Below, one piece after another: positions 1-64,000 of a stretch of 64,000 nt of DNA. The notes beneath the pieces are model-generated. The model saw nothing but the letters and a program-made list of their open reading frames with translations. It did no database searches and was not told the origin of the DNA. Made by a program: the position numbers and the translations under genes. How positions within the stretch are numbered: position 1 is the first letter of the stretch; the number at the start of each line of letters is the position of its first letter. This DNA is from Alphaproteobacteria bacterium (lineage in GTDB: Bacteria; Pseudomonadota; Alphaproteobacteria; Micavibrionales; Micavibrionaceae). The stretch spans positions 1 through 64,000 of the forward strand of contig JAJRSA010000037.1 in NCBI GenBank assembly GCA_024279035.1. The letters run 5' to 3'.

Positions 1-138
1 CGTTGAAAGATCTTTTGCATGGCTAGAAAAATGCCGAAGACTTTGGAAAAATTGCGAAAGAAAACTTAATACATCTTTGCAAATGGTAACACTTGCTTTC
101 GCTGTGTTAATACTAAAAAGATTTTAAACAGGTTCTTA
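1..138 (+). mobile_element. Right end of an IS5-family insertion sequence, cut by the window edge
   Basis: The first 127 bases encode the C-terminus of an IS5-type transposase. Just after its stop codon, bases 121-135, read on the other strand, give GAACCTGTTTAAAAT. This is very like the terminal inverted repeat of many IS427/IS1031-type elements of the IS5 family. The TTA at 136-138 would fit the short target duplication of this group. The left end lies outside the window, so the element cannot be measured. Confidence 0.7.
2..127 (+). CDS. IS5-family transposase, C-terminal fragment (5' end outside window)
   Basis: The reading frame enters open from base 2 and stops with TAA at 125-127. The 41 visible residues begin VERSFAWLEKCRRLWKNCER, the hallmark end of DDE transposases of the IS5 family, where the glutamate of the VER[ST]FAW motif is the last catalytic acidic residue. 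It would catalyse cut-and-paste transposition of its own element. Whether the full gene is intact cannot be judged because the rest lies upstream of the window. Confidence 0.85.
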   Translation, partial: VERSFAWLEKCRRLWKNCERKLNTSLQMVTLAFAVLILKRF

Positions 139-321
139 GGGTCATTGTGGGTACATCCATTGGGGAGCATATTGCTTGTACCCCTAAAATATACCCACAA
201 TTTTTCTGGTTGTAAACGAATAAAGATGAATAGAAAAAACCATAAGTGGAATTTAGACCTTTGATTTGCAATGGTCTTGCGGTTAATGATGAATGATAAC
301 GAATGTGGATAAAAGGATAAA
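139..321 (-). other. Gap between IS end and tRNA-Val; possible remnant of a tRNA-integrated element
   Basis: No intact gene is seen. Read away from the tRNA 3' end (minus strand) the stretch carries two spaced GGGTA-type motifs near 149-200, including an inverted pair TGTGGGTA/TACCCACA. An ATG-led frame then begins (M-D-V-P-T-M-T-L) and runs straight into the IS end. Phage-type tyrosine integrases of the P4 family often lie just behind a tRNA 3' end with similar G-rich leaders. The idea that this is an integrase start knocked out by the IS is inference only. Confidence 0.3.
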
Positions 322-396
322 TGGTGGGCGCGGTAGGGATTGAACCTACGACCCCCTCGATGTCACCGAGGTGCTCTCCCACTGAGCTACGCGCCC
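322..396 (-). tRNA. tRNA-Val (anticodon GAC)
   Basis: The minus strand folds as a cloverleaf. The acceptor arm is GGGCGCG paired with CGCGCCC, the D arm contains GCTCAGTGGGAGAGC, and the anticodon stem is CCTCG/CGAGG with loop GTGACAT. The T arm contains GTTCAATCC. The loop places GAC at positions 34-36, giving valine. The terminal CCA is encoded (322-324). It is a single tRNA, with no partner in this window. Confidence 0.96.
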
Positions 397-510
397 TCTT
401 GAAAAAATAAAGATCTGGACGATAACCTTGTGGGAGGAACGGAGGTGGGGGTGTTCCAAGGTCATGCCCAGATCACTGTCTAAACAGTGTAGATATCACT
501 ATCTGTAAAT

Positions 511-876
511 TTAGGTCTTTTCAAGCAATTTATCGATTTTTTCCAACACTTCATTCATGTGGAATGGTTTGGGAATGATAGGGGAGCGGTGAATTTCTGG
601 TTTTGTAGAGGAGGATTCTACCCCTGAAAATCCTGTGATATAGAGCACTCTGAGCGTGGGATAGAGCGCCAGAGCTTTTTGTGTGAGCTCAATCCCATCC
701 ATATTGGGCATGACGATATCTGTGAGGAGGAGAGAAAAAGACCGTGTTTCTAAAGCCTCAAGCGCTTGTGCGCCATCCTCACAGGCCACAACCTCATAGC
801 CTGCTTTGCGTAGCATTAGAGTAAGAAAAGTGCGCGTAGAGGGCTCGTCCTCGGCGACTAAGATAGAGTGTGTCAT
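511..876 (-). CDS. cpdR: CpdR-like single-domain response regulator
   Basis: A stand-alone receiver domain of 121 residues with no output domain. The start is placed at the ATG giving M-T-H-S-I-L-V-A-E-D-E-P. Longer in-frame starts up to 924 only add an unconserved tail. Visible hallmarks are the acidic pocket AEDEP, the phosphoacceptor aspartate in LLTDIVMPNMDGIEL, the conserved Thr in YITGF and the Lys in IPKPFH. The LLTDIVMP...MDGIEL and ITGF...KPFH signature matches alphaproteobacterial CpdR. That protein, when unphosphorylated, localises ClpXP to the pole for CtrA and PdeA proteolysis and is controlled by the CckA-ChpT relay. The partners are not in the window, so the assignment rests on sequence alone. 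Confidence 0.75.
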   Translation of the reverse strand: MTHSILVAEDEPSTRTFLTLMLRKAGYEVVACEDGAQALEALETRSFSLLLTDIVMPNMDGIELTQKALALYPTLRVLYITGFSGVESSSTKPEIHRSPIIPKPFHMNEVLEKIDKLLEKT

Positions 877-1022
877 ATTATTCATGTTCGGATATAATGT
901 GAAGACAAATACAGTCGTTTGCAATAAGAATATTGTAAACTTCGTTCAAAAACCACGCAGTCTTCGGGCAAAGCCCGCGTCGCGGTCGCTCGTTGTAATA
1001 TTAAGAAAGGTCAAAGAAATTT

Positions 1023-2321
1023 ATGCGCAAATATATACTCATATACAGTTTTTTATCTCTTTTTTTGCCACTCAATGTGAGTGGCGCTTTGGCGCAAGGC
1101 ATGAGTCCAAAATGTAGGCTTGTGCCTGAAAAGATTGTGACGTTAGGTGTGCCCGTGTTTGGAGGGTCTTTAAAATGGAAGAGGGTGCTTCTCCAAACAG
1201 AGGAAAATCTTGGGCAAACGCATCTTTTAAAGCTTGTGAAGAAAGAGGATGGGTTTTTGGTGCTTGGAGAGCATATCTCTAATCAGAGTGGGCAAAGGTC
1301 TTTACAAATTATCCCGATGGATTTTAATGGAAAGTTTTCAGACGCTTCTCTTAAAAACATAAAAATATCAGGACGTGTTGTGGATGTACTTGCGCATAAA
1401 GATCAATTTATTGTTTTGCTGGAAAAAGAGGCAGAGAAACACGCAGAAATTCGGATTTACACCCATAAAGGGCAATTGGTGCGGAGCAAAACATTTAAGA
1501 CAAAGCTCCATATTATCCATCCAGGGGCGATTGCGGTGGGACAAGAGGGGGCAGTATATCTTGCAACACAATATGAACATAAGAAACAAATCTCAGAGCG
1601 CCATTCGGTTGTTTATAAGCTTAATACAAAATTGGGTGAGACATGGAAGCGCTCTTTCTTGCCGAGCACTCCCACTAAGATTCATGCGCTCCATTTGCGT
1701 AAAGGCGGAGGCTTTTTGGTGGCAGGGGAAATTGCGGTGTCTGGCGGACAAAACAGGCAACGCATGGGCGGATGGTTGATGGCGTTGAGTGATTTTGGAG
1801 GCATGGAGTGGCAACGTGCCTATCCAAGGGGGCATAATGCCTCTCTCTCATTTGTGCATGAGACACCGCAGGGCCATATTTTTACAGCAGGCATGGCCTC
1901 GCCTCTGAAGGACAATGGAGACAATCAAGACTCGGCCGCGTGGATCATGACAAACTACGCAAACTCTAACCCCATTTGGCAGCGCTATTTTAAGGGCAGT
2001 TATGCGTATAAAACAGTGGATGTTGAGATGAGCGACAACAATCAAGCCACTCTTGTGATGCAAGGAATTCCAACTCAAAAAGGAGGCGTGAGTCATGTGC
2101 GTGTCATTGATCTCTCGCAATTGGGAGAGATTGTAACGGATAGAGCCTATCTTGAAGGCAGTGGTGTAGAAGGGAGAGGCATTATATCTTTTGAGGATAA
2201 AGGGTTGGGGCGTTATCTTATAGGCGCTACCGAAATGCCCTCTACCCAAGAGGAGGGACGTGTGCTAGATGGATGGATAGCAAGTATCAATCACGCAAGA
2301 AAGATCTCTCAATGTCAGTAA
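1023..2321 (+). CDS. Secreted protein of unknown function, beta-propeller-like repeats
   Basis: The product has 432 residues. The N-terminus is a clear Sec signal peptide: MRKY, a hydrophobic run ILIYSFLSLFLPL, and a likely cleavage after ALA near residue 24. The mature part is rich in short beta-strand units, each with a glycine-containing turn and aromatic end (for example GGGFLVAGE, GHIFTAGM, GRYLIGATE). This suggests a beta-propeller of the SBBP or PQQ-like type, inferred from pattern only. It ends with a Cys close to the C-terminus. The last 10 bases overlap the chosen start of rluD, so the two are probably co-transcribed. I do not recognise a specific family. Confidence 0.7.
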   Translation: MRKYILIYSFLSLFLPLNVSGALAQGMSPKCRLVPEKIVTLGVPVFGGSLKWKRVLLQTEENLGQTHLLKLVKKEDGFLVLGEHISNQSGQRSLQIIPMDFNGKFSDASLKNIKISGRVVDVLAHKDQFIVLLEKEAEKHAEIRIYTHKGQLVRSKTFKTKLHIIHPGAIAVGQEGAVYLATQYEHKKQISERHSVVYKLNTKLGETWKRSFLPSTPTKIHALHLRKGGGFLVAGEIAVSGGQNRQRMGGWLMALSDFGGMEWQRAYPRGHNASLSFVHETPQGHIFTAGMASPLKDNGDNQDSAAWIMTNYANSNPIWQRYFKGSYAYKTVDVEMSDNNQATLVMQGIPTQKGGVSHVRVIDLSQLGEIVTDRAYLEGSGVEGRGIISFEDKGLGRYLIGATEMPSTQEEGRVLDGWIASINHARKISQCQ

Positions 2322-3292
2322 GAACAGAACAAATTATAAAGATTCCCACAGAGTTGAAGGGCACGCGCCTTGATAAGGCGTTGGCCACATTGTGTCCAGA
2401 TGTGTCACGCTCTCGGATCAAAGCGCTTATGTCTGGAGGATTTGTTTTTATTGGAGACCGCGCCTTTGATGATGCGTCTTATACGGTTTTGGGCGGTGAA
2501 CAGTTTAAAGTGTTCTTTCCCCCTGCCGTTGATGATACGCCTCGTCCTGAAAATATTCCTCTGACAATTATATATGAAGATGATCAATTATTAGTCATTG
2601 ATAAGCCTGCAGGCTTGGTCGTGCATCCAGGGGCAGGACATCAGACAGGGACATTGGTGAATGCTCTTCTCTATTATTGCAAAGACAGTTTGTCGGGCAT
2701 TGGAGGCGTCAAGCGCCCTGGGATTGTGCATCGCCTTGATCAAGATACAAGCGGATTGATGATGGTGGCAAAAACCGATATTGCACACCGTTCATTGTCA
2801 GAGCAATTGGCAGACAGAACTCTTAAAAGAACGTATCATGCCCTTGTTTTGGGCGTGCCTGTTCCTCGTGCAGGGATCATTGATAAGCCGTTAGGACGTC
2901 ACCCCAAACAACGTATTAAGCAAGCCGTTCTTTTGAACGGTGGGCGAGAGGCCCAAACTCGCTATAAAGTGCTCGAAATTTTTAAGGAGGAGTTCTCTCT
3001 TGTAGAATGTCGTTTGCAAACAGGGCGGACCCACCAGATCCGCGTGCACCTCCAAGATAGAGGCCATGCTGTGCTCGGAGATCCTTTGTATGGCGCTCAA
3101 CGCACCGCCTTTTACGCGGCTTTTAAACGCGGAGGATATGAGGTTGAAACCGCGAAATATATAGAAGACACCCTAAAACGCCAAATCCTTCATGCTGTGG
3201 AGCTGTCCTTCATTCACCCTGTCACAGACGAAGAAATGAGTTTTCATTCTTCGATGGCAAGCGATATTCAAGATATTGTGGATCTTTTATAA
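2312..3292 (+). CDS. rluD: 23S rRNA pseudouridine synthase, RluA/RluD family
   Basis: The product has 326 residues from the ATG at 2312. An ATG at 2273 also opens the frame but would overlap the upstream gene by 49 bases and adds a charged tail unlike the family. An S4 RNA-binding domain lies at about residues 10-70 (GTRLDKALA...SRSRIKALMSGG). The catalytic domain follows with the motif GIVHRLDQDTSGLM, whose aspartate (about residue 143) is the catalytic nucleophile. Later motifs are LKRTYHALV and the RTHQIRVHL block. RluD converts uridines in helix 69 of 23S rRNA. It could instead be RluC-like, but the S4 domain and length fit RluD. Confidence 0.9.
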   Translation: MSVRTEQIIKIPTELKGTRLDKALATLCPDVSRSRIKALMSGGFVFIGDRAFDDASYTVLGGEQFKVFFPPAVDDTPRPENIPLTIIYEDDQLLVIDKPAGLVVHPGAGHQTGTLVNALLYYCKDSLSGIGGVKRPGIVHRLDQDTSGLMMVAKTDIAHRSLSEQLADRTLKRTYHALVLGVPVPRAGIIDKPLGRHPKQRIKQAVLLNGGREAQTRYKVLEIFKEEFSLVECRLQTGRTHQIRVHLQDRGHAVLGDPLYGAQRTAFYAAFKRGGYEVETAKYIEDTLKRQILHAVELSFIHPVTDEEMSFHSSMASDIQDIVDLL

Positions 3293-3488
3293 ATCATTGA
3301 AAATAAGCATTAAAATAAAACCTCTTGTATTTACATAAAATTTTAGGTAAATTAAGTATATAAGGTTTTTTTAAAATACCCGTTTTCAAAAAGTCTAATA
3401 AAAGATAAAAGTTTAATGTGAGGAAAAGTTTAATAGTTTTAATATAGTATATTTTTTTAAGTTCCATTCTAGTACCCATAACTTCATA
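3293..3488. other. AT-rich gap after rluD
   Basis: About 200 bases of very AT-rich sequence with long T and A runs and no convincing gene. Short open frames on the minus strand have no ribosome binding site and no recognisable composition. The stretch ends at a strong terminator, so it may simply be the untranslated tail of the rluD transcript. Confidence 0.5.
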
Positions 3489-3524
3489 CCGTCCTAAAGC
3501 TCCCAGCTTTAGGCGGTTTTTTTT
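3489..3524 (+). terminator. Rho-independent terminator downstream of rluD
   Basis: The stem CCTAAAGC pairs with GCTTTAGG around the loop TCCCA, extended by CCG/CGG outside, and is followed directly by eight T. It lies about 200 bases after the rluD stop and would end the plus-strand transcript. Confidence 0.85.
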
Positions 3525-3658
3525 GACTTTTGAGAACATAATCTTGCACGCCCTCTCAAAACTTCATAGAACCAGACTCGCTTCGTAACTAGGATAAAGA
3601 AGATTATTCCTGCATAATCGTTGTACAGGAGGAATTTTTCCTGCCTCTTTTTTTATGT

Positions 3659-3726
3659 ACCACAGATGGACACAGATACACACGGATTATTCTTCTTGGG
3701 ATCAAAATCCGAGTGTATCTGTGGTA
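3659..3726. repeat. Dispersed repeat, inverted pair of the ACCACAGATGGACACAGAT type
   Basis: Bases 3659-3697 form a 39-base unit that recurs with only a few mismatches at 10487-10525. A shortened inverted copy sits at 3706-3726 (AATCCGAGTGTATCTGTGGTA), so the pair could form a hairpin. The unit itself is built from a short tandem motif, (A/G)GAT(N)2ACAC. No gene is supported here, although a frame of 79 codons crosses it. Confidence 0.75.
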
Positions 3727-3946
3727 AAAAGAGAGATTTTCTTGATTTTTATCCCTCATACCTCTCTGTTATTGTTTGTTTTTTTATAGTTATTCAGTTC
3801 GTTCCTCAATTTTTAGAGCATGGGGGGGCTAGAAGATATAATAAACGGTTTTCCTTCTGATTTAATTTGGGATGTGTCTTTTTATAGAGAGCCATGACCC
3901 TATAGTAGGATATTATTCCTACAATGTCAAGCTTATAGTTATTTTT
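3727..3946. other. Repeat-flanked intergenic stretch, no gene seen
   Basis: The sequence is T-rich with no coding signal on either strand: no ribosome binding site, no recognisable product. It separates two repeat units and leads into the palindromic element at 3947. Confidence 0.4.
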
Positions 3947-4073
3947 ATTAAGAATAAGACACACCCTACACCCCGTCATCCTGAACTTGTTTCAGGATCT
4001 GGTGAATATATGCATGAGATCCTGAAACAAGTTCAGGGTGACGGGGGAAAAAATAATGTGTCTTATTCTTAAT
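3947..4073. repeat. Composite palindromic element, copy 1 (core type A)
   Basis: The outer ends are perfect inverted repeats: ATTAAGAATAAGACAC at 3947-3962 and its complement at 4058-4073. Inside lies a second palindrome built from CCTGAACTTGTTTCAGGATC and its complement, the REP-like sequence widespread in Alphaproteobacteria. It sits between the convergent rluD and rpsI transcription units. Copies with related outer ends are at 7180-7343 and 32433-32591. Confidence 0.85.
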
Positions 4074-4097
4074 GAAAAGGGCTATAATTTTTGCCAA

Positions 4098-4130
4098 CAA
4101 AAAACCCAGCCTCAATAGGAGCTGGGTTTG
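4098..4130 (-). terminator. Rho-independent terminator of the rplM-rpsI operon
   Basis: On the minus strand, AACCCAGC and GCTGGGTT form an 8-bp stem around a ten-base loop, followed by a run of T. It is 28 bases beyond the rpsI stop codon. Confidence 0.9.
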
Positions 4131-4158
4131 CATGTGTAATAGTAAAAGTAATGTAGGT

Positions 4159-4746
4159 TTAACGTTTCGCCCACTGCTTCATACGACGGGCTTTGTGCAA
4201 GCCGATTTTCTTACGCTCAACCATACGGGCATCTCGTGTCAACATGCCTGCTTTTTTCAAAGCGGGGCGCAATGTTGGTTCAAAATTTTCAAGAGCACGG
4301 GAAATCCCATGACGCACAGCGCCTGCTTGACCTGATAGCCCTCCACCTTTCACCGTACAGATGATATCAAACTGTCCATCACGAGCTGTTACCAAAAAAG
4401 GTTGGTTAATCACCAAAAGGTGTGTTTTACGTCCAAAATACTGATCTTGGGGTTTGCCGTTCACAGTAATCTTACCTGATCCAAGCTTGGCCCAGACACG
4501 CGCGACAGACTCTTTACGGCGTCCCGTCCCATAAGAGCGTCCAAGAGAATCCTTTTGAGGCTCTTTTGTAATAGGCGCAGGGGCGGTTACAGCTTCAGTC
4601 TTTGTTTCGGCCTTCGCTTCTTCTGGTACAGTTGTCGCAGAGACCTTAGTCTCTGTAGACTCTGTGGCTGTTCCTAAATCTTTTAAGTCAGTGACTGTTT
4701 CAGTTTTTGTCTCTGTCTTTGTGTCTTTTGTATCTTTCGTCGCCAT
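4159..4746 (-). CDS. rpsI: 30S ribosomal protein S9 with a low-complexity N-terminal extension
   Basis: The product has 195 residues. The C-terminal 130 are S9: [14 protein letters not shown], then [37 protein letters not shown] and the basic tail QWAKR that reaches toward the ribosomal P site. The first 60 or so residues are a Thr/Lys/Glu-rich segment (repeated TKDTK and TETKTE units) absent from ordinary S9, which is about 130 residues. The ATG at 4744-4746 is only 2 bases from the rplM stop, and no internal Met precedes the S9 core, so the extension looks translated. It forms an operon with rplM, the usual arrangement. Confidence 0.96.
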
Positions 4747-4748
4747 GA

Positions 4749-5210
4749 TTAGCCTCTCTTATTCTTTTCGTTCATACTTGCAATATCAAGCACTTCAGGT
4801 TTCTGTGCTTCATGAGGATGCTCTGCTCCTGCATACGCTTTCATATTTTTCAAGACTTCTCGTCCAAGAGGCCCACGGGGTAACATACGCTCCACAGCCT
4901 TCTCAAGTACACGCTCTGGAAAACGTCCGTCCAAGATTTCACCCTTGGATTTGCTTTTAATCCCTCCAGGATACCCTGTATGCCAGTAAAACTGATCCTG
5001 CGCGCGTTTTTTTCCTGTCAAACGCACTTTATCGGCGTTAATCACCACAATATGATCGCCACAATCCATATGGGGCGTGAACATTGGTTTATGTTTTCCA
5101 CGTACACGGATCGCAATTTGGCTTGCTAAACGCCCAAGCGCAATCCCTTCCGCATCTACGAGATACCATTTCTTCTCAATCTCGCTTGGTTTGGCTGAAT
5201 ATGTTTTCAT
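4749..5210 (-). CDS. rplM: 50S ribosomal protein L13
   Basis: The product has 153 residues. It shows the L13 motifs [31 protein letters not shown], the YWHTGYPGG loop and [12 protein letters not shown]. It is one of the early-assembling large-subunit proteins and binds domain II/VI of 23S rRNA. The start is preceded by AGAGGA with normal spacing. It is the first gene of the rplM-rpsI operon, with a promoter candidate just upstream. Confidence 0.97.
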
Positions 5211-5241
5211 GTTTTCCTCTTCTCAATAGTAAGACAGGAGG

Positions 5242-5272
5242 GTTATGGCGTATTTAGATACAGCTTGTCAAT
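5242..5272 (-). promoter_or_regulatory. Candidate promoter of rplM-rpsI
   Basis: On the minus strand a perfect TTGACA (5272-5267) is followed after 18-19 bases by CCATAAC, a loose -10 element. It lies about 35-60 bases before the rplM start. The spacing is on the long side, so the call is tentative. Confidence 0.5.
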
Positions 5273-5354
5273 CTATTTTTCGTGAAAAGAGGTTGAAATA
5301 ATGAATATATATCAATGGGGTTATAGATGGGGTGCTATAGTACCTTTGTTATAG

Positions 5355-5543
5355 GGTCCCCTCAGGAGCGATGCCTTTTTCCACTACAGTAATTTAAATG
5401 ACTATATAAAACGGATTGAAGATACAACGGAAAGCGTTCTCATTTCTTCCAAAGAGACAAATAGACCTGCAGGAGATGTCGCAGACCAAATGGCAGAAGG
5501 TATTTTCTTGGGAGACAACAGACAGGTGTATGTGAGCTCCTAA
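5355..5543 (+). pseudogene. Coding-like fragment without a start codon
   Basis: A frame of 62 codons is open from 5355 to the TAA at 5541-5543 and reads like protein: SDAFFHYSNLNDYIKRIEDT, followed by a stretch containing RPAGDVADQMAEGIF. There is no ATG or well-placed GTG/TTG and no ribosome binding site; a stop codon lies immediately upstream. I take it as the decayed C-terminal end of a gene. It is the only content of the gap between rplM and the HTH gene and overlaps the latter's stop by four bases. The family is unknown. Confidence 0.35.
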
Positions 5544-6178
5544 ACAACAGGATCCTTAGCCGCATCCCAATGCGCTAGAAATTGTTGACGGTAGCATTCA
5601 GCAATTTCTGCATTCTCGATAATCACCACTTTTTTGGGCGGGCCCCAGAGAAAAATGGCGTATTTATCTCCATAGATATAATAAGGTGTTTGGCTGAAAA
5701 AAGCCTTGGGGACCCAGCGATAATGTTCGATTGGTTCAATAAAATTCATATCCCCTTCACAGGAGAGAATTTGGGTTGGTACGCCGTGTTTGAGACGTTT
5801 TTTAATCTCATCTAACACACGTTGCCCTGCAAAGTTTTTATATTTTTTTTCGGCGACACCAGAGATCATCAAAGGCTCTTTTGTCTTTTTGAGTGTCTCA
5901 AAAATATCGTAGCACAAACGGAGAAGGCTATCTTCTCCCTCCAGAATTTGGGTCTTGAGTGTAGAGCTTTTGAGTTTCACACCTGGGCCTTCGGTAAAGG
6001 TGACCCCCGCTTTTTCCAAAGCGCGTTGGATGGACTCTATGGTGTCTACTTTTGGATTAGCAATGCGACGCTCTAGTGTATTGATCAAAGGTTTTGAAAG
6101 GCCGGATTCCTTGGCGAGTTTCTCCTGTGTCCAATCCAGAAGGGCGCGCGCCGCCTTAATTTGTTCAATCGAGATCAT
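5540..6178 (-). CDS. XRE-type HTH regulator with TrmB/PLD-like C-terminal domain (paralogue 1)
   Basis: The product has 212 residues. Residues 1-65 are a Cro/cI helix-turn-helix (IKAARALLDWTQEKLAKESG..SKPLINTLERR). The remaining 145 residues form one domain with the block YRWVPKAFFSQTPYYIYGDK, then VVIIENAEIAECYRQQF and a final W. This resembles the PLD-like effector domain of TrmB-type regulators, an inference from pattern. A paralogue with the same architecture lies at 9486-10169. The gene is divergent from a periplasmic binding protein at 6324, so control of that gene and of itself is plausible. No ligand can be named. Confidence 0.8.
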   Translation of the reverse strand: MISIEQIKAARALLDWTQEKLAKESGLSKPLINTLERRIANPKVDTIESIQRALEKAGVTFTEGPGVKLKSSTLKTQILEGEDSLLRLCYDIFETLKKTKEPLMISGVAEKKYKNFAGQRVLDEIKKRLKHGVPTQILSCEGDMNFIEPIEHYRWVPKAFFSQTPYYIYGDKYAIFLWGPPKKVVIIENAEIAECYRQQFLAHWDAAKDPVV

Positions 6179-6200
6179 CTCTCTTTTATATCATGGAAAA

Positions 6201-6209
6201 TCTTAACAC
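6201..6209 (-). promoter_or_regulatory. TCTTAACAC motif upstream of HTH paralogue 1
   Basis: The nine bases TCTTAACAC lie 22 bases before this start codon and recur 26 bases before the start of the paralogue at 10169. On the coding strand it reads GTGTTAAGA and could be a shared -10 region or an operator for autoregulation. Two occurrences only, so weak. Confidence 0.35.
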
Positions 6210-6243
6210 TTACGAAAAAAACGTAATAAAATATGCAAAAAAC

Positions 6244-6272
6244 TTGACATAGAATTATAAATATGTTTTATT
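6244..6272 (+). promoter_or_regulatory. Candidate promoter of the periplasmic binding protein gene
   Basis: A perfect TTGACA at 6244-6249 is followed after 17 bases by TTTATT at 6267-6272. The region is very AT-rich with imperfect dyad symmetry. It is in the divergent intergenic region shared with the HTH gene. Confidence 0.45.
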
Positions 6273-6323
6273 AATTATAAATTATGTTATAAGCATATTA
6301 TTAAGGAAATGAAGGAGAGAGAA

Positions 6324-7169
6324 ATGTCACTAAGAATGAAAACAATTACGATTGGAATATGTGCTCTGTTTTTAGTCATAGGAAGTGGTTTTTATGCACA
6401 AACTGAAACGCATGCAAAACCACAAAAAGAGTCCGTGTATGAGCGTGTTATTAGAACAGGGAAACTCCGCTGTGGCTATTTTATAGAATCCCCCTTTACG
6501 ATGAAGGATGAAAATACGGGTGAATTTTCTGGTTTGTCTGTGGATCTCGCTAAAATGCTGGCAAAAAACCTCAACCTTGAATTGGAATGGACAGAGGAGA
6601 TAAGCTTTGCAACTTTCCCACAAGATTTAAAGAATAAGAGATATGATATGGTCTGTGGGAGTGTTTTTGTTATCTCTGAGCGTGGAAAATTTATGGATTA
6701 TACAAACCCTTATGCATTTGTCTCTGTCCTTGGCTATGTCCGCCCTGAGACGATACAGTTTGATAAAGATTTTGATACGGTGAACTGGGACAATGTTAAA
6801 ATTGCAGGGCTTGACGGAGAAGCGGCGAGCATCGTTGCAAAAAAACTCCTTCCCCAAGCGAAGATGGAAATTTTGTCGCAGTTGTCTAGTATCTCGGAAA
6901 TGTTGATGCTGGTCTCTACAGGGAAGGCCGATATTGGCTTTGTGTTGCCCTCTGTGTTTGAGAATTTCAACGCGCATAATCCTAATAAATTGAGGCAAGC
7001 AGGTCTTGATCGTCCGCTCTATAAATATGCGATGAGCTTTGGGGTCGCCCGAGGACAAGAAGAGTTTAAGTCCATGATGAATAATGCGCTTCTTCAAGTC
7101 TCAACCTCAGGAGAGTTGAACACATTATTCAAAAAGTATGATCCCAACGGATATTTTGAACAGCCTTAA
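6324..7169 (+). CDS. Periplasmic amino-acid-type solute-binding protein (SBP_bac_3), orphan
   Basis: The product has 281 residues from the ATG at 6324, which has AAGGAGAG at ideal spacing; the ATG at 6309 is too close to its AAGGA. There is a signal peptide (hydrophobic TIGICALFLVIGSGFYA). The mature part opens with the family pattern VIRTGKLRCGYFIESPFTMKD, then GLSVDLAKMLAKNL and YDMVCGSVFVISERGKFMDY, ending in ELNTLFKKYDPNGYF. Such proteins bind amino acids or opines for ABC importers or sensor proteins. No permease or ATPase is adjacent, so the partner is elsewhere or the protein serves in sensing. It is divergent from an HTH regulator. Confidence 0.85.
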   Translation: MSLRMKTITIGICALFLVIGSGFYAQTETHAKPQKESVYERVIRTGKLRCGYFIESPFTMKDENTGEFSGLSVDLAKMLAKNLNLELEWTEEISFATFPQDLKNKRYDMVCGSVFVISERGKFMDYTNPYAFVSVLGYVRPETIQFDKDFDTVNWDNVKIAGLDGEAASIVAKKLLPQAKMEILSQLSSISEMLMLVSTGKADIGFVLPSVFENFNAHNPNKLRQAGLDRPLYKYAMSFGVARGQEEFKSMMNNALLQVSTSGELNTLFKKYDPNGYFEQP

Positions 7170-7179
7170 GTCATTTGCA

Positions 7180-7343
7180 ATCAGAATAAGGCATCTTTCC
7201 ATCCTACTGTCATACCCGCGAAGGCGGGTATCCGGTCTATTTATAAAGACAGTAGCACTGCGACTGACAAACCAGATCCCCGACGTTTAAGACATGCGTC
7301 GCATGTCCTCGGGGATGACAATCTAGATCGTTTTATTTTTAAT
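7180..7343. repeat. Composite palindromic element, copy 2 (core type B, degenerate ends)
   Basis: The left end ATCAGAATAAGGCA and right end TTTTATTTTTAATG are degenerate versions of the outer ends of copies 1 and 3. The core is an inverted repeat of the kind GTCATACCCGCGAAGGCGGG ... CCTCGGGGATGACA, with a second small palindrome GACATGCGTCGCATGTC. This core matches that of copy 3. It lies between the binding-protein gene and ctlX. Confidence 0.75.
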
Positions 7344-7370
7344 GAGAAAGACGCTAACTCTATGCAAGGA

Positions 7371-7417
7371 TCTAGAAAGGTGAGATAATATAACTCTCTA
7401 ATTTCTCACCTTCTGGA
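7371..7417 (+). promoter_or_regulatory. Long inverted repeat just upstream of ctlX
   Basis: AAGGTGAGA at 7378-7386 pairs perfectly with TCTCACCTT at 7404-7412. Pairing continues outward (TCTAGA with TCTGGA) with one unpaired base. The 17-base spacer contains GATAATAT-like sequence. The structure ends 9-13 bases before the ctlX ATG, so it could be an operator over the promoter or an RNA hairpin near the ribosome site. No T-run follows, so it is not a terminator. Confidence 0.6.
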
Positions 7418-7425
7418 TTATACCT

Positions 7426-8319
7426 ATGACTCGCCAAAGCACTAACCATATTCTTATGATCGAACCTGCCGTGTTCTACCTTAATCCTGAGACTCAAGAG
7501 ACAAATGTCTATCAAGTGGATGAGCAGGAGTCTCATGAAAAAACCTTTGCCAAGGCCTTGAAAGAGTTTCGAGACTATCGGGATTGTTTGGTGGAGCATG
7601 GAATCACCGTGACGACTTTTAAGGGCATTAAAGACTGTCCTGATCATTTATTCCCCAATTGGGCGTCCACAGGCCCTCATGGTAATCTGGTTTTGTATCC
7701 TATGCTCAGCGCCAACAGAAGTGCCGAGCGCATCACACGCATTACCAATAAGCTTGAAAAATATTACAATTTAACCCTCGATCTCCGAGAGGCAGAAGAG
7801 GAGGGGCATGCGTTGGAGAGTACGGGCTCTCTGGTGATGGATCATGTGAACCGTATTGCCTATGCAGGTCTCTCTGATCGGACAGATCAAGATCTTGTCC
7901 AATATTGGGCCAAAGCACGAGGCTATACCCTCCATACCTTCAATACCACAAGCCATGCGGGTAAGCCCGTCTATCACACGGATCTTGTGATGCATATAGG
8001 AACAAACTATGCAGGCATTTGTTCCTCATGTATAGAAGAGGACGATCGCGCGCGCATCGTTGGACAGCTCAAAGAGACCCATGATGTCGTCGAATTTGAC
8101 AACACCCAGCTCCAAGCCTTTTGCGGAAATTCCTTAGAAGTCCGCGACGGAGAAGGCCGTTACGTCCTCGCCATGTCCAAGAGCGCCCAAGCCACACTCC
8201 ACCCCGCCCAAACAGAAAAAATCCTCTCCCACATGCACACCATCATCGGCACAGATATCCCCACCATAGAACGCTATGGCGGTGGGTCAGCACGATGTTT
8301 GATGATGGAGTTGTTTTAG
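7426..8319 (+). CDS. ctlX: CtlX-type hydrolase of the amidinotransferase/arginine deiminase fold
   Basis: The product has 297 residues. It starts with the family pattern NHILMIEPAVFYLNPETQET, has the central FPNWAS segment that follows the first conserved acidic site, and TDLVMHIG that carries the active-site histidine. It ends in GGGSARCLMMELF, placing the nucleophilic Cys at residue 291, the pattern of proteins annotated as citrulline utilization hydrolase CtlX. The reaction would be hydrolysis of a ureido or guanidino group; citrulline is the family label, not something seen here. The gene stands alone behind an inverted repeat, and its 3' end overlaps the convergent GNAT-like gene by four bases. 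Confidence 0.85.
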   Translation: MTRQSTNHILMIEPAVFYLNPETQETNVYQVDEQESHEKTFAKALKEFRDYRDCLVEHGITVTTFKGIKDCPDHLFPNWASTGPHGNLVLYPMLSANRSAERITRITNKLEKYYNLTLDLREAEEEGHALESTGSLVMDHVNRIAYAGLSDRTDQDLVQYWAKARGYTLHTFNTTSHAGKPVYHTDLVMHIGTNYAGICSSCIEEDDRARIVGQLKETHDVVEFDNTQLQAFCGNSLEVRDGEGRYVLAMSKSAQATLHPAQTEKILSHMHTIIGTDIPTIERYGGGSARCLMMELF

Positions 8320-9482
8320 GCTATTTTTTGCACCATTTCAGGCTTTTTTTCTCTAGGACGCATGCCTACGGGTGTATCGTTTGGAATTGTGAGGGTCATT
8401 CTAGGCTCTGTTTCTGCGTGTTCCAATAGAGTTCCATTTTTAAAAGCGTAGTTACTGAGTATAGATTCTTGTGTTCCCACCATACTATCTTGTGCAAACC
8501 CAAATCTTTCTGTCCAGATAGAAAGGAGTTCTTGATCTTCTGGGTTAATGTGTAATTTTGCATTTTTAGTTTTACTCTCTTGGATCGCAAAAACAAGAGA
8601 TTTTGAAAGCTCATATTTATCAACAGTGTCTTTGTAGGCATCTGTGATGATGGGGGGTTCTAGAGTAATACCTTCTGTGAGGGAAAATGTTGAGAAATAC
8701 TCCCATCCAGGAACAATGGCGACGATGTTGTCAATCCCAGCCCCTCCATTTTGTACAATATACCCTTTGAAAGGCAAGTCTCCATTTTGTCTGATCATAT
8801 CTGGAGAGACACCCAAGCGCTCTATAAGATCAATATCATTTGGACGTATTCTGCGTGCTTTATAAATGCTCTTTCCATCGTCTATTTCAGATTTTTCAGC
8901 CCCTAAAATAGACTTCATATTATATGTCATTAAATTTGGTTCTGTCGCCCCCATTTTAGTAGCATATTTTTGCATGGGGACATTTCTATTGTCTGTTGCC
9001 CAGAGAAGAATGTTTCCCCCTTCCTCTTTTGTACGCTTACAGAGCTCGTGATGCATTATCTTAGCGACATTGTGCCCGTCATTATTTCTCCCTAAACCTC
9101 TGAAAGATTCAGCCACAAAAAAATCTTCATTATAGGAGGCACGTTGTCCTTTATGATTGATCATAGGGTAATATATGCTGTATCCAGCTAACCCCATATT
9201 TTCTGCATACACAACAAAACCACGAATAAAGTTTCCTTTTTTATCTAGTTTTCTTTTTAGAGTAGAAGGGGCTCCTCTGTATTCAGATCTATGGAGAGAG
9301 GCTTGGTTTTCAATAAGTGTGTTCAGGGAATTAATATTCACGCTGTGCGGGAGGTCATTTACTCCTTGTATGATGTCTTGTATGTTATGGACATGAAAAA
9401 CGACAGATTCCACAGGTTGAGCTTTAAGGAAACCCTTTACCCTTTTTGCAGATTCTTTGAATCCTACTGTAGATGAATCCAT
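8316..9482 (-). CDS. GNAT-fold protein, probably two GNAT-like halves
   Basis: The product has 388 residues. The first half shows a GNAT acetyl-CoA motif A: EDFFVAESFRGLGRNNDG, followed by VAKIMHHEL and the late-strand pattern NVPMQKYATKMGA. The second half repeats the general layout (ISIWTERFGFA-like ending) but lacks a clear pyrophosphate loop, so it may be a degenerate second GNAT domain. The acceptor substrate is unknown. It follows the HTH regulator at 9486 with a three-base gap, so the two form an operon and are likely functional partners. Confidence 0.65.
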   Translation of the reverse strand: MDSSTVGFKESAKRVKGFLKAQPVESVVFHVHNIQDIIQGVNDLPHSVNINSLNTLIENQASLHRSEYRGAPSTLKRKLDKKGNFIRGFVVYAENMGLAGYSIYYPMINHKGQRASYNEDFFVAESFRGLGRNNDGHNVAKIMHHELCKRTKEEGGNILLWATDNRNVPMQKYATKMGATEPNLMTYNMKSILGAEKSEIDDGKSIYKARRIRPNDIDLIERLGVSPDMIRQNGDLPFKGYIVQNGGAGIDNIVAIVPGWEYFSTFSLTEGITLEPPIITDAYKDTVDKYELSKSLVFAIQESKTKNAKLHINPEDQELLSIWTERFGFAQDSMVGTQESILSNYAFKNGTLLEHAETEPRMTLTIPNDTPVGMRPREKKPEMVQKIA

Positions 9483-9485
9483 TCC

Positions 9486-10169
9486 TTACTCCTCTATGTA
9501 TTTTTCAGGAATTATTGATTGATCAACTAGACCCTGTGGAGGTGTAATTGAAGCTTCCCAAATAAACTGGAATTGATTTCTGTAGGCTTGCGCAACGATC
9601 GATTGTCTTATGATGATGATCATTGGTTCTGGTTCAAAGAGTGTAAGTGCTAGATTGTCACCATACACAACAAAGGGAACGGTAGAAAATTGATTTTTTG
9701 GAATCCAACGATATTCTGCATACTTTTTGGCAGGAAAATAATCATCTCCTTCTTTTTGAATAATTTTCAAGCGTTTTGATTTTAAGGATTGCATGCGTTT
9801 TACATGAGGATAGGCTTCTTCACCCAACCAATTAGCAAATCTAATATCATCAATATGTGCTTGTAAGACTTCACGATCATCCTTTTGCATTGTTTCATAG
9901 AGATCATAAGAATATCTATGAAAGCCATCAATGCCTTTCAAGGTATCAACCTGTGCTGTTTTTGTCCTTATTCCTCCATCAATAAATTCAATTCCTGCCC
10001 CCTCAAACGCTGCTCTAATAATCTTCAACGTACTCGCCCGTGCCTTTGTTGCACCTTTTTCGATGCTCCCGATGGAGGTTGTCGAGATATCTGTACGGTC
10101 GGTGAGGTCTTGTTGACTCCAGCCTAGAATGCCTCGGGCGCCTCGGATTTGTGCGGTTGTGATTGTCAT
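9486..10169 (-). CDS. XRE-type HTH regulator with TrmB/PLD-like C-terminal domain (paralogue 2)
   Basis: The product has 227 residues. The HTH is at residues 1-65 (IRGARGILGWSQQDLTDRTDISTTSIGSIEKG). The C-terminal domain shares blocks with the regulator at 5540: YRWIPKNQFSTVPFVVYGDN, then MIIIIRQSIVAQAYRNQFQF and a W. The two proteins are paralogues at moderate divergence. The gene leads an operon with the GNAT-like protein and has the TCTTAACAC motif upstream. A sensor role for the C-terminal domain is inferred. Confidence 0.8.
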   Translation of the reverse strand: MTITTAQIRGARGILGWSQQDLTDRTDISTTSIGSIEKGATKARASTLKIIRAAFEGAGIEFIDGGIRTKTAQVDTLKGIDGFHRYSYDLYETMQKDDREVLQAHIDDIRFANWLGEEAYPHVKRMQSLKSKRLKIIQKEGDDYFPAKKYAEYRWIPKNQFSTVPFVVYGDNLALTLFEPEPMIIIIRQSIVAQAYRNQFQFIWEASITPPQGLVDQSIIPEKYIEE

Positions 10170-10195
10170 GTTTGTCTCTGTTCTCTTTATTTGTG

Positions 10196-10204
10196 TCTTA
10201 ACAC
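10196..10204 (-). promoter_or_regulatory. TCTTAACAC motif upstream of HTH paralogue 2
   Basis: Same nine bases as at 6201-6209 and at nearly the same distance (26 against 22 bases) from the start codon of the paralogous gene. Possible shared operator or promoter element. Confidence 0.35.
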
Positions 10205-10486
10205 ATGGAGTGGTTTAAGAGTATGGGGGCGTTTATACGCGACGCGCTTATCAATTGCAAGTAAAATATGAAAAATAGCCAGTATTTTATGTGAATTAAT
10301 ATTCCATCATCTTTTGAAAAAATAAAATAAAACACTCCTTTAGAGCAAGTTATTTGTCGTATGTCCTGTAACTTATTTTTTCCTTAAGCTGTTTTTCTCT
10401 TATATACGCTCAATTTAAGCCTTTATAAAGCGTTGTCAAGCATGAGGGAGTATTTATGTCTTTAAATGGCAGGGGTTTGTTTTTTA

Positions 10487-10525
10487 ACCACGGATGGACA
10501 CGGATAAACACGGATAATTCTTCTT
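10487..10525. repeat. Second copy of the ACCACGGATGGACACGGAT dispersed repeat
   Basis: The 39 bases align without gaps to 3659-3697, differing at about five positions, and both copies end in ATTCTTCTT. The unit is internally repetitive (GGATNNACAC). It has no adjacent inverted partner here, unlike the first copy. Confidence 0.75.
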
Positions 10526-10557
10526 ATGTATGGCTATATCTGCAAGAGTCTCTTTGC

Positions 10558-10585
10558 CGTCCTCCTGAACGTGTTTCATGATCTA
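10558..10585. repeat. Degenerate half of the type A REP palindrome
   Basis: CCGTCCTCCTGAACGTGTTTCATGATCT corresponds, with four mismatches, to the left half of the core in the element at 3947-4073. The other half is missing. Confidence 0.55.
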
Positions 10586-10599
10586 TTGAATGCGCCCTT

Positions 10600-12642
10600 T
10601 TAGAGCAATCCCTCCCGTCGAAAGAGGGCGTCTGGATCAGCGTCTCGTCCTCGGAAATTGCGGTAGAGTTGTGCGGGGTCGAGGCTTCCGCCTTTTTCCA
10701 GAATCATTTCTCTGTATTTTTTGGCGGTGTCTTGATTGTAGAGGCCTGTCTCTAGAAAAGCTTCAAAAGCATCCGCATCAAGGACTTCTGCCCATTTATA
10801 GCTGTAATACCCTGCGGCATAACCTCCTGCGAAAATATGTCCAAAAGAGGTTGATGTGGGGCCTCCATAGCGCGGGAAGAAGGTGGTGTCTTTGGTGATT
10901 TCATCTTCAAAATCTGTAATGTTTTTAAGGTCAGGATTGGGAATAGAGTGATAAGACATATCGAGAAGAGACATAGAGGTCTGGCGTAATCCTCCCCAGC
11001 CATTCATATAGTTTTTACTGGCACGAAGCTTGTCAATCAGATCTATTGGAATAGGATTTCCCGTCTCATAATGCCCAGAGACAAGGGCAAGAGTTTCAGG
11101 GTGATAGAGCCAGTTTTCTTGGAGTTGGGAGGGGAGTTCCACAAAATCCCACAAGACATTTGTCCCTGATGTGGAGGCATAGCGTGTGCGACCTAACAAT
11201 CCATGCAGAGCATGTCCCATCTCATGAAAGAGGGTTTCAACATCGTTAAAAGAGAGAAGGCTAGGGCGCTCTTTTGTCGCTTTAGGAAAGTTACAGACAA
11301 TTTCCATGACGGCGGGTGGTGTTTCGCCTTTAAAGAGCCCGTGATCTCTAAAGCTTGATTTCCATGCGCCCGAGCGCTTGTTTTTACGGACATAGAAATC
11401 AGTATAGAGCACACCAAACACATCGCCACTGTCTTTGTCTGCGACTTCAAAAACAGGGACATTTTTGTGCCATGTTTGAATATCTGTGCGTTGGGTAAAA
11501 GAGAGGTTAAAGAGCTTTGAAAAATGCTCAAACGTCCCATCCAATACTTTTTGGAGAGGGAAATAGGGGCGCAGTTCCTCTTCCGAGAAATCAAAGAGCG
11601 CTACTTTGCGCTTTTCAGAGAGATAGCCGACATCCCATGGTTTAATGTTTTCAATATCTGTGGTCTCTGAGGCAAAAAGTTTGAGCTCTGCAAAGTCTTT
11701 TTCGGCCGCGGGCTTATATATATTTTTTGTTTTCTCCAGAAAATCCATAACGGTTTTTGTGGTTTTTGCCATACGGTCTTCGAGCACAAAATCGGAATAG
11801 CAGGCATAGCCCATGAGCTTCATTTTCTCATTGCGCAATTTTACAATTGTACGGAGTGTGTCTGTATTATCATATTCTCCGCCGTAACCTCTGTTGCTAA
11901 AGGCCTTCCAAAGTGTCTCCCTCAAATCTCTGTTGTCGGCGTAGGTGATGAAGGGAATATAGCTTGGAAAATCAAGCGTGAAGAGCCATTCTCCCTCATA
12001 GCCTTTCTCAAGGGCAACTTGTTGGGCGCTGTCAATGGCGGTCTCAGGGAGGCCTGAAAGGTCTTTTTGATCTGTGATCCGCAATTCAAACTCTGCCGAG
12101 GATTTAATCAAATTATTCGAAAATTCAGGGCTAAGTGTTGAAGATTGTTGATTGAGCTCTTTGAGCTTTTCTTGATCTTCTTGGTTCAATAACGCCCCAC
12201 TGCGTACGAATCCATCATAGGTGTCATCTAACAGCGTGCGTTCCACGTCGTTATAGTCATGATTGCCTTTGTCGTCATACACGGCTTTGATCCGTTGAAA
12301 GATGTCTGCATCCATGGACACTTCACTGGAAAACAAGGAGGTCATAGGGCCTATATCTTCGGCTAAAGCCTGATACTCATCACTCCCAAGGACAGAGAGC
12401 AAATTATAATAAATTCCTGCAATATACCCCAAATCATCCGAGCATGTTTCTAAGGCCTCAATAGTGTTGGTAAAATTAGGGGCTTTAGGATTGCTTTTGA
12501 TCTTTTCAATGTTAGAGCGTGCCGACTCAATGCTTACCTCAAGGGCGGGTACAAAATGCTCTGCCTTGATGTCATCAAAGGGCGGTGTACCATAGGGCGT
12601 ATCAAAATGCTTAAGGAGAGGGTTATCGGTGTTGTGAGTCAT
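10600..12642 (-). CDS. dcp: Peptidyl-dipeptidase Dcp (M3 metallopeptidase)
   Basis: The product has 680 residues, full length for the family. The zinc motif FHEMGHALHGLL puts HEMGH at residues 473-477. It is followed by the Dcp-type sequence RYASTSGTNVLWDFVELPSQ, rather than the PrlC/OpdA form. The C-terminus has YSYKWAEVLDADAFEAF and GRDADPDALFRREGLL. The enzyme removes dipeptides from peptide C-termini in the cytoplasm or periplasm; no signal peptide is seen here. It lies 24 bases downstream of the HETIH protein gene, which is probably in the same operon. Confidence 0.93.
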   Translation of the reverse strand: MTHNTDNPLLKHFDTPYGTPPFDDIKAEHFVPALEVSIESARSNIEKIKSNPKAPNFTNTIEALETCSDDLGYIAGIYYNLLSVLGSDEYQALAEDIGPMTSLFSSEVSMDADIFQRIKAVYDDKGNHDYNDVERTLLDDTYDGFVRSGALLNQEDQEKLKELNQQSSTLSPEFSNNLIKSSAEFELRITDQKDLSGLPETAIDSAQQVALEKGYEGEWLFTLDFPSYIPFITYADNRDLRETLWKAFSNRGYGGEYDNTDTLRTIVKLRNEKMKLMGYACYSDFVLEDRMAKTTKTVMDFLEKTKNIYKPAAEKDFAELKLFASETTDIENIKPWDVGYLSEKRKVALFDFSEEELRPYFPLQKVLDGTFEHFSKLFNLSFTQRTDIQTWHKNVPVFEVADKDSGDVFGVLYTDFYVRKNKRSGAWKSSFRDHGLFKGETPPAVMEIVCNFPKATKERPSLLSFNDVETLFHEMGHALHGLLGRTRYASTSGTNVLWDFVELPSQLQENWLYHPETLALVSGHYETGNPIPIDLIDKLRASKNYMNGWGGLRQTSMSLLDMSYHSIPNPDLKNITDFEDEITKDTTFFPRYGGPTSTSFGHIFAGGYAAGYYSYKWAEVLDADAFEAFLETGLYNQDTAKKYREMILEKGGSLDPAQLYRNFRGRDADPDALFRREGLL

Positions 12643-12666
12643 AATGCCTAATTCTGTTTTTTATGT

Positions 12667-13566
12667 TTATGGTAGGCACAGGCTATATGACTTGAAGGGG
12701 TTACGCAACTTTAGACTGTGGGGGGGGAACATGGCTCTGAGTTCGTTTTTGAATAATGCTTGATGTTCGAAAGCAACAGCTTCTGTGCATTGGCGTCTAT
12801 AGGCGTTATAAAATCCAGAGGGAATCATACCGTTGAAGTGCTCTAGTTTTTGCCATATCTCTCCATCCGGCGTTAAGCCTCCAAGGAGGGGATGTTGTTC
12901 CCTATCGTATGAAACGCCTAATTGAAAGCCCTGATCATGAATGGTTTCGTGATGAACAGTTGAGGCGAACGTAAAAATATCGCCTGAAACATCTTCATGG
13001 AGATTGATTTTAAGTGTTCTTGCGTTGGTGTCTATCTGTCCAGAAAATGAGCCACATAATAGACTATAGTTAGGTGATCTTTCTTGTCTAGAAAACGTCA
13101 TGGATGTAGATTTAAAAGGAATAGAACATTTATAATAAGGTGCCGTGATGTTTGAAGCCTCGACCTGACAAAGATGTATCTCCCACAAAAGTTGTTGTAA
13201 ATCATTTTCTGAAGGGTGAGTAGCAGAGTCAAAAGCCTCAGACAAAAAGGAAGAATCGGATATCAATTCTGTAGTGAGTTGACGACTGGCCGTTAAAAAG
13301 TCTTTGTAGGCTTCAGAGTGCTCAATAGAATCTGTGATTTGACTCAGGACATACTCATGACGAAAGAATTGTTTGAAAGGCTCTTTCTTTGTCTCAATAC
13401 GATGTCCTGTATCTCCTCTAAAGTCAGGGCATTTATTTTTAACATCCTTAAGAATAAGAGCAATGGTATTATAACGTCGTGCCAAAGGCACTTGTTTCCA
13501 TTGCGCTTGCCGTGTTCCTACGGCTTCCTGCAGGGATTGTTCTGAGACCTCATGATATATACGCAT
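12667..13566 (-). CDS. Uncharacterised protein with HETIH zinc-protease-like motif
   Basis: The product has 299 residues from the ATG at 13566; a TTG four codons earlier is less likely. It begins MRIYHEVSEQSLQEA. The region FASTVHHETIHDQGFQLG carries HETIH at residues 206-210, fitting HExxH. About 60 residues on, CTEAVAFEHQ supplies a possible third zinc ligand. No signal peptide. The N-terminal 150 residues are unrecognised. It sits directly upstream of dcp, so a role in peptide breakdown is a reasonable guess but only that. A chance HExxH cannot be ruled out. Confidence 0.6.
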   Translation of the reverse strand: MRIYHEVSEQSLQEAVGTRQAQWKQVPLARRYNTIALILKDVKNKCPDFRGDTGHRIETKKEPFKQFFRHEYVLSQITDSIEHSEAYKDFLTASRQLTTELISDSSFLSEAFDSATHPSENDLQQLLWEIHLCQVEASNITAPYYKCSIPFKSTSMTFSRQERSPNYSLLCGSFSGQIDTNARTLKINLHEDVSGDIFTFASTVHHETIHDQGFQLGVSYDREQHPLLGGLTPDGEIWQKLEHFNGMIPSGFYNAYRRQCTEAVAFEHQALFKNELRAMFPPHSLKLRNPFKSYSLCLP

Positions 13567-13677
13567 AAATAGACCCAATAATTACCGAGTACGTATATAG
13601 ACATAAAATAGCACTGTGTGTCAATATTTTTCGAGTGTGTCTTGCATTTATCATGAGAACGACATACCACAGTTCCT

Positions 13678-15387
13678 ATGAAGGGCGCGCCACGATCCAA
13701 AGAGTTTGATGATATTTACTTTTCGCAAGACGATGGGCTTGCGGAGACGGCATTTGTATTTTTGAAGGGGAATGATTTGCCTGAGGCGTGGGAGGGGAAG
13801 GATCATTTTACCATTGCAGAAACAGGGTTTGGGACGGGGTTAAACTTTTTGGCGACGTGGGATCTTTTTGAGAAAACAGCCTTGAAAGCACAGCGCCTTG
13901 ATTTTATATCTTTTGAGCAATATCCCCTCTCTGTCGAGGAGATAAGAGAGGTTTTGGCGCCATGGGGAGAGCGTTTTGAAGGTAAAATTGATCGGTTTTT
14001 GGATCTCTATCCTCTCCGCATCCCTGGTGTACATAGTGTGTGCCTGAGTGAGAATGTGTTTTTGACGCTCCTCTTTGATGATATCAATGAGAGCCTTCCG
14101 ACGCTGTCGGGATATAGTGTGGATACGTGGTTTTTAGATGGGTTTACCCCCGCTAAAAACCCTCAGATGTGGACGGAAACGGTGTTTCACAATATGGCAC
14201 GCCTCTCACATGATCAAACACGCTTTGCAACCTTTACGGCCTCGGGCGAGGTCAAAAGAGGTTTGCAAAAGGCGGGGTTTGATGTTGAAAAAACCGCAGG
14301 GTTTGGACGAAAGAGAGAGCGTTTAGTTGGGCATCTAAATAAAGGTAGAAAAAGAGAAATAAGAAATACAAATCGTTCCGTTGCAATTATTGGGGGAGGG
14401 CTAGCAGGGACAGCCTGCGCCTATTGGTTTAAAAAGCAGGGTTTAAGTCCTGTTATTTTTGAACAATCGCCTTCTTTTGCGGCCGAGGCATCGGGGAATG
14501 AGCGAGGGATGGTGAATCCTCGCTTGTCTAAACTCCGTAATTCTGATGCCGATTTTTATATGCAAGGCTTTGCAATGGCGGTGCGCGAGATGAAACAGCT
14601 CTCTCATACTCATGATATAGACTTCCATCCCTGTGGGGCGTTGCATCTCATGCATAATGCGGATATGGAGATCCGTTATCCTGCGACGGTTCAAAATTGG
14701 GGGTGGCATGAGGATCACGCGCGGATTGTGAGTGCGGCGGAGGCCTCTGAGATTGCAGGGATTCCTCTTGAACGCGCGGCACTGTATTTGCCCGATGCGG
14801 CGAGTGTAAACCCCAGAAAACTCTGTGAAGCATATGCGTTTGGGGTTGAAACACATTTCAATACAAAATTGAACGAACTTATGCGGGAAGGGGATCGCTA
14901 TTTTATAGAAGGTAGGCTGTTTGATGCCGTAATTTTAGCCAATGGCAGTGGTGTTAAAGCATTTAAGCAGGCAAAAGAGCTCCCTTTATATACTGTGCGT
15001 GGACAAATGAGCATGGCACAAGCCACGCCAGAGACTTACAAACTCAAAACAATTCTCAATTACAGAGGCTATCTCTCTCCTGCATTCGATGGTCTGCATG
15101 CGCTAGGCTCAACCTTTGATCGAGAGACCCTTCATACGCAGTGTTTAGGCACGGATGATCAAGAGATCTTCTCTTATATGGAAGCCACAATTCCCTCTCT
15201 GAAAGGAGTGTTAATGCCCCATGAAAGCCGCGCCTCCTTGCGTGTGTCCTCTAAATACCGTTTTCCCATGTTTGCAGAGATAGCGCCCAATTTATATGTC
15301 TCCACCGCGCATGGCTCTCATGGCTTAGTCAGTACGTTACAATGTGCGAGGCTTATTTTTTATCATATGTATATTAAAAATCCTTGA
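13678..15387 (+). CDS. mnmC: Bifunctional tRNA mnm5s2U biosynthesis protein MnmC
   Basis: The product has 569 residues with both halves present. The methyltransferase half (about 1-220) has FDDIYFSQDDGLAETAFVFL, the SAM loop ETGFGTGLNFL and WFLDGFTPAKNPQMW. The oxidase half begins with the FAD Rossmann motif VAIIGGGLAGTACA near residue 235, then EASGNERGMVNPRL and the C-terminal STAHGSHGL. It converts cmnm5 to nm5 (FAD part) and nm5 to mnm5 (SAM part) at the wobble uridine of several tRNAs. A stop codon lies eight codons upstream in frame, which limits the start to this ATG. Confidence 0.94.
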   Translation: MKGAPRSKEFDDIYFSQDDGLAETAFVFLKGNDLPEAWEGKDHFTIAETGFGTGLNFLATWDLFEKTALKAQRLDFISFEQYPLSVEEIREVLAPWGERFEGKIDRFLDLYPLRIPGVHSVCLSENVFLTLLFDDINESLPTLSGYSVDTWFLDGFTPAKNPQMWTETVFHNMARLSHDQTRFATFTASGEVKRGLQKAGFDVEKTAGFGRKRERLVGHLNKGRKREIRNTNRSVAIIGGGLAGTACAYWFKKQGLSPVIFEQSPSFAAEASGNERGMVNPRLSKLRNSDADFYMQGFAMAVREMKQLSHTHDIDFHPCGALHLMHNADMEIRYPATVQNWGWHEDHARIVSAAEASEIAGIPLERAALYLPDAASVNPRKLCEAYAFGVETHFNTKLNELMREGDRYFIEGRLFDAVILANGSGVKAFKQAKELPLYTVRGQMSMAQATPETYKLKTILNYRGYLSPAFDGLHALGSTFDRETLHTQCLGTDDQEIFSYMEATIPSLKGVLMPHESRASLRVSSKYRFPMFAEIAPNLYVSTAHGSHGLVSTLQCARLIFYHMYIKNP

Positions 15388-15454
15388 CCTTTTTGTTTAT
15401 ATTGTGTATATCCATATTTTAAGTTTTGAAATAGTCAAGAATAAGGTGTGAATT

Positions 15455-15712
15455 ATGATCAATCAAAAAATCTCAGCAGCAGGATGGGCATTAGCTAGTG
15501 GCTGTATGCTTGTAGGTGTGCTAGGCGGGGTACTTTTGTGTACACCTGCTAAAGAGAAACAAATAAAGGCAGAAGCAGAACAACAGACTGTTCTTATGAA
15601 TGCGTTTACTGCAAGTACATGTAAAGACCACATAGGTCAGGGCTTATCTCTTTCTCAAGAACAATGTGAAGGAGATATGCAGAAAAACTTTGCGAGAATA
15701 TTGACCCTCTAA
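15455..15712 (+). CDS. Small protein with N-terminal membrane segment
   Basis: The product has 85 residues. Residues 8-30 are hydrophobic (GWALASGCMLVGVLGGVLLC), followed by a charged, helical segment (KEKQIKAEAEQQ) and two cysteines (TCKDH, EQCEG) spaced 14 apart in the outer part. It could be a single-pass membrane protein with a disulfide hairpin in the periplasm. AATAAGGTG upstream gives a weak ribosome site. No family recognised. Confidence 0.5.
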   Translation: MINQKISAAGWALASGCMLVGVLGGVLLCTPAKEKQIKAEAEQQTVLMNAFTASTCKDHIGQGLSLSQEQCEGDMQKNFARILTL

Positions 15713-15793
15713 GACCATTCACATCTTTATTTGTACATTTTATACTCTTCAATTGACCCTATGAGATAAGATTGTAAACATAGGCGGATGTTT

Positions 15794-16849
15794 ATGATTA
15801 TCTCTTTTGTTCTGACTCTCGCTCTGCTTGTTCTCTTTAAAAAGATTGCCTTTAAGATTGATCTTTTGGATCAACCAGGGGGGCGCAAGGCGCACAAAAA
15901 TGCGGTGCCTTTGATTGGCGGAATTGCCGTTTTTTCTTCCTTTCTCTTATTGTGTCTGGCTTTCACACCGTGGATGACGCACTGGATGTCTTATCTGGCG
16001 CTGACTATTTTACTCTATGTTGGCATTATTGATGATGCAATAGAGGTCAATGCCAAGCTTAAATTTGCTGTTCATTTTCTTGTGGCGACTCTTTTAGTGA
16101 TGGATGGAATAGTGCTCGAGTCGATGGGAAATATATTGGGGTTTGGAGAGACTAGCTTTGGTGTCTTTGCGCCTCTCTTTACCATCTGTTGCATTGTCTA
16201 TTTGATCAATGCGATCAATATGATTGATGGGCTGGATGGACTCTCGGGAGGGATTGGGTTTGTGATCGCGGTTTTCCTGTTCTCAGCGATGATGATGAAA
16301 GGGTTAAGTCCTTCTCTTGAAATTCGATTTTTGATGGGGGCGCTTTTGGCGTTTTTGATCTTCAATTATCGTCATCCGTGGCGAGAACGGGCCTCTGTCT
16401 TTATGGGAGATGCAGGGACAATGGTATTGGGGCTTGTCTTGGCATGGATGACCATTGATTTGTCCCAAGAGCCTGATATGGCCTTTGAACCGATTTCTAT
16501 TGCGTGGCTGTTAGCGCTTCCAATTTGGGATGCGTTTGGCATGTTGACCTCACGCCTTCGACGCGGGAAACACCCTTTTGAACCAGATCGCAGTCATTTT
16601 CACCACCATTTTATTGAGGCAGGGTATAAAGCGGATGAGGCGACTCCTCTTATCTTACTCTATTGCATAGTTTTGTGCTCAATTGGGGTGTTTTGGACAA
16701 GCTTTGGGTTGCCTGTCTGGGCGTTGACCTATCTTTGGGTGGCTATGTGGATCTTGCACGCACAGCTAAGCTATAAGCCTGAGGGATTTATTCAGTTTTT
16801 AGCGCGTGTGCGCAAAATTGGTCAAAAACCTCAAAAAATCGGTTCCTGA
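15794..16849 (+). CDS. wecA: Undecaprenyl-phosphate GlcNAc-1-phosphate transferase, WecA/TagO type
   Basis: The product has 351 residues from the ATG at 15794, chosen because AGGCGG then has normal spacing; the ATG at 15788 directly abuts it. It is a polytopic membrane protein with about 10-11 hydrophobic segments. Motifs of the GT4-like phosphotransferase superfamily are present: GGRKAHKNAVPLIGG, the aspartate motif NAINMIDGLDGLSGG, FMGDAGTMVLG and the HFHHHFIEAGY histidines that separate WecA from MraY. It starts lipid-linked O-antigen or other polysaccharide synthesis. Its last 62 bases overlap the convergent hydrolase gene. Confidence 0.85.
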   Translation: MIISFVLTLALLVLFKKIAFKIDLLDQPGGRKAHKNAVPLIGGIAVFSSFLLLCLAFTPWMTHWMSYLALTILLYVGIIDDAIEVNAKLKFAVHFLVATLLVMDGIVLESMGNILGFGETSFGVFAPLFTICCIVYLINAINMIDGLDGLSGGIGFVIAVFLFSAMMMKGLSPSLEIRFLMGALLAFLIFNYRHPWRERASVFMGDAGTMVLGLVLAWMTIDLSQEPDMAFEPISIAWLLALPIWDAFGMLTSRLRRGKHPFEPDRSHFHHHFIEAGYKADEATPLILLYCIVLCSIGVFWTSFGLPVWALTYLWVAMWILHAQLSYKPEGFIQFLARVRKIGQKPQKIGS

Positions 16850-17726
16850 TAGTATCCGTTTCCATCATAAGCTCGTGTGCTGCGTGAGAGATCGTTTCGT
16901 GGTGTGCATTGGGGAGAGCATCTAAAAAGTGTCTTGTGGCTCTGTTATCCACCAGAATATCCCGTTTGGCGAGTATCGCATGTAAGGGAAGCGTTAAAGA
17001 GGATGTGTCGGCGTGACGGAGGTCACGACAAGACTCCACGGCTTCATGCACCCACCCCATTGTCGGTGACCCAATTTTAAGCGTAGGGTTGTCTGCGCAC
17101 CATGAATCGAAAACTGTATCCCGTATAGGATCATGTGTAAAAAGTGTCTTTGGACGTGGCGTCCAATCTTTTCCTCCTGGCATATATTGGCGGTGGTAGT
17201 AAGTGTTGAGTGTTTTCAGAAGAGGAATAGAAATTACATCTGGAATAAAGGCGGTGGCTCTAATGCGTGTGAGAGGTGCTGAAAAGAAAGCCCCTTTGAC
17301 AAAGTCAGGACGACGCAGAAGGGCATGAAGGCTAAGATGTCCGCCCATGGAATGCGCTAATAGAATGCGAGGAAAATTCTCTCCATAAATCTCTTCAATT
17401 TTTGGCAAGATATGATGATCCATCAAATCAAAATAATCATCCACATCCTCTTGAAATGTTCCAATATGGCGTTTATGAGGGTTGGCCAGATAACGGTCTG
17501 AAAGCCCTTGCCCCATCCAATCATGAATAGAAACTGCAAAGCCTTTTCCGATCAGGTCGTGCATGACCTCAAAATATTTCTCACAGCACTCACTTAAGCC
17601 CAGATTAATAGAGATGAGCGCGTTGGCTTTTGCAGGAAAGACATGCCCATAGCGAATGGTAAATCCACGCGCATTCGTGAATGTATTTTCTATCCATTCT
17701 TGGGGGGGGTGAAAGCGAGGCTCCAT
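16788..17726 (-). CDS. Alpha/beta hydrolase, lysophospholipase (PldB-like)
   Basis: The product has 312 residues. The fold signature is SINLGLSECCEKYFEVMHDLIGKG, then IHDWMGQGLSDR, and the nucleophile elbow LLAHSMGGHLSL (Ser in AHSMGG). The acid is likely the D in LAKRDILVDN and the base the H in SHAAHELMME. No signal peptide, so cytoplasmic. It probably acts on lysophospholipids or monoacylglycerols, but substrates vary in this family. It is 30 bases behind pntB on the same strand and may be the last gene of that operon. Confidence 0.8.
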   Translation of the reverse strand: MEPRFHPPQEWIENTFTNARGFTIRYGHVFPAKANALISINLGLSECCEKYFEVMHDLIGKGFAVSIHDWMGQGLSDRYLANPHKRHIGTFQEDVDDYFDLMDHHILPKIEEIYGENFPRILLAHSMGGHLSLHALLRRPDFVKGAFFSAPLTRIRATAFIPDVISIPLLKTLNTYYHRQYMPGGKDWTPRPKTLFTHDPIRDTVFDSWCADNPTLKIGSPTMGWVHEAVESCRDLRHADTSSLTLPLHAILAKRDILVDNRATRHFLDALPNAHHETISHAAHELMMETDTIRNRFFEVFDQFCAHALKTE

Positions 17727-17756
17727 GGTTTTATCTAGATCAGGTGTTGTTATAAG

Positions 17757-19130
17757 TTATTCCAACGCCTTTAAAATATCTTCTGTCATTTTTTTAGCAT
17801 CTCCTAAGAGCATAAGGGTATTGTCTTCATAGAAGAGAGGATTATCAATCCCTGCATAACCTGATCCAAGAGAGCGTTTAATGAAGAGGACGGTTTTGGC
17901 ATTTTCAACATCCAAAATGGGCATCCCATAAATAGGAGATGTTGGGTCATTCTTGGCGGCAGGATTTGTAATATCATTAGCCCCAACAACATAGGCCACA
18001 TCAGCCTGTGCAAAGTCTCTGTTGATGTCTTCTTGTTCAAACACATCATCATAAGGGACATTGGCTTCGGCGAGGAGGACGTTCATATGTCCAGGCATAC
18101 GTCCTGCGACAGGGTGAATGGCATATTTAACGTCGATTCCAGCTTTTTGGAGGATATCGCCCATTTCTCTTAAAACATGTTGGGCTTGTGCCACAGCCAT
18201 GCCATATCCGGGAACAATAATGACTTTGGAGGCTGATTTCATGATAAAGGCGGCATCTTCGGCAGAGCCGATCTTAGCGTGTCTGTCGCCGAGATCTTGG
18301 GCTGGGCCTGCGCTCTCTCCGCCAAATCCACCAAGAATCACATTGAGAAAAGAGCGATTCATGCCTTTGCACATAATGTAAGAGAGAATAGCGCCTGAGG
18401 CGCCAACAAGTGCGCCTGTGACGATCAATAGATTGTTTTGAAGGGTGAACCCAATCCCCGCGGCCGCCCATCCTGAATAGGAATTGAGCATAGAGACAAT
18501 GACGGGCATGTCTGCGCCCCCAATAGGAATAATTAAAAGCACGCCGAGCAGAAGCGCCATGGCTACAATCACCCAAAAGAAGAAGGCACTGTGCGTGAGG
18601 CAAAACAGGAGGATTATTAAGATCATGCCCAGTCCAAGAACAGCGTTAAGAGCATGTTGTCCTTCAAAGCTAACAGGTTGCCCTGAAATTGTACCTTGGA
18701 GCTTGCCCCATGCAATGAGAGAGCCCGTAAAGGTAATGGCTCCGATAGAAACACCAAAGGCCATTTCAATCAAAGACCCTGTCCCGAGTGTAATTCCATA
18801 GGTTTCAGGGTTAAGAAAGGCCGAGCTGGCTACAAAAACAGCCGCAAGCCCCACAAGAGAGTGAAAGGCCGCCATCAATTCAGGCAGGGCCGTCATCTTA
18901 ATCTTTTTGGCAATGGTGGTTCCGATCAATCCTCCTGCACCAATCCCACAGAAAATGATAAAGTAGGAGGAGACACTAGACATCATAAGTGTTGTCACCA
19001 TGGCTAATGCCATGCCTGCAATCCCAAAATTCACACCCTTTTGTGCACTTTCAGGATGGGAGAGCCCCCGCAGAGCCATAATGAAGCAAATGGAGGAGAT
19101 GAGGTAGGCAAAGCCTGTAAATCCAGTCAT
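17757..19130 (-). CDS. pntB: NAD(P) transhydrogenase subunit beta
   Basis: The product has 457 residues. The first two thirds hold about nine membrane helices with the conserved SLIEMAFGVSIGAITFTGSLIAWGKL region. The last 180 residues are the NADP-binding domain III, with VPGYGMAVAQAQH, VAGRMPGHMNVLLAEA and VGANDITNPAA, then IKRSLGSGYAGIDNPLF. It couples proton entry to reduction of NADP by NADH. It is separated by six bases from pntAB. Confidence 0.97.
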   Translation of the reverse strand: MTGFTGFAYLISSICFIMALRGLSHPESAQKGVNFGIAGMALAMVTTLMMSSVSSYFIIFCGIGAGGLIGTTIAKKIKMTALPELMAAFHSLVGLAAVFVASSAFLNPETYGITLGTGSLIEMAFGVSIGAITFTGSLIAWGKLQGTISGQPVSFEGQHALNAVLGLGMILIILLFCLTHSAFFFWVIVAMALLLGVLLIIPIGGADMPVIVSMLNSYSGWAAAGIGFTLQNNLLIVTGALVGASGAILSYIMCKGMNRSFLNVILGGFGGESAGPAQDLGDRHAKIGSAEDAAFIMKSASKVIIVPGYGMAVAQAQHVLREMGDILQKAGIDVKYAIHPVAGRMPGHMNVLLAEANVPYDDVFEQEDINRDFAQADVAYVVGANDITNPAAKNDPTSPIYGMPILDVENAKTVLFIKRSLGSGYAGIDNPLFYEDNTLMLLGDAKKMTEDILKALE

Positions 19131-19136
19131 GTGAGA

Positions 19137-19544
19137 TTATCCCTTCTTCTTAAACATATGGAGCATGCGTTTTGTGATGATAAAACCACCAAAAATATTG
19201 ATAGAGGCGAGAACAATGGCAAAGAATCCGAAGAGTTTAGCGGTAAGATCTCCTTCTAAAGGCCCCGCCGCGATAATGGCTCCGACAATAATGACCGATG
19301 AAATAGCATTTGTGACGCCCATAAGAGGAGAGTGAAGGGCGGGTGTCACATGCCATACAACGTAATAGCCAACAAAACAGGCCAAGACGAAGACGGTTAA
19401 TCCCATGATAAAAAATCCGTGGGGATCAGCGCTTGCTGTTGTTTGAACAGATGTGGCTGCAATCTCTGTAGCGTGTTGAGCCAGAGAACGGGCTTGCTCA
19501 ATAAGGCTTTCGGCTTGATCAGCGAGAGGAATATCTTGGGTCAT
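19137..19544 (-). CDS. pntAB: NAD(P) transhydrogenase subunit alpha-2 (membrane part)
   Basis: The product has 135 residues. The C-terminal 90 residues hold three membrane helices with [20 protein letters not shown] and [20 protein letters not shown], the domain II half that in enteric bacteria is fused to PntA. The separate small subunit is the arrangement known from Rhodospirillum rubrum. The first 45 residues are polar linker. It is 3 bases from pntAA and 6 from pntB. Confidence 0.95.
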
Positions 19545-19547
19545 GGG

Positions 19548-20768
19548 TTAGGCCTTTTTCTTAGTGGGTGTCTTTATTTTTTCTTTAGGTTTTGCCTTTG
19601 TTTTAGGGATGATTTTTTTTGCTAAAGGTTTCTTTTTCTCTTGAAAGAGAGGGTGAATGATTTTCCCCTCTTTTGTGAGTGTGACGCCTTGGAGAATTTC
19701 ATCCTCCCAGTCAATTTTGAGTGTTTGAGTGTCTTTATCAATCAGAAGGGACACAAAGTTAAAGAGGTTTTTGGAAAACAAAAGAGAGGAGTCTGCAGCG
19801 ATACGGCTCGGCACGTTTTTATGTCCTATGATTGAGACACCGTGTTTTGTAACAATCTTCCCGTTTTCAGATAACGTGCAGTTTCCGCCTTGTTCAACAG
19901 CCAAATCAACAATGACAGAGCCTGCTTTCATGGATTTAACCATGGTCTCTGTCACAAGCGTTGGTGCGTCTCGCCCCGGAATAAGAGCGGTTGTGATGAC
20001 AATGTCTTGCTTGGCGATAGTATCAGCGACGAGTTTAGCCTGCTTCTTCTGATACGCCACCGACATTTGTTTGGCGTAGCCTCCCGCGGTTTCAGCTTGT
20101 TTGAATTCGTCATCCTCAACGGCCACAAAAGAGCCTCCCAGTGATTCAACTTGCTCTTTTGCGGCAGGGCGTACATCCGTGGCAGAGACAATCGCGCCTA
20201 ATCTTTTGGCTGTGGCAATGGCTTGCAATCCTGCAACACCTGCGCCCATGACAAAAACACGCGCGGGGGCAATGGTACCAGCTGCGGTCATCATCATCGG
20301 GAAAGCCCGAGCATAATGCTCTGTTGCATCAAGAACGGCTTTGTATCCTGAGAGGTTAGATTGAGAAGAGAGAATATCCATGGATTGCGCCCGTGAAATC
20401 CGCGGCATTAATTCCATCGCACAGGCGGTAATGCCTGCTTTTGCATATGTTTTTAGGGTGGCTTGATTGTTGTGCGGAGATAGTCCGCCAATCAACAAGG
20501 CATTTTTCTTGAGAGAGGCAATGATTTTATCATCAGGGCTTTGGACACACAGTAATATATCTGACTTTTTAACAATATCCGTGGATGTACTAAGTGTAGC
20601 GCCAGCCTCCTTGTAGTCTTGATCAGAAATAGAGGCTGATAGTCCAGCATTTTTTTCAATCAAGAGCATTGCGCCGAGAGCTTTATATTTTTTAACGGTC
20701 TCTGGAGAGATAGCGACACGTTTCTCGGAGTCTACGGTTTCTTTTAAAATACCAATGGTTAAGGGCAT
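19548..20768 (-). CDS. pntAA: NAD(P) transhydrogenase subunit alpha-1 (NAD-binding) with lysine-rich tail
   Basis: The product has 406 residues. It is domain I, related to alanine dehydrogenase: GILKETVDSEKRVAISPETVKKY at the start, VFVMGAGVAGLQAIATAKRLGA as NAD fold, and the GRDAPTLVTE mobile-loop region. Its ribosome site AGGAGAG is strong. After the usual end near residue 370 comes about 35 residues rich in Lys and Pro (KKKPLAKKIIPKTKAKPKEK), an unusual addition. It is first of the pnt genes and nine bases behind an EAL-domain gene. Confidence 0.96.
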   Translation of the reverse strand: MPLTIGILKETVDSEKRVAISPETVKKYKALGAMLLIEKNAGLSASISDQDYKEAGATLSTSTDIVKKSDILLCVQSPDDKIIASLKKNALLIGGLSPHNNQATLKTYAKAGITACAMELMPRISRAQSMDILSSQSNLSGYKAVLDATEHYARAFPMMMTAAGTIAPARVFVMGAGVAGLQAIATAKRLGAIVSATDVRPAAKEQVESLGGSFVAVEDDEFKQAETAGGYAKQMSVAYQKKQAKLVADTIAKQDIVITTALIPGRDAPTLVTETMVKSMKAGSVIVDLAVEQGGNCTLSENGKIVTKHGVSIIGHKNVPSRIAADSSLLFSKNLFNFVSLLIDKDTQTLKIDWEDEILQGVTLTKEGKIIHPLFQEKKKPLAKKIIPKTKAKPKEKIKTPTKKKA

Positions 20769-20777
20769 AATACTCTC

Positions 20778-21584
20778 CTAAATTTTTATTTCTGGCATGG
20801 TCCAGTCTCTCAAGGCATCGTTTAGATCACGTTCTGTCATGGGTTTCACAAAGAAATAGCCTTGTCCGTGATTCCCTCCCAACTCTTGGAGCTTTATAAC
20901 TTCTTCAGCAGTTTCGACGCCTTCAGTGACGACTGTAAGATTGTTATCCTTACCAAAATTGATAACATTTCCTATGAAGTTTGCGCTGTCTTGGTCGATG
21001 AGGAGTTGACTGGTATATTTGCGGTCGATTTTAAGGCAATCAATAGGAAAATTTGCTAAATGTTCTAAATGTCCAGAGTTTTCAAAATTATCCAAGGCAA
21101 TTTTAAGGCCTGCATTTCGACATAAATCAAGAGTCTGTTTTGATTTTTGAGGTTGTTCTCGTAAAAGTTCTTCTGTGACTTCTAGTTGAATTTGAGACGG
21201 ATTAATATCGGTCTTGCTGATAATGTTATAGAGCATTCCGAGAAATTCTTCTTCTGAAAAGTCACGGCTGGTGAAGTTGACGCTCATGGTTAATGTACGA
21301 TCTTTTCCCAAGCGGTTTTCAATACGTTTGAGCGTTAAACATGATTCTTCTAAACACCATTCGCTGGCCTCAATGATAAGGCCACTTTCTTCGGCAATGG
21401 GGATGAAAATAGCAGGCGAAATAAAGCCATGTTCAGGGTGTATCCACCGCATTAAGGCCTCGAATCCTGATATAGATTTCCCCTGAATATCAATAATAGG
21501 CTGATAGTTGAGAGACAGCTGTTTTTCTTCTAAGGCGACTTTGAAATCGTGAGCCGTGATTTGGAGTGTTTCTTGTTCGGACAT
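20778..21584 (-). CDS. EAL-domain protein, probably not catalytic
   Basis: The product has 268 residues from the ATG at 21584; a TTG seven codons upstream is the other option. It is a lone EAL domain. Kept: EAL at 42-44, N103, E135 in LEVTE, K185 in LKIDR, E221 in VVTEGVET, Q241 in QGYFF. Lost: the loop 6 motif DDFGTGYSSL is ALDNFENSGHL here, with N166 in place of the second metal-binding aspartate. Loop 6 is needed for activity, so it may bind c-di-GMP without hydrolysing it. It lies nine bases upstream of pntAA on the same strand. Confidence 0.85.
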   Translation of the reverse strand: MSEQETLQITAHDFKVALEEKQLSLNYQPIIDIQGKSISGFEALMRWIHPEHGFISPAIFIPIAEESGLIIEASEWCLEESCLTLKRIENRLGKDRTLTMSVNFTSRDFSEEEFLGMLYNIISKTDINPSQIQLEVTEELLREQPQKSKQTLDLCRNAGLKIALDNFENSGHLEHLANFPIDCLKIDRKYTSQLLIDQDSANFIGNVINFGKDNNLTVVTEGVETAEEVIKLQELGGNHGQGYFFVKPMTERDLNDALRDWTMPEIKI

Positions 21585-21688
21585 GTTTTTTGTGTTGTAT
21601 TTCAATCAATGTGAAATGTTTATTATATGGCTTCGACATGCTATCACTATATAGCTTATCATGAAAAGATGTTTTTCTCTTTTATCTC

Positions 21689-21717
21689 TTGACAAAGGAC
21701 GGGTAAGCCTATTATAC
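21689..21717 (+). promoter_or_regulatory. Promoter of rpmJ
   Basis: Perfect TTGACA at 21689-21694, 17-base spacer, TTATAC at 21712-21717. The start codon follows about 43 bases later. A near-consensus housekeeping promoter. Confidence 0.75.
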
Positions 21718-21759
21718 CCTAGCTCTGATTTAGGAATAAAGAGAGAGCGAGAAACCCTC

Positions 21760-21885
21760 ATGAAAGTTGTAAACTCATTAAAAACATTAAAAACTCGTGA
21801 TCGCAACTGTCGTATTATTCGTCGTCGTGGACGCGTGTATGTGATCAATAAGATTAATAAGCGCTTTAAGGCACGTCAGGGATAA
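21760..21885 (+). CDS. rpmJ: 50S ribosomal protein L36, type B (no zinc ribbon)
   Basis: The product has 41 residues: [20 protein letters not shown], then [20 protein letters not shown]. It has one Cys only, so lacks the CxxC...CxxxxH zinc ribbon of the shorter form and matches the longer zinc-free L36 common in Alphaproteobacteria (YkgO type). The frame is open upstream to 21661, but only this ATG gives the conserved start, and the promoter lies within the longer version. The gene is monocistronic between a promoter and a terminator. Confidence 0.95.
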
Positions 21886-21922
21886 AGTCACACGGATAAA
21901 TATATTTAGGAATACTGAGTAC

Positions 21923-21959
21923 AAAAGCCTTTCGATGAAAATCTGAGAGGCTTTTTTTT
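21923..21959 (+). terminator. Rho-independent terminator of rpmJ
   Basis: AAAAGCCTTTC and GAGAGGCTTTT pair around an ATGAAAATCT loop (one mismatch in the inner stem), ending in eight T. It is 37 bases after the rpmJ stop. Confidence 0.85.
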
Positions 21960-22012
21960 GTGTGCATATGCGTGAATCTTCTTGTTTTTTCTCTCAAACC
22001 CATTAGGTCTAG

Positions 22013-23089
<1,077 letters not shown>

Positions 23090-23122
23090 AAACCTAATCA
23101 GAGATATATAGATCCCTCTATC

Positions 23123-26100
23123 TTAAGAAAACAGGCCTCCATCGGAAAGGGAGTCTTGGGAGACGTTGCTTTCTAACCCTTCGTTAAGGGATGGATTAAC
23201 ATCTACTTCAAGTTCATTGTTTTCTTGCCTATATTCTTCTCCCTGCGTGTCTTCAACACTATCTAACCAGTTTTCGGAAGAGTTGGATGAGGACTCAGTG
23301 CTTCTGGTTTCTAGGGAAGGAGGAGGATTAAGGAGGAAGAAGAGTTCGAATTCATCGCTGGAACTGCTATCTCCATTAAGAATTTCCGTAGCAGTGGCTT
23401 GGAGGGTGAGGGTAAAATCTCCTGTGAAATTTTCTTGGGTGTGAAGTTCAAGAGACTCTAGAGAGACATCTTCAAACAACCAGACTCCTTGTCCTTGATT
23501 TTCGCCTGCGGAGAAACTGACCTCATCGGGGACATCGCTTATATTGACACTTAAATGCTCTGAACCATCCTGATCGGTTAATCCTGTGGAGATCTCGAGA
23601 AGAATTATTTCTCCTGATTGAGCTTCATACTCCGTTGTTTGGATATCAAGTTGAGGGGTATCTGCTATAGCTGTAATAGAAAGTATTTGTGTTAAATCCA
23701 CGCCTGAACGATCCCCTCCAGAATCAATAGAATCAACATGGACGTTTAATTCAATCTCACCACTAAAATGTTCAGGGGGAATGAAATGGGCTTGATTGAT
23801 GCTCTCTCCTGTTATCATCCAGCGTCCATCTTCAAGGAGAGCTCCTAAAGAAAAAGAACTCCCTTCTGGGAAACTAGAAAAAATGACTTCTAAGGTTTCA
23901 GAGCCATCTCTGTCTAAAGTGTCTGCGTTTAAAATAATGGGGATGGCATGATCTTCTTGCCCTATGTAGGCTGTCGTTGCATCGAGCGTCACACCATCTG
24001 ACACTCCTTCAAAGTTCAAAGAGAGGGCTTGGGAGGTTATCGCAACGTTTCCATTGGCCTCTATCGTATTGACAGTGACTTGTGCCTCAATGAGGCCTGC
24101 AAAATCATCGGGGGCGTGGATTTGTAATCCTGTGGTGTCTTCTGGTTGGAGAGTCCAGCTTCCATCTCCGTTATTTAACCCTGCGGACAGACGTGCTTCT
24201 TCAGGTAAACCAGAGAGAATAATGCTCATGCTTTCAGAGCCATCTTGATCCACAAAGTGCGTGTTGATATTTAAATCCATCCATTGATCTTCCATACCCT
24301 GTTCAGCAGAGATTTCTAATGTTGCCTGATCGGCCACAGCATTGACAGTAACGCGGATGGTTTGACTGCTGTGGGCTTGATCAGAATTGGATGTTTCTTC
24401 GCTGGTGGCGGTGAGTGTAAGTTCATATGTGCCATGCGCATGGGCAGGAGGGGTAAAAGTTAAACCAGCTAAAGCAGAAATGGGCACCATCCAGACTCCG
24501 TTCCCGTGATCTAAACCATCTGAGAGAAACGCCCCCTCAGGAACATTTTCAATGGTCACTGTTTCAGTGATAAATTCAGAGCCATCCTGATCACTTGTGA
24601 GCACAGAAATAGGAATAGAAATTTGAGTATCTTCTTCTCCACTCATGGGAGAGACATGAATTAACGGCGCATCGGCGACGGCTTCTAAATGGATATCAGC
24701 CACTTTTGTGGCACTATTGGGCAAGAGTCCTGATTGAATTTGAATGGCGGTATAGGTCATTTGAAGATCGCCTGCAAAATCATCTACAGGCTCAAAGCGC
24801 AAATCTCCAATTTGCTCTAAAGGCACAATCAATCCGCCTTCGAGATCATAAAACCCTAGATTAGGTTCAACGCCCTCTGGGATGTCTGTTATTAGAAAAG
24901 ATAATTGTCCCCCATCGCTATAATAGACCGTTCCATCCACATCAATTTGTGTGTCTTCATCGGTAGAGTCTCCAATTGTACGGGAAAAAGAAGGGGCATC
25001 TGAGATCTCAGGCATGGGAGGCAAGCCTCCATCTCCGCTCACAGCCATAATTTGAACAGTGAGGGGAAGATTCGTATGCGCTATATCTCCATCATTTTCA
25101 ACGGTGACCGCTGTGACTTGAATTTGGAATTCCGCAGGATCATAGGTTAGAGGATTAAGGGATACATTTTCAATATCCTCTGCTTGGACAATCCAGCGCC
25201 CTGATCCACCATAGATGCCGTGGCTCACCTGATAGATCTCTGGCACCTCTGAGAGGATGTAATAGAGCATTTCTGAGGCATCTGTGTCGACCATGCTCCC
25301 GTGAATATCAAGCGGAATATCGTGCCCTCCGAGCGCACTTGTGTCAGAGACTGTAAGCTCTGGTGCATCGGCATCTCCTGTAATATTCACAGTAAGGGCT
25401 TGTGTTGAATTCTGTGTGTCTCCGTTTATATCTACAGCTGTGGCCGTCACACGTAACGTAAAGTTTTCATTGCTATGCTCTGGGGGTGTGATTTTTAAAT
25501 TAAGCAATTCATCCTGAGTTAATAGATACGACCCGTCTCCATTATTTATCCCTGCAGATAATTCAGCGCCTTCGGGGATATGTTCAATGAGAATTGAATT
25601 CCCTATGGTTTCAGATCCATCACTGTCTGTTGTGTTGATATTAATATCTAAAGAGAGTGCCGTATCTTCCAAACCTGAGGCGCCTCCTGAAATATGAGGT
25701 GCATCCGCAATGGCCTCTATTTCAACAGAAAGCTGTGTGTTAAAGACGTCGCGATCTCCGTCATTTTCTTGTGCGACGGCGCGGATATCTAAAAGAATCT
25801 CTCCACTAAAATCTGTAGGGGGAATGAGTGTTATATGTTGAGCGTCTTGCGCGCTGTAAGAATACGTCCCAGCACTGATATAAGTCCCACTTGGAGAAAG
25901 AACAACGCCGTCTGGAATATTACTAATCACCACGCTTAAATTTTCCGAACCATCTAAATCTGTCAGATATGCTCCCAATTCTAGATCAAGAGGTGTGTCT
26001 TCATACCCTACACGATCAGACAGGTCTAATTCTGGCCTATCCGCAACCCCTCGGACAAAGACAGGGAGGTCAAGAGAAGTTTCAAACGTAAAGATGTCTC

Positions 26101-29100
26101 CATCACTTTCTGTGACTACTCCCGTCACAGAGAGCGTGAAATCTTCATTGGAATTAGGTGGAGGGGTGATAGTTAACGCAGAAATATCTTCTTCTAAGAC
26201 AACCCAAGATCCATCAACGGTGTCACTTCCATGGCTAAATTCTGTCCCTTCTGGAATATCGGATATAACGACAGAAAATTGTTCAGAGCCATCTTGATCA
26301 GCAAGGCTATGGCGAATATAGAGTTTAATCTCATTGTCTTCAAACCCTCTGGCCTCACGAACAGAAAAAGACCGTGGCGTATCTGCCACACCAGACACAG
26401 AGACTTTAAACTCTGTTTCACTAAAGACGCGATTGCCATCATTTTCTCTCGCATACGCACGAAATGTAAGATTAAGCTCTCCACTGAAATTTTCAGGCGG
26501 AATAAGTTGAGCGTCTTCCGCTTGGGCTTCATTATTAAAGCGCCAATGCCGTCCTCGCCCAATCGCACGTCCTGTTGTAAAGCTCCCCCCTTCAGGGATA
26601 TCTCGGACATCAAAATATAAGCGCTCCGACCCATCAAGATCGTTCAATGCGCCTCCAAAATCCATATCAATGGGGGTGTCTTCAATACCAAGCGTATCTT
26701 GTGCATAGACATTAGGCTTATCTGCAACGCCTTTGACATCAACTTTAAAACTCTGCGTATTGAGGGCGGTGTCTCCATTCTCATCTGTGGTTTCAACGCT
26801 GACTTTTAAATGAAAATCTTGATTGCTGTTATGGGGCGTCCGCAGTGTTAAATTTTCTAAATCTGCCTGTGTGAGACGGAGATCTCCGGTTGAATTGAGG
26901 TCTCCGTGAGAAAAGACCACGCCCTCAGGAATATCAGAGAGTGTAATTCCTGTAATGGATTCAGAGCCATCTTGATCCACAAGCCCAACATCAATGTTAA
27001 CGGAGATGTCTTGATCTTCATATCCAAATGATGTGGCTGTAATTTCTGCCTGATCAGCGACGGCCTCAACATGAACGCTAAAATTTTCTGTTGTGAGCGC
27101 AGTATCCCCATCATTTTCAGTCGCAAGGGCGCTGAGCGCCATATTAATCTCTCCACTAAAATGCTCAGGAGCGATGAAGGAGAGATAAGCTAAATCTTCT
27201 GCGCTAAATTGCCATACACCATCTCCTTGAGAGACACCCGCTGAAAACTGTGCACCATCGGGGACCTCTGTGATCTCATAGACCCAAGTTTCAGAGCCAT
27301 CTTGATCCCCTGATCCCACAGAAATATCAAGAGAAATGGCTTGATCTTCAGCGCCTGACGTATCCTCAATGCTCACAGTGGGCGTATCGGCAACACCTGT
27401 TATTTTAACGGCTTGGTATTGAACAGTATGGGCTGTGTCTCCATTCTCTTCTGTTGAGATTGCATCCACTTTAAGGATAATATCTTCGTTACTATTGGGA
27501 GGAGGGACAATTTGTAACCCCTCTAAATCTTCTGAAGATAATGTATAAGACCCATCCTGATTTAAATCTCCAGCGGTTAACACGGCGCCTTCTGGAATAC
27601 GGCTTAAAACAAAAGAAAGTGTTTCAGACCCATCTGTATCTGTGAGGTCTCCTGAGATATCAAGATCAATGGCTTGATCCTCAAACCCTCTGGCTGTTCT
27701 AAGTTCTAAAAGGGGTGTATCTGCGACTGCTTCTATTTGAATATTAAATGGCACAGAGTCAAAAGCCTGATCTCCATCGTTTTCTGTTGTGATCACAGTA
27801 AAGGTCAAGGAAATCGTTCCACTCATATTCGGAGGAGGCGTAAATGTGAGCTGGGAGAGTTCATCTTCTGTTAAGCTGTAAGTGCCATCTCCATTCTCTA
27901 GCCCTGCCGACAGCTGTGCGCCGTCGGGGATGTTTTCAATCACATATCCTAAAACTTCAGAGCCATCCGTATCAATCAATTCTCCTGATAATCCATGTCC
28001 AATCTCTATGCTGGTGTCTTCTTGCGTGATGATTGTATCCAAAGGAATTTCTGCCATTTTCATGTAAGAAAAACTCTGCATTAAAAAATCAGAGCTATCC
28101 ATGGGAATAAAGCGAGGATTAATATCCTCTACATTGCTGTAAGGATGCGCTTTAAAGATAAGCTTATTAAAGGCTTGATCCATGAAATTGATGTTTAATG
28201 TCTGATCGTCTGGTGCTGTAAAATCAATATGCCCGACTTCCTGCCCATCGCGATAAGCCGTCACCGTTCCATTTTCTATCCCGCCTGTCCAATCCTGAAA
28301 GAAGTAAGAAAATTGTGCCTTGGCATTCACAATTAAATCATCAAATTGTAAAATTAACTCTTCAGACACGCCAACATTTGGATCATACCCCGTCTCCGCA
28401 TCAATCCATGCATTGTCTGTATCTCCGCCAGCGCCAAATCCTTGGTCTCCCTGTACGCCTACATAGTCAAGATCTGCGTTTGTCAATGTCCCGTCTTCGT
28501 TCACATTCCGCGCGAGAACTTGAAATCCTTGATCTGTGCTACGGGCGTTTTCAGCGGTGATCTGGCCTTGCCCAATGGTATGCATTCCACCAAACTGAGC
28601 CGTTGCAATGGGGTGATCAGCAACGCCCGTCACATGAACCTCTAAGGGCACGGTTGTTGTTAAAGATTGCCCATCCGACTCTGTGCTTGTGACACTTAAA
28701 GAAAGAGTAAAATCTTCATTGCTATGTAACGGCGGTGTAATGGTAAGAGTCTCAAGATCTGAGAGTGTTAAATCATAAGAGCCATCAGGATTTTCTGTCC
28801 CTGCCGACACGATTGCCCCATCAGGAATATTAGAGAGGGTCACCAAGCTTAATGTTTCTGAGCCATCCTGATCGACAAGAGACGCTTGAATGTCTAGGGC
28901 AATCGCACTGTCTTCCCGTCCACTTGCAGAGGTCACACTCATATGAGGGGCATCGACAACAGGATCAATCACGACAGATAAAGAGAGGGTCTGTGTAGCT
29001 GTTTCTCCTGTCATCTCTGTGCTCACAGCACTCACATTCAGAGAAAAATCTCCACTATAATGCGCGGGCATAGAGAGGCTTAAATCATCTAAATCTTGCG

Positions 29101-29755
29101 CCGAGAGAATCCATAGGCCATGCCCTTGGTCAGATCCTGCAGAGAGAATCCCTCCCTCTGGCACATTTGAAATTTGAATATGGAGAGTCTCTTGCCCGTC
29201 TTGATCATTAAGGGCGGCTTCAATATGAAGAGCAATAGCGGTATCTTCCATACCTTGCACCAACTCAACAGACAAAGATGGGCTATCTGCTTGCGGAATA
29301 AAGGACGTCTCTTCTCCTGCAATAACAGCACTGTCTGGATCATCATGTGTCCCCGTCAAAGGAGGAGGAGCGTCTGCCCCTTGTCTTGTATTCAAATCTA
29401 CAGGAGAAACTGTATATACATCTTGAAACATATGAGAGGGGTGAATCGAGGAGGCATATTCTTCCCCAGAAAAAGAAAGATCTTCTTCACTATAATCCCC
29501 TCCAAGAAGATCACTCTGATACACGCCCGTCACGTCTTGTTCAAAATTCTCTTCATTCATTAGATAGGTCTGAACACTCTCACACCCTCCTTGTGTAATA
29601 TAGGAGTCAGAAAAAATATCCTTATCAAACCCAATCAGAAGTGTTTGGATATCCCCCCCAACCTCAAAGGCTTCAAACACCCGCCCATCAAGGCTATGTG
29701 TTCCCACATCCTGCAAAACGGTAAAAGAATCAAAACTGCTTTTCTCCACACTCAT
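23123..29755 (-). CDS. Giant repetitive surface protein, probable type I secreted adhesin
   Basis: The product has about 2210 residues from the ATG at 29755; a GTG at 29776 adds seven residues but sits against its own purine stretch. No Sec signal peptide. An acidic N-terminal region of some 155 residues precedes 16 repeats of about 110 residues with consensus [AS]D.P..-G.ED..I.L-L.D.DGSE.L-IP.G..FS-AG...GDG.W.L..-P..FSG (or NSNEDF)..L.V-E.DGD, typical of cadherin-like or Ig-like modules of bacterial adhesins. The Asp-rich loops suggest calcium binding. Repeat 3 carries an inserted domain of about 190 residues. The last 60 residues are Ser/Glu/Asn-rich and end DSLSDGGLFS, without RTX nonapeptides. 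A type I secretion set starts 5 kb away, making it the likely exporter (inference). Confidence 0.9.
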   Translation of the reverse strand: MSVEKSSFDSFTVLQDVGTHSLDGRVFEAFEVGGDIQTLLIGFDKDIFSDSYITQGGCESVQTYLMNEENFEQDVTGVYQSDLLGGDYSEEDLSFSGEEYASSIHPSHMFQDVYTVSPVDLNTRQGADAPPPLTGTHDDPDSAVIAGEETSFIPQADSPSLSVELVQGMEDTAIALHIEAALNDQDGQETLHIQISNVPEGGILSAGSDQGHGLWILSAQDLDDLSLSMPAHYSGDFSLNVSAVSTEMTGETATQTLSLSVVIDPVVDAPHMSVTSASGREDSAIALDIQASLVDQDGSETLSLVTLSNIPDGAIVSAGTENPDGSYDLTLSDLETLTITPPLHSNEDFTLSLSVTSTESDGQSLTTTVPLEVHVTGVADHPIATAQFGGMHTIGQGQITAENARSTDQGFQVLARNVNEDGTLTNADLDYVGVQGDQGFGAGGDTDNAWIDAETGYDPNVGVSEELILQFDDLIVNAKAQFSYFFQDWTGGIENGTVTAYRDGQEVGHIDFTAPDDQTLNINFMDQAFNKLIFKAHPYSNVEDINPRFIPMDSSDFLMQSFSYMKMAEIPLDTIITQEDTSIEIGHGLSGELIDTDGSEVLGYVIENIPDGAQLSAGLENGDGTYSLTEDELSQLTFTPPPNMSGTISLTFTVITTENDGDQAFDSVPFNIQIEAVADTPLLELRTARGFEDQAIDLDISGDLTDTDGSETLSFVLSRIPEGAVLTAGDLNQDGSYTLSSEDLEGLQIVPPPNSNEDIILKVDAISTEENGDTAHTVQYQAVKITGVADTPTVSIEDTSGAEDQAISLDISVGSGDQDGSETWVYEITEVPDGAQFSAGVSQGDGVWQFSAEDLAYLSFIAPEHFSGEINMALSALATENDGDTALTTENFSVHVEAVADQAEITATSFGYEDQDISVNIDVGLVDQDGSESITGITLSDIPEGVVFSHGDLNSTGDLRLTQADLENLTLRTPHNSNQDFHLKVSVETTDENGDTALNTQSFKVDVKGVADKPNVYAQDTLGIEDTPIDMDFGGALNDLDGSERLYFDVRDIPEGGSFTTGRAIGRGRHWRFNNEAQAEDAQLIPPENFSGELNLTFRAYARENDGNRVFSETEFKVSVSGVADTPRSFSVREARGFEDNEIKLYIRHSLADQDGSEQFSVVISDIPEGTEFSHGSDTVDGSWVVLEEDISALTITPPPNSNEDFTLSVTGVVTESDGDIFTFETSLDLPVFVRGVADRPELDLSDRVGYEDTPLDLELGAYLTDLDGSENLSVVISNIPDGVVLSPSGTYISAGTYSYSAQDAQHITLIPPTDFSGEILLDIRAVAQENDGDRDVFNTQLSVEIEAIADAPHISGGASGLEDTALSLDININTTDSDGSETIGNSILIEHIPEGAELSAGINNGDGSYLLTQDELLNLKITPPEHSNENFTLRVTATAVDINGDTQNSTQALTVNITGDADAPELTVSDTSALGGHDIPLDIHGSMVDTDASEMLYYILSEVPEIYQVSHGIYGGSGRWIVQAEDIENVSLNPLTYDPAEFQIQVTAVTVENDGDIAHTNLPLTVQIMAVSGDGGLPPMPEISDAPSFSRTIGDSTDEDTQIDVDGTVYYSDGGQLSFLITDIPEGVEPNLGFYDLEGGLIVPLEQIGDLRFEPVDDFAGDLQMTYTAIQIQSGLLPNSATKVADIHLEAVADAPLIHVSPMSGEEDTQISIPISVLTSDQDGSEFITETVTIENVPEGAFLSDGLDHGNGVWMVPISALAGLTFTPPAHAHGTYELTLTATSEETSNSDQAHSSQTIRVTVNAVADQATLEISAEQGMEDQWMDLNINTHFVDQDGSESMSIILSGLPEEARLSAGLNNGDGSWTLQPEDTTGLQIHAPDDFAGLIEAQVTVNTIEANGNVAITSQALSLNFEGVSDGVTLDATTAYIGQEDHAIPIILNADTLDRDGSETLEVIFSSFPEGSSFSLGALLEDGRWMITGESINQAHFIPPEHFSGEIELNVHVDSIDSGGDRSGVDLTQILSITAIADTPQLDIQTTEYEAQSGEIILLEISTGLTDQDGSEHLSVNISDVPDEVSFSAGENQGQGVWLFEDVSLESLELHTQENFTGDFTLTLQATATEILNGDSSSSDEFELFFLLNPPPSLETRSTESSSNSSENWLDSVEDTQGEEYRQENNELEVDVNPSLNEGLESNVSQDSLSDGGLFS
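23330..29290 (-). repeat. Array of 16 protein-coding repeats in the giant gene
   Basis: Sixteen units of about 330 bases. Repeats 1-10 alternate in their fifth strand: odd ones read (F/M/Y)SG(E/D/T) and even ones SN(E/Q)(D/N). The segment joining a unit to the next also alternates for most units: even units end in (T/K/R)GV-AD, several odd ones in EA(V/I)-AD. Units 11-16 break this order. The nucleotide copies have diverged, so this is an old array. Confidence 0.85.
28040..28620 (-). other. Inserted non-repeat domain within repeat 3 of the giant protein
   Basis: About 190 residues between the ADHP start of repeat 3 and its TQEDTSIEI continuation. It has GFQVLARNVNEDGTL, then LDYVGVQGDQGFGAGGDTDN, LILQFDDLIVNAKAQFSYFF and GTVTAYRDGQEVGHIDF. 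The strand-rich, Gly/Asp-loop pattern suggests a lectin-like or jelly-roll beta sandwich, perhaps the ligand-binding head of the adhesin. The fold is inferred from pattern only. Confidence 0.55.
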
Positions 29756-29794
29756 ACCAGAAAGTGTCTGGTACACCCCTTCGTCTCACAAGAG

Positions 29795-29814
29795 AGGCAT
29801 GCAGGAGGATGCCT
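29795..29814 (-). promoter_or_regulatory. Hairpin with CCUCCU loop in the leader of the giant gene
   Basis: On the transcript strand AGGCAT and ATGCCT form a perfect 6-bp stem with loop CCTCCTGC. The loop is complementary to Shine-Dalgarno-type sequence, and a GAAGGGG lies about 15 bases downstream, ahead of the possible starts. Translation control is possible but unproven. Confidence 0.4.
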
Positions 29815-29864
29815 GATTCTGTGTTGTTTAATGTGTGCTGATAGTAGAAAAACACGAGACTCAA

Positions 29865-29955
29865 TGGCGGTGACGGAGGGATTCGAACCCTCGGTACGCT
29901 ATAAACGTACACACGCTTTCCAAGCGTGCGCCTTAAGCCACTCGGCCACGTCACC
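29865..29955 (-). tRNA. tRNA-Ser (anticodon GGA)
   Basis: A class II tRNA of 91 bases including encoded CCA. The acceptor arm is GGTGACG/CGTCACC, the D arm follows TGGCCGAGTGG, and the anticodon stem is CACGC/GCGTG with loop TTGGAAA (GGA at 34-36). A long variable arm GTACGTTTATAGCGTAC precedes the T arm GGGTTCGAATCCC. It is upstream of, and on the same strand as, the giant gene, 110 bases from its likely start, with no clear terminator between. Confidence 0.97.
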
Positions 29956-30075
29956 ATTGAAGGCTCTATATCTAGAGATTTATGCTGAAAATTCAAGAAG
30001 AGTTTTTATAGGCATTTTTTTCATTGAAAAAAACTGATATACTTATTTTTGTTTAATCCTTGGAAGGGGCGGAAT

Positions 30076-30465
30076 ATGAAGTCTTTTATTATGTTTACAC
30101 TATTCTTGATTGCTCTTGTGCTTGGGCATGATGCATGGGTGTCTTACGAGTCTGAGATGCCTTTTGCTTTGAGTGATTTCGGATGGGTTTTGACAACCTA
30201 TATTTCAGACTCTGAAGAATTTCTTGTCAAGACGATGATGGAGTACAATCAGGAAGAGCGTATGGGATATATTGGGATGCTTTTAAAACTTGAAACGGTC
30301 TGGGTTGTTTCTATTTTTATGGGATTTTTCATTGTGTTGGGGCTATTTTGTAAGCTCTCGGATGGACTTGGGGATCTTAGTTTACCGAGTTTTGGAAGCT
30401 CTAAAAAAACGCCTTCGCTCAAGAAACGGGATAGAGAGAAAAAACTTAAATATAAGATGAAATAG
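30076..30465 (+). CDS. Membrane protein of unknown function
   Basis: The product has 129 residues. The ATG at 30076 follows GGAAGGGGCGGA; a TTG at 30049 opens the frame earlier but would absorb the ribosome site. Two hydrophobic segments (SFIMFTLFLIALVLG at 3-18 and VWVVSIFMGFFIVLGLFC at about 76-95) flank an acidic loop, and the C-terminus is strongly basic (KKRDREKKLKYKMK), probably cytoplasmic. No family recognised. The 3' end overlaps the convergent hydrolase by 20 bases. Confidence 0.6.
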   Translation: MKSFIMFTLFLIALVLGHDAWVSYESEMPFALSDFGWVLTTYISDSEEFLVKTMMEYNQEERMGYIGMLLKLETVWVVSIFMGFFIVLGLFCKLSDGLGDLSLPSFGSSKKTPSLKKRDREKKLKYKMK

Positions 30466-31219
30466 TCACTCTGTTAATAGAGTGTCCTATTAACTCAAGA
30501 TCTTGGGGGCGAGAGAGGCTATGATCTCCGTCTTTGAGAATTACCACCTCCACATGCAATGAGGTAAGTTGGTCTTGGATTTTCAAGGCTTTTGTCCAAG
30601 GCACAGAGGTATCTAATTTACTTTGGAGCAAAATAACAGGGCACTTTATTTCAATAGGCGCGTGGAGGATGCTTTGGGAGACTCCATCTTCAATGAGGGC
30701 TTTTGTTATAATGTAAGGCTCATCGCTGTATTCATTGGGGAGATCTACATAGCCTTTTTCTTTGAGGTCTTGGCGCATCGTTTCAGAAAAATGGTCTTCG
30801 ACGAGATCTTTCGTGAAGTCAGGTGCAGCAGAAATTCCGATGAGGCCTTTCAATCTTTCTCCTAAACTGTGAGCACAGAGCAGAGAAATCCATCCTCCCA
30901 TAGAAGACCCAACAAGAATGATCTCTCTTTGATCGGTAAGGTCATTTAAGAAGGTGTGCGTGTCTTGTCTCCAAGAGCTAATTGTTCCGTCTTCAAAGTT
31001 TCCTTCAGAGCCCCCATGTCCCATATAGTCGAAACGAAGAGAGCCATACCCATTTTGTAGAGCATGCTCTTCTAGAAAAATCGCTTTTGTGCCCTGCATG
31101 TTTGAGCGAAAACCTCCACAAAAAACAATCATAGGGCGGGAGATGTCTCCTTTTTTTTTGACGTAGGCGAGTTTTGTTTCTGTTTTATTGTGATAGACTG
31201 TGTGCATCTGAATGGTCAT
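30446..31219 (-). CDS. Alpha/beta hydrolase (serine esterase)
   Basis: The product has 257 residues, one catalytic domain. The oxyanion region is MIVFCGGFRSNMQGTKA, the substrate-side motif SLRFDYMGHGGSEG, the nucleophile ILVGSSMGGWISLL, the acid in SKLDTSVPW and the base in DGDHSLSRPQD. It resembles the ABHD10-like thioesterase/esterase group. The N-terminal HTVYHNKTETKLAYVKKKG is short, so it is cytoplasmic. Substrate unknown. Confidence 0.8.
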   Translation of the reverse strand: MTIQMHTVYHNKTETKLAYVKKKGDISRPMIVFCGGFRSNMQGTKAIFLEEHALQNGYGSLRFDYMGHGGSEGNFEDGTISSWRQDTHTFLNDLTDQREIILVGSSMGGWISLLCAHSLGERLKGLIGISAAPDFTKDLVEDHFSETMRQDLKEKGYVDLPNEYSDEPYIITKALIEDGVSQSILHAPIEIKCPVILLQSKLDTSVPWTKALKIQDQLTSLHVEVVILKDGDHSLSRPQDLELIGHSINRVTISSYI

Positions 31220-31283
31220 GGTTTAACTCCTTCTCTCAAAGTGGTAGATGGTAATCTCATAAATATCAAGGATCTAAACGCTT

Positions 31284-32423
31284 ATGCAAAATAGAACAAC
31301 CCCTGTTGTCATGCAAATTATCCCCGAGCTTGGCTCAGGAGGAGCGGAGCAAGGATGTATTGATATTGCCGATGAGCTTGTAAAGGCAGGAGCTCATGCC
31401 ATTGTGGTCTCTCATGGAGGGTTTCGCCTTCATGATTTGGCCCGTACTGGCGCAACCCATATAGATTTGCCAGTGCACTCCAAGAATCCCATGACAATGT
31501 GGCGCAACACACACAGGATTCGTCGTATTATTAGGGAACATAATGTAGACATCGTCCATGTGCGAAGCCGTGCGCCAGCGTGGAGTGCGTTGAAGGCGTG
31601 TGAACATACAAAGGCACATTTTATGACAACCTGTCATAACCCATATAATTTCCACAATAATGCTAAAAAATTCTATAATTCTGCCATGATAAAGGGAGAG
31701 CGTGTCATTGCGATTTCAAACTATGTGGCGCAATATATGCACGAACATTATGGATTAGATGAAGGCACCATGCGTTTAATTCCGCGAGGTATTCCCATGG
31801 ATCGCTTTCATCCTTCTCTTGTGACGTCAGAACGTTTGGTAAAATTGACTCGGGAATGGCGTATTCCTGAAGGAAAAAATATTGTCATGTTGCCGGGGCG
31901 TTTAACACGCTGGAAAGGGCATCATGATTTTATTGAGGCACTTTCTTTTCTGAAACGGAAAGATACGTTCGGGCTGATCATTGGATCGGATCAAGGACGT
32001 TCAGAATATCGCACAGAGCTTGAAGAGTTTATCAAAGAGAAGGGGCTAGAAAGCAGTGTGCGTATGGTTGATCATTGTAGTGACCTTCCTGCGGCGTATA
32101 TGTTAGCAACAGTGGTGGTGAGTGCCTCAAAGAATCCAGAAGGCTTTGGACGTATTGCTGTGGAAGCCCAAGCCATGGGGCGTCCTATTATTGCCACTAA
32201 CCATGGTGGCTCAATGGAAACTATTTTACATGGGGAGACAGGATGGCTTGTGCCTCCAAGTAACCCAAGGCGTTTGGCGCAAGCCATAGAAGAGGCTTTG
32301 TCTCTGACGCCCGAACAACGCGCTGTTCTGGCCACCCATGCGATGCATCACGTCGCGCAGAACTTTACCAAAGATCTGATGGCTAGTCGAACGTTGGATG
32401 TGTATGCGGAGTTATTGAGGTAA
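31284..32423 (+). CDS. Glycosyltransferase, GT4 family
   Basis: The product has 379 residues, GT-B fold. The N-terminal domain has IIPELGSGGAEQGCIDIADE and the middle RGIPMDRFHP. The donor-binding domain has PGRLTRWKGHHDFIEAL and the E(x7)E motif region NPEGFGRIAVEAQAMGRPIIATNHGG. It transfers a sugar from a nucleotide donor, probably to a lipopolysaccharide core or other surface glycan. It stands alone between a divergent hydrolase and a repeat element; the acceptor cannot be named. Confidence 0.88.
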   Translation: MQNRTTPVVMQIIPELGSGGAEQGCIDIADELVKAGAHAIVVSHGGFRLHDLARTGATHIDLPVHSKNPMTMWRNTHRIRRIIREHNVDIVHVRSRAPAWSALKACEHTKAHFMTTCHNPYNFHNNAKKFYNSAMIKGERVIAISNYVAQYMHEHYGLDEGTMRLIPRGIPMDRFHPSLVTSERLVKLTREWRIPEGKNIVMLPGRLTRWKGHHDFIEALSFLKRKDTFGLIIGSDQGRSEYRTELEEFIKEKGLESSVRMVDHCSDLPAAYMLATVVVSASKNPEGFGRIAVEAQAMGRPIIATNHGGSMETILHGETGWLVPPSNPRRLAQAIEEALSLTPEQRAVLATHAMHHVAQNFTKDLMASRTLDVYAELLR

Positions 32424-32432
32424 GTATTTTGC

Positions 32433-32591
32433 ATTAAGAATAAGACATTCTTCCCTCAAAATACGTCATTCCTGCGAAGGCAGGACGCCACTCTTTCGTT
32501 ATAACGGCAGTGGATTTGCCACTGACATGTGGATCCCCGATGATAGACATGCTCTGCATGTCCTCGGGGATGACAGTGCCTTATTCTTAAT
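32433..32591. repeat. Composite palindromic element, copy 3 (core type B)
   Basis: The outer ends ATTAAGAATAAGACA (32433-32447) and TGCCTTATTCTTAAT (32577-32591) match those of copy 1. The core differs from copy 1 and matches copy 2: GTCATTCCTGCGAAGGCAGG at the left and CCTCGGGGATGACA at the right, with an inner GACATGCTCTGCATGTC palindrome. It fills the space between two convergent genes. Confidence 0.85.
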
Positions 32592-32610
32592 GCAAGTGAC
32601 TATAGATTTT

Positions 32611-34278
32611 CTACAGCCCAGAAATTTGTTTATCGCTTGGCCAGCTGACTTTCCATCCTAATTTGATGCCTTTTTTGGCTTTGCTGGGGAGAGTTATTGT
32701 CCATCGCATTAAGCCTTTGATCTTATCGGCATCCATTTCATAGCCTGCGCTTGTGACATTTTTTAAGAGCGTGACTTCAATGTCTTTATTTTGACTGGCA
32801 GGGGTGTTTTGTAAAACGACAATATCGATTGGATCTTTATGAAGGTTGGTGATTTCTGTGAGGAAATGGCGTTCAAGGACAGAGTCTCTGCCAATCAAAC
32901 CTTCTTCACTTCTTTCATCTTTGAGCGCCCGACGGACGACAGATACATTGTCATCAATCCCAAAGGCAAGGTTTTGTTCTTCTTGAGGACGGAGAAGAGG
33001 CATGTACATTTGTCCAACATAAGCACCATCTCGAAATAAGTTGACCTGTCCTGCGAGAATAGGAGCATCCCCTAAAAGTTTGGCGCGGCTCACAAGCATG
33101 GCTTGACGGCTGAGTTGAGGTTTTATTTCTATATGAAGTTTATTCTCAGTTTTGAAGTTTCCAACCAAAAGCTTGCTTTCTGATCCATCCGCTAAAACGG
33201 TGCTTGGCCCTGTAATCTTATATTCACTGATGAACCCCCCTGTGTTTATTGTGGCTTGTACCATCACAGCTTGTTTTTTAGGAGCGTTAGCAAGAGAATC
33301 CATGGCTATATTTGTTTCCATCACAGATCCTAAAATTGAAGATCTGGAAACTGTATTAGAGGCTATTAGATTAAAGTTATTCCCATCCCCATAAGTTGAA
33401 AAATTCACCCACATAGATCCAAGATCTGCTTGACTTGCTCCACGGTGAGGTTGAGCGGTCGAGAGCGTTAAGCTAACATTGTTCCAATCCTCTCCTGTAT
33501 TCTGACGCACAGCCCCATATAAAACGAGGTTTAAATCTTCAGTTTGAGTGTCTAGGCGTGCATCATAGAGAGGAGTCCATGAGGCGTTGGGCACTTGATA
33601 GTCCAAGCGCAAAGTTAATGTTGTGGCACGGTCTGACTCAAAGGGAACAGTTACTTGGTATGTAGCACGTTGCCCTGTTCTCAGCTGGCTCATTTCCCGT
33701 TGTATTTTTTGCTCTTGTTTTGTCAGGGTGCGAAGTTGAATATTGTAGGCAATATCTTGCTTTAAAAGCGCGGACATTTCTGTATGGAGCGCTTTTGCAG
33801 CAGATCCCCATGTCTCTGGTTTTAAATTGACTTGAGCAATGTCTTCATTTTCTCTCAAGACGGCATTTTTCCCTAAATTCGTCAGAAATGTTTTTTGTAT
33901 GGCAATGGCTTGTTTTTCAGCCTGAATAAGTTTCTTTTGATCTTGGATAGAGTCAAGTTCAGCATTGAGCGCTTTTTCGCGGGGAGGGGTCAAATCTGCT
34001 TCAATTACGCGTTTATGGGTTAACGCCCCAAGCGTGACTGTCCCAGAGGCTTCTCCTTTTGCACGCAAGGAATCTGTGAGCATACTCACAGGAAGCCCTT
34101 TAAAGATAAGCGTATGAGATCCTTTAGGAATATCAATATCTGTTGAACGTGTGAGTTGCGCTCTGTTTGTATAGACTGTGGCAGCAATAAGAGAGCTCTC
34201 TACAGTGATCTCTTTAGCGAAAGCAGGATAAGAAAAAACAGCAGAAACCAAAAACAAGAAGGAGAAAGAGCGAAACAT
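32611..34278 (-). CDS. MuiA-type (DUF4139) exported protein
   Basis: The product has 555 residues. A signal peptide (SFSFLFLVSAVFSYPAFA) leads to the N-terminal domain with VESSLIAATVYTNRAQLTR and GSHTLIFKGLP, typical of the mucoidy inhibitor MuiA family. A coiled-coil segment rich in K/E/Q spans about 95-210. The C-terminal DUF4139 region has YQVPNASWTPLYDARL, RQNTGEDWNNVSLTLSTAQP and the final WTITLPSKAKKGIKLGWKVSWP. The family is periplasmic and its biochemical role is not settled. It is monocistronic. Confidence 0.85.
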   Translation of the reverse strand: MFRSFSFLFLVSAVFSYPAFAKEITVESSLIAATVYTNRAQLTRSTDIDIPKGSHTLIFKGLPVSMLTDSLRAKGEASGTVTLGALTHKRVIEADLTPPREKALNAELDSIQDQKKLIQAEKQAIAIQKTFLTNLGKNAVLRENEDIAQVNLKPETWGSAAKALHTEMSALLKQDIAYNIQLRTLTKQEQKIQREMSQLRTGQRATYQVTVPFESDRATTLTLRLDYQVPNASWTPLYDARLDTQTEDLNLVLYGAVRQNTGEDWNNVSLTLSTAQPHRGASQADLGSMWVNFSTYGDGNNFNLIASNTVSRSSILGSVMETNIAMDSLANAPKKQAVMVQATINTGGFISEYKITGPSTVLADGSESKLLVGNFKTENKLHIEIKPQLSRQAMLVSRAKLLGDAPILAGQVNLFRDGAYVGQMYMPLLRPQEEQNLAFGIDDNVSVVRRALKDERSEEGLIGRDSVLERHFLTEITNLHKDPIDIVVLQNTPASQNKDIEVTLLKNVTSAGYEMDADKIKGLMRWTITLPSKAKKGIKLGWKVSWPSDKQISGL

Positions 34279-34358
34279 ATGTGGTATCCTTTTGTAGAAA
34301 TTGAGAAGCTTTTATTCTATCACAGGGCTCATAACTTTAAAATGCCAAAGGAAAAACT

Positions 34359-34604
34359 ATGGAGAAAATCCTTTATATTTTAGCGTGTATAGCTAATCTT
34401 TTGATGATTTGTGGTGTCTTTGTGATTATTTCTAATGCACGGAGTAGTGAGATTCCTATTGCTCTTTTAATGGTTTTTCCTCCCCTCTTATCAATCTTGG
34501 CCTTAAGAAAGGGGCCTGATATAGAAGAACGTCGATTAGGGCGCCAATTGAGCAAAGCTAAAATGCGTGATGAACTGAAAAAACTGGGCGTTGATCCCCA
34601 ATAG
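34359..34604 (+). CDS. Small two-helix membrane protein
   Basis: The product has 81 residues. Two hydrophobic segments (ILYILACIANLLMICGVFVII and IPIALLMVFPPLLSILAL) are separated by a short polar loop. The C-terminal 30 residues are charged and helical (EERRLGRQLSKAKMRDELKK). No family recognised. It lies 80 bases from the divergent MuiA-type gene. Confidence 0.55.
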   Translation: MEKILYILACIANLLMICGVFVIISNARSSEIPIALLMVFPPLLSILALRKGPDIEERRLGRQLSKAKMRDELKKLGVDPQ

Positions 34605-34742
34605 GTTTAAAAACGCAATTCTAGGGGGTAAGATTCTGTATATGTTTTTTCAGATCTATATCCCCAGTTTTTTATGACATTTTTAAAACGCATACGAGAG
34701 CGTGAAGCTCTTGGCTATATGATCAATTCTTTGCACAATAAG

Positions 34743-34780
34743 TTCTCTAGGGCTAACTTGCTCTATGGTTAATTAGAGAA
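34743..34780 (+). promoter_or_regulatory. Inverted repeat overlapping the start of the secretion operon
   Basis: TTCTCTA (34743-34749) and TAGAGAA (34774-34780) pair perfectly, and inner CTAAC/GTTAA pairing is also possible. The last base is the A of the first ATG. As RNA it would hide the AGAG ribosome site and start codon. As DNA it could be an operator. Confidence 0.45.
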
Positions 34781-36546
34781 TGGAACGTTTTTTCATGACA
34801 ACACAACTCTCATCACGTGTGCACGTGCCTGTCTATAAAGAAGGGGGGCTGATGTCTTTGATGACATGGAAATATTGGAGACAGATACAATCTACACGTC
34901 AAGTCAAAGGGTTACCCCTATTTGATTTGATTGGAAGTACCTTTCTGATTAATGTTTTAGGACTGGTTTTGCCGATTATGATGCTCCAGATTTATGATCG
35001 GATTATTCCCAATGAAGGGACGGCGACTCTTACTTTCCTTGTGATTGGCGTCTCTATCGCTATTCTATTTGATTCTCTCTTGCGGATTGCACGCTCATAT
35101 TTGACAGCGTGGTCGGGAGCTGTGCATGATTATGCGCTCAGCACGCATTTAATGGATAAAATGTTCCAAATTTCACAGGGGCAATTTCACAAGAAATCTG
35201 TGTCTGAGCGTTTGTCTCAACTCCAAGCCTCTGGAAAATTACGAGAATTTTACTCAGGTCAGAGCTTTTTGACGATGTTGGATCTGCCGTTTTCTTTCAT
35301 CTTTTTAGGGGCTATTTTTTATATTGGCGAGATGATGGTCATTGTGCCTATGACAGGGATTGCCTTGATTGCACTGGCCACATGGATCAATAGCGCCCGC
35401 ACAAAAAATTTAGACTCTGATACTGAGTCTTTAGAAAATAGCCGTATGAATGCAGTGATTCAAACGCTTAAAAACATCCAGACGGTCAAAGGGCAGGCGA
35501 TGGAAAATGTTTTGGTGCGCTCTTACGAGACCAACAAAGCCACGCACGGAAAAATGTCCTTTCAATTGGGACAAGTTCAAATGCAAGGGGCTGTCTTTGG
35601 GCAAGCCATTGCAACACTGACATTGATTGCAACCGCCGCGCTTGGGGCTGTTTTTGTGATGCAAGGCATGATGACAATTGGGGGAATTGCCGCGTGTGTG
35701 TTGTTGTGTGGTCGTGCCGTCCAGCCTGCACAAAAAGCCATTGGTTTATTGGGGCGTATTGGGGTAACACGTAGAGCTTTAAACACTGTTGAGGAAATTA
35801 TTAATATTCCCGAACAGAAAAAAATTGTTGTCCTTCCAGCAACAGCAGCGGATGCTGTGGGGCAGATTCATATGAGACAAATGGGCTTTTCTTACAGGCG
35901 AAATCGCCCGCCTTTGTTTCAGGATCTGTCCCTCAGTGTTCAGCCTGGAGAGGCCATTGCGATTCAAGGGGATACAGGAAGCGGGAAATCCACATTGCTT
36001 TCGCTTATTATGGGGCTATATCGTCCAACACAAGGGGAAATCACGATTGATGGCCATCAACCCCACAAAATTGATCAAAGTAGTTTTACACCGGGGGTGG
36101 CGTATCTGCCTCAATATTCTGAGATTATTCATGGGACAATCTTAGAAAACATTACGCTGTTCCGAGAAGACACACACCGCCAACAAGCCCGCCATGTTGC
36201 ACAAGTTCTGGGGCTTGATGATGCTATTTTGCGTTTGCCTCATGGGTATAATACAGTGATAGGGATGGGGCAGGCGAACCCTTTGCCAGATGGGATGCTC
36301 AAACGGATTGCAATTACACGTGCTTTACTTGAACCCACCCGCTTAATCCTTTTTGATGAGGCTGATGCCTATCTCGATGCGGAAGGACGCAATCGTCTCT
36401 ATGGTTTGATGAAAGATCTTATCGGAAAATGTACCCTCATCATGGTGAGTAAGAATCCCTCTATCTTTCATCTCACAAATAGATGTTACCGCCTTGAGAA
36501 AGGTACTCTTGTGAAACATGTTTCACAGCGTGCGAGTGTTGTTTAG
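34780..36546 (+). CDS. Type I secretion ABC exporter, subunit 1 (no C39-like domain)
   Basis: The product has 588 residues from the ATG at 34780; the ATG at 34795 is an alternative. The transmembrane domain spans about 45-330, beginning LPLFDLIGSTFLINVLGLVLP, the start typical of type I secretion permeases (LapB/PrtD/HlyB kind). The nucleotide-binding domain has Walker A GDTGSGKST at 397-405 and Walker B LILFDEAD with D526-E527. The signature position reads LPDGM (502-506) rather than LSGGQ, and the switch His is S557. With the next gene it probably forms a heterodimer. Its cargo is likely the giant repeat protein. Confidence 0.88.
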   Translation: MERFFMTTQLSSRVHVPVYKEGGLMSLMTWKYWRQIQSTRQVKGLPLFDLIGSTFLINVLGLVLPIMMLQIYDRIIPNEGTATLTFLVIGVSIAILFDSLLRIARSYLTAWSGAVHDYALSTHLMDKMFQISQGQFHKKSVSERLSQLQASGKLREFYSGQSFLTMLDLPFSFIFLGAIFYIGEMMVIVPMTGIALIALATWINSARTKNLDSDTESLENSRMNAVIQTLKNIQTVKGQAMENVLVRSYETNKATHGKMSFQLGQVQMQGAVFGQAIATLTLIATAALGAVFVMQGMMTIGGIAACVLLCGRAVQPAQKAIGLLGRIGVTRRALNTVEEIINIPEQKKIVVLPATAADAVGQIHMRQMGFSYRRNRPPLFQDLSLSVQPGEAIAIQGDTGSGKSTLLSLIMGLYRPTQGEITIDGHQPHKIDQSSFTPGVAYLPQYSEIIHGTILENITLFREDTHRQQARHVAQVLGLDDAILRLPHGYNTVIGMGQANPLPDGMLKRIAITRALLEPTRLILFDEADAYLDAEGRNRLYGLMKDLIGKCTLIMVSKNPSIFHLTNRCYRLEKGTLVKHVSQRASVV

Positions 36547-36548
36547 GT

Positions 36549-38858
36549 ATGGTTGTCAAAAAAGAAAGTCATATGACCAATCCAATTCCAGAAGAGCTAG
36601 AAGGAAATTACTTTTTAAAAGTCGCCAATGTGACGGCGGCGCAGACATTTTTGCCGAGCCTTGTCGATCGGACTCATCATGGAGAGACGGCAGGAAACGG
36701 AGACCCTCATCAATTGCAGGAGGCCTTGATTGCCAGTGGGCGGTTGGGCTGTCCAGATGATATTTCGGCGTATGCGTTGGCGTTGACCCCTCTTTTGATG
36801 GCGCTGAACTGGAAGGGGCAATTTCGACAATTATGTGAGGCGTTACCTCAAAGCCATGTGACGATTACAGAAGCAGAGTTGCGCAACATTCTCGCACGTC
36901 TTGATTTTTTGAGTGATAAAATCACTGTGCCTCTCAATAAGCTAGATGAACGCTTAATTCCATGTGTCTATACGGCCAAAGACGGAACGATTTATAGTGT
37001 CTTGGCACGAGATGAATATGGGACAACGGTGTTTAATACAGATCTCGATCAAGGGGACATTATTGAGCATAGTGAAAAGATTAAGGGAGAGGCGATCTTG
37101 TTTTATGATCGTCATGACCCATACATCCCTGATCATCTTCAAGACAGATTGCCGCGCGCAAGCGATAAGGGAAAATGGTCAGGCTATGTTGTGCGCCGTT
37201 TTTCAGGGCTGATTAGGCAAGCGCTCACGATGTCTTTGATGATTAATCTTTTAGGATTAGTATCTCCGTTTCTTGTGATGGCGATTATGGGAATTGTGAT
37301 CTCAACGCAAAACCTTAATACATTGATGTGGTTTTGCCTCGGAGGAAGTGTGGCTGTGGGGTCAGAAATTATCCTACGCTGTTTGCGAGGAAAGATTATG
37401 GGGACGATTTCTGCACGGCTGGATTATATTTTTTCTGTGTCTCTCTTTGATAAAATTTTAAAATTGCCTTTATCTTTTACAGAGAATTCAACGGTCTCGG
37501 CGCAAATGGCACGGCTGAGAGATTATATATCTGTGGGACAATTTATCAGTGGGCCTTTGATGATGTCTTTGCTGGATCTTCCTTTTATTCTGATTTTACT
37601 GGGCGTGATGGCATTGTTTTCTTTGAAGATGGCAGGGTTAACCATTTTAGCAATCGGTGTGTTTGCGCTCATTGCTGTGTCGATGAAAAAGATCATTCGA
37701 CGTACCATTGTCAATGGGGCAGAGGCAAATATCCGAAAACAGGAAATGATTTTGGAAACACTGGAAAACAGAGATATGTTGCTCCGCTCTAATGGTGTGG
37801 ACTCATGGACAGCGCAATATCAAGAATGTTGCGGACGGGCGGCCAAGGCGAGTATGCGGACATTCTTGTTGGGCTCTATCTTGGAGACATCAGGTTATAC
37901 CATGACAATGCTCGCGGGTGTGGCCATTGTGAGTGTAGGAATTTTTGATGTGATTGCAGGGACAATGCCGATAGGGGGATTGATTGGTTCTGTTATATTG
38001 CTCTGGAGAATTATAAATCCGATACAAAGCGTTTTGCCTAATTTGCCTCGCATTGAACAAATACTCTCGTCCCTTAAGCAAATTGATCGCTTGATGTACA
38101 TGGACGCGGAACATGAGGGGCATATTAAAACGCATGCGTTGCAACGCTTTAAAGGGAATATATCGGTGTCGCGCGTGTCTTTACGCCATACACCTGAATC
38201 TGAGCCCGCATTGTTGGGGGTAAGCTTTGAGAGTAAAGCAGGGGAGATGATCGCGATTACAGGCAAAAATGGCTCTGGAAAATCAACATTCTTTAAAGTG
38301 TTGATTGGCCTCTATCGTCCACAAGCAGGGCTTATTCAAATTGATGGGATGGATATGCGTCAGATGAATCCTGCGGAACTGCGCCATGCTGTTGGCTATA
38401 TGCCTCAAAAATCAGCGCTTCTCCCGGGAACGATTGCGACAAATTTGCGCTTGGCAGATCCCACTGCAACAGAAAAAGATATGCGTGCTGTGATGATTTT
38501 GGTACAAGGCTGGGAAGCGATTAATGCGCTCCCTTATGGGCTGGAGACTCATATTAGTGATGACAAGTCCCATGAGATTTCAGATTCATTGGCGCAAAAA
38601 ATAGCGTTGGCACGCACCATGATTGGACGTCCCGGAATTTTATTAATTGATGAGATTGAAGGGGTGTTCACCGCCAAAGAAAAAGAGACCTTTTTAACAC
38701 ATTTCAAAAATATGGAAGATCGTCCGACGATCTTATTTTCAACACAAGATGAAAGTATTATCCGTGCCTGTGATCGTGCCTTTGTCTTTAGCCGAGGAGA
38801 GTTGATGCCTCTCTCAGAGATACCTGTTTTGGAGAATGAACTAACGGTGGAGATGTAG
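36549..38858 (+). CDS. Type I secretion ABC exporter, subunit 2 (with C39-like domain)
   Basis: The product has 769 residues and starts two bases after the stop of subunit 1. Residues 60-200 resemble the catalytically dead C39-like domain of LapB-type exporters (LQEALIASGRLGCPDDISAY..., GTIYSVLARDEYGTTVF), with no protease Cys, so it would hold rather than cleave substrate. Membrane region about 225-500. Walker A GKNGSGKST is at 572-580 and Walker B has D701-E702. The signature reads ISDSL (677-681) and Q733 replaces the switch His. The C39-like domain supports a large unfolded substrate. No TolC-type outer-membrane gene is in the window. Confidence 0.87.
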   Translation: MVVKKESHMTNPIPEELEGNYFLKVANVTAAQTFLPSLVDRTHHGETAGNGDPHQLQEALIASGRLGCPDDISAYALALTPLLMALNWKGQFRQLCEALPQSHVTITEAELRNILARLDFLSDKITVPLNKLDERLIPCVYTAKDGTIYSVLARDEYGTTVFNTDLDQGDIIEHSEKIKGEAILFYDRHDPYIPDHLQDRLPRASDKGKWSGYVVRRFSGLIRQALTMSLMINLLGLVSPFLVMAIMGIVISTQNLNTLMWFCLGGSVAVGSEIILRCLRGKIMGTISARLDYIFSVSLFDKILKLPLSFTENSTVSAQMARLRDYISVGQFISGPLMMSLLDLPFILILLGVMALFSLKMAGLTILAIGVFALIAVSMKKIIRRTIVNGAEANIRKQEMILETLENRDMLLRSNGVDSWTAQYQECCGRAAKASMRTFLLGSILETSGYTMTMLAGVAIVSVGIFDVIAGTMPIGGLIGSVILLWRIINPIQSVLPNLPRIEQILSSLKQIDRLMYMDAEHEGHIKTHALQRFKGNISVSRVSLRHTPESEPALLGVSFESKAGEMIAITGKNGSGKSTFFKVLIGLYRPQAGLIQIDGMDMRQMNPAELRHAVGYMPQKSALLPGTIATNLRLADPTATEKDMRAVMILVQGWEAINALPYGLETHISDDKSHEISDSLAQKIALARTMIGRPGILLIDEIEGVFTAKEKETFLTHFKNMEDRPTILFSTQDESIIRACDRAFVFSRGELMPLSEIPVLENELTVEM

Positions 38859-38910
38859 TATGGAGTTTTCTTTTTTGTCCCATGTTTGTCATCGCCTGAA
38901 TGTGTCTGCA

Positions 38911-38987
38911 CATTCTAGGGCGATCCATGATGCTTAGATCTCACTGGATTCCCCTAGAATTACTTAAGGGCAATTCAGGGAATGACA
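38911..38987. repeat. REP-like sequence in the secretion operon
   Basis: The stretch from CATTCTAGGG to CAGGGAATGACA contains imperfect inverted copies of CCCTAGAAT and the pattern GGATTCCC...GGGAATGAC, resembling REP palindromes, but without the outer ends of the three composite elements. It lies in the 160-base gap between ABC subunit 2 and the HlyD gene. Confidence 0.5.
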
Positions 38988-39018
38988 ACATCTTCAAAAA
39001 AACAGGGAGCTTAATAAA

Positions 39019-40455
39019 ATGAGTGTACAAGAGAAAGACAAAATAGATATGAAAATGGAGACACAAGAGAGAAAAGGGGCCGTGATGAAGGGCACAGTGA
39101 AACATTTACGCACAGTGCAAAAAAATACACTCGCGATGCGACGTAAAGATAATCAATTGGCGTATTTGTCCCATGCTGTGTTTTTGGAGGAAGCCGAAAA
39201 CCCGCGCTTAATCCGTCGCGCGACGCAAGTCACGATGTTAACATTAGTCTTGTTTCTCGCATGGGCGACGCTTACGCCTGTGGATGAACTCTCAAGTGGT
39301 TCCGGAGAAATTATACCGAGCAGTAATATTCAACAGGTTCAGCATTATGAAGGGGGCATTATCGAAACCATTCATGTGGAAGATGGACAATTTGTAGATA
39401 AAGGGACTGTGTTGGTGAGTTTAAATCCCGTAGGCGCAGAATCTGATCTCGAATCGATGCGGGTCGAGGGTGTGGCCTTGATGCTTGAAAGTGAGAGATT
39501 GCGTGCTTTTATTGGTCAACGGGATGTGGATTTTTCTGCGTTTGAATATGATTATCCCGCGCTTGTGGAAGACCACGAGAAAATTCTCACAAGCACAATT
39601 ATTGATCATAAACAGAAAGCGGAGACACTTAATCGTCAAGTTGCACAAGAAGATGCAAAACTCTCAGGCTTAAAAAATAGAGTGGAAAGTACCAGAGAAA
39701 AACACAATATTGCCAAAGACGAATTAGAGATCAATGAAACGCTCTATAAGAAAGGGCATAGTTCTCGGGTCGGTTATCTGGATGCCAAAAAAGAATTTAC
39801 ACGCACCAAAGAAAATGTAGGGGTGTTGATCTCTGATATCAAAGTTATAACGCAATCTTTGGAGCAAGCTAAAAGCGAACGCGCACAGCTGGACACAAAA
39901 TTAAGCCAAGAGGCCTATGAAGATTTGGCAAGCGTTGAACAAAAATATGCCTCTTTAATTGAAAAAATTAAAAAACTGGAAGACCGTTCCTCTCGTTTGG
40001 ATGTGGTCTCTCCTGCACGCGGGATTGTCAAAGGCTTAAATGCAACAACCATTGGAGCTGTCGTGGCTCCAGGGGGGGATATTGCAGAGATTGTGCCTGT
40101 TGATAAGAGTCTCATTGTGGAAACAAGGCTCTCGACCCGTCATATAGGACATATTGAAGTCGGGCAATCCGTTAATGTCAAAGTGGATTCTTATGATTTT
40201 GCACGCTATGGGGGCTTGCAAGGCACTCTCAAGAAAATTTCAGCGACAACGTACCGTGATGAAAAAACGAATGAACCCTATTATAAGGGGACAGTAGAGC
40301 TGTCTCAAAACTATGTCGGACAGCGCGCTGATCGTAACCCTATTTTACCAGGGATGACCGTCACGGCGGATGTAATTACAGGAGAAAAATCCGTTATGGC
40401 CTATCTCCTTAAACCCGTCGCTCTGGCTGCAGATACGGCATTTTCAGAGAGATAA
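39019..40455 (+). CDS. Type I secretion membrane-fusion protein (HlyD/LapC family)
   Basis: The product has 478 residues. A cytoplasmic N-terminus of about 70 residues precedes one membrane helix (VTMLTLVLFLAWATL). The first half-lipoyl motif is GSGEIIPSSNIQQVQHYEGG, then IHVEDGQFVDKGTVLVSLNP. Residues 145-320 are a long alpha-helical coiled coil (K/E/Q-rich). The second half-lipoyl is VVSPARGIVKGLN with PGGDIAEIVP, and the end is NPILPGMTVTADVITGEKSVMAYLLKP, the family ending. It bridges the ABC exporter to an outer-membrane channel. Confidence 0.93.
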   Translation: MSVQEKDKIDMKMETQERKGAVMKGTVKHLRTVQKNTLAMRRKDNQLAYLSHAVFLEEAENPRLIRRATQVTMLTLVLFLAWATLTPVDELSSGSGEIIPSSNIQQVQHYEGGIIETIHVEDGQFVDKGTVLVSLNPVGAESDLESMRVEGVALMLESERLRAFIGQRDVDFSAFEYDYPALVEDHEKILTSTIIDHKQKAETLNRQVAQEDAKLSGLKNRVESTREKHNIAKDELEINETLYKKGHSSRVGYLDAKKEFTRTKENVGVLISDIKVITQSLEQAKSERAQLDTKLSQEAYEDLASVEQKYASLIEKIKKLEDRSSRLDVVSPARGIVKGLNATTIGAVVAPGGDIAEIVPVDKSLIVETRLSTRHIGHIEVGQSVNVKVDSYDFARYGGLQGTLKKISATTYRDEKTNEPYYKGTVELSQNYVGQRADRNPILPGMTVTADVITGEKSVMAYLLKPVALAADTAFSER

Positions 40456-40476
40456 ATTCAAACAAAGGAAAAAACA

Positions 40477-40785
40477 ATGACTTTAAATATAGAAACAACA
40501 CAAGAGAACGGACAGCATACTTTTACGCTTCAAGGAGATCTAGACGCTGCAAGTGCTCCCACACTCCGCCAATCCCTCCAACCTACCTTAGCTTCAAATC
40601 CGTCCTCAGTGGTTCTCGATTTTGGAGGCGTAGAATTCTTGGACTCAACAGGCATTGGTGCTGTTATTCAGGCCTATAAACACATGTCCAAAGCAGGTGG
40701 AAAATTTAAGCTGACTGGTATGAAAGGTCAGCCTTTGCAAACATTTACATTTTTAAAGCTCAATCACTTAATCGAAGCGGTGTGA
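40477..40785 (+). CDS. STAS-domain protein (anti-sigma factor antagonist type)
   Basis: The product has 102 residues, a single STAS domain: FTLQGDLDAASAPTLRQSL, VVLDFGGVEFLDSTGIGAVI and AGGKFKLTGMKGQPLQTF. The phosphorylatable Ser in DSTGIG is kept. It is 21 bases behind the HlyD gene on the same strand, with AAAGGAA as ribosome site. Proteins of this type take part in partner-switching control with HPK-like kinases and phosphatases, none of which is nearby. The link with a secretion operon suggests control of adhesion, an inference from position. Confidence 0.88.
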   Translation: MTLNIETTQENGQHTFTLQGDLDAASAPTLRQSLQPTLASNPSSVVLDFGGVEFLDSTGIGAVIQAYKHMSKAGGKFKLTGMKGQPLQTFTFLKLNHLIEAV

Positions 40786-40817
40786 TTTATTATTTTTTCT
40801 TCCTCAGGGAGAGAGGC

Positions 40818-42077
40818 TTATTTGATTTTCACCAACGCATGTTTTTTCTTTCCTGCGGAGAGTTTGATATAGTTTTTATCCGTGAGGTCCTCATTTGAAA
40901 CGGTGTGATCAAGTGCAGAGATGGCACTATCATTCACGCGTGCGCCTCCGCCTTGGATGAGGCGTTTGGCTTCTCCATTGGAGGTGACGAGACCAGTCTC
41001 TTTCAGAAGACTTATGAAGGAGACGCCTTGGGAGAGGGTCTCTGCTTCAATGGTGATGCTCGGGAGATCTTCGCCAACACTCCCTTGCTCAAATGTTTTT
41101 TGGGCTGTGTCTTGAGCCTCTTGGGCTCGGGTTTCTCCATGACACATTTTTGTGGCTTCAAAGGCAAGGATTTTTTTGGCCTCGTTGATATCAGATCCTT
41201 GGAGCACTTCCAGTTTTTTGATCTCATCCATAGGCAATGCCGTGAAACGACGGAGCAATGTGCCAACCATGGAATCATCCACATTGCGCCAATATTGGTA
41301 GTAATCATAGGGGGTGAGCATCTTTGAATTAAGCCACACGGCGCCTCCCACAGTTTTCCCCATTTTTTTGCCGTCAGGTGTTGTGAGGAGAGGCGCTGTG
41401 AGGGCAAAGACTTTGGCTTTGTCAGATTTATGTGCGAGGTCGACGCCGTTAATAATGTTGCCCCATTGGTCAGAGCCACCCATTTGTAAAATTGTGCCGT
41501 GACGACGATGAAGTTCAAGAAAATCATAGCCTTGCATCACCATGTAGTTAAATTCAAGGAGGGAGAGGGGGCTTTCACGTTCTAGCCTTTGCTTTACAGA
41601 GTCGAAGGAGAGCATGCGATTGACAGTAAAATAGCGCCCATAGTCACGGAGAAAGGCAAGGTATGACAGCCCATCTAGCCAATCATTGTTATTGACCATA
41701 ATGGCTTGGTTTTTTGACTCCCCATAATTTAGAAACTGTTGAAAGCAGGTATCTTGAATAGTCGTGATATTGTTATTGATCGTCTCATCGTCTAAAAGAA
41801 CACGCTGTTCATCCTTGAAAGAAGGGTCACCCACTTTGGATGTGCCTCCACCCATCAAAGTAATAGGAGTATGTCCACATTGTTGAAACCAATAGAGCAT
41901 CATAATGCCTGTGAGGTTTCCAATATGGAGTGATTTGGCGGTGGCATCAAAGCCAATATAAGCGGATTGCCTCCCTTCCATAAGCTTGGTATCAAGAGCC
42001 TCAAGATCAGAGCCTTGGTAAATAAAACCACGCTCATTAAGAATATTTAAAAAATCTGATTTATATATGTGTGTCAT
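40818..42077 (-). CDS. tyrS: Tyrosyl-tRNA synthetase
   Basis: The product has 419 residues from the ATG at 42077; a GTG at 42095 directly abuts the divergent anmK start and is unlikely. Class I features: YIGFDATAKSLHIGN (HIGH motif as HIGN), GGGTSKVGDPS, LQMGGSDQWGNI and KKMGKTVGGAVWL (KMSKS as KMGKT). The C-terminal 60 residues are an S4 RNA-binding domain (EAKRLIQGGGARVNDSAIS). It charges tRNA-Tyr. The two genes tyrS and anmK diverge with 18 bases between start codons. Confidence 0.95.
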   Translation of the reverse strand: MTHIYKSDFLNILNERGFIYQGSDLEALDTKLMEGRQSAYIGFDATAKSLHIGNLTGIMMLYWFQQCGHTPITLMGGGTSKVGDPSFKDEQRVLLDDETINNNITTIQDTCFQQFLNYGESKNQAIMVNNNDWLDGLSYLAFLRDYGRYFTVNRMLSFDSVKQRLERESPLSLLEFNYMVMQGYDFLELHRRHGTILQMGGSDQWGNIINGVDLAHKSDKAKVFALTAPLLTTPDGKKMGKTVGGAVWLNSKMLTPYDYYQYWRNVDDSMVGTLLRRFTALPMDEIKKLEVLQGSDINEAKKILAFEATKMCHGETRAQEAQDTAQKTFEQGSVGEDLPSITIEAETLSQGVSFISLLKETGLVTSNGEAKRLIQGGGARVNDSAISALDHTVSNEDLTDKNYIKLSAGKKKHALVKIK

Positions 42078-42095
42078 AGGGTATAGTTTATACAC
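42078..42095. promoter_or_regulatory. 18-base gap between divergent tyrS and anmK
   Basis: The gap contains GTATAGTTTATAC, a near-palindrome giving TATAGT on one strand and TATAAAC/TATACC on the other. Neither gene has a Shine-Dalgarno sequence here. Either the transcripts start within the opposite gene or they are leaderless. Confidence 0.4.
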
Positions 42096-43163
42096 ATGGA
42101 AGAGGAAAAAATCTATACAGTTATTGGATTGATGTCAGGCACATCTGTAGATGGCATTGACGCAGCGTTGATCCGTACAGATGGAAAATCCTATGTTAAG
42201 CGTTTGGACTTTATAACGATCCCCTATGAAGAATCCTTTAGAGAAAAGATTAAAGCTCAGTTTGGGAAATCAAAACGTAATTCAGAGGTGAGGGATATTG
42301 AGCGTGAAATGACCCTTAAACATGCAGATATTGTAAAGAAGATTCGGACAGATGATGTCGATTTAATTGGATTTCATGGGCAGACTTTACTCCATGACCC
42401 TGACAATGGAATAGTCTTTCAAATAGGAGATGGGGCATTATTAGCGCAAGAAACAGGGATCGATGTTGTGTCTGAGTTTCGAGTGGATGATGTAAAAGCA
42501 GGGGGGCAGGGAGCCCCTCTTATTCCACTCTATCATAGAGCCTTAGCTGAGTATTGTTCTAAACCTTGTGCGTTTTTAAATATAGGAGGTGTAAGTAATG
42601 TGACATGGATAGAAAAACAAGAAATCTTGGCTTTTGATTGTGGCCCAGGCAATGCCCTCATTGATGATGTGATGATGCAAGAATTTGGACGACCTTATGA
42701 TAAAAATGGTCTACGTGCATTGCAAGGACAGGTGGATGAGGAGGCTTTATCACTTTTGATGGCACACCCATTTTTTGAAAGAAAGCCCTCTAAGTCTCTT
42801 GACCGTGATTCATGGGACATATCGTGTTTAGATCATTTAAATGCGATTGATAAAATTACAACCCTTACAGAATTTACGGTACGCTCTATTGTGAAGTCAC
42901 AAGAACATATGAGTGAGACTCCGATTGTGTGGTATGTTTGTGGAGGGGGAAGACATAACCAAGAGATTATGAAAGGGCTGTCTCACAAGCTCGAAGGCGA
43001 ACTTTTTCCTATTGATGTTATGGGGGAAAATGGAGATGCTCTCGAGGCCGAAGGCTTTGGGTATTTGGCGGTGCGTTCCGTGAAAGGCTTGCCGTTAAGC
43101 TTGCCTACAACAACAGGTGTGCCTGCCCCTCAAACAGGTGGATGCTATAGGAAAGCAGGGTAA
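42096..43163 (+). CDS. anmK: Anhydro-N-acetylmuramic acid kinase
   Basis: The product has 355 residues. The start GLMSGTSVDGIDAAL is the phosphate-binding loop of the family. Then come LIGFHGQTLLHDP, FLNIGGVSNVTWI and the closing TGVPAPQTGG. It phosphorylates and opens 1,6-anhydro-MurNAc recovered from the cell wall to MurNAc-6-phosphate. No other recycling gene is next to it. The stop codon is one base before the tsaC start, so the two are coupled. Confidence 0.95.
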   Translation: MEEEKIYTVIGLMSGTSVDGIDAALIRTDGKSYVKRLDFITIPYEESFREKIKAQFGKSKRNSEVRDIEREMTLKHADIVKKIRTDDVDLIGFHGQTLLHDPDNGIVFQIGDGALLAQETGIDVVSEFRVDDVKAGGQGAPLIPLYHRALAEYCSKPCAFLNIGGVSNVTWIEKQEILAFDCGPGNALIDDVMMQEFGRPYDKNGLRALQGQVDEEALSLLMAHPFFERKPSKSLDRDSWDISCLDHLNAIDKITTLTEFTVRSIVKSQEHMSETPIVWYVCGGGRHNQEIMKGLSHKLEGELFPIDVMGENGDALEAEGFGYLAVRSVKGLPLSLPTTTGVPAPQTGGCYRKAG

Positions 43164-43164
43164 T

Positions 43165-44148
43165 ATGGCGATTGTCTCTGTGAGAGATCAAACCTTAAAG
43201 CAAGCGGCTCAGATCATAAAAGAAGGGGGGCTTGTCGCTATGCCGACGGAAACGGTCTATGGGCTGGCGTGTAATGCCCTCAATGAAGCGGCCGTTCAAA
43301 ATGTGTTTTTAGTTAAAGGGCGTCCTGCGATTAACCCTGTCATTATTCATGTCTCAGCTTTGGTTGATGTGCATAAAATAGCGCATGTCACGCCTTTAGC
43401 ACAAAAAATTGCCGCTCATTTTTGGCCTGGGGCGTTGACAATGGTTCTTCCAAGGAGAGATAATTCAGGACTCTCCGCGCTCTGTACAGCAGGGCTTGAG
43501 ACGGTGGCTGTGCGTTTCCCCTCCAATACAATAGCGCGCAAACTTATTCAGATGTCCGGTGTTCCTCTGGCAGCGCCAAGCGCTAATATTTCAGGGACAA
43601 TCAGTCCTACCTCTCCGCGTCATGTGTTTGACAGTTTGGGGGATAAAGTAGATATGATTTTAGCAGGTGGCGCGTGTGAGACAGGTCTGGAATCTACAGT
43701 TGTAGACGTGACAGGAGATATTCCTATTATTTTGCGTTATGGCGTGGTCACTCAAGAGCATTTAGAACACGTTCTGGGAGGAGAAGTGCAAGATGGTGTG
43801 GCACAGACAACACATATTACCTCTCCAGGGCAATTATTAAAGCATTATGCCCCCACTATTCCTTTGCGGAGGAATGCCGTAGATGTTGCCCCTGATGAAG
43901 CCCTTTTGGCGTTTGGAAGCATAAAATTTATGGGGATCATAACAGGGGGCGCAGTCTCTGATCTCCCCGCAGATCAAATTAGAAATTTAAGCGAAAGCGG
44001 AGATCTTGAAGAGGCTGCCAAAAATCTCTTCTCTTACATGCGTGATCTGGATACATCCAAATTTAAATCTATTGCTGTGATGAATATCCCCAATGAGGGG
44101 GTAGGCGTTGCTCTCAATGATCGTTTGTTAAGGGCGTCGCAGAAATAA
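43165..44148 (+). CDS. tsaC: Threonylcarbamoyl-AMP synthase, TsaC/Sua5 with Sua5 domain
   Basis: The product has 327 residues from the ATG at 43165, preceded by GCAGGG; an earlier frame-opening ATG lies inside anmK. The YrdC domain (about 1-200) has GGLVAMPTETVYGLACNA, KGRPAINPVIIH, FWPGALTMVL and APSANISGTISPTSPRHV. The Sua5 domain follows after ILRYGVVT, with PGQLLKHYAPTIP. It makes threonylcarbamoyl-AMP for t6A37 in ANN-decoding tRNAs. Confidence 0.94.
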   Translation: MAIVSVRDQTLKQAAQIIKEGGLVAMPTETVYGLACNALNEAAVQNVFLVKGRPAINPVIIHVSALVDVHKIAHVTPLAQKIAAHFWPGALTMVLPRRDNSGLSALCTAGLETVAVRFPSNTIARKLIQMSGVPLAAPSANISGTISPTSPRHVFDSLGDKVDMILAGGACETGLESTVVDVTGDIPIILRYGVVTQEHLEHVLGGEVQDGVAQTTHITSPGQLLKHYAPTIPLRRNAVDVAPDEALLAFGSIKFMGIITGGAVSDLPADQIRNLSESGDLEEAAKNLFSYMRDLDTSKFKSIAVMNIPNEGVGVALNDRLLRASQK

Positions 44149-44748
44149 TTATTCTAGATTCTTTTCTTCTCTTTTTGCCTTCATGCATTTAATAATTTTA
44201 GGCATCAGGAAATAGATGGCGATGATAACACCAAGATAGACACCAACCATATAATAAGCGGGGATGTGCGTAATAGCTTCCCCGATTTGGTAGACAAGCC
44301 AAAAGAGGAGGGTTGTCCAAATACCAATAGCAATAACAATAATCCCCATGTACAGAGGGAACGACATACGTAAAAAACCTGCCATGATATAGGTTGGAAA
44401 GCGTAATCCTGGGAGAAAGCGCGCCGTTACCACGGCAATTGCCATATGGCGGTCAATAATCTCTGTATCTGGAATCAGGTTGCGTTTTTTAAGAAAATCT
44501 TTTATGCGAGGGTGATTACGGGCCAAATTTCCAATCATATAAATGACGGTATCGCCGATAATAATGCCTCCGATAATAGCGCCAAAGGCAAGCCAGACAG
44601 GCATAACAGCTTGTGAGGCTAAAAAAGCGCCTGCCGTTGTCGCGGCATCTTCCAATATGAATGTCGCAATAATAAGGCCAACAGCTAAAAGCATGGGGTT
44701 TGCCATGAAATACTGTAAAAAGCTATCGACATTAAACGTGGGAATCAT
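44149..44748 (-). CDS. DedA-family membrane protein
   Basis: The product has 199 residues with four to five hydrophobic segments. The DedA/VTT pattern is FILEDAATTAGAFLAS (acidic residue in the first re-entrant segment), GGIIIGDTVIYMIGNLAR and TARFLPGLRFPTYIMAG (the conserved arginine motif). Members are likely lipid scramblases or transporters linked to undecaprenyl-phosphate recycling. The stop codon abuts that of tsaC, convergent with no gap. Confidence 0.88.
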   Translation of the reverse strand: MIPTFNVDSFLQYFMANPMLLAVGLIIATFILEDAATTAGAFLASQAVMPVWLAFGAIIGGIIIGDTVIYMIGNLARNHPRIKDFLKKRNLIPDTEIIDRHMAIAVVTARFLPGLRFPTYIMAGFLRMSFPLYMGIIVIAIGIWTTLLFWLVYQIGEAITHIPAYYMVGVYLGVIIAIYFLMPKIIKCMKAKREEKNLE

Positions 44749-45022
44749 ATGTGGGAGACTTCCTTTGTATATATTATAGGTTTAACTATCACAGACTCGT
44801 ATGAAAAATAGGAAACCTGCGTGGCGTCTGAACGTACACTTTTTATGATATCATGAAAAGTATTATAGACGCTATATTGAGAACTCTTAGTTTAATGAGG
44901 GATATGTGAAAGGCCAATAAAAAACAATTTTCGAGAAATTCCTTAAAACAATGAATGCATTGATATAATTGTATTTTTAATGATTTTTTGTAAAATTAAT
45001 TTTAAATCTGTATATTAAGATC
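44749..45022. other. AT-rich gap, no gene seen
   Basis: About 270 bases with long A and T runs, upstream of two divergent genes (dedA and the lysozyme-like gene). I see no repeat copy, RNA gene or convincing promoter. Confidence 0.4.
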
Positions 45023-46054
45023 ATGACGATAAATAAGAATAGCACATCTAAAAAATCTAAGAAGGGGCAAGGTGACACCTCTTGGATGCTTATGGGACTT
45101 CTTTCTGGAAATGACCCTGTGTCTGATATCTTTGCTGATACGGCTCTTCCAACTATTGATGCACAAGAATGGGAGTTTACGAAGCAAGGGTTAATAGAAC
45201 GTGGTGCTCCAACCATTACGGATGCCCAAGGCAATGTTCAGTTAGATTTTGAGGCGGATTGGTCTGGAGTTTATGGAAGTTATGGGGGTGGTTCAGTTGG
45301 ATCAACGCCGTATAATTTTTCTGGGGCTTTGTCCGGGGAGTGGAGTTATTCATCTGGAAATATGGCTCCCATTACCTCTGTAGGAGGAGGAGTAAATACA
45401 CTTTTGAATTTTGTAGCAGGTGTTGAAACAAGAGGTGTAAAATCTACCTTTGATGCTGTTTATACAGGAGCACAGGATCATTTTAAAAAGACATTTGGGG
45501 CTCGTTTGCCGACGGATTTAACAATTGGCGAAATTAAAAAATGGCAAAAAGACGTTATCAATGAAACACATTCAGTCTCATCTGCGATTGGAGGATTACA
45601 GCAAGTTGGACCCTCTCTTCTTGAAAAAGCCAATAGACTAGGACTTTCTGATGACACGGTTTTTTCTGAAAATGTTCAGAAAAATATGGGGCTTGCCTTT
45701 CTCGAAGAAGATGGTTTGTCAGACTATTTAAATGGAGATATATCTCTTGGTCAATTCCAATATAATTTGGCGGGAACATGGGCGTCTCTGCCAAAAGACA
45801 TGTCAGGTGCAGGACGTTATGATGGGTATGCTGGGAATAAAGCGTATGGTAAAAGCCAAGACCTTCGTCAAATCCTCGTAGGCATGAAACAAGCCCATGA
45901 TGTACAACAGGTCGCGAGTGTAGATGCAGACAGAGAATCTTCATTTGCAGAGGCTGGTGTTACAAGCGGTGATGTGAGTGCAGCACAGCAGTTAGCGCAG
46001 GTAAATAACACACAAGCTCTCTCTCTTCCTATGCCTGAAAATAACCTTAATTAA
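45023..46054 (+). CDS. Lambda-endolysin-like (GH104-type) muramidase domain protein
   Basis: The product has 343 residues. A basic, polar N-terminus without signal peptide leads to a Gly/Ser-rich stretch. From about residue 125 the pattern follows phage lambda lysozyme and its bacterial relatives: LLNFVAGVETRG (likely catalytic Glu), LTIGEIKKWQ, SAIGGLQQVGPSLLEKA, LGLSDDTVF, ISLGQFQYNLAGTWASLP and YDGYAGNKAY. These enzymes cleave the glycan strand of peptidoglycan, making 1,6-anhydro ends in the lambda enzyme. The gene is 1.7 kb before the flagellar operon, so export through the flagellar system is conceivable. Whether it is active is not shown. Confidence 0.75.
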   Translation: MTINKNSTSKKSKKGQGDTSWMLMGLLSGNDPVSDIFADTALPTIDAQEWEFTKQGLIERGAPTITDAQGNVQLDFEADWSGVYGSYGGGSVGSTPYNFSGALSGEWSYSSGNMAPITSVGGGVNTLLNFVAGVETRGVKSTFDAVYTGAQDHFKKTFGARLPTDLTIGEIKKWQKDVINETHSVSSAIGGLQQVGPSLLEKANRLGLSDDTVFSENVQKNMGLAFLEEDGLSDYLNGDISLGQFQYNLAGTWASLPKDMSGAGRYDGYAGNKAYGKSQDLRQILVGMKQAHDVQQVASVDADRESSFAEAGVTSGDVSAAQQLAQVNNTQALSLPMPENNLN

Positions 46055-46135
46055 CCATAGAAAATAAATTGTAACTCTCTTTCTTTTCTTCTACGAATAA
46101 GGATATATTGAACCTTAACTCTAGGAGAAAACAAT

Positions 46136-47650
46136 ATGGTGATGCTTCCGAATTGGGTTGTGATTGGACTTGAATTACTGACGACTCTTTTTATCTTTGC
46201 GATGGGGCTCGTGACTCTCATTGCTGTCATTCTCTTTTTTATTGATATTTTTCAAACCAAAGACGCGGTGAGACGGAATTACCCTGTGATTGGGCGCTTT
46301 CGAGGGCTCTTTAGTATTTTGGGAGAGTTCTTTCGTCAGTATTTTTTTGCGATGGATCGGGAAGAAATGCCCTTTAACCGTGCAGAGCGAGAATGGATAG
46401 GGCGTGCCTCTAAAGGAGAGGGGAACACAATTGCATTTGGGTCAACCAAAAACCTGTCTCCTCCGGGAACAGCTATTTTTGTAAATTGTCCTTTTCCGAC
46501 ATTGGAAGAAGATGCGGTGAAGATGATGGCGGTAGAAATCGGCCCTTATTGTAAAAAACCTTATAAAGCGCCCTCCTTTTTTAATGTTTCGGGGATGAGT
46601 TATGGGGCTTTGTCCGCGCCTGCGGTGCGTGCTCTCTCTCATGGAGCAAAGATGGCAGGCTGTTGGATGAATACAGGAGAGGGAGGTTTATCGCCTCATC
46701 ATTTAGAAGGAGGCGCAGATATTGTCTTTCAGATTGGAACGGCTAAATATGGTGTCAGGGATGCGCACGGCAATTTGTCCGATGAAAAACTCAAAGAAGT
46801 GGCCTCTCATGACCAAGTGAAAATGTTTGAGCTTAAAATGAGTCAAGGCGCAAAGCCTGGGAAAGGAGGGATACTTCCTGCGGTGAAAGTCACAAAGGAA
46901 ATTGCGTCTATTCGAGGAATTCCTGAGGGAGAAAGCTCACTCTCGCCCAATCGTCATCCAGAGATCAATAATGCAACAGAAATGCTGGATATGATTGCTC
47001 ATATTCGAGAGGTCACAGGCAAACCGACAGGGCTTAAAGCTGTGATTGGCTGTTTTAAATGGATAGAGGAACTGTGTGAAGATATCCATCAACGAGGTAT
47101 TGAACACGCGCCTGATTTTATCACAATTGATAGTGGAGATGGTGGAACAGGGGCCGCTCCGATGCCTCTTATGGATAATGTAGGCTTAACGATTGGAGAG
47201 TCCTTGCCTCTTGTGAGTGATATTCTAACCAAACATGGATTAAAAGACCGTATTCGTATTATTGCGTCTGGAAAATTAGTTACACCGTCGGAATTGGCGT
47301 GGGCACTGGCCACGGGCGCAGATTTTGTCTGTTCTGCCCGAGGCTTTATGTTTGCGCTGGGCTGTATTCAGTCTCTTAAATGTAATAAGAACACCTGTCC
47401 GACAGGGATCACCACCCATAATCCACGCTTGCAACGTGGATTAGACCCAGAAGACAAAGCCGTGAAAGTTGCCAATTACTGCAAAAATATGATACATGAA
47501 GTTGAGATTATATCTCATTCCTGTGGCGTTAAGCGTCCTCGCTTGATGAAACGGAAACATATGCGTATCGTGCAGGATAACGGAAAATCTGTTCCCATGG
47601 ATGAGTTGTTTCCATATCCTGAGACGTTACTTAGGGAACGTGTGGCTTAA
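46136..47650 (+). CDS. FMN-binding glutamate synthase-like membrane protein
   Basis: The product has 504 residues. Two hydrophobic segments occupy residues 5-55, then the glutamate synthase central/FMN domain: FNVSGMSYGALSAPAVRALS, MNTGEGGLSPHHLEGGADIVFQIGTAKYG, MSQGAKPGKGGILPAVKV, TIDSGDGGTGAAPMPLMDN and the Fe-S cysteine cluster region CIQSLKCNKNTCPTGI. It lacks the amidotransferase and the C-terminal GXGXG domain of GltB. Such short proteins are widespread, and their exact reaction is not established. SD is AGGAGA. Confidence 0.87.
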   Translation: MVMLPNWVVIGLELLTTLFIFAMGLVTLIAVILFFIDIFQTKDAVRRNYPVIGRFRGLFSILGEFFRQYFFAMDREEMPFNRAEREWIGRASKGEGNTIAFGSTKNLSPPGTAIFVNCPFPTLEEDAVKMMAVEIGPYCKKPYKAPSFFNVSGMSYGALSAPAVRALSHGAKMAGCWMNTGEGGLSPHHLEGGADIVFQIGTAKYGVRDAHGNLSDEKLKEVASHDQVKMFELKMSQGAKPGKGGILPAVKVTKEIASIRGIPEGESSLSPNRHPEINNATEMLDMIAHIREVTGKPTGLKAVIGCFKWIEELCEDIHQRGIEHAPDFITIDSGDGGTGAAPMPLMDNVGLTIGESLPLVSDILTKHGLKDRIRIIASGKLVTPSELAWALATGADFVCSARGFMFALGCIQSLKCNKNTCPTGITTHNPRLQRGLDPEDKAVKVANYCKNMIHEVEIISHSCGVKRPRLMKRKHMRIVQDNGKSVPMDELFPYPETLLRERVA

Positions 47651-47737
47651 GAAATTTTTTAAAAAACCGCCCAATTTTATAGCCTTGCCCCGTGAATACT
47701 CTTGAAGACCAAAAAAATCTTAAGGAGTACAAGGACG

Positions 47738-48490
47738 ATGACGACGATATCACAACTCTCAAATAACCCAAATCTCTTTGCAGAGACAGGGCAACGCGTG
47801 ATTACATCGAATAATGTTGATATTAATGGAGATGTAGCGAAAACAGAGAAAGAGGAAGGAGAAGAGCTTCAGCAGCAGTTCTTACAAATTCTTTTGACTC
47901 AGCTTCAAAATCAAAATCCGCTCGATCCTGTGGATACAACAGAATATACAAACCAGTTGGTTCAATATTCCTCTTTGGAACAACAAATTGATACAAACCT
48001 ACGTTTAACTAACATTTTAAATACATTGCAGGTGAGTAGTTCCTTTAGTGCCTTTTCCTATATTGGAAATGATGTTGAAATTGCAACAAATCAGACGTCT
48101 GTTCAAAATGGTGAGGCAGATTGGAATTATTCTCTAAAAGGGAATGCAAACAGCGTGGAAGCTAAGATTTTTAATCAGAATGGGACGTTGGTCTATAAAG
48201 AAGATCTTGGCGGGCAGGCAAGTGGAAGCTATGGCTTTAGCTTTTCTCCTGATGAAGCCCTTGTCCCTGTGGCAGAAGGAGATGTACTGACATTCTCCGT
48301 TACCCCTAAAACAATTGAAGGTATCGATATTGAAACAGACATTGTCACCAACGTGACTGTGAGTTCTGTAGAAACAGGTGCGTCAGGCGATATTATCCTT
48401 CGCGCAGGTGGTCTGTTTTTCGGTGTGAATGACATCTTAAAAATTTCACAATCAAGCGCTGACACAAATAGTCCAGACAACGCCACATAA
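47738..48490 (+). CDS. flgD: Flagellar hook assembly protein FlgD
   Basis: The product has 250 residues from the ATG at 47738, with AAGGAG upstream; an earlier non-ATG start is not supported. The core FlgD motif is LQQQFLQILLTQLQNQNPLDPVDTTEYTNQLVQYSSLEQQ (about 45-85), followed by the tudor/Ig-like hook-cap region with SGSYGFSFSPDEALV. It forms the hook cap on which FlgE polymerises. It begins the operon flgD-flgE-X-flgN-flgK-flgL. Confidence 0.95.
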   Translation: MTTISQLSNNPNLFAETGQRVITSNNVDINGDVAKTEKEEGEELQQQFLQILLTQLQNQNPLDPVDTTEYTNQLVQYSSLEQQIDTNLRLTNILNTLQVSSSFSAFSYIGNDVEIATNQTSVQNGEADWNYSLKGNANSVEAKIFNQNGTLVYKEDLGGQASGSYGFSFSPDEALVPVAEGDVLTFSVTPKTIEGIDIETDIVTNVTVSSVETGASGDIILRAGGLFFGVNDILKISQSSADTNSPDNAT

Positions 48491-48514
48491 AGAGTTTAAC
48501 AAAAGGAGTTTATT

Positions 48515-49825
48515 ATGAGTATTACAACAGCAATTTCCTCGGCCGTGTCGGGTTTAAGAGCACAGGGAGCGCAACTCGCTGCTGTGGCAGAAAACTTGGC
48601 GAACTCAAGCACGATTGCATTTAAAAATAGAGAGATTGATTTTAACTCTCTGGTTGTCGGAAATACAACGCGGAGTGGGTTTTCTGGAGGAGGGGTGATC
48701 TTTAGAGCCCATCAAGAGCTAGAATCTCAGGGATTGTTAAGAACAACGGATTCAGCAACGGATATCAGTTTGAATGGACGAGGATTCTTTGTAGTGAGTG
48801 ATGACACCAATAATCAACCCTCAGGATTTAATTTCTCACGAAATGGAAATTTCTCAAAAGATCAAGATGGTTTCCTTGTGAATTCTGAAGGCATGTTTCT
48901 CATGGGACAACGAACAGATGATACAGGTGCTATTATTAGCTTGGCCTCGAATGATTTAACGTCTGTTGAGCCTGTGAATGTGGGGGCTGTGGCAGGAACA
49001 GCGCAAGAGACGACTATTGTTCGCTTTGATTTGAATTTACCCGCCGATTCTGCAACGGGATCTACGTTTACAAATGCTTTTCAGATTTTTGATGCACTTG
49101 GGATTGCGCATCAAATTACAACACAGTGGACGAAGAATGGACCTAATGATTGGAGCGCTGTCTTTGGAACACCAGTACAAGTGGATACTGTTCCTCCGGT
49201 TCTCTCCGCTGATTACTTAGTTGGTGGGTTTAATGTTCCAACAGCACAAATTGATATTACCTTTAATGGAGATGGCTCTATTGCAACGTTCAACCCTAAT
49301 CCACCGTCAATTACATTGGATAATTTCGTGGCTGGGGCTCTTTCTCCACAACCCATCACACTTGATCTTGGAACGATAGGGTTAACAGATGGAGTGAGCC
49401 AGTTTGCAGGAACAACCGCAACGCCAGATATTGAAATTTTCTTTATTGATCAGGATGGAGTGCGTTTTGGACAATTGTCTTCTGTTGAAATCAACAATGA
49501 AGGCTTGGTTGAGGCTATTTTTGAAAATGGCGTGGTTCTCCCGATTTATAGAATACCTGTGGCAACGTTTCAAAACCCACGTGGATTAACCCATATTAAT
49601 GGAACAATCTATGATGAAGCGGATGCTGCTGGAATTCTTGTTCTTAAGCGCCCAGGGCAAGGGGACGCAGGAGATATTGTCGCCAACTCCCTTGAGCTGT
49701 CGACTACAGACACGGCGGAAGAGTTCAACAAGATGATCATTTCTCAACAAGCTTATGCGGCCAATGCGCAAGTGATTAGTACGGCTGATGAATTGTTTGA
49801 TGAATTACTCGCCGCGGTGAGATAA
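48515..49825 (+). CDS. flgE: Flagellar hook protein FlgE
   Basis: The product has 436 residues. N-terminal rod/hook motif AISSAVSGLRAQGAQLAAVAENLANSSTIAFK, then SLNGRGFFVVSD in the D1 part. The C-terminal D0 helix ends EEFNKMIISQQAYAANAQVISTADELFDELLAA. The middle holds the variable hook domain. Strong AAGGAG ribosome site. Exported through the flagellar type III apparatus to build the hook. Confidence 0.95.
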   Translation: MSITTAISSAVSGLRAQGAQLAAVAENLANSSTIAFKNREIDFNSLVVGNTTRSGFSGGGVIFRAHQELESQGLLRTTDSATDISLNGRGFFVVSDDTNNQPSGFNFSRNGNFSKDQDGFLVNSEGMFLMGQRTDDTGAIISLASNDLTSVEPVNVGAVAGTAQETTIVRFDLNLPADSATGSTFTNAFQIFDALGIAHQITTQWTKNGPNDWSAVFGTPVQVDTVPPVLSADYLVGGFNVPTAQIDITFNGDGSIATFNPNPPSITLDNFVAGALSPQPITLDLGTIGLTDGVSQFAGTTATPDIEIFFIDQDGVRFGQLSSVEINNEGLVEAIFENGVVLPIYRIPVATFQNPRGLTHINGTIYDEADAAGILVLKRPGQGDAGDIVANSLELSTTDTAEEFNKMIISQQAYAANAQVISTADELFDELLAAVR

Positions 49826-49856
49826 TCGTTAAGAGCGATAGGAAGGAGCGTCTGAG

Positions 49857-50168
49857 ATGGAGCATATAGATTATTTTTTGAACGCGTGGAGAGAGTCTCA
49901 AGATATAGAAGCTTTTCTCCTTCAAAAGATTGAGTTGCCAGACTCTAAAGTCATCCGTGATCATCTCGATACTCTGTCTCCATCAGAGAGAGAGTCTGTT
50001 GAGAAAGAGCTTTCCTCGATAGTCCTTAAATTGGAATCACATGCCGAGGAGATGGCGCAGGGCTTAAAAGAGACGCAAGACCAACTCTCAAACGCCCAGA
50101 ATGCACAAGAAATGTGTGTCTCCTATGAGAAAGCAGAAGATATAAATAAAGGAAAAACGGACAAATGA
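49857..50168 (+). CDS. Unknown small helical protein in flagellar operon
   Basis: The product has 103 residues, almost wholly charged and predicted helical, with a coiled-coil-like part (ERESVEKELSSIVLKLESHAEEMAQGLKETQDQL). It starts MEHIDYFLNAWRESQDIEAF. It has an AAGGAG ribosome site and its end overlaps the next gene by four bases (ATGA), so it is translated within the operon. It may be an export chaperone or regulator by analogy with its neighbours; no family recognised. Confidence 0.7.
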   Translation: MEHIDYFLNAWRESQDIEAFLLQKIELPDSKVIRDHLDTLSPSERESVEKELSSIVLKLESHAEEMAQGLKETQDQLSNAQNAQEMCVSYEKAEDINKGKTDK

Positions 50169-50509
50169 AACACGAGACGCAAAACAGAGTAGAAAGCCTC
50201 CAAAGAAGTACACGAGATCTTCTTGGATTTGTGCGTGTGGAGAATGCTGTTTTGATGGATCAGGGGCACTTAACTTTGCGAGGTCTTTATCTTCAAAAAA
50301 TGATTCTCCTTAAGGATTTAGAAGAAAGAGCCGAAGCTTTATCTCAAGAAAAATCAGATGAAGATATTGCAGAGTGCTTGTTGCTTTTGCGTCAGGTGCA
50401 ACGCGAGCTTAAAATAAATGCGGTGCATCATCTAGAAGCCCTTAAAAAGGGACGACAGGCTCATTATTTTGAGGATGAGTGCGATGAGCAAGAAGGAGGT
50501 TATGTATGA
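50165..50509 (+). CDS. flgN: FlgN-like flagellar export chaperone
   Basis: The product has 114 residues, all-helical in appearance (MKHETQNRVESLQRSTRDLLGFVRVENAVLM). It matches FlgN in size, in its helix-rich charge pattern and in its place just ahead of flgK. FlgN escorts the hook-junction proteins FlgK and FlgL to the export gate. The start and stop codons overlap both neighbours by four bases (ATGA), indicating translational coupling. The assignment leans on context. Confidence 0.6.
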   Translation: MKHETQNRVESLQRSTRDLLGFVRVENAVLMDQGHLTLRGLYLQKMILLKDLEERAEALSQEKSDEDIAECLLLLRQVQRELKINAVHHLEALKKGRQAHYFEDECDEQEGGYV

Positions 50510-52251
50510 CACTTTCTCTCTTAAGCGCGCTTCAGACGTCTTTTCGGGGTCTTGAAGCCACAGAACAACAGATTAAAATCGCTGCGCAGAATATTACGAA
50601 TGCAGACCGCCCAGGCTATACGCGTAAATCCTTTCAACCTGATTATATTACAGGGAATTTTGGAACAATTCCTGTCGGGGGGACAGTTGTTAGTGCGTTG
50701 AACAAATCTCTTCTTGAGGGCGTGATTGATGATAAAACTGTTGTTGGACAAAAAACTGTTGTCGCAGAATATCTTGAAAACTATGTTCGCCGTACGGGGA
50801 ATGTCGTGTCTGATTTTTCTTTAACAAGTACATTGAACGATTTTTTTGCACATTTAGATCTCTTGGCCATTGCGCCTGAAAATCGTGCTCAAAAAGAACA
50901 AATTGTGTCGGATGCAGAAGTTATAACGCTGTATTTAAGAGATTTATCCGACGGCATTCAAAAGCAAAGAACAGAAGTCGAGCAAGAAATTGATAAGACA
51001 ATCGATCGGATTAATCAATCTCTTGCAACGATCAGTAATATCAATGACAAGATTATTCGTACAACAGGCAAAGATGATATCGCCTTGGCAGAGTTTGAGG
51101 ATGTCCGCGCGATAGAGCTTCAAAAACTTGCTGAAGAAATTGATATAACCTATTATTTTGATGAGCGTAATCGTGTGCAGATCTATCATCCCAGTGGACA
51201 GCCTATGTTGTTGCACAGAGATATTCCTCTTACATTTGATCCTGTGGCAACGTTGACGGGAACTGTCACTTACCCAGGAGGGCTGAATCCAATTCTTGCC
51301 AATGGGGTTTCTGATGTGACTCAAAATCTGAGAGGCGGAAAGCTCGCAGGTTTGGTTGAGTTACGAGATGTCTCTCTTGTTGAAGAACAAGAAAAGCTGG
51401 ATGAATTTGCGGTTCAGCTCAGAGATACCATTAATGCTGTTCTTAATACAGGGGCTGCGCGTCCTCCTCGAAATCAATTGGTTGGAGAGCAAGGATTTGC
51501 AGGAGGAGATCCCTTTGCAGGTGTTGGGACTATACGGATTGCTGTCACAGATAATAGTGGCATCGTGCAAAGCTTTACAGATTTGAATATAGGGGGCTTT
51601 GGAACTGTTGGTGCTGTGGTCGGTGCCATAAATGGGTTGGCAGGAATTACAGCCTCTCTCTCTGTGAGTGGAGAGCTTTTGGTGACCTCGACCGATCCCA
51701 CACGAGGCGTGTCTATTAACGAGATGACCAGTAGTGTCGGAGGCAGTAATTTAGGGTTTTCCCATTATTTTGGATTGAATAGCATGTTTACAGGGATTGG
51801 AGCAGAAGATATCACCATTTCTGATTATTTGCTCGCCGACAGTGATTATTTGGCATTGGGACAACTTTCAAATTCTGTCACGCTTGCGGTTGGAGATACG
51901 GGCATTACGCTTGGAGATGTTTCTGTCACTCGCGCGCTATCGACGGCGCTAGATACGACAGTCACCTTTAATGCGGCAGGAGATTTCGCGGCACAAAATG
52001 TGTCTTTGCGTATTTACGCAGAGAGCATTATGGCGCGTGCGGCTCTGAAGGCCTCCATTGCACAAGATGAATTGGATTCTGCCCAAATCATCTTGCAACA
52101 GGAAGAAGATTTTATGAATAACATCACAGGGGTCAATATTGATGAAGAGACTGCCATCTTATTGGAATTAGAGAGCTATTACCAAGCCTCAGCACAAGTT
52201 ATAGCCGTCATTAAAGGATTGTTCGAAGAACTCATGGCGGCTGTCCGATGA
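50506..52251 (+). CDS. flgK: Flagellar hook-filament junction protein FlgK (HAP1)
   Basis: The product has 581 residues. N-terminal D0 helix LQTSFRGLEATEQQIKIAAQNITNADRPGYTRK, then FAHLDLLAIAPENRAQKEQIVSDAE in D1. The C-terminal helix is DEETAILLELESYYQASAQVIAVIKGLFEELMAAVR. It joins hook and filament together with FlgL. The central part (about 280-480) is variable. Confidence 0.94.
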   Translation: MTLSLLSALQTSFRGLEATEQQIKIAAQNITNADRPGYTRKSFQPDYITGNFGTIPVGGTVVSALNKSLLEGVIDDKTVVGQKTVVAEYLENYVRRTGNVVSDFSLTSTLNDFFAHLDLLAIAPENRAQKEQIVSDAEVITLYLRDLSDGIQKQRTEVEQEIDKTIDRINQSLATISNINDKIIRTTGKDDIALAEFEDVRAIELQKLAEEIDITYYFDERNRVQIYHPSGQPMLLHRDIPLTFDPVATLTGTVTYPGGLNPILANGVSDVTQNLRGGKLAGLVELRDVSLVEEQEKLDEFAVQLRDTINAVLNTGAARPPRNQLVGEQGFAGGDPFAGVGTIRIAVTDNSGIVQSFTDLNIGGFGTVGAVVGAINGLAGITASLSVSGELLVTSTDPTRGVSINEMTSSVGGSNLGFSHYFGLNSMFTGIGAEDITISDYLLADSDYLALGQLSNSVTLAVGDTGITLGDVSVTRALSTALDTTVTFNAAGDFAAQNVSLRIYAESIMARAALKASIAQDELDSAQIILQQEEDFMNNITGVNIDEETAILLELESYYQASAQVIAVIKGLFEELMAAVR

Positions 52252-52273
52252 TAAGAAAAGAAAGGAAAAAATT

Positions 52274-53191
52274 ATGCCAGGTATTGTAGCACGTGTTTCG
52301 ACGTTTACGTTTAGTAATCGCTTGAACTCTGAGAATTTACGTATTCAGCGTGAATTGAATACAGCACAACTTCAGATTGCGTCTGGAAAGAAAAGTATCA
52401 ATTTTAAAGGAATCAGTGGAGACGTTCAAAGGCTGTTGAGTTCCGAGAGTGATTTGGCGCGCATATCAACACAAAATATAGTCGCACAAACCGCACAATC
52501 TCGTATTAATCAGATGTTTAGCTCTATGGGATCGATGCTGGATCTTGCCAATAATTTTGCACAGACATTGGCACAAAATTTAAGTGGTAATTTAACGACG
52601 CCCAACGATTTACAAGCGATTGCAACCAATTCAGAGCAAGCCTTAGCGGCACTTCTTAATGTTAATCTGGGGGGGCGCTATTTATTTTCAGGCTCTCAAA
52701 TTGATATCCCTCCCGTTGATCTTACCGATCCGCTCTATATTCCTCAAATTGTTCCATCCGTACCCAATGTCGCCTACTATCAAGGCGATAATGTGCAACA
52801 AAGTGTCACTGTGGCCGATGGCTATACACTAGATTATGGTGTCTTTGCAGATGATATAGGTTTTGAAAGATTACTCCGCGCGATGAATTTAGCCGCTAAT
52901 AATTCAAACAATACGGTTGCGATTAGTGAGGCCTTAGGACTCGTTAATCAGGCTGTGGATGATATAGCCACACGTCGAACAGATATCTCTTCAAAGGCAA
53001 CCCTGATTGAAGCGCAAATCCGAAATAATAATGATGAGGTGGGCTTGTTGCAGGATATTATATCCTCATTAGAAGATACAGATCTCGCAGAAGCCTCTGT
53101 GCGCTTGACCCAGTTTGAAACACAACTTGAAGCCTCCTATGCGACAACCGCGCGCGTGTTAAGGCTAAATCTTCATGACTTTATCAGATAA
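52274..53191 (+). CDS. flgL: Flagellar hook-filament junction protein FlgL (HAP3)
   Basis: The product has 305 residues. It begins VARVSTFTFSNRLNSENLRIQRELNTAQLQIASGKK, the flagellin-like N-terminal helix, and the core has AALLNVNLGGRYLFSGSQ, a FlgL hallmark. The C-terminal helix (LEDTDLAEASVRLTQFETQLEASYATTARVL) is flagellin-like. AAAGGAAA ribosome site. Last of the visible flagellar structural genes; its 3' end overlaps tag by 17 bases. Confidence 0.93.
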   Translation: MPGIVARVSTFTFSNRLNSENLRIQRELNTAQLQIASGKKSINFKGISGDVQRLLSSESDLARISTQNIVAQTAQSRINQMFSSMGSMLDLANNFAQTLAQNLSGNLTTPNDLQAIATNSEQALAALLNVNLGGRYLFSGSQIDIPPVDLTDPLYIPQIVPSVPNVAYYQGDNVQQSVTVADGYTLDYGVFADDIGFERLLRAMNLAANNSNNTVAISEALGLVNQAVDDIATRRTDISSKATLIEAQIRNNNDEVGLLQDIISSLEDTDLAEASVRLTQFETQLEASYATTARVLRLNLHDFIR

Positions 53192-53756
53192 CGGCCTTAT
53201 TCAAGGTACTGATGGGAAAATGCGGTGCTGGTGGTGTGGCGATAATCCGCTCTATATGGATTATCATGATTATGAATGGGGAAAGCCTGTCACGGATGAT
53301 CGTCTTTTGTTCGAAAAAATCTGTTTAGAAGGCTTTCAAGCTGGTTTAAGCTGGCTTACAATCTTAAAAAAGAGAGAAAATTTCAGAGACACTTTTCACG
53401 GGTTTGACTACAAAAAAATAATGAATTTTAATGAAAAAGATGTCGAACGCTTGCTACAAAATAAAGGCATCATCCGCCACCGTGGTAAAATAGAAGCCAC
53501 CCTCAATAATGCACACTGCATAGACACATTGATCGAGAGAGAAGGCTCTTTTTATGAACACATAAAACAGTTTAAGCCCTCTTTAAGAAAAACAGTGGAG
53601 ATCCCTGCCTTAACAGAGAGCTCAATAGCCCTCTCAAAAGACCTCAAACAAAGAGGCTTCAAATTCGTAGGGCCAACCACCCTCTATGCCTTTATGCAAG
53701 CAATGGGACTGGTCAATGATCATGTGCAGGGGTGTGATTTTATCTGTTGCGATTGA
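53175..53756 (+). CDS. tag: 3-methyladenine DNA glycosylase I
   Basis: The product has 193 residues from the ATG at 53175; an ATG at 53220 would give a start closer to the E. coli enzyme. Motifs: CWWCGDNPLYMDYHDYEWG with zinc ligands Cys and His, ICLEGFQAGLSWLTILKKRENFR, GIIRHRGKI and FVGPTTLYAFMQAMGLVNDHVQGC with the last His and Cys ligands. It removes 3-methyladenine from alkylated DNA. It overlaps flgL on the same strand, a chance operon partner. Confidence 0.95.
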   Translation: MTLSDNGLIQGTDGKMRCWWCGDNPLYMDYHDYEWGKPVTDDRLLFEKICLEGFQAGLSWLTILKKRENFRDTFHGFDYKKIMNFNEKDVERLLQNKGIIRHRGKIEATLNNAHCIDTLIEREGSFYEHIKQFKPSLRKTVEIPALTESSIALSKDLKQRGFKFVGPTTLYAFMQAMGLVNDHVQGCDFICCD

Positions 53757-53769
53757 GAAATGATCCTAT

Positions 53770-54786
53770 ATGGTGAATCTTATGTCCTTATCTTCAGAGT
53801 TATCCAGTTTTTTAAAACACTCTGCTCCTAATGTAGCAGAGCAAAGGCATGTTGCTGTCGCTGTCTCTGGGGGAGGAGATAGTATGGCGTTGTCTCATGC
53901 GCTCTTTAACGCTCTTCCTGATCATAATCTCCACTTTCTAACGGTTGATCATGGTTTGCGTTCTGAGGCGGTGCAGGAGGCTAAGCAGGTCAAAACATGG
54001 GTCTCTGCGTGGGGTGTTCATGAGACTTTGAGATGGATACATGAGGGCGTACACAGTAAGATTCAGGAAGACGCTCGTCATGCGCGTTATCGTTTGATGC
54101 TCGAGTATTGTAGACAACATGATATTCAAACACTTTTTCTAGGGCATCACCGAGATGATGTGATTGAAACCTTTCTGATGCGTTTAACAAGCGGGAGTGG
54201 TGTAGATGGGTTGGCTTCTATTGCGCCGATTGTAAAGGCGCAAGGTGTTTCTATTCTCCGTCCTTTCCATGCTCTGTCCCATGAAAACCTTACAACCTAT
54301 TGCCGTGTGCATGAGGTGCCATGGAGTGAGGATCCTAGCAATGACAAAGATCAATATAAGAGAGTTCGTTTTAGGAAGGCACAGGGGTTTCTAGCAGAAG
54401 AAGGGCTCACACCAGATCGTTTGTCGACAACCATTGAACGTATTGCACGGGCACGAGAGGCTTTGGAGCAGACAACCCTTAATTTTTTAGATGAAGTTTT
54501 AATAAATAAGAGTTTGAAAAAATTCGATTTTAATCTCATTAAATTTTGCAAATTACATGCAGAGTTTAAAATTAGAATGCTCTCTCTTGTTATTCAAGAT
54601 TTAAGAGGAGACAGCCATTATCCTCCTCGTCTTGAGAAATTAGAAAACCTTGTCTCAGATATTATTTGGGGGGTAGAGTTTAGAAAACGGACATTTTCAG
54701 GCTGCATCTTTCATGTCAATACAAAAGAGAATATCTTCATTGTTGAAAAAGAGGAGAGATCTAAAAAACGTTCCGAGGAGGCATAG
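53770..54786 (+). CDS. tilS: tRNA(Ile)-lysidine synthase
   Basis: The product has 338 residues; ATG at 53770 or 53782. N-terminal PP-loop ATPase: VAVAVSGGGDSMALS, FLTVDHGLRSEAVQEA, EDARHARYRLM, LFLGHHRDDVIETFLMRLTSGSGVDGLASI and WSEDPSNDKDQYKRVRFRK. It attaches lysine to C34 of the tRNA-Ile that reads AUA. The C-terminal region is shorter than in E. coli, as in many alphaproteobacteria. Its 3' end overlaps the opposite-strand gene by 26 bases. Confidence 0.93.
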   Translation: MVNLMSLSSELSSFLKHSAPNVAEQRHVAVAVSGGGDSMALSHALFNALPDHNLHFLTVDHGLRSEAVQEAKQVKTWVSAWGVHETLRWIHEGVHSKIQEDARHARYRLMLEYCRQHDIQTLFLGHHRDDVIETFLMRLTSGSGVDGLASIAPIVKAQGVSILRPFHALSHENLTTYCRVHEVPWSEDPSNDKDQYKRVRFRKAQGFLAEEGLTPDRLSTTIERIARAREALEQTTLNFLDEVLINKSLKKFDFNLIKFCKLHAEFKIRMLSLVIQDLRGDSHYPPRLEKLENLVSDIIWGVEFRKRTFSGCIFHVNTKENIFIVEKEERSKKRSEEA

Positions 54787-55306
54787 GGCGCATTTTAAGA
54801 TCTGTGATGGGGACTCGAGTGGAAGACATATCGTTTGTTGGTTGTTGTGTGTGCATGTCAACGAAAGCAACGGCAGAATGAGCATCCATTCTCTCAAGCA
54901 TTACAAGAGCTGCATTGAGGTTGTGTTCAGGGCGATCATTTTCTGGTGGCGTTGAGGGCGTATAGGAGGGGGTGTCTGTTAGGGAAAGCGCGTGTTCTCC
55001 TATATTTTTTCCTGTTTCCGCTTCTATCACAACGTTAACAAGTGCGCTTCCTGCGCCTAAAGCGCCTCCAAAAACAGCGCCTCCAACAATCTGTGAGATA
55101 GGTTTTATCCCATCTCCTGTTATCTTTTGGTAGGCAATATTCACCAGAGGGATGTGCTGAAGGGGGTTAATCATGTCAATAAGATCTGCAAAGCCGAATT
55201 CAGACTCTCTATTTTTCTCTGTTTTAGAGGCTGTGTTTTCTCCCCAAACAGGCATGCGCCCAGCAGTACGGGGGATATTTTGAGTGTCGTATATATTAGA
55301 ATCCAT
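54761..55306 (-). CDS. Unknown protein with glycine-zipper-like segment
   Basis: The product has 181 residues. The central block FADLIDMINPLQHIPLVNIAYQKITGDGIKP is followed by a glycine-rich hydrophobic stretch IVGGAVFGGALGAGSALVNVVI, which could insert in a membrane as a zipper helix. The rest is polar and Pro/Thr-rich. No signal peptide. I do not know a function. It is near flagellar genes and next to a regulator. Confidence 0.65.
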   Translation of the reverse strand: MDSNIYDTQNIPRTAGRMPVWGENTASKTEKNRESEFGFADLIDMINPLQHIPLVNIAYQKITGDGIKPISQIVGGAVFGGALGAGSALVNVVIEAETGKNIGEHALSLTDTPSYTPSTPPENDRPEHNLNAALVMLERMDAHSAVAFVDMHTQQPTNDMSSTRVPITDLKMRPMPPRNVF

Positions 55307-55399
55307 TATATTTTTTCTCTCCTGATAAAGTAAAATGCAACTCTTATGCCACTTTGTACATTAGGGGATGAAAAAAGAAGACGCTTTGTATAGAATAAC

Positions 55400-55969
55400 G
55401 TGATGGACACATTAATATTATATACAAACTCCCCGTCTTTTTTTTCTGAAATCAAGGCAAAAAAGTCTCTTTTGGACTCTGTGCTTGAAAGTGATCTTCT
55501 TATAGAAAGGAAGGAAGGGAAGAAAGAGGGCTTTGCGCTGGAGAGAGAAGGAGAGGGCGTGTTTCATGAGATTCAAAAACCTCTTCGATTAGGAAAAATG
55601 ATTGATGCCTTACATGTTTCTCTTTTGGATGATCAACATAAGCCCTTGTTCTTGAGGGGGATGAAAGAAATTGATCTTGGTCAGTATATACTCTTGTCGC
55701 GGGAGATGATCCTTAAGAAGACAGGCTCGGATCAAGAAATTATAGTGACAGAAAAAGAGAGGGATATGTTGATGTGTTTATATAACTCTTTATCTCATAC
55801 TATTAAAAAAGAAACTCTTTTGGAGGATGTCTGGGGATATAAGAAAGGGATAGAGACTCATACATTGGAAACACATATTTATCGATTGCGTCAAAAAGTA
55901 GAGGTGGATCCCTCTAACCCCACATGGATTGTGACGACAGAAGAAGGCTATAAGTTAAACTGTGTATGA
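55400..55969 (+). CDS. OmpR-type winged-helix regulator with degenerate receiver domain
   Basis: The product has 189 residues. The C-terminal 95 residues are a Trans_reg_C winged helix: VTEKERDMLMCLYNSLSHTIKKETLLEDVWGY, ETHTLETHIYRLRQKVEVDP and IVTTEEGYKLNC. The first 90 residues have the length of a shortened receiver, with no clear acidic pocket or phosphoacceptor Asp in the usual place, so control by phosphorylation is unlikely. Some Rhizobiales use such orphan OmpR-type proteins (FtcR) for flagellar genes. The nearness of the flg operon makes a similar role possible here. Confidence 0.78.
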   Translation: MMDTLILYTNSPSFFSEIKAKKSLLDSVLESDLLIERKEGKKEGFALEREGEGVFHEIQKPLRLGKMIDALHVSLLDDQHKPLFLRGMKEIDLGQYILLSREMILKKTGSDQEIIVTEKERDMLMCLYNSLSHTIKKETLLEDVWGYKKGIETHTLETHIYRLRQKVEVDPSNPTWIVTTEEGYKLNCV

Positions 55970-56475
55970 GCCTCTTGAATGGCGTCTTTGACGCTATCAA
56001 AAAATGTTCCTTTGCGAGAAAGGATAAGATAGTTAACTCCCTGTTGTTTAAGGGCACTCAAATCTTGTAAAAGCTGTTCGACAAGAGGGCGCTCTTTCTC
56101 TGAGAGTGTTGCATGATCACCAGAGAGAGGGGCTGTTTCTGTAATATGTAGTGTGCGTGGCGTGTTTCCCGCTCGTTTTTGATACGCATTCGTTGCATAA
56201 GAGGAGGGTGTTGTTGTCGTGGAAGAGGGACGTTCTGCGTTTTGATTAAAAATAGGGTTCTTATCCCCCAAAAGGGAATGGAGAAAAGAACTCAGCGCCT
56301 CAACAGACACATCTGTCTCATCCTCCCATAAAGGGTTGTCCTGAGGGTCTGTGTGTTCATCCTTTTGTTTATGGTGCTCATGGAGAGGCTCTTTGCGTTT
56401 TATATCCTGCCGTGTATCCGTGTTTTCGGTATGTCGAAACAAGGTTTTAAAAAGAGGGTCAATGCGCGAAAACAT
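55948..56475 (-). CDS. Unknown hydrophilic protein
   Basis: The product has 175 residues. The N-terminal 60 residues are rich in His, Lys, Asp and Glu. An STTTTPSS linker leads to the C-terminal part LVEQLLQDLSALKQQGVNYLILSRKGTFFDSVKDAIQEA, which looks like an ordered alpha/beta unit. No signal peptide or membrane segment. The 3' end overlaps the convergent regulator gene by 22 bases. Function unknown. Confidence 0.6.
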   Translation of the reverse strand: MFSRIDPLFKTLFRHTENTDTRQDIKRKEPLHEHHKQKDEHTDPQDNPLWEDETDVSVEALSSFLHSLLGDKNPIFNQNAERPSSTTTTPSSYATNAYQKRAGNTPRTLHITETAPLSGDHATLSEKERPLVEQLLQDLSALKQQGVNYLILSRKGTFFDSVKDAIQEAHTQFNL

Positions 56476-56585
56476 AATTTTATACTATGGTGTTGTATAT
56501 AGAGTTGTCCATTTAAAAAGGACTTGCGTTTCTTTTTAAGTTATGTTAAATATATAGATCTTTTAAACTACACTGGATTTTAATA

Positions 56586-57353
56586 ATGAATAAAAACAAA
56601 AACATTAATCTAATTCCCCTCTTTAATGCCGTTGAAAAAGAGGGTCTTCCTGCAGAAGATTTTCATAAAACCCCATCCTCTATGTTGGGTTTTGCGGGCG
56701 CTTTACTTAAAAATAATGAAGAGTTAACACAATTAGCCTATACAGATTGTCTTACAAAATTAAAAAATAGATCTGCTTTGCAGAAAAATGTTGGTGATAA
56801 GAGGTCTTACAGTTCTTCTGAGAAGGGAGATTCTATTCTCATGATTGATCTGGACAAATTTAAAGATATTAATGACACGCATGGCCATGCGGCAGGAGAC
56901 GCTGTTTTGCAAGAATTTTCCTCTCGTTTAGAAGGCTGTCTTCGTACAAGTGATGGTTTTTCTTCTTTAGGAGGGGGCGCTTTTCGTCTTGGAGGAGATG
57001 AGTTTGTTGTCGCCCTATGGGGATGTGATGCAGAAAATGCAAAGAGAATTGTTCAAATTATAGAGAAAAAATGTTTTACAGGCCCCGTTGTTTTTGGTGA
57101 GTTAACACTGCCTCTGGCAGGAAGTATTGGTTTTGCACATTGTCCAGAGGGCGTTACTACGGCGGAATTGTTGGAACAGACAATAAAAGACGCGGATGTG
57201 GTTTTATACGAAGCGAAGAGAGCTCGTAAGGGACCGGAAATTATTGAAAATTATTCTATACAGCCAGGGGTGATTGCTTATCTGGAGAAGGGAAAAACTC
57301 AAGATTGGATTTCATCTGCAGAGAAGCGGTTCTTAAATCCTTTTCCTTCATAA
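56586..57353 (+). CDS. Diguanylate cyclase (GGDEF domain)
   Basis: The product has 255 residues, with no membrane or recognisable sensor domain in the first 45. GGDEF begins at YTDCLTKLKNRSAL; ILMIDLDKFKDINDTHGHAAGD gives the metal- and substrate-binding part, and GGDEF is intact at 136-140. It makes c-di-GMP from GTP. The usual inhibitory RxxD five residues before GGDEF is displaced: RTSD is at 120-123, with an extra Gly/Ser-rich GFSSLGGGAF between. Its last 98 bases overlap the convergent BPL_N-like gene. Confidence 0.92.
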   Translation: MNKNKNINLIPLFNAVEKEGLPAEDFHKTPSSMLGFAGALLKNNEELTQLAYTDCLTKLKNRSALQKNVGDKRSYSSSEKGDSILMIDLDKFKDINDTHGHAAGDAVLQEFSSRLEGCLRTSDGFSSLGGGAFRLGGDEFVVALWGCDAENAKRIVQIIEKKCFTGPVVFGELTLPLAGSIGFAHCPEGVTTAELLEQTIKDADVVLYEAKRARKGPEIIENYSIQPGVIAYLEKGKTQDWISSAEKRFLNPFPS

Positions 57354-58134
57354 TATCTCTCTTCACAGCATGTTGTGCCATGCGTCCGAGTAAAGCTAGC
57401 ATGAACTGAGAGCGTAAAACTTCATGGGGGCGTAGTGCCTCATTTATGTCTTTTAGACTCTGAGGAGGTTTTTTTTGGTAGCCATAGTGAGGTTCAATGC
57501 CTGAGGCAATGACGAATCCGTGCCCTATATTTTTTTCGACAATGGCTGGACGTTTTACTCCATTGTAGACGTAATGTGCTATTACTTTAGTGTTTACATC
57601 TAAGTCTTTGAAACTGCATCCATTTGAATAGGCGAGATAAAGCTCTGTGACCTGACCATCCAGTATACATTCTATAGGTGTGATGATGGAGTGATGTATC
57701 TTTCTGTTTGGATCAACCTCTTTTCCTAAACCCAGAAGGGGGCCATAGGCAGTTCCTGAAAAAAGAGGCGTTGAAGAGTTTTTTTCCTTCCTGTGATAAG
57801 GAGGTGTTGGAGAATTGAACTCTATTTTCTGAAACGCATGATAAGCACTTGCACAGATGCGCCATGACACTCCTCCACGTTCAATATATTGATACTCCAG
57901 ACGTCTTATTTTTTCTGTGAGGAGGGTGTTATATGTAGACTTTTCTCCCGTTATAGGAGGCATGACGACCAAGCATGTTGTTTGAGGATTCCACATGCCT
58001 GGATGAGATAAGCCCTGTTCGTCAACGGTATGAATGGCGATGTTCTGTCCAAAAACAGTGCGCAGAGTTGGAATTAAAAAAGATGTGGCTGTGTTGTACC
58101 GTCTATCACTCAGGAGGTAAATACAGGCTGTCAT
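57256..58134 (-). CDS. Biotin-ligase N-terminal-like (BPL_N, glutamine amidotransferase fold) protein
   Basis: The product has 292 residues. The pattern CLVVMPPITGEKSTYNTLL, then YIERGGVSWRICASAYHAF, places a Cys at the class I amidotransferase nucleophile elbow. SGTAYGPLLG follows, as in the BPL_N domain of eukaryotic-type biotin ligases and related stand-alone bacterial proteins. The biotin ligase catalytic part is absent. The C-terminal 60 residues are variable. Last gene of the DUF465-purE-SBP run. Reaction unknown. Confidence 0.65.
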   Translation of the reverse strand: MTACIYLLSDRRYNTATSFLIPTLRTVFGQNIAIHTVDEQGLSHPGMWNPQTTCLVVMPPITGEKSTYNTLLTEKIRRLEYQYIERGGVSWRICASAYHAFQKIEFNSPTPPYHRKEKNSSTPLFSGTAYGPLLGLGKEVDPNRKIHHSIITPIECILDGQVTELYLAYSNGCSFKDLDVNTKVIAHYVYNGVKRPAIVEKNIGHGFVIASGIEPHYGYQKKPPQSLKDINEALRPHEVLRSQFMLALLGRMAQHAVKRDIMKEKDLRTASLQMKSNLEFFPSPDKQSPLAV

Positions 58135-58203
58135 GGTGTATGTCTAACAGGTGTGCACAGAAATTCAAGCTGTTCACAGGCTGTGTTATTTGAGTGTGTT
58201 CAA

Positions 58204-59154
58204 TTATTGTCTCTCTTCCATGGGAAATCTAGTTTTATTCTCAGGTCTACAACTTAAAATAAAACTCAAACTGTCAATAAATTTTTCATAATTTATTTTT
58301 GTGTGCGGGGCAATCCAGTGTATTTGTCTCTCGACTTGTGCCCAAAAATCATCGGGGATGGGGGTGATGTCAAAAGAGATCTCTGTTTGAACCTGTTTAA
58401 ATATACGAAACTCCATCTTCATGGTTTTTGCTAGAATATGAGCTGTTGCTTCTCTATTTTCATTGGCAAAGTGAGTGGCAATTTTCAAGGTTTTAAGAAT
58501 AGTTTGAATGTCATTTTCTCTTTTTTTAAGCGCTTTGTCGGTGACACCAAGAATTACATGGAATTTAAAGAACCCTTTATTGGGTAAAAGGGTGATGGGT
58601 ATATTTTCACGGGAGGCCGCTAAACGAATGTTGGTCGCAAAGGGTTGCCAGAGACTGCATGCCTCAATATTTCCCAGAAGAAGTTCCTTTTCCATTTGAT
58701 CTGTCCTCACGGGGATGAGATCTATGCTTTCAAGTCTAATTCCATAGTGATGACAAAAATAATCAATGAACATATGAGAGGAGGTGCGAGGCATATATCC
58801 AAGCTTCTTCCCAATCAGGTCAGCAGGCTCTTTGATATGACGGTCACTGCGCGCCAGAATCTGGCCGTCTTCTCGAATCTGTGTACAGGCGAGGAGTTTA
58901 ATCTTTAGCTTTTTCTCTAAAGCCAAAGACGCTACATTAATATCAATGACATTGCCCACATCAATCCACCCTTTTTGAAGGGCTTGCATGGTCTTTTTCC
59001 CTGTTAAAAACTCTCTGAAATCTATATCAAGCCTTTGATCACGGAAAAAATACTTCTCCTTCGCCAAAAACGGCATAAAAGAAATCGCAGGGGTGAGGCC
59101 GAATGTGAGAGAGGGTGTTTTTTTATTCGGGAGCATCAGCCACAGACTCTTCAT
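58204..59154 (-). CDS. NMT1/SsuA-like substrate-binding protein without signal peptide
   Basis: The product has 316 residues from the ATG at 59154, which follows AGAGAAC; other in-frame ATGs are at 59175 and 59136. The type II periplasmic fold is seen in [68 protein letters not shown] and [13 protein letters not shown]. There is no N-terminal hydrophobic segment for export. No permease or ATPase is adjacent. It overlaps purE by 32 bases. The ligand is unknown; a cytoplasmic binding or enzyme role, as in THI5-type proteins, cannot be excluded. Confidence 0.7.
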
Positions 59155-59620
59155 GTTCTCTGCGGAGATCATCAAGAGCTATACGGGTGTCTTCACACTC
59201 AATACTTAGAATAGACGCCGCTAAAAGTGCAGCATTTTTGGCGCCGGATTCGCCGATAGCCAATGTACCGACGGGGATTCCACCAGGCATTTGAGCAATA
59301 GACAAGAGGCTGTCCATACCTTTGAGGGCTTTGCTTTCTATAGGAACGCCCAAGACAGGGAGGCTTGTCCAGCTGGCGGTCATGCCGGGGAGGTGGGCCG
59401 CGCCTCCTGCGCCAGCAATAATGACTTTGAGGCCTCTGTCTCTGGCTGTTTTGGCATAGGCGACCATGCGGTCTGGGGTGCGGTGGGCAGAGATGATTTT
59501 GCACTCGTGTGGAATATTTAATTCTTCAAGAATGGCGTGGGCTTTATCCATAGTGGGCCAATCAGATTGAGAGCCCATAATAAGTCCAACAAGGGGGTGT
59601 TTTTCGTTTTTACAATTCAT
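59123..59620 (-). CDS. purE: N5-carboxyaminoimidazole ribonucleotide mutase PurE
   Basis: The product has 165 residues. PurE motifs: [42 protein letters not shown] and [24 protein letters not shown]. The class I form converts N5-CAIR to CAIR in purine synthesis. purK, its usual neighbour, is absent. The C-terminal tail ([14 protein letters not shown]) is a little longer than usual. Confidence 0.96.
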
Positions 59621-59623
59621 GAT

Positions 59624-59824
59624 CTACGCTATAATATCAGGGATCAGGTCGTTTTCGATCTTTTCAATGATGTCTTTAAGTTGAAGTTTACGTTTTTTGA
59701 GACGTTGGAGTTGAAGAGCATCGACCACAGGCATCTCAACCAAGCGACTAATCGCTTCATCTAAGCCTTGGTGTTCATGCCTCAATTCCGTCAGTTTTTC
59801 ACGAAGAGCGTCTTCATCTTCCAT
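59624..59824 (-). CDS. DUF465 (YdcH-like) small protein
   Basis: The product has 66 residues from the ATG at 59824; the frame runs open to 59902 but the extra part is unlike the family. It begins MEDEDALREKLTELRHEHQG and contains LQRLKKRKLQLKDIIEKIE, a helical hairpin typical of DUF465. Common in Alphaproteobacteria, of unknown function. It is three bases from purE, as often seen. Confidence 0.85.
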   Translation of the reverse strand: MEDEDALREKLTELRHEHQGLDEAISRLVEMPVVDALQLQRLKKRKLQLKDIIEKIENDLIPDIIA

Positions 59825-59923
59825 AAATTGTCTATAATTCTTTAATTCGTTATTATTGGTCTTTTTGTTTGATCCTAAATAGTATACCAAACTTATAGAC
59901 ATTTTTTAAGAGGTTTTATTGAT

Positions 59924-61015
59924 ATGAGTAAAAAAATAGGAATTCTAACAAGTGGTGGCGATTGTGCTGGCTTGAATGCAGTGATTCGCGCGGCGGTTCA
60001 TCGCTCTCATCTTTTAGGATGGGAAATCTATGGAATCAAAGATGGGACACATGGATTACTTGTGGATCCTCCTCAATATAAAAAACTGGACCCCAATGAT
60101 TTTGACGGGAATATTATGCGCCGTGGGGGGACGGTTTTAGGGACAACCAATAAAGGAAACCCGTTTGCTTTTCCTATGCCAGATGGAACGCTCAAAGATC
60201 GCTCGGGTGAAATTATTGATAATTTCAAGAAAATTGGCTTGGAAGCTGTGATTACAATTGGTGGCGATGGAAGCTTTGCAATTTTGAGGAAACTTGCCCA
60301 ACAGGGCGGTATTAACATGGTGGGTGTCCCTAAAACCATCGATAATGATATCGGGTGTACGGAAGCATCTGTTGGATTTGATACGGCGGTAGCTGTGGCG
60401 ACAGAAGCTCTTGATCGTTTGCAACCAACGGCCGCAAGTCATGACCGTGTTATGGTGTTGGAAGTGATGGGACGTGATGCAGGGCATATTGCACTTACGG
60501 CTGGAATTGCAGGGGGCGCAGACGTCATTCTTATTCCTGAGATCCCTTACTCTCTGGAGAGTGTCAATAAGAAAATCAAAAGCGTTATGGAGAGTGGGCG
60601 TAATTTTGCACTTGTGGTAGTCTCTGAGGCTGTCAAAACAGAAGGTGGCGAAAAATACGAAGTTGAATATACAGATGGACAAAAGCGCTATGGAGGTATT
60701 GGTAACTATATAGGAGCTAAGATCACCGAAGCCACGGGATCTGAAACGCGGGTCACGAACTTGGGGCATGTGCAACGCGGGTCTCCTCCCACATATAATG
60801 ATCGTTTGATCGCCTCTGCCTTCGGCGTGCGTGCTGTTGATTTGATTGCAGAGGGGAAATATGACAGAATGGTGGCATGGAAAAATAGGTCTGTTGTGGA
60901 TGTTCCTATTGAAGAGGCCATTGCGGCCTATCAAGATGTGCAACCCGATGATACTCTTGTCCATACGGCGCGCGCTTTGGGAATTTCTCTCGGGGATAAT
61001 GATAAGGTAAAATAA
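59924..61015 (+). CDS. pfkA: 6-phosphofructokinase
   Basis: The product has 363 residues. GILTSGGDCAGLNAVIRAAV, TIGGDGSFAIL, GVPKTIDNDIGCTEASVGFDTAV, MGRDAGHIAL and NLGHVQRGSPPTYNDR are intact. Glycine in GGDGS (rather than GGDD) is linked to ATP as phosphate donor, while lysine in PKTIDND is shared with pyrophosphate-using and mixed-type enzymes. ATP use is therefore likely but should be tested. It is one base from the next gene, so probably leads an operon with the PH-domain genes. Confidence 0.93.
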   Translation: MSKKIGILTSGGDCAGLNAVIRAAVHRSHLLGWEIYGIKDGTHGLLVDPPQYKKLDPNDFDGNIMRRGGTVLGTTNKGNPFAFPMPDGTLKDRSGEIIDNFKKIGLEAVITIGGDGSFAILRKLAQQGGINMVGVPKTIDNDIGCTEASVGFDTAVAVATEALDRLQPTAASHDRVMVLEVMGRDAGHIALTAGIAGGADVILIPEIPYSLESVNKKIKSVMESGRNFALVVVSEAVKTEGGEKYEVEYTDGQKRYGGIGNYIGAKITEATGSETRVTNLGHVQRGSPPTYNDRLIASAFGVRAVDLIAEGKYDRMVAWKNRSVVDVPIEEAIAAYQDVQPDDTLVHTARALGISLGDNDKVK

Positions 61016-61016
61016 T

Positions 61017-61565
61017 ATGCTCTATGTTCAACAATCTCTAGCCCCTGATGAAGAACTGATCCATGTGGGGAGTTTTCATTGGTGGTATAATGTGCAAGCG
61101 TCTATGAGTATTGTCTGGGGTGTGTTTATCTGTGCGTTGATCATTGGATTGGCTGTTTATGGGCAGACCAAATTCAATATTAATCTTAGTTCTTATCCGT
61201 TGCCCCCAGAGGCGGGGATTATGGATGTTATTCGTGCGTTGCACCCTGGTATAAAACTAGTCTCTTTCTTGATGTTTTTAATGGGTCTTTTGAGATTCGC
61301 CCAGATGATGGTGAATAAGGCAACAACCGAAATAGCAATCACAACGTCTCGTTTGATTTATAAGAGAGGCCTTGTCGCGCGCTCTGTGGCAGAAATAAGC
61401 ATAGACAGAATTGAAGGCGTGAATGTTGCGCAAGGGATTATGGGACGTATGTTTGATTTTGGACGTCTGGTTATTCGTGGTATGGGCGTTGGAGAAATGG
61501 TACTCCCTCCCATTGAGCGCCCAATTGTCTTTAGAAAGGCGATTGAGAAAGCGAGAACGTCATGA
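61017..61565 (+). CDS. Membrane protein with bacterial PH domain (bPH2), gene 1 of pair
   Basis: The product has 182 residues. Two hydrophobic segments (SIVWGVFICALIIGLAVYG, IKLVSFLMFLMGLL) precede a PH-like domain with TEIAITTSRLIYKRGLVARSVAEISIDRIEGVNV and the closing GMGVGEMVLPPIERP. The family (former DUF304) is of unknown function. Its stop overlaps the next gene by four bases. Confidence 0.85.
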   Translation: MLYVQQSLAPDEELIHVGSFHWWYNVQASMSIVWGVFICALIIGLAVYGQTKFNINLSSYPLPPEAGIMDVIRALHPGIKLVSFLMFLMGLLRFAQMMVNKATTEIAITTSRLIYKRGLVARSVAEISIDRIEGVNVAQGIMGRMFDFGRLVIRGMGVGEMVLPPIERPIVFRKAIEKARTS

Positions 61566-62080
61566 ACGAAAGGCATGACTCGGATTTTGTCGTTGAGCGA
61601 CAAAATAAAAAACGAAAGAGTTTTAATGGTGTAAAATTACGAGAGGGAGAATCTCCTGTCTTGAATGCACGAATTTCTGCGGGGATTTATTGGAAGGCCT
61701 GTGCCGTTGTTCTTCTCTCCTTTTTGATAGGGTTAATAGCATGGCAACTGGGTGTTTTTCTATTATGTGTCGCAATCATAACGGCCAGTACCGGATTTTT
61801 AACAAAAAAGTTTTTGTTTTTGGCGCTTACAAATCAACGTGTCTTAATGCGCCGTGGAATTATAAAGGTTGATACGATGCAGTTAAGGCTAGAGTCCCTT
61901 GAAAGTGTGGAAGTTCAAAGAACTTTAGTGGGACAATTTTTGGGGTATGCCAGTGTTGTCATTACAGGCGTTGGGACTCGTTTTACACTTGTTCCTTTTG
62001 TCGCCAACGCTGTCGAGTTTCGAGATGCTTTAGATGATGCGTTATACAAAAAAGAAAAACCTTCAGACAGTAAAGAATAA
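61562..62080 (+). CDS. Membrane protein with bacterial PH domain (bPH2), gene 2 of pair
   Basis: The product has 172 residues, similar in layout to gene 1: two hydrophobic segments (VVLLSFLIGLIAWQLGVFLL...) then LTNQRVLMRRGIIKVDTMQLRLESLESVEVQRTLVGQFLGYASVVI. The repeated helix-then-PH structure suggests gene duplication. It lies two bases before the L,D-transpeptidase gene. Confidence 0.82.
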   Translation: MNERHDSDFVVERQNKKRKSFNGVKLREGESPVLNARISAGIYWKACAVVLLSFLIGLIAWQLGVFLLCVAIITASTGFLTKKFLFLALTNQRVLMRRGIIKVDTMQLRLESLESVEVQRTLVGQFLGYASVVITGVGTRFTLVPFVANAVEFRDALDDALYKKEKPSDSKE

Positions 62081-62082
62081 AT

Positions 62083-63711
62083 ATGAGGTTTTGTCTCTCT
62101 TCTTTTAAGCAAATTCTTTCTGTTTTTTTCTGTGTTCTGACGTGCTCATCTCTTTCTTTTGGATCCGAATCGACGATCTCCTCTTATTTAAATAAAAGTG
62201 GCATAGGGCAAATAAAATTTTATGATAGGAGCGGTCTTCAGAAATTCTATGCAGAACGAGACAATGAACCCGTATGGTTAAAAGGCAATCATTTTAGTAA
62301 AAAAAGTGAACAAATTCTCTCTGTTTTTGAGAACTCGTGGACTCATGGCCTCAATCCTGAGAGCTATGCTGTAAAAGCGTTGCAAGAGGCTTTTACGAAA
62401 GGACTGGGTGATGATCCTCTGTATTATGAAGCGCTAATGAGTGCTGCTGTTGTGCTATACGGGCGTGATATGACCTCAATGCGTATTCCCCCCTCTGAGA
62501 TCAATCAAAAATCTAAATTCTGGCAAAAGCCTCTAGGGGCGTATTCCATCCTGAGTTTTGTGGCAAGTGATCGTAATCCTAAAGCTGCATTGAGGGCATT
62601 GCCTCCCCAAGGTGCGTTTTATAAAAGCCTACAAAAAGAGTTAGTTCTGGCTCTTGAAGAAATGAACAAAGGGGATGAAACGGAATCTGTTTTACCTTTA
62701 TCTTTAAGAAAAACCCTGCGCGTGGGAGATCGTCATGGTCTTGTTGAGGATATTCGCTATCGTTTGTATGCTCCCGCCGTCCAAAAAGGAAGCGATCCCA
62801 CAATATATGATGATCAGCTGTCTCAATCTGTGATGGCATACCAGACTCGCTATGGACTGAAAGCAGATGGGATTATTGGAGGAAAAACAATCAACGCCTT
62901 AAATAGGACATTGAGAGATCGCTCGGAACAAATTATTGTCAATTTAGAGCGCCTGCGCTGGATAGCGCCAGATATGCCTGAAAAATATCTGATTGTTAAT
63001 ATTCCAGCTCAAACTTTATGGGCCATGGAAGAGGGGAAAGTTGTCCATGAGATGCCTGTGATTATCGGGCGCTTTAAACGTCAGACAAACAGCTTTATCA
63101 CCAAAGTTACAGGGGTACGCTTTAATCCTACATGGACAGTACCAGAAACGATCAAGTTTGAAGACTATGTTCCAAAGCTAACAGAAGACCCTAATTATTT
63201 GAACGATAAAGGCGTTGAGTTTTTCTGGGGGAGTGGAGCTGACGCATTGACATTGCCTCCAGAGGCTATTCAGTGGGAGCATCTCTCAAGAGGCGATATT
63301 AAAGCTATTCGAATGGTGCAGGGGCCTGGTGTAAATAATCCTTTAGGGCGTATCCGCCTTCACATGCCCAATCAATACAACATTTATCTCCATGACACTA
63401 ATAATCAGGGGTATTTTGAAAAAGAAGATCGGGCACTGAGTTCTGGATGTGTGCGCATGTCTGACCCTAAAAAAATTGCTCAATTCGTTCTCAAAAGCAA
63501 TAAAAATTGGGCGGAAGAGAACATGCAGACTCTTCTGGATAAAGGGAAAATGAGAGATGTCATGTTGAAGAAGACCATCCCCGTTTATATCCTATACCAA
63601 ACAATATGGGGGGATGATGAGGGCAAACTGGTGTATGGTCAGGATGTTTATGGACGTGATAAGCTGTTAATGAAGACTCTTAAGAAATATGGAGCTGTTT
63701 TTTCGTATTGA
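62083..63711 (+). CDS. L,D-transpeptidase of the YcbB/LdtD type
   Basis: The product has 542 residues. Signal peptide (ILSVFFCVLTCSSLSFG). An N-terminal scaffold has FYAERDNEPVW, LNPESYAV and LPPQGAFYKSL. A peptidoglycan-binding unit follows at about 220-290 (SQSVMAYQTRYGLKADGIIGGKTI). The YkuD catalytic domain has MPVIIGRFKRQTNSFITKVTGV, HDTNNQGYF and SSGCVRMSDP with Cys456 as nucleophile. It makes 3-3 crosslinks in peptidoglycan. Family members resist most beta-lactams. Confidence 0.92.
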   Translation: MRFCLSSFKQILSVFFCVLTCSSLSFGSESTISSYLNKSGIGQIKFYDRSGLQKFYAERDNEPVWLKGNHFSKKSEQILSVFENSWTHGLNPESYAVKALQEAFTKGLGDDPLYYEALMSAAVVLYGRDMTSMRIPPSEINQKSKFWQKPLGAYSILSFVASDRNPKAALRALPPQGAFYKSLQKELVLALEEMNKGDETESVLPLSLRKTLRVGDRHGLVEDIRYRLYAPAVQKGSDPTIYDDQLSQSVMAYQTRYGLKADGIIGGKTINALNRTLRDRSEQIIVNLERLRWIAPDMPEKYLIVNIPAQTLWAMEEGKVVHEMPVIIGRFKRQTNSFITKVTGVRFNPTWTVPETIKFEDYVPKLTEDPNYLNDKGVEFFWGSGADALTLPPEAIQWEHLSRGDIKAIRMVQGPGVNNPLGRIRLHMPNQYNIYLHDTNNQGYFEKEDRALSSGCVRMSDPKKIAQFVLKSNKNWAEENMQTLLDKGKMRDVMLKKTIPVYILYQTIWGDDEGKLVYGQDVYGRDKLLMKTLKKYGAVFSY

Positions 63712-63802
63712 AAAATTTGCATTGTATTCTTCAGTGAAGGAGTGTTTTTTTGCACAAGAACAGATTGTCTCTATTCTTTTATCTCAAATCCGTTTAAAAT
63801 TC

Positions 63803-63838
63803 GAAACGATCCTTCTTGCAAGTGAGTCGTTCTTTTTA
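63803..63838 (+). terminator. Possible terminator after the L,D-transpeptidase
   Basis: GAAACGA and TCGTTC pair at the base of a stem with an inner CTT/AAG step and are followed by TTTTT. The stem is imperfect. It lies about 90 bases after the stop codon. Confidence 0.45.
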
Positions 63839-63921
63839 TATACTAGAAGATAAGCAATCGCTTATGTCTGAATTTCAATTTTTTATTTAAGTGTAATTAT
63901 TAACAATAGGTGTGTCTTTAA

Positions 63922-64000
63922 ATGACGTCTGACTTGGTATTAGAAAAATTATTGCAAGAAGAGCATGTGGATCGCCGTTTATTTTTAAAAGCTGGCTTAA
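63922..64000 (+). CDS. Start of a gene cut by the window end, possible Tat substrate
   Basis: ATG at 63922 opens a frame to the end: MTSDLVLEKLLQEEHVDRRL, then FLKAG. RRLFLKAG fits a twin-arginine export motif, S/T-RRxFLK. Proteins of the YcbK/DUF882 family with a Tat signal often follow L,D-transpeptidase genes in Alphaproteobacteria, so that is a guess. Only 26 residues are visible. Confidence 0.45.
   Translation, partial: MTSDLVLEKLLQEEHVDRRLFLKAGL

Follow-up and report, generated by a model that had tools for sequence, protein, structure and literature searches.

Introduction

ABC ATPases are defined by the signature motif LSGGQ. Several described exporters resemble the proteins studied here. 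The C39-like domain of HlyB, the Escherichia coli haemolysin exporter, lacks peptidase activity and takes part in substrate recognition (PMC11026475). In the MARTX system, the two ABC genes rtxB and rtxE occur with an HlyD-type adaptor gene, and RtxB and RtxE are both required for secretion of a giant protein (PMC3034196). Heterodimeric exporters with one degenerate ATP site keep one canonical site (PMC7756269). Here we analyze two neighboring ABC genes, encoding subunits A and B, in a 64,000-nucleotide stretch of DNA (the window).

Results

Locus and gene layout

The relevant genes of the window were as follows:

34780..36546, + strand: subunit A (subunit 1), a TMD-NBD half-transporter; 588-aa ORF, PF00664 and PF00005
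36549..38858, + strand: subunit B (subunit 2), C39-like domain, TMD and NBD; 769-aa ORF, PF00664 and PF00005
39019..40455, + strand: HlyD-family periplasmic adaptor, 478 aa; TIGR01843, 380 bits (cut-off 208.65)
40477..40785, + strand: STAS-domain protein of the anti-sigma-antagonist type; PF01740, 5.5e-20
23123..29776, − strand: cadherin/Ig-like repeat protein, 2217 aa, candidate substrate; Cadherin_4, Big_9

Both ABC ORFs are intact and separated by 2 nt, and each encodes a TMD fused to an NBD (PF00664, PF00005), as in ABC exporters. The HlyD-type adaptor gene beside them is the arrangement of type I secretion. No TolC-type gene lies beside A–B in the window; a PF02321 gene does so in other members of the window's order. 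The STAS gene, whose orthologue occupies the same place in a sister species (L037 6074-6379, E 2.5e-34), is probably the final gene of the operon. The source genome measures 1.8 Mb.

The LapB/LssB family, TIGR03375, scored 375 bits for A and 392 bits for B, below its curated cut-off of 693; the HlyB family, TIGR01846, scored 259.5 and 276 bits for the two subunits, below its cut-off of 725.55. The canonical LSGGQ and H-loop His of the LapB/LssB family are lacking in both A and B. The TIGR03375 match begins at profile position 18 in B and at position 151 in A, which bears out the initial annotation's assignment of a C39-like domain to subunit 2 only. In an AlphaFold2 model of B (pLDDT 82), the chain from residue 73 onward aligned to residues 8-700 of HlyB (8dck), the top structural match, with Z 31.2. 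A model of a natural A–B fusion (L160; 1200 aa part, six sequences) had a pLDDT of 59.7 and a pTM of 0.32 and was set aside.

ATP-motor motifs

The motifs of the two NBDs in the window, all on the + strand, were located as follows, those of A and the signature position of B by alignment:

35968..35994: A Walker A, GDTGSGKST, residues 397-405 (Lys403)
36283..36297: A signature position, LPDGM, residues 502-506; second Gly (Gly505) retained
36343..36366: A Walker B, LILFDEAD, residues 522-529 (Glu527)
36439..36462: A H-loop, IMVSKNPS, with Lys558 in place of His
38262..38288: B Walker A, GKNGSGKST, residues 572-580 (Lys578)
38577..38591: B signature position, ISDSL, residues 677-681; neither glycine left
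38637..38660: B Walker B, ILLIDEIE, residues 697-704 (Glu702)
38736..38756: B H-loop, FSTQDES, with Gln733 in place of His

The initial annotation had described Walker A and Walker B, with the catalytic glutamate, as intact in both subunits and the signature as LPDGM in subunit 1 and ISDSL in subunit 2; motif positions and alignment agree with both descriptions. Its reading of the H-loop stood in part: His is absent from both subunits and B has Gln733, but the residue at this position in A is Lys558 rather than Ser557, based on the alignment of VSKNPS with ITHKGA of the genome's own canonical exporter. No LSGGQ or H-loop His was found elsewhere in A or B when the alignments were checked. The Q-loop Gln is present in both subunits. 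The D-loop Asp of B is absent (the segment reads GVFT), a loss additional to those annotated earlier.

Conservation, phylogeny and selection

Motifs were tallied over 150 rows of A and 144 rows of B, using readable rows as denominators. LSGGQ occurred in 0/150 A and 0 of approximately 138 readable B, and the position of the signature Gln is hydrophobic in essentially all A and B. As this motif trait is common to all members of a large clade, chance is excluded. The Walker Lys of B is retained in 140/141 rows and its Walker B Glu in 135/137. The second signature Gly is present in 145/150 A versus 62/138 B, and the Walker B Glu of A in 83/148. Within the window's order, A has usually lost this Glu (to Asn) as well as the Q-loop Gln, and Walker A in a few cases. 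Because both Walker A and Glu persist in the window's own A, asymmetry between A and B is weaker there than in its relatives. B of this order has lost the H-loop His, mostly to Tyr and in the window to Gln; loss of this His in both partners is mainly a trait of the window's own order. Thus, the view that neither composite site is canonical applies throughout for the signature, which is fixed, but not for the H-loop, as His is kept in 102/137 readable B. Similarly, retention of the catalytic base in both partners is correct for the window and fails for most of the order, where A usually has Asn. Nearly all alphaproteobacterial LapB, HlyB and PrtD controls have S[G/A]GQ, Glu and His.

In a FastTree phylogeny with motif columns masked, A and B together were monophyletic with a support of 1.0. 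Support for the A clade was 0.08 in the masked-motif tree and 0.63 in another tree; A may be paraphyletic relative to B. In closer pairs, to which the estimates are confined because dS is saturated between the window and the sister species, values of dN/dS ranged from about 0.07 to 0.28 (A) and from 0.03 to 0.28 (B), indicating purifying selection.

Distribution and co-inheritance

The order A-B-HlyD was found in approximately 29/142 genomes of the window's order, across Alphaproteobacteria (Thalassospira, Magnetospirillum and Kordiimonas), and in some Gamma- and Deltaproteobacteria; carriers include genomes of 4-6 Mb. HlyD follows A–B in nearly all loci on sufficiently long contigs. The start of B lies between -1000 and +100 nt from the end of A in 108/110 scored loci, with a 4-nt overlap in 70. 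At seven loci, A and B are fused into one chain. The distance matrices of A and B were correlated with r = 0.93 (139 pairs), the maximum under permutation being 0.06. The fusions, the adjacency and this correlation suggest that A and B may act together as subunits of a heterodimeric exporter. The reading frames are open in nearly all members; in one relative (L125), A is interrupted by a stop.

Giant repeat proteins

The 2217-aa protein scored 88.3 bits against the tandem-95 profile NF012211, just below the 90-bit cut-off. It contains one Cys, ends in SDGGLFS at its C-terminus and has no RTX nonapeptides. Its gene is not operonic with A–B; approximately 5 kb separate the two, and they are on opposite strands. 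The protein is 51% identical to a 2039-aa protein of the sister species over 1967 aligned residues, and there the corresponding gene overlaps A by 4 nt. The 2217-aa protein is therefore the probable cognate substrate of A–B, as judged from these sequence relationships.

Giant cadherin/RTX repeat genes adjoin about half of the A–B loci, including loci in other families, a count from seeded phmmer that is a lower bound as many contigs end inside repeats. Searching genomes for the pair beside HlyD and giant repeat genes, as the initial annotation had proposed, yielded a recurrent gene order. A GGLF-type C-terminal ending, a pattern picked after viewing the sequences, occurs in 27/29 candidates (28 operon-adjacent upstream proteins and the window's giant) versus 5/303 other ORFs; it may be a putative uncleaved secretion signal of the kind that type I substrates carry at their C-terminus. 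The proposal of a distinct exporter subgroup for giant adhesins with split subunit roles is supported by the monophyly of A and B, the A-B-HlyD order, the fusions and the adjoining giant genes.

Discussion

Proposed mechanism

A–B looks like a genuine subgroup within the heterodimeric type I exporters. We consider it likely that an obligate A–B heterodimer, powered at unequal ATP sites, works with HlyD and a TolC-type channel in type I secretion of giant adhesins. Each protein would contribute one half of the ABC exporter, and the adjoining HlyD-type adaptor and a TolC-type channel encoded elsewhere in the genome would complete the system. Its dedicated substrate would be a giant repeat adhesin, most likely the 2217-aa protein in this case. 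The C39-like domain, present in B only, would recruit the unfolded substrate. ATP would be bound between both NBDs, at two unequal sites. The site formed by Walker A/B of B and the signature of A (LPxG-hydrophobic, second Gly kept) would be the one maintained by selection: the near-invariant Walker Lys and Glu of B together with the retained second Gly of A point to one working composite site. This site probably hydrolyses ATP slowly, with altered gamma-phosphate contacts. As B of the window lacks His and the signature of A lacks Ser and Gln, the favored site is short of three fast-hydrolysis residues. The site formed by the Walker motifs of A and the signature of B would be decaying and mainly a structural ATP clamp. 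We infer these catalytic consequences from the motif changes in the sequences. A bolder version, which we hold to be rather unlikely, is a separate exporter lineage of Alpha-, Gamma- and Deltaproteobacteria whose motor was remade into an obligate heterodimer operating free of LSGGQ; in its most reduced branch, the window's order, both H-loop His are missing from the sites that move giant adhesins, and export may be powered by binding of ATP instead of its fast hydrolysis.

Alternative explanations

The same genome encodes a LapB-type exporter with LSGGQ and His on another contig (contig 7), with its own HlyD and an upstream ORF that is TolC-like as judged by sequence. This exporter, the weak appearance of both A–B sites and the presence of three HlyB dimers in the HlyB-HlyD complex (PMC11026475) are consistent with A–B being an accessory or structural dimer inside a multi-dimer pump in which the canonical LapB-type dimer does the work. 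We think this improbable: the canonical exporter is encoded apart from A–B, beside an HlyD of its own, A–B has its own adjoining HlyD and, at many loci of the order, a TolC-type gene too, and four near-complete genomes with A–B contain no LapB-type exporter over the cut-off, their remaining matches scoring like MsbA-type exporters. The initial annotation had allowed that a third, canonical exporter gene might be the true partner. Such a gene does exist, but the A–B fusions and the genomes without a LapB-type exporter argue against it, and a missing third canonical partner was set aside on these grounds. The second exporter also bears on cargo. With the window's giant gene 5 kb off on the opposite strand, A–B could export something else, such as a small peptide, and leave the nearby giants to the canonical exporter. 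This too seems improbable, given the type I-class HlyD over its cut-off, the C39-like domain in B, the operonic giant gene of the sister species and the adjacent cadherin/RTX giants in other families.

The motif losses themselves invite two further readings. In the window's order, neither site may hydrolyse ATP usefully, with slow, one-way export driven by ATP binding alone or by the adhesin folding and pulling outside the cell. B of this order is devoid of His, A mostly lacks the Walker B Glu and also the Q-loop Gln, Walker A is gone from a few A, and the signature departs from consensus in both partners; the near-invariance of the two Walker residues of B, Lys and Glu, is, however, hard to explain without catalysis, and we give this reading a small chance. 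That the pair is an ordinary LapB-type exporter decaying to pseudogenes in a reduced genome could be argued from the motif losses, the 1.8 Mb genome and the stop that splits A in L125, yet it is highly improbable: substitutions of this type are fixed across approximately 150 loci, some of them in genomes of 4-6 Mb, dN/dS is well under 1, frames are open in nearly all members, and one clade reaches far outside the window's order.

Significance

As our literature search, which reached few subscription journals, found no published description of the pair, A–B is apparently a widespread, hitherto undescribed variant of type I secretion exporter. The family would be a natural test of the contributions of the signature Ser and Gln, and of whether one weak site can power export of proteins of 2000-3000 residues. 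Thalassospira, for instance the strain T. lucentensis DSM 14000, and Magnetospirillum are among the cultured environmental carriers, making it experimentally testable. The pair may also serve as a marker for giant-adhesin loci, which pipelines may miss as both subunits fall under family cut-offs.

Comparison with known systems

LapB/LssB (TIGR03375) is the best family match of both subunits and has in common with A–B the C39-like domain (in B), an HlyD partner and, probably, large repeat-adhesin substrates. A–B differs in having two different subunits instead of one, in the loss of the signature Ser and Gln from both, and in forming a separate clade. HlyB matches B over nearly the whole chain but forms homodimers; both sites of its dimer are canonical and there are two C39-like domains, compared with one C39-like domain in the A–B pair. 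A resembles PrtD (TIGR01842) in domain layout, having no N-terminal C39-like domain; PrtD forms its own clade apart from A (support 0.97) and keeps S[G/A]G[Q/E]. The likeness to MARTX is drawn from literature descriptions alone, and that system differs in taxa, substrate and gene order (B-D-E). In TAP, TmrAB, TM287/288, BmrCD and Pdr5, the composite sites are unequal and one is better preserved, as proposed for A–B. The canonical site that heterodimers with one degenerate site retain is absent here: unlike in those exporters, neither partner has a canonical signature in any member of the A–B family.

Locus layout and domain content

The paired exporter genes, A (subunit 1) and B (subunit 2), lead the following set:

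34780-36546, A, ORF of 588 aa
36549-38858, B, ORF of 769 aa, starting after a 2 nt gap
39019-40455, HlyD-family adaptor, next after B
40477-40785, STAS protein (anti-sigma-antagonist type), next after HlyD

Among type I secretion families, TIGR03375 (LapB/LssB-type exporters) was the best match for both A (375 bits) and B (392 bits), each far under the family cut-off of 693. The match starts at profile position 18 in B versus 151 in A, and residues 73-766 of an AlphaFold2 model of B (pLDDT 82) aligned to HlyB with Z 31.2. These data identify the N-terminal part of B (roughly residues 52-190) as a C39-like domain, which is missing from A, in agreement with the initial annotation, which had placed it in subunit 2 only. 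The corresponding domain of HlyB is the main specificity determinant (PMC11026475); by analogy, the sole C39-like domain of B probably binds unfolded substrate.

The window also contains flagellar hook genes (FlgD, FlgE, FlgK) and MreB (47702-52251 and 22049-23089), so a flagellated, rod-shaped host is probable.

ATP-motor motifs

Motifs were assigned by alignment to canonical exporters of this genome and related ones. A has the Walker A sequence GDTGSGKST, the Q-loop Gln, the signature LPDGM and a Walker B with Glu527; in its H-loop, IMVSKNPS, Lys558 occupies the His position. B has GKNGSGKST, the Q-loop Gln, ISDSL and Glu702, has lost the D-loop Asp and carries Gln733 at the His position. 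The non-consensus signatures and H-loops reported initially for both subunits were thus recovered, except that the A H-loop residue had been called as Ser557, one residue off.

Across the clade, tallies comprised 150 A and 144 B rows (about 138 of the latter readable at the signature), which are rows and not independent species, some genomes occurring in both locus sets. LSGGQ was absent from every A and every readable B; one A reads VSGGV. At the signature Gln position, every readable B has Leu, Val, Ile, Met or Phe, as does every readable A except one with Thr. The signature Ser was Pro in 123 of 150 A, and the second Gly was retained in 145/150 A versus 62/138 B. For Walker A Lys, 131 A and 140/141 readable B retained the residue; the figures were 83/148 A versus 135/137 B for Walker B Glu, and 54 A versus 102/137 B for the H-loop His. 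Nearly all alphaproteobacterial LapB, HlyB and PrtD controls had S[G/A]GQ, Glu and His, with two clear exceptions, LTSEI and LATGL. These belong to type I-like exporters outside the A-B clade (L246 and L280); in the LATGL protein, Glu and His are also replaced, by Asp and Asn respectively.

Degeneration is deeper in the window's own order, where the alignment usually shows Asn for Glu and no Q-loop Gln in A, and Tyr for His in B. Several A lack Walker A; it is entirely gone at L058, L062, L063 and L066, where B retains it. Few pairs in the order are less degenerate than that of the window, which has nonetheless lost both His.

Distribution, ancestry and maintenance

When 142 genomes of the order were searched and loci retrieved, about 29 had A-B-HlyD; class-wide, 42 of 385 genomes were positive. 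The named-genome and class-wide searches added Thalassospira, Magnetospirillum and relatives, Kordiimonas, Kiloniella, Caenispirillum, Emcibacter-like MAGs, one Stygiobacter MAG, the gammaproteobacterial Methylococcaceae and Amphritea, and the deltaproteobacterial Desulfocapsa. B starts between -1000 and +100 nt from the end of A in 108 of 110 scored loci, 70 of which have a 4-nt overlap. In seven loci (L134, L160, L161, L182, L201, L203 and L207), including Magnetospirillum relatives, A and B are fused in one protein, mostly of about 1300 aa; L182 is partial. Distances among A subunits track those among B subunits (matrix correlation 0.93).

In a tree built with the motif columns masked, A+B and B were each monophyletic (support 1.0 for both) and separate from LapB, HlyB and PrtD. 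A itself was not supported as monophyletic and may be paraphyletic. Pairwise dN/dS estimates from Thalassospira and Magnetospirillum ranged over about 0.07-0.28 (A) and 0.03-0.28 (B); both genes are maintained. At L125 (6325-8019, on a contig shared with L173), an in-frame TAA breaks A into two ORFs, possibly a pseudogene or a sequencing error.

The initial annotation had raised the alternative that a third, canonical exporter is the real partner. Such an exporter exists in the window's genome: contig 7 (L069, 7711-11545) encodes a LapB-type protein with LSGGQ and His, beside its own HlyD and TolC-like genes. However, none of four near-complete A-B genomes (G199, G414, G447 and G522) has a LapB-type exporter over the cut-off; the remaining hits in these genomes have scores in the range of MsbA-type proteins, and inspection of one showed it to be MsbA-like. 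A-B therefore appears to be independent of any third exporter.

Candidate substrates and possible control

In the sister species (L037), A shares 4 nt with the gene for a 2039-aa cadherin/Ig-repeat protein. The window homologue of this protein is the 2217-aa giant at 23123-29776 (-), with 51% identity over 1967 aligned residues. In other order members, the gene upstream of A is usually that of an Asp/Gly-rich protein of 590-1120 aa; loci where it directly precedes A include:

L050, 11662-13611
L040, 6959-9496
L045, 11508-14195

This family has a conserved N-terminus around LDADQYxAEDLDGVTE and a GGLFG-like C-terminus; three members scanned had no Pfam match. Of 29 candidates (the window giant and 28 proteins encoded upstream), 27 carry the GGLFG-like ending, a pattern set after looking at the sequences; among 303 other ORFs, 5 do. 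In two partly overlapping locus sets from outside the order, which share some genomes, cadherin/RTX giants adjoin A-B at no fewer than 19 of 36 loci in one and 35 of 68 in the other.

A STAS gene follows HlyD in both the window and L037 (6074-6379). In L037 it is followed by another STAS-like ORF of weak similarity (5546-5887). At this position the order member L050 has a response regulator that contains a HATPase_c_2 domain and, after it, a hybrid histidine kinase; similar ORFs lie downstream in many other loci. These gene contents suggest partner-switching control of secretion.

Proposed mechanism and comparison with known systems

In ABC dimers, each ATP lies between the Walker motifs of one subunit and the signature of the other. 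The conservation pattern favours the B Walker motifs with the A signature as the working site; the reverse site would be structural. The better of the two is itself incomplete: the signature Ser and Gln are missing, as is the His in the window pair. Hydrolysis would be expected to be slow and one-sited. Reviews of transporters with a degenerate site describe it as an ATP-holding hinge, with hydrolysis left to the canonical site (PMC7756269).

No description of the A-B family was found in the literature covered by the search. The nearest known type I system with two ABC proteins is MARTX RtxB/RtxE (PMC3034196), as judged from its description in the literature.
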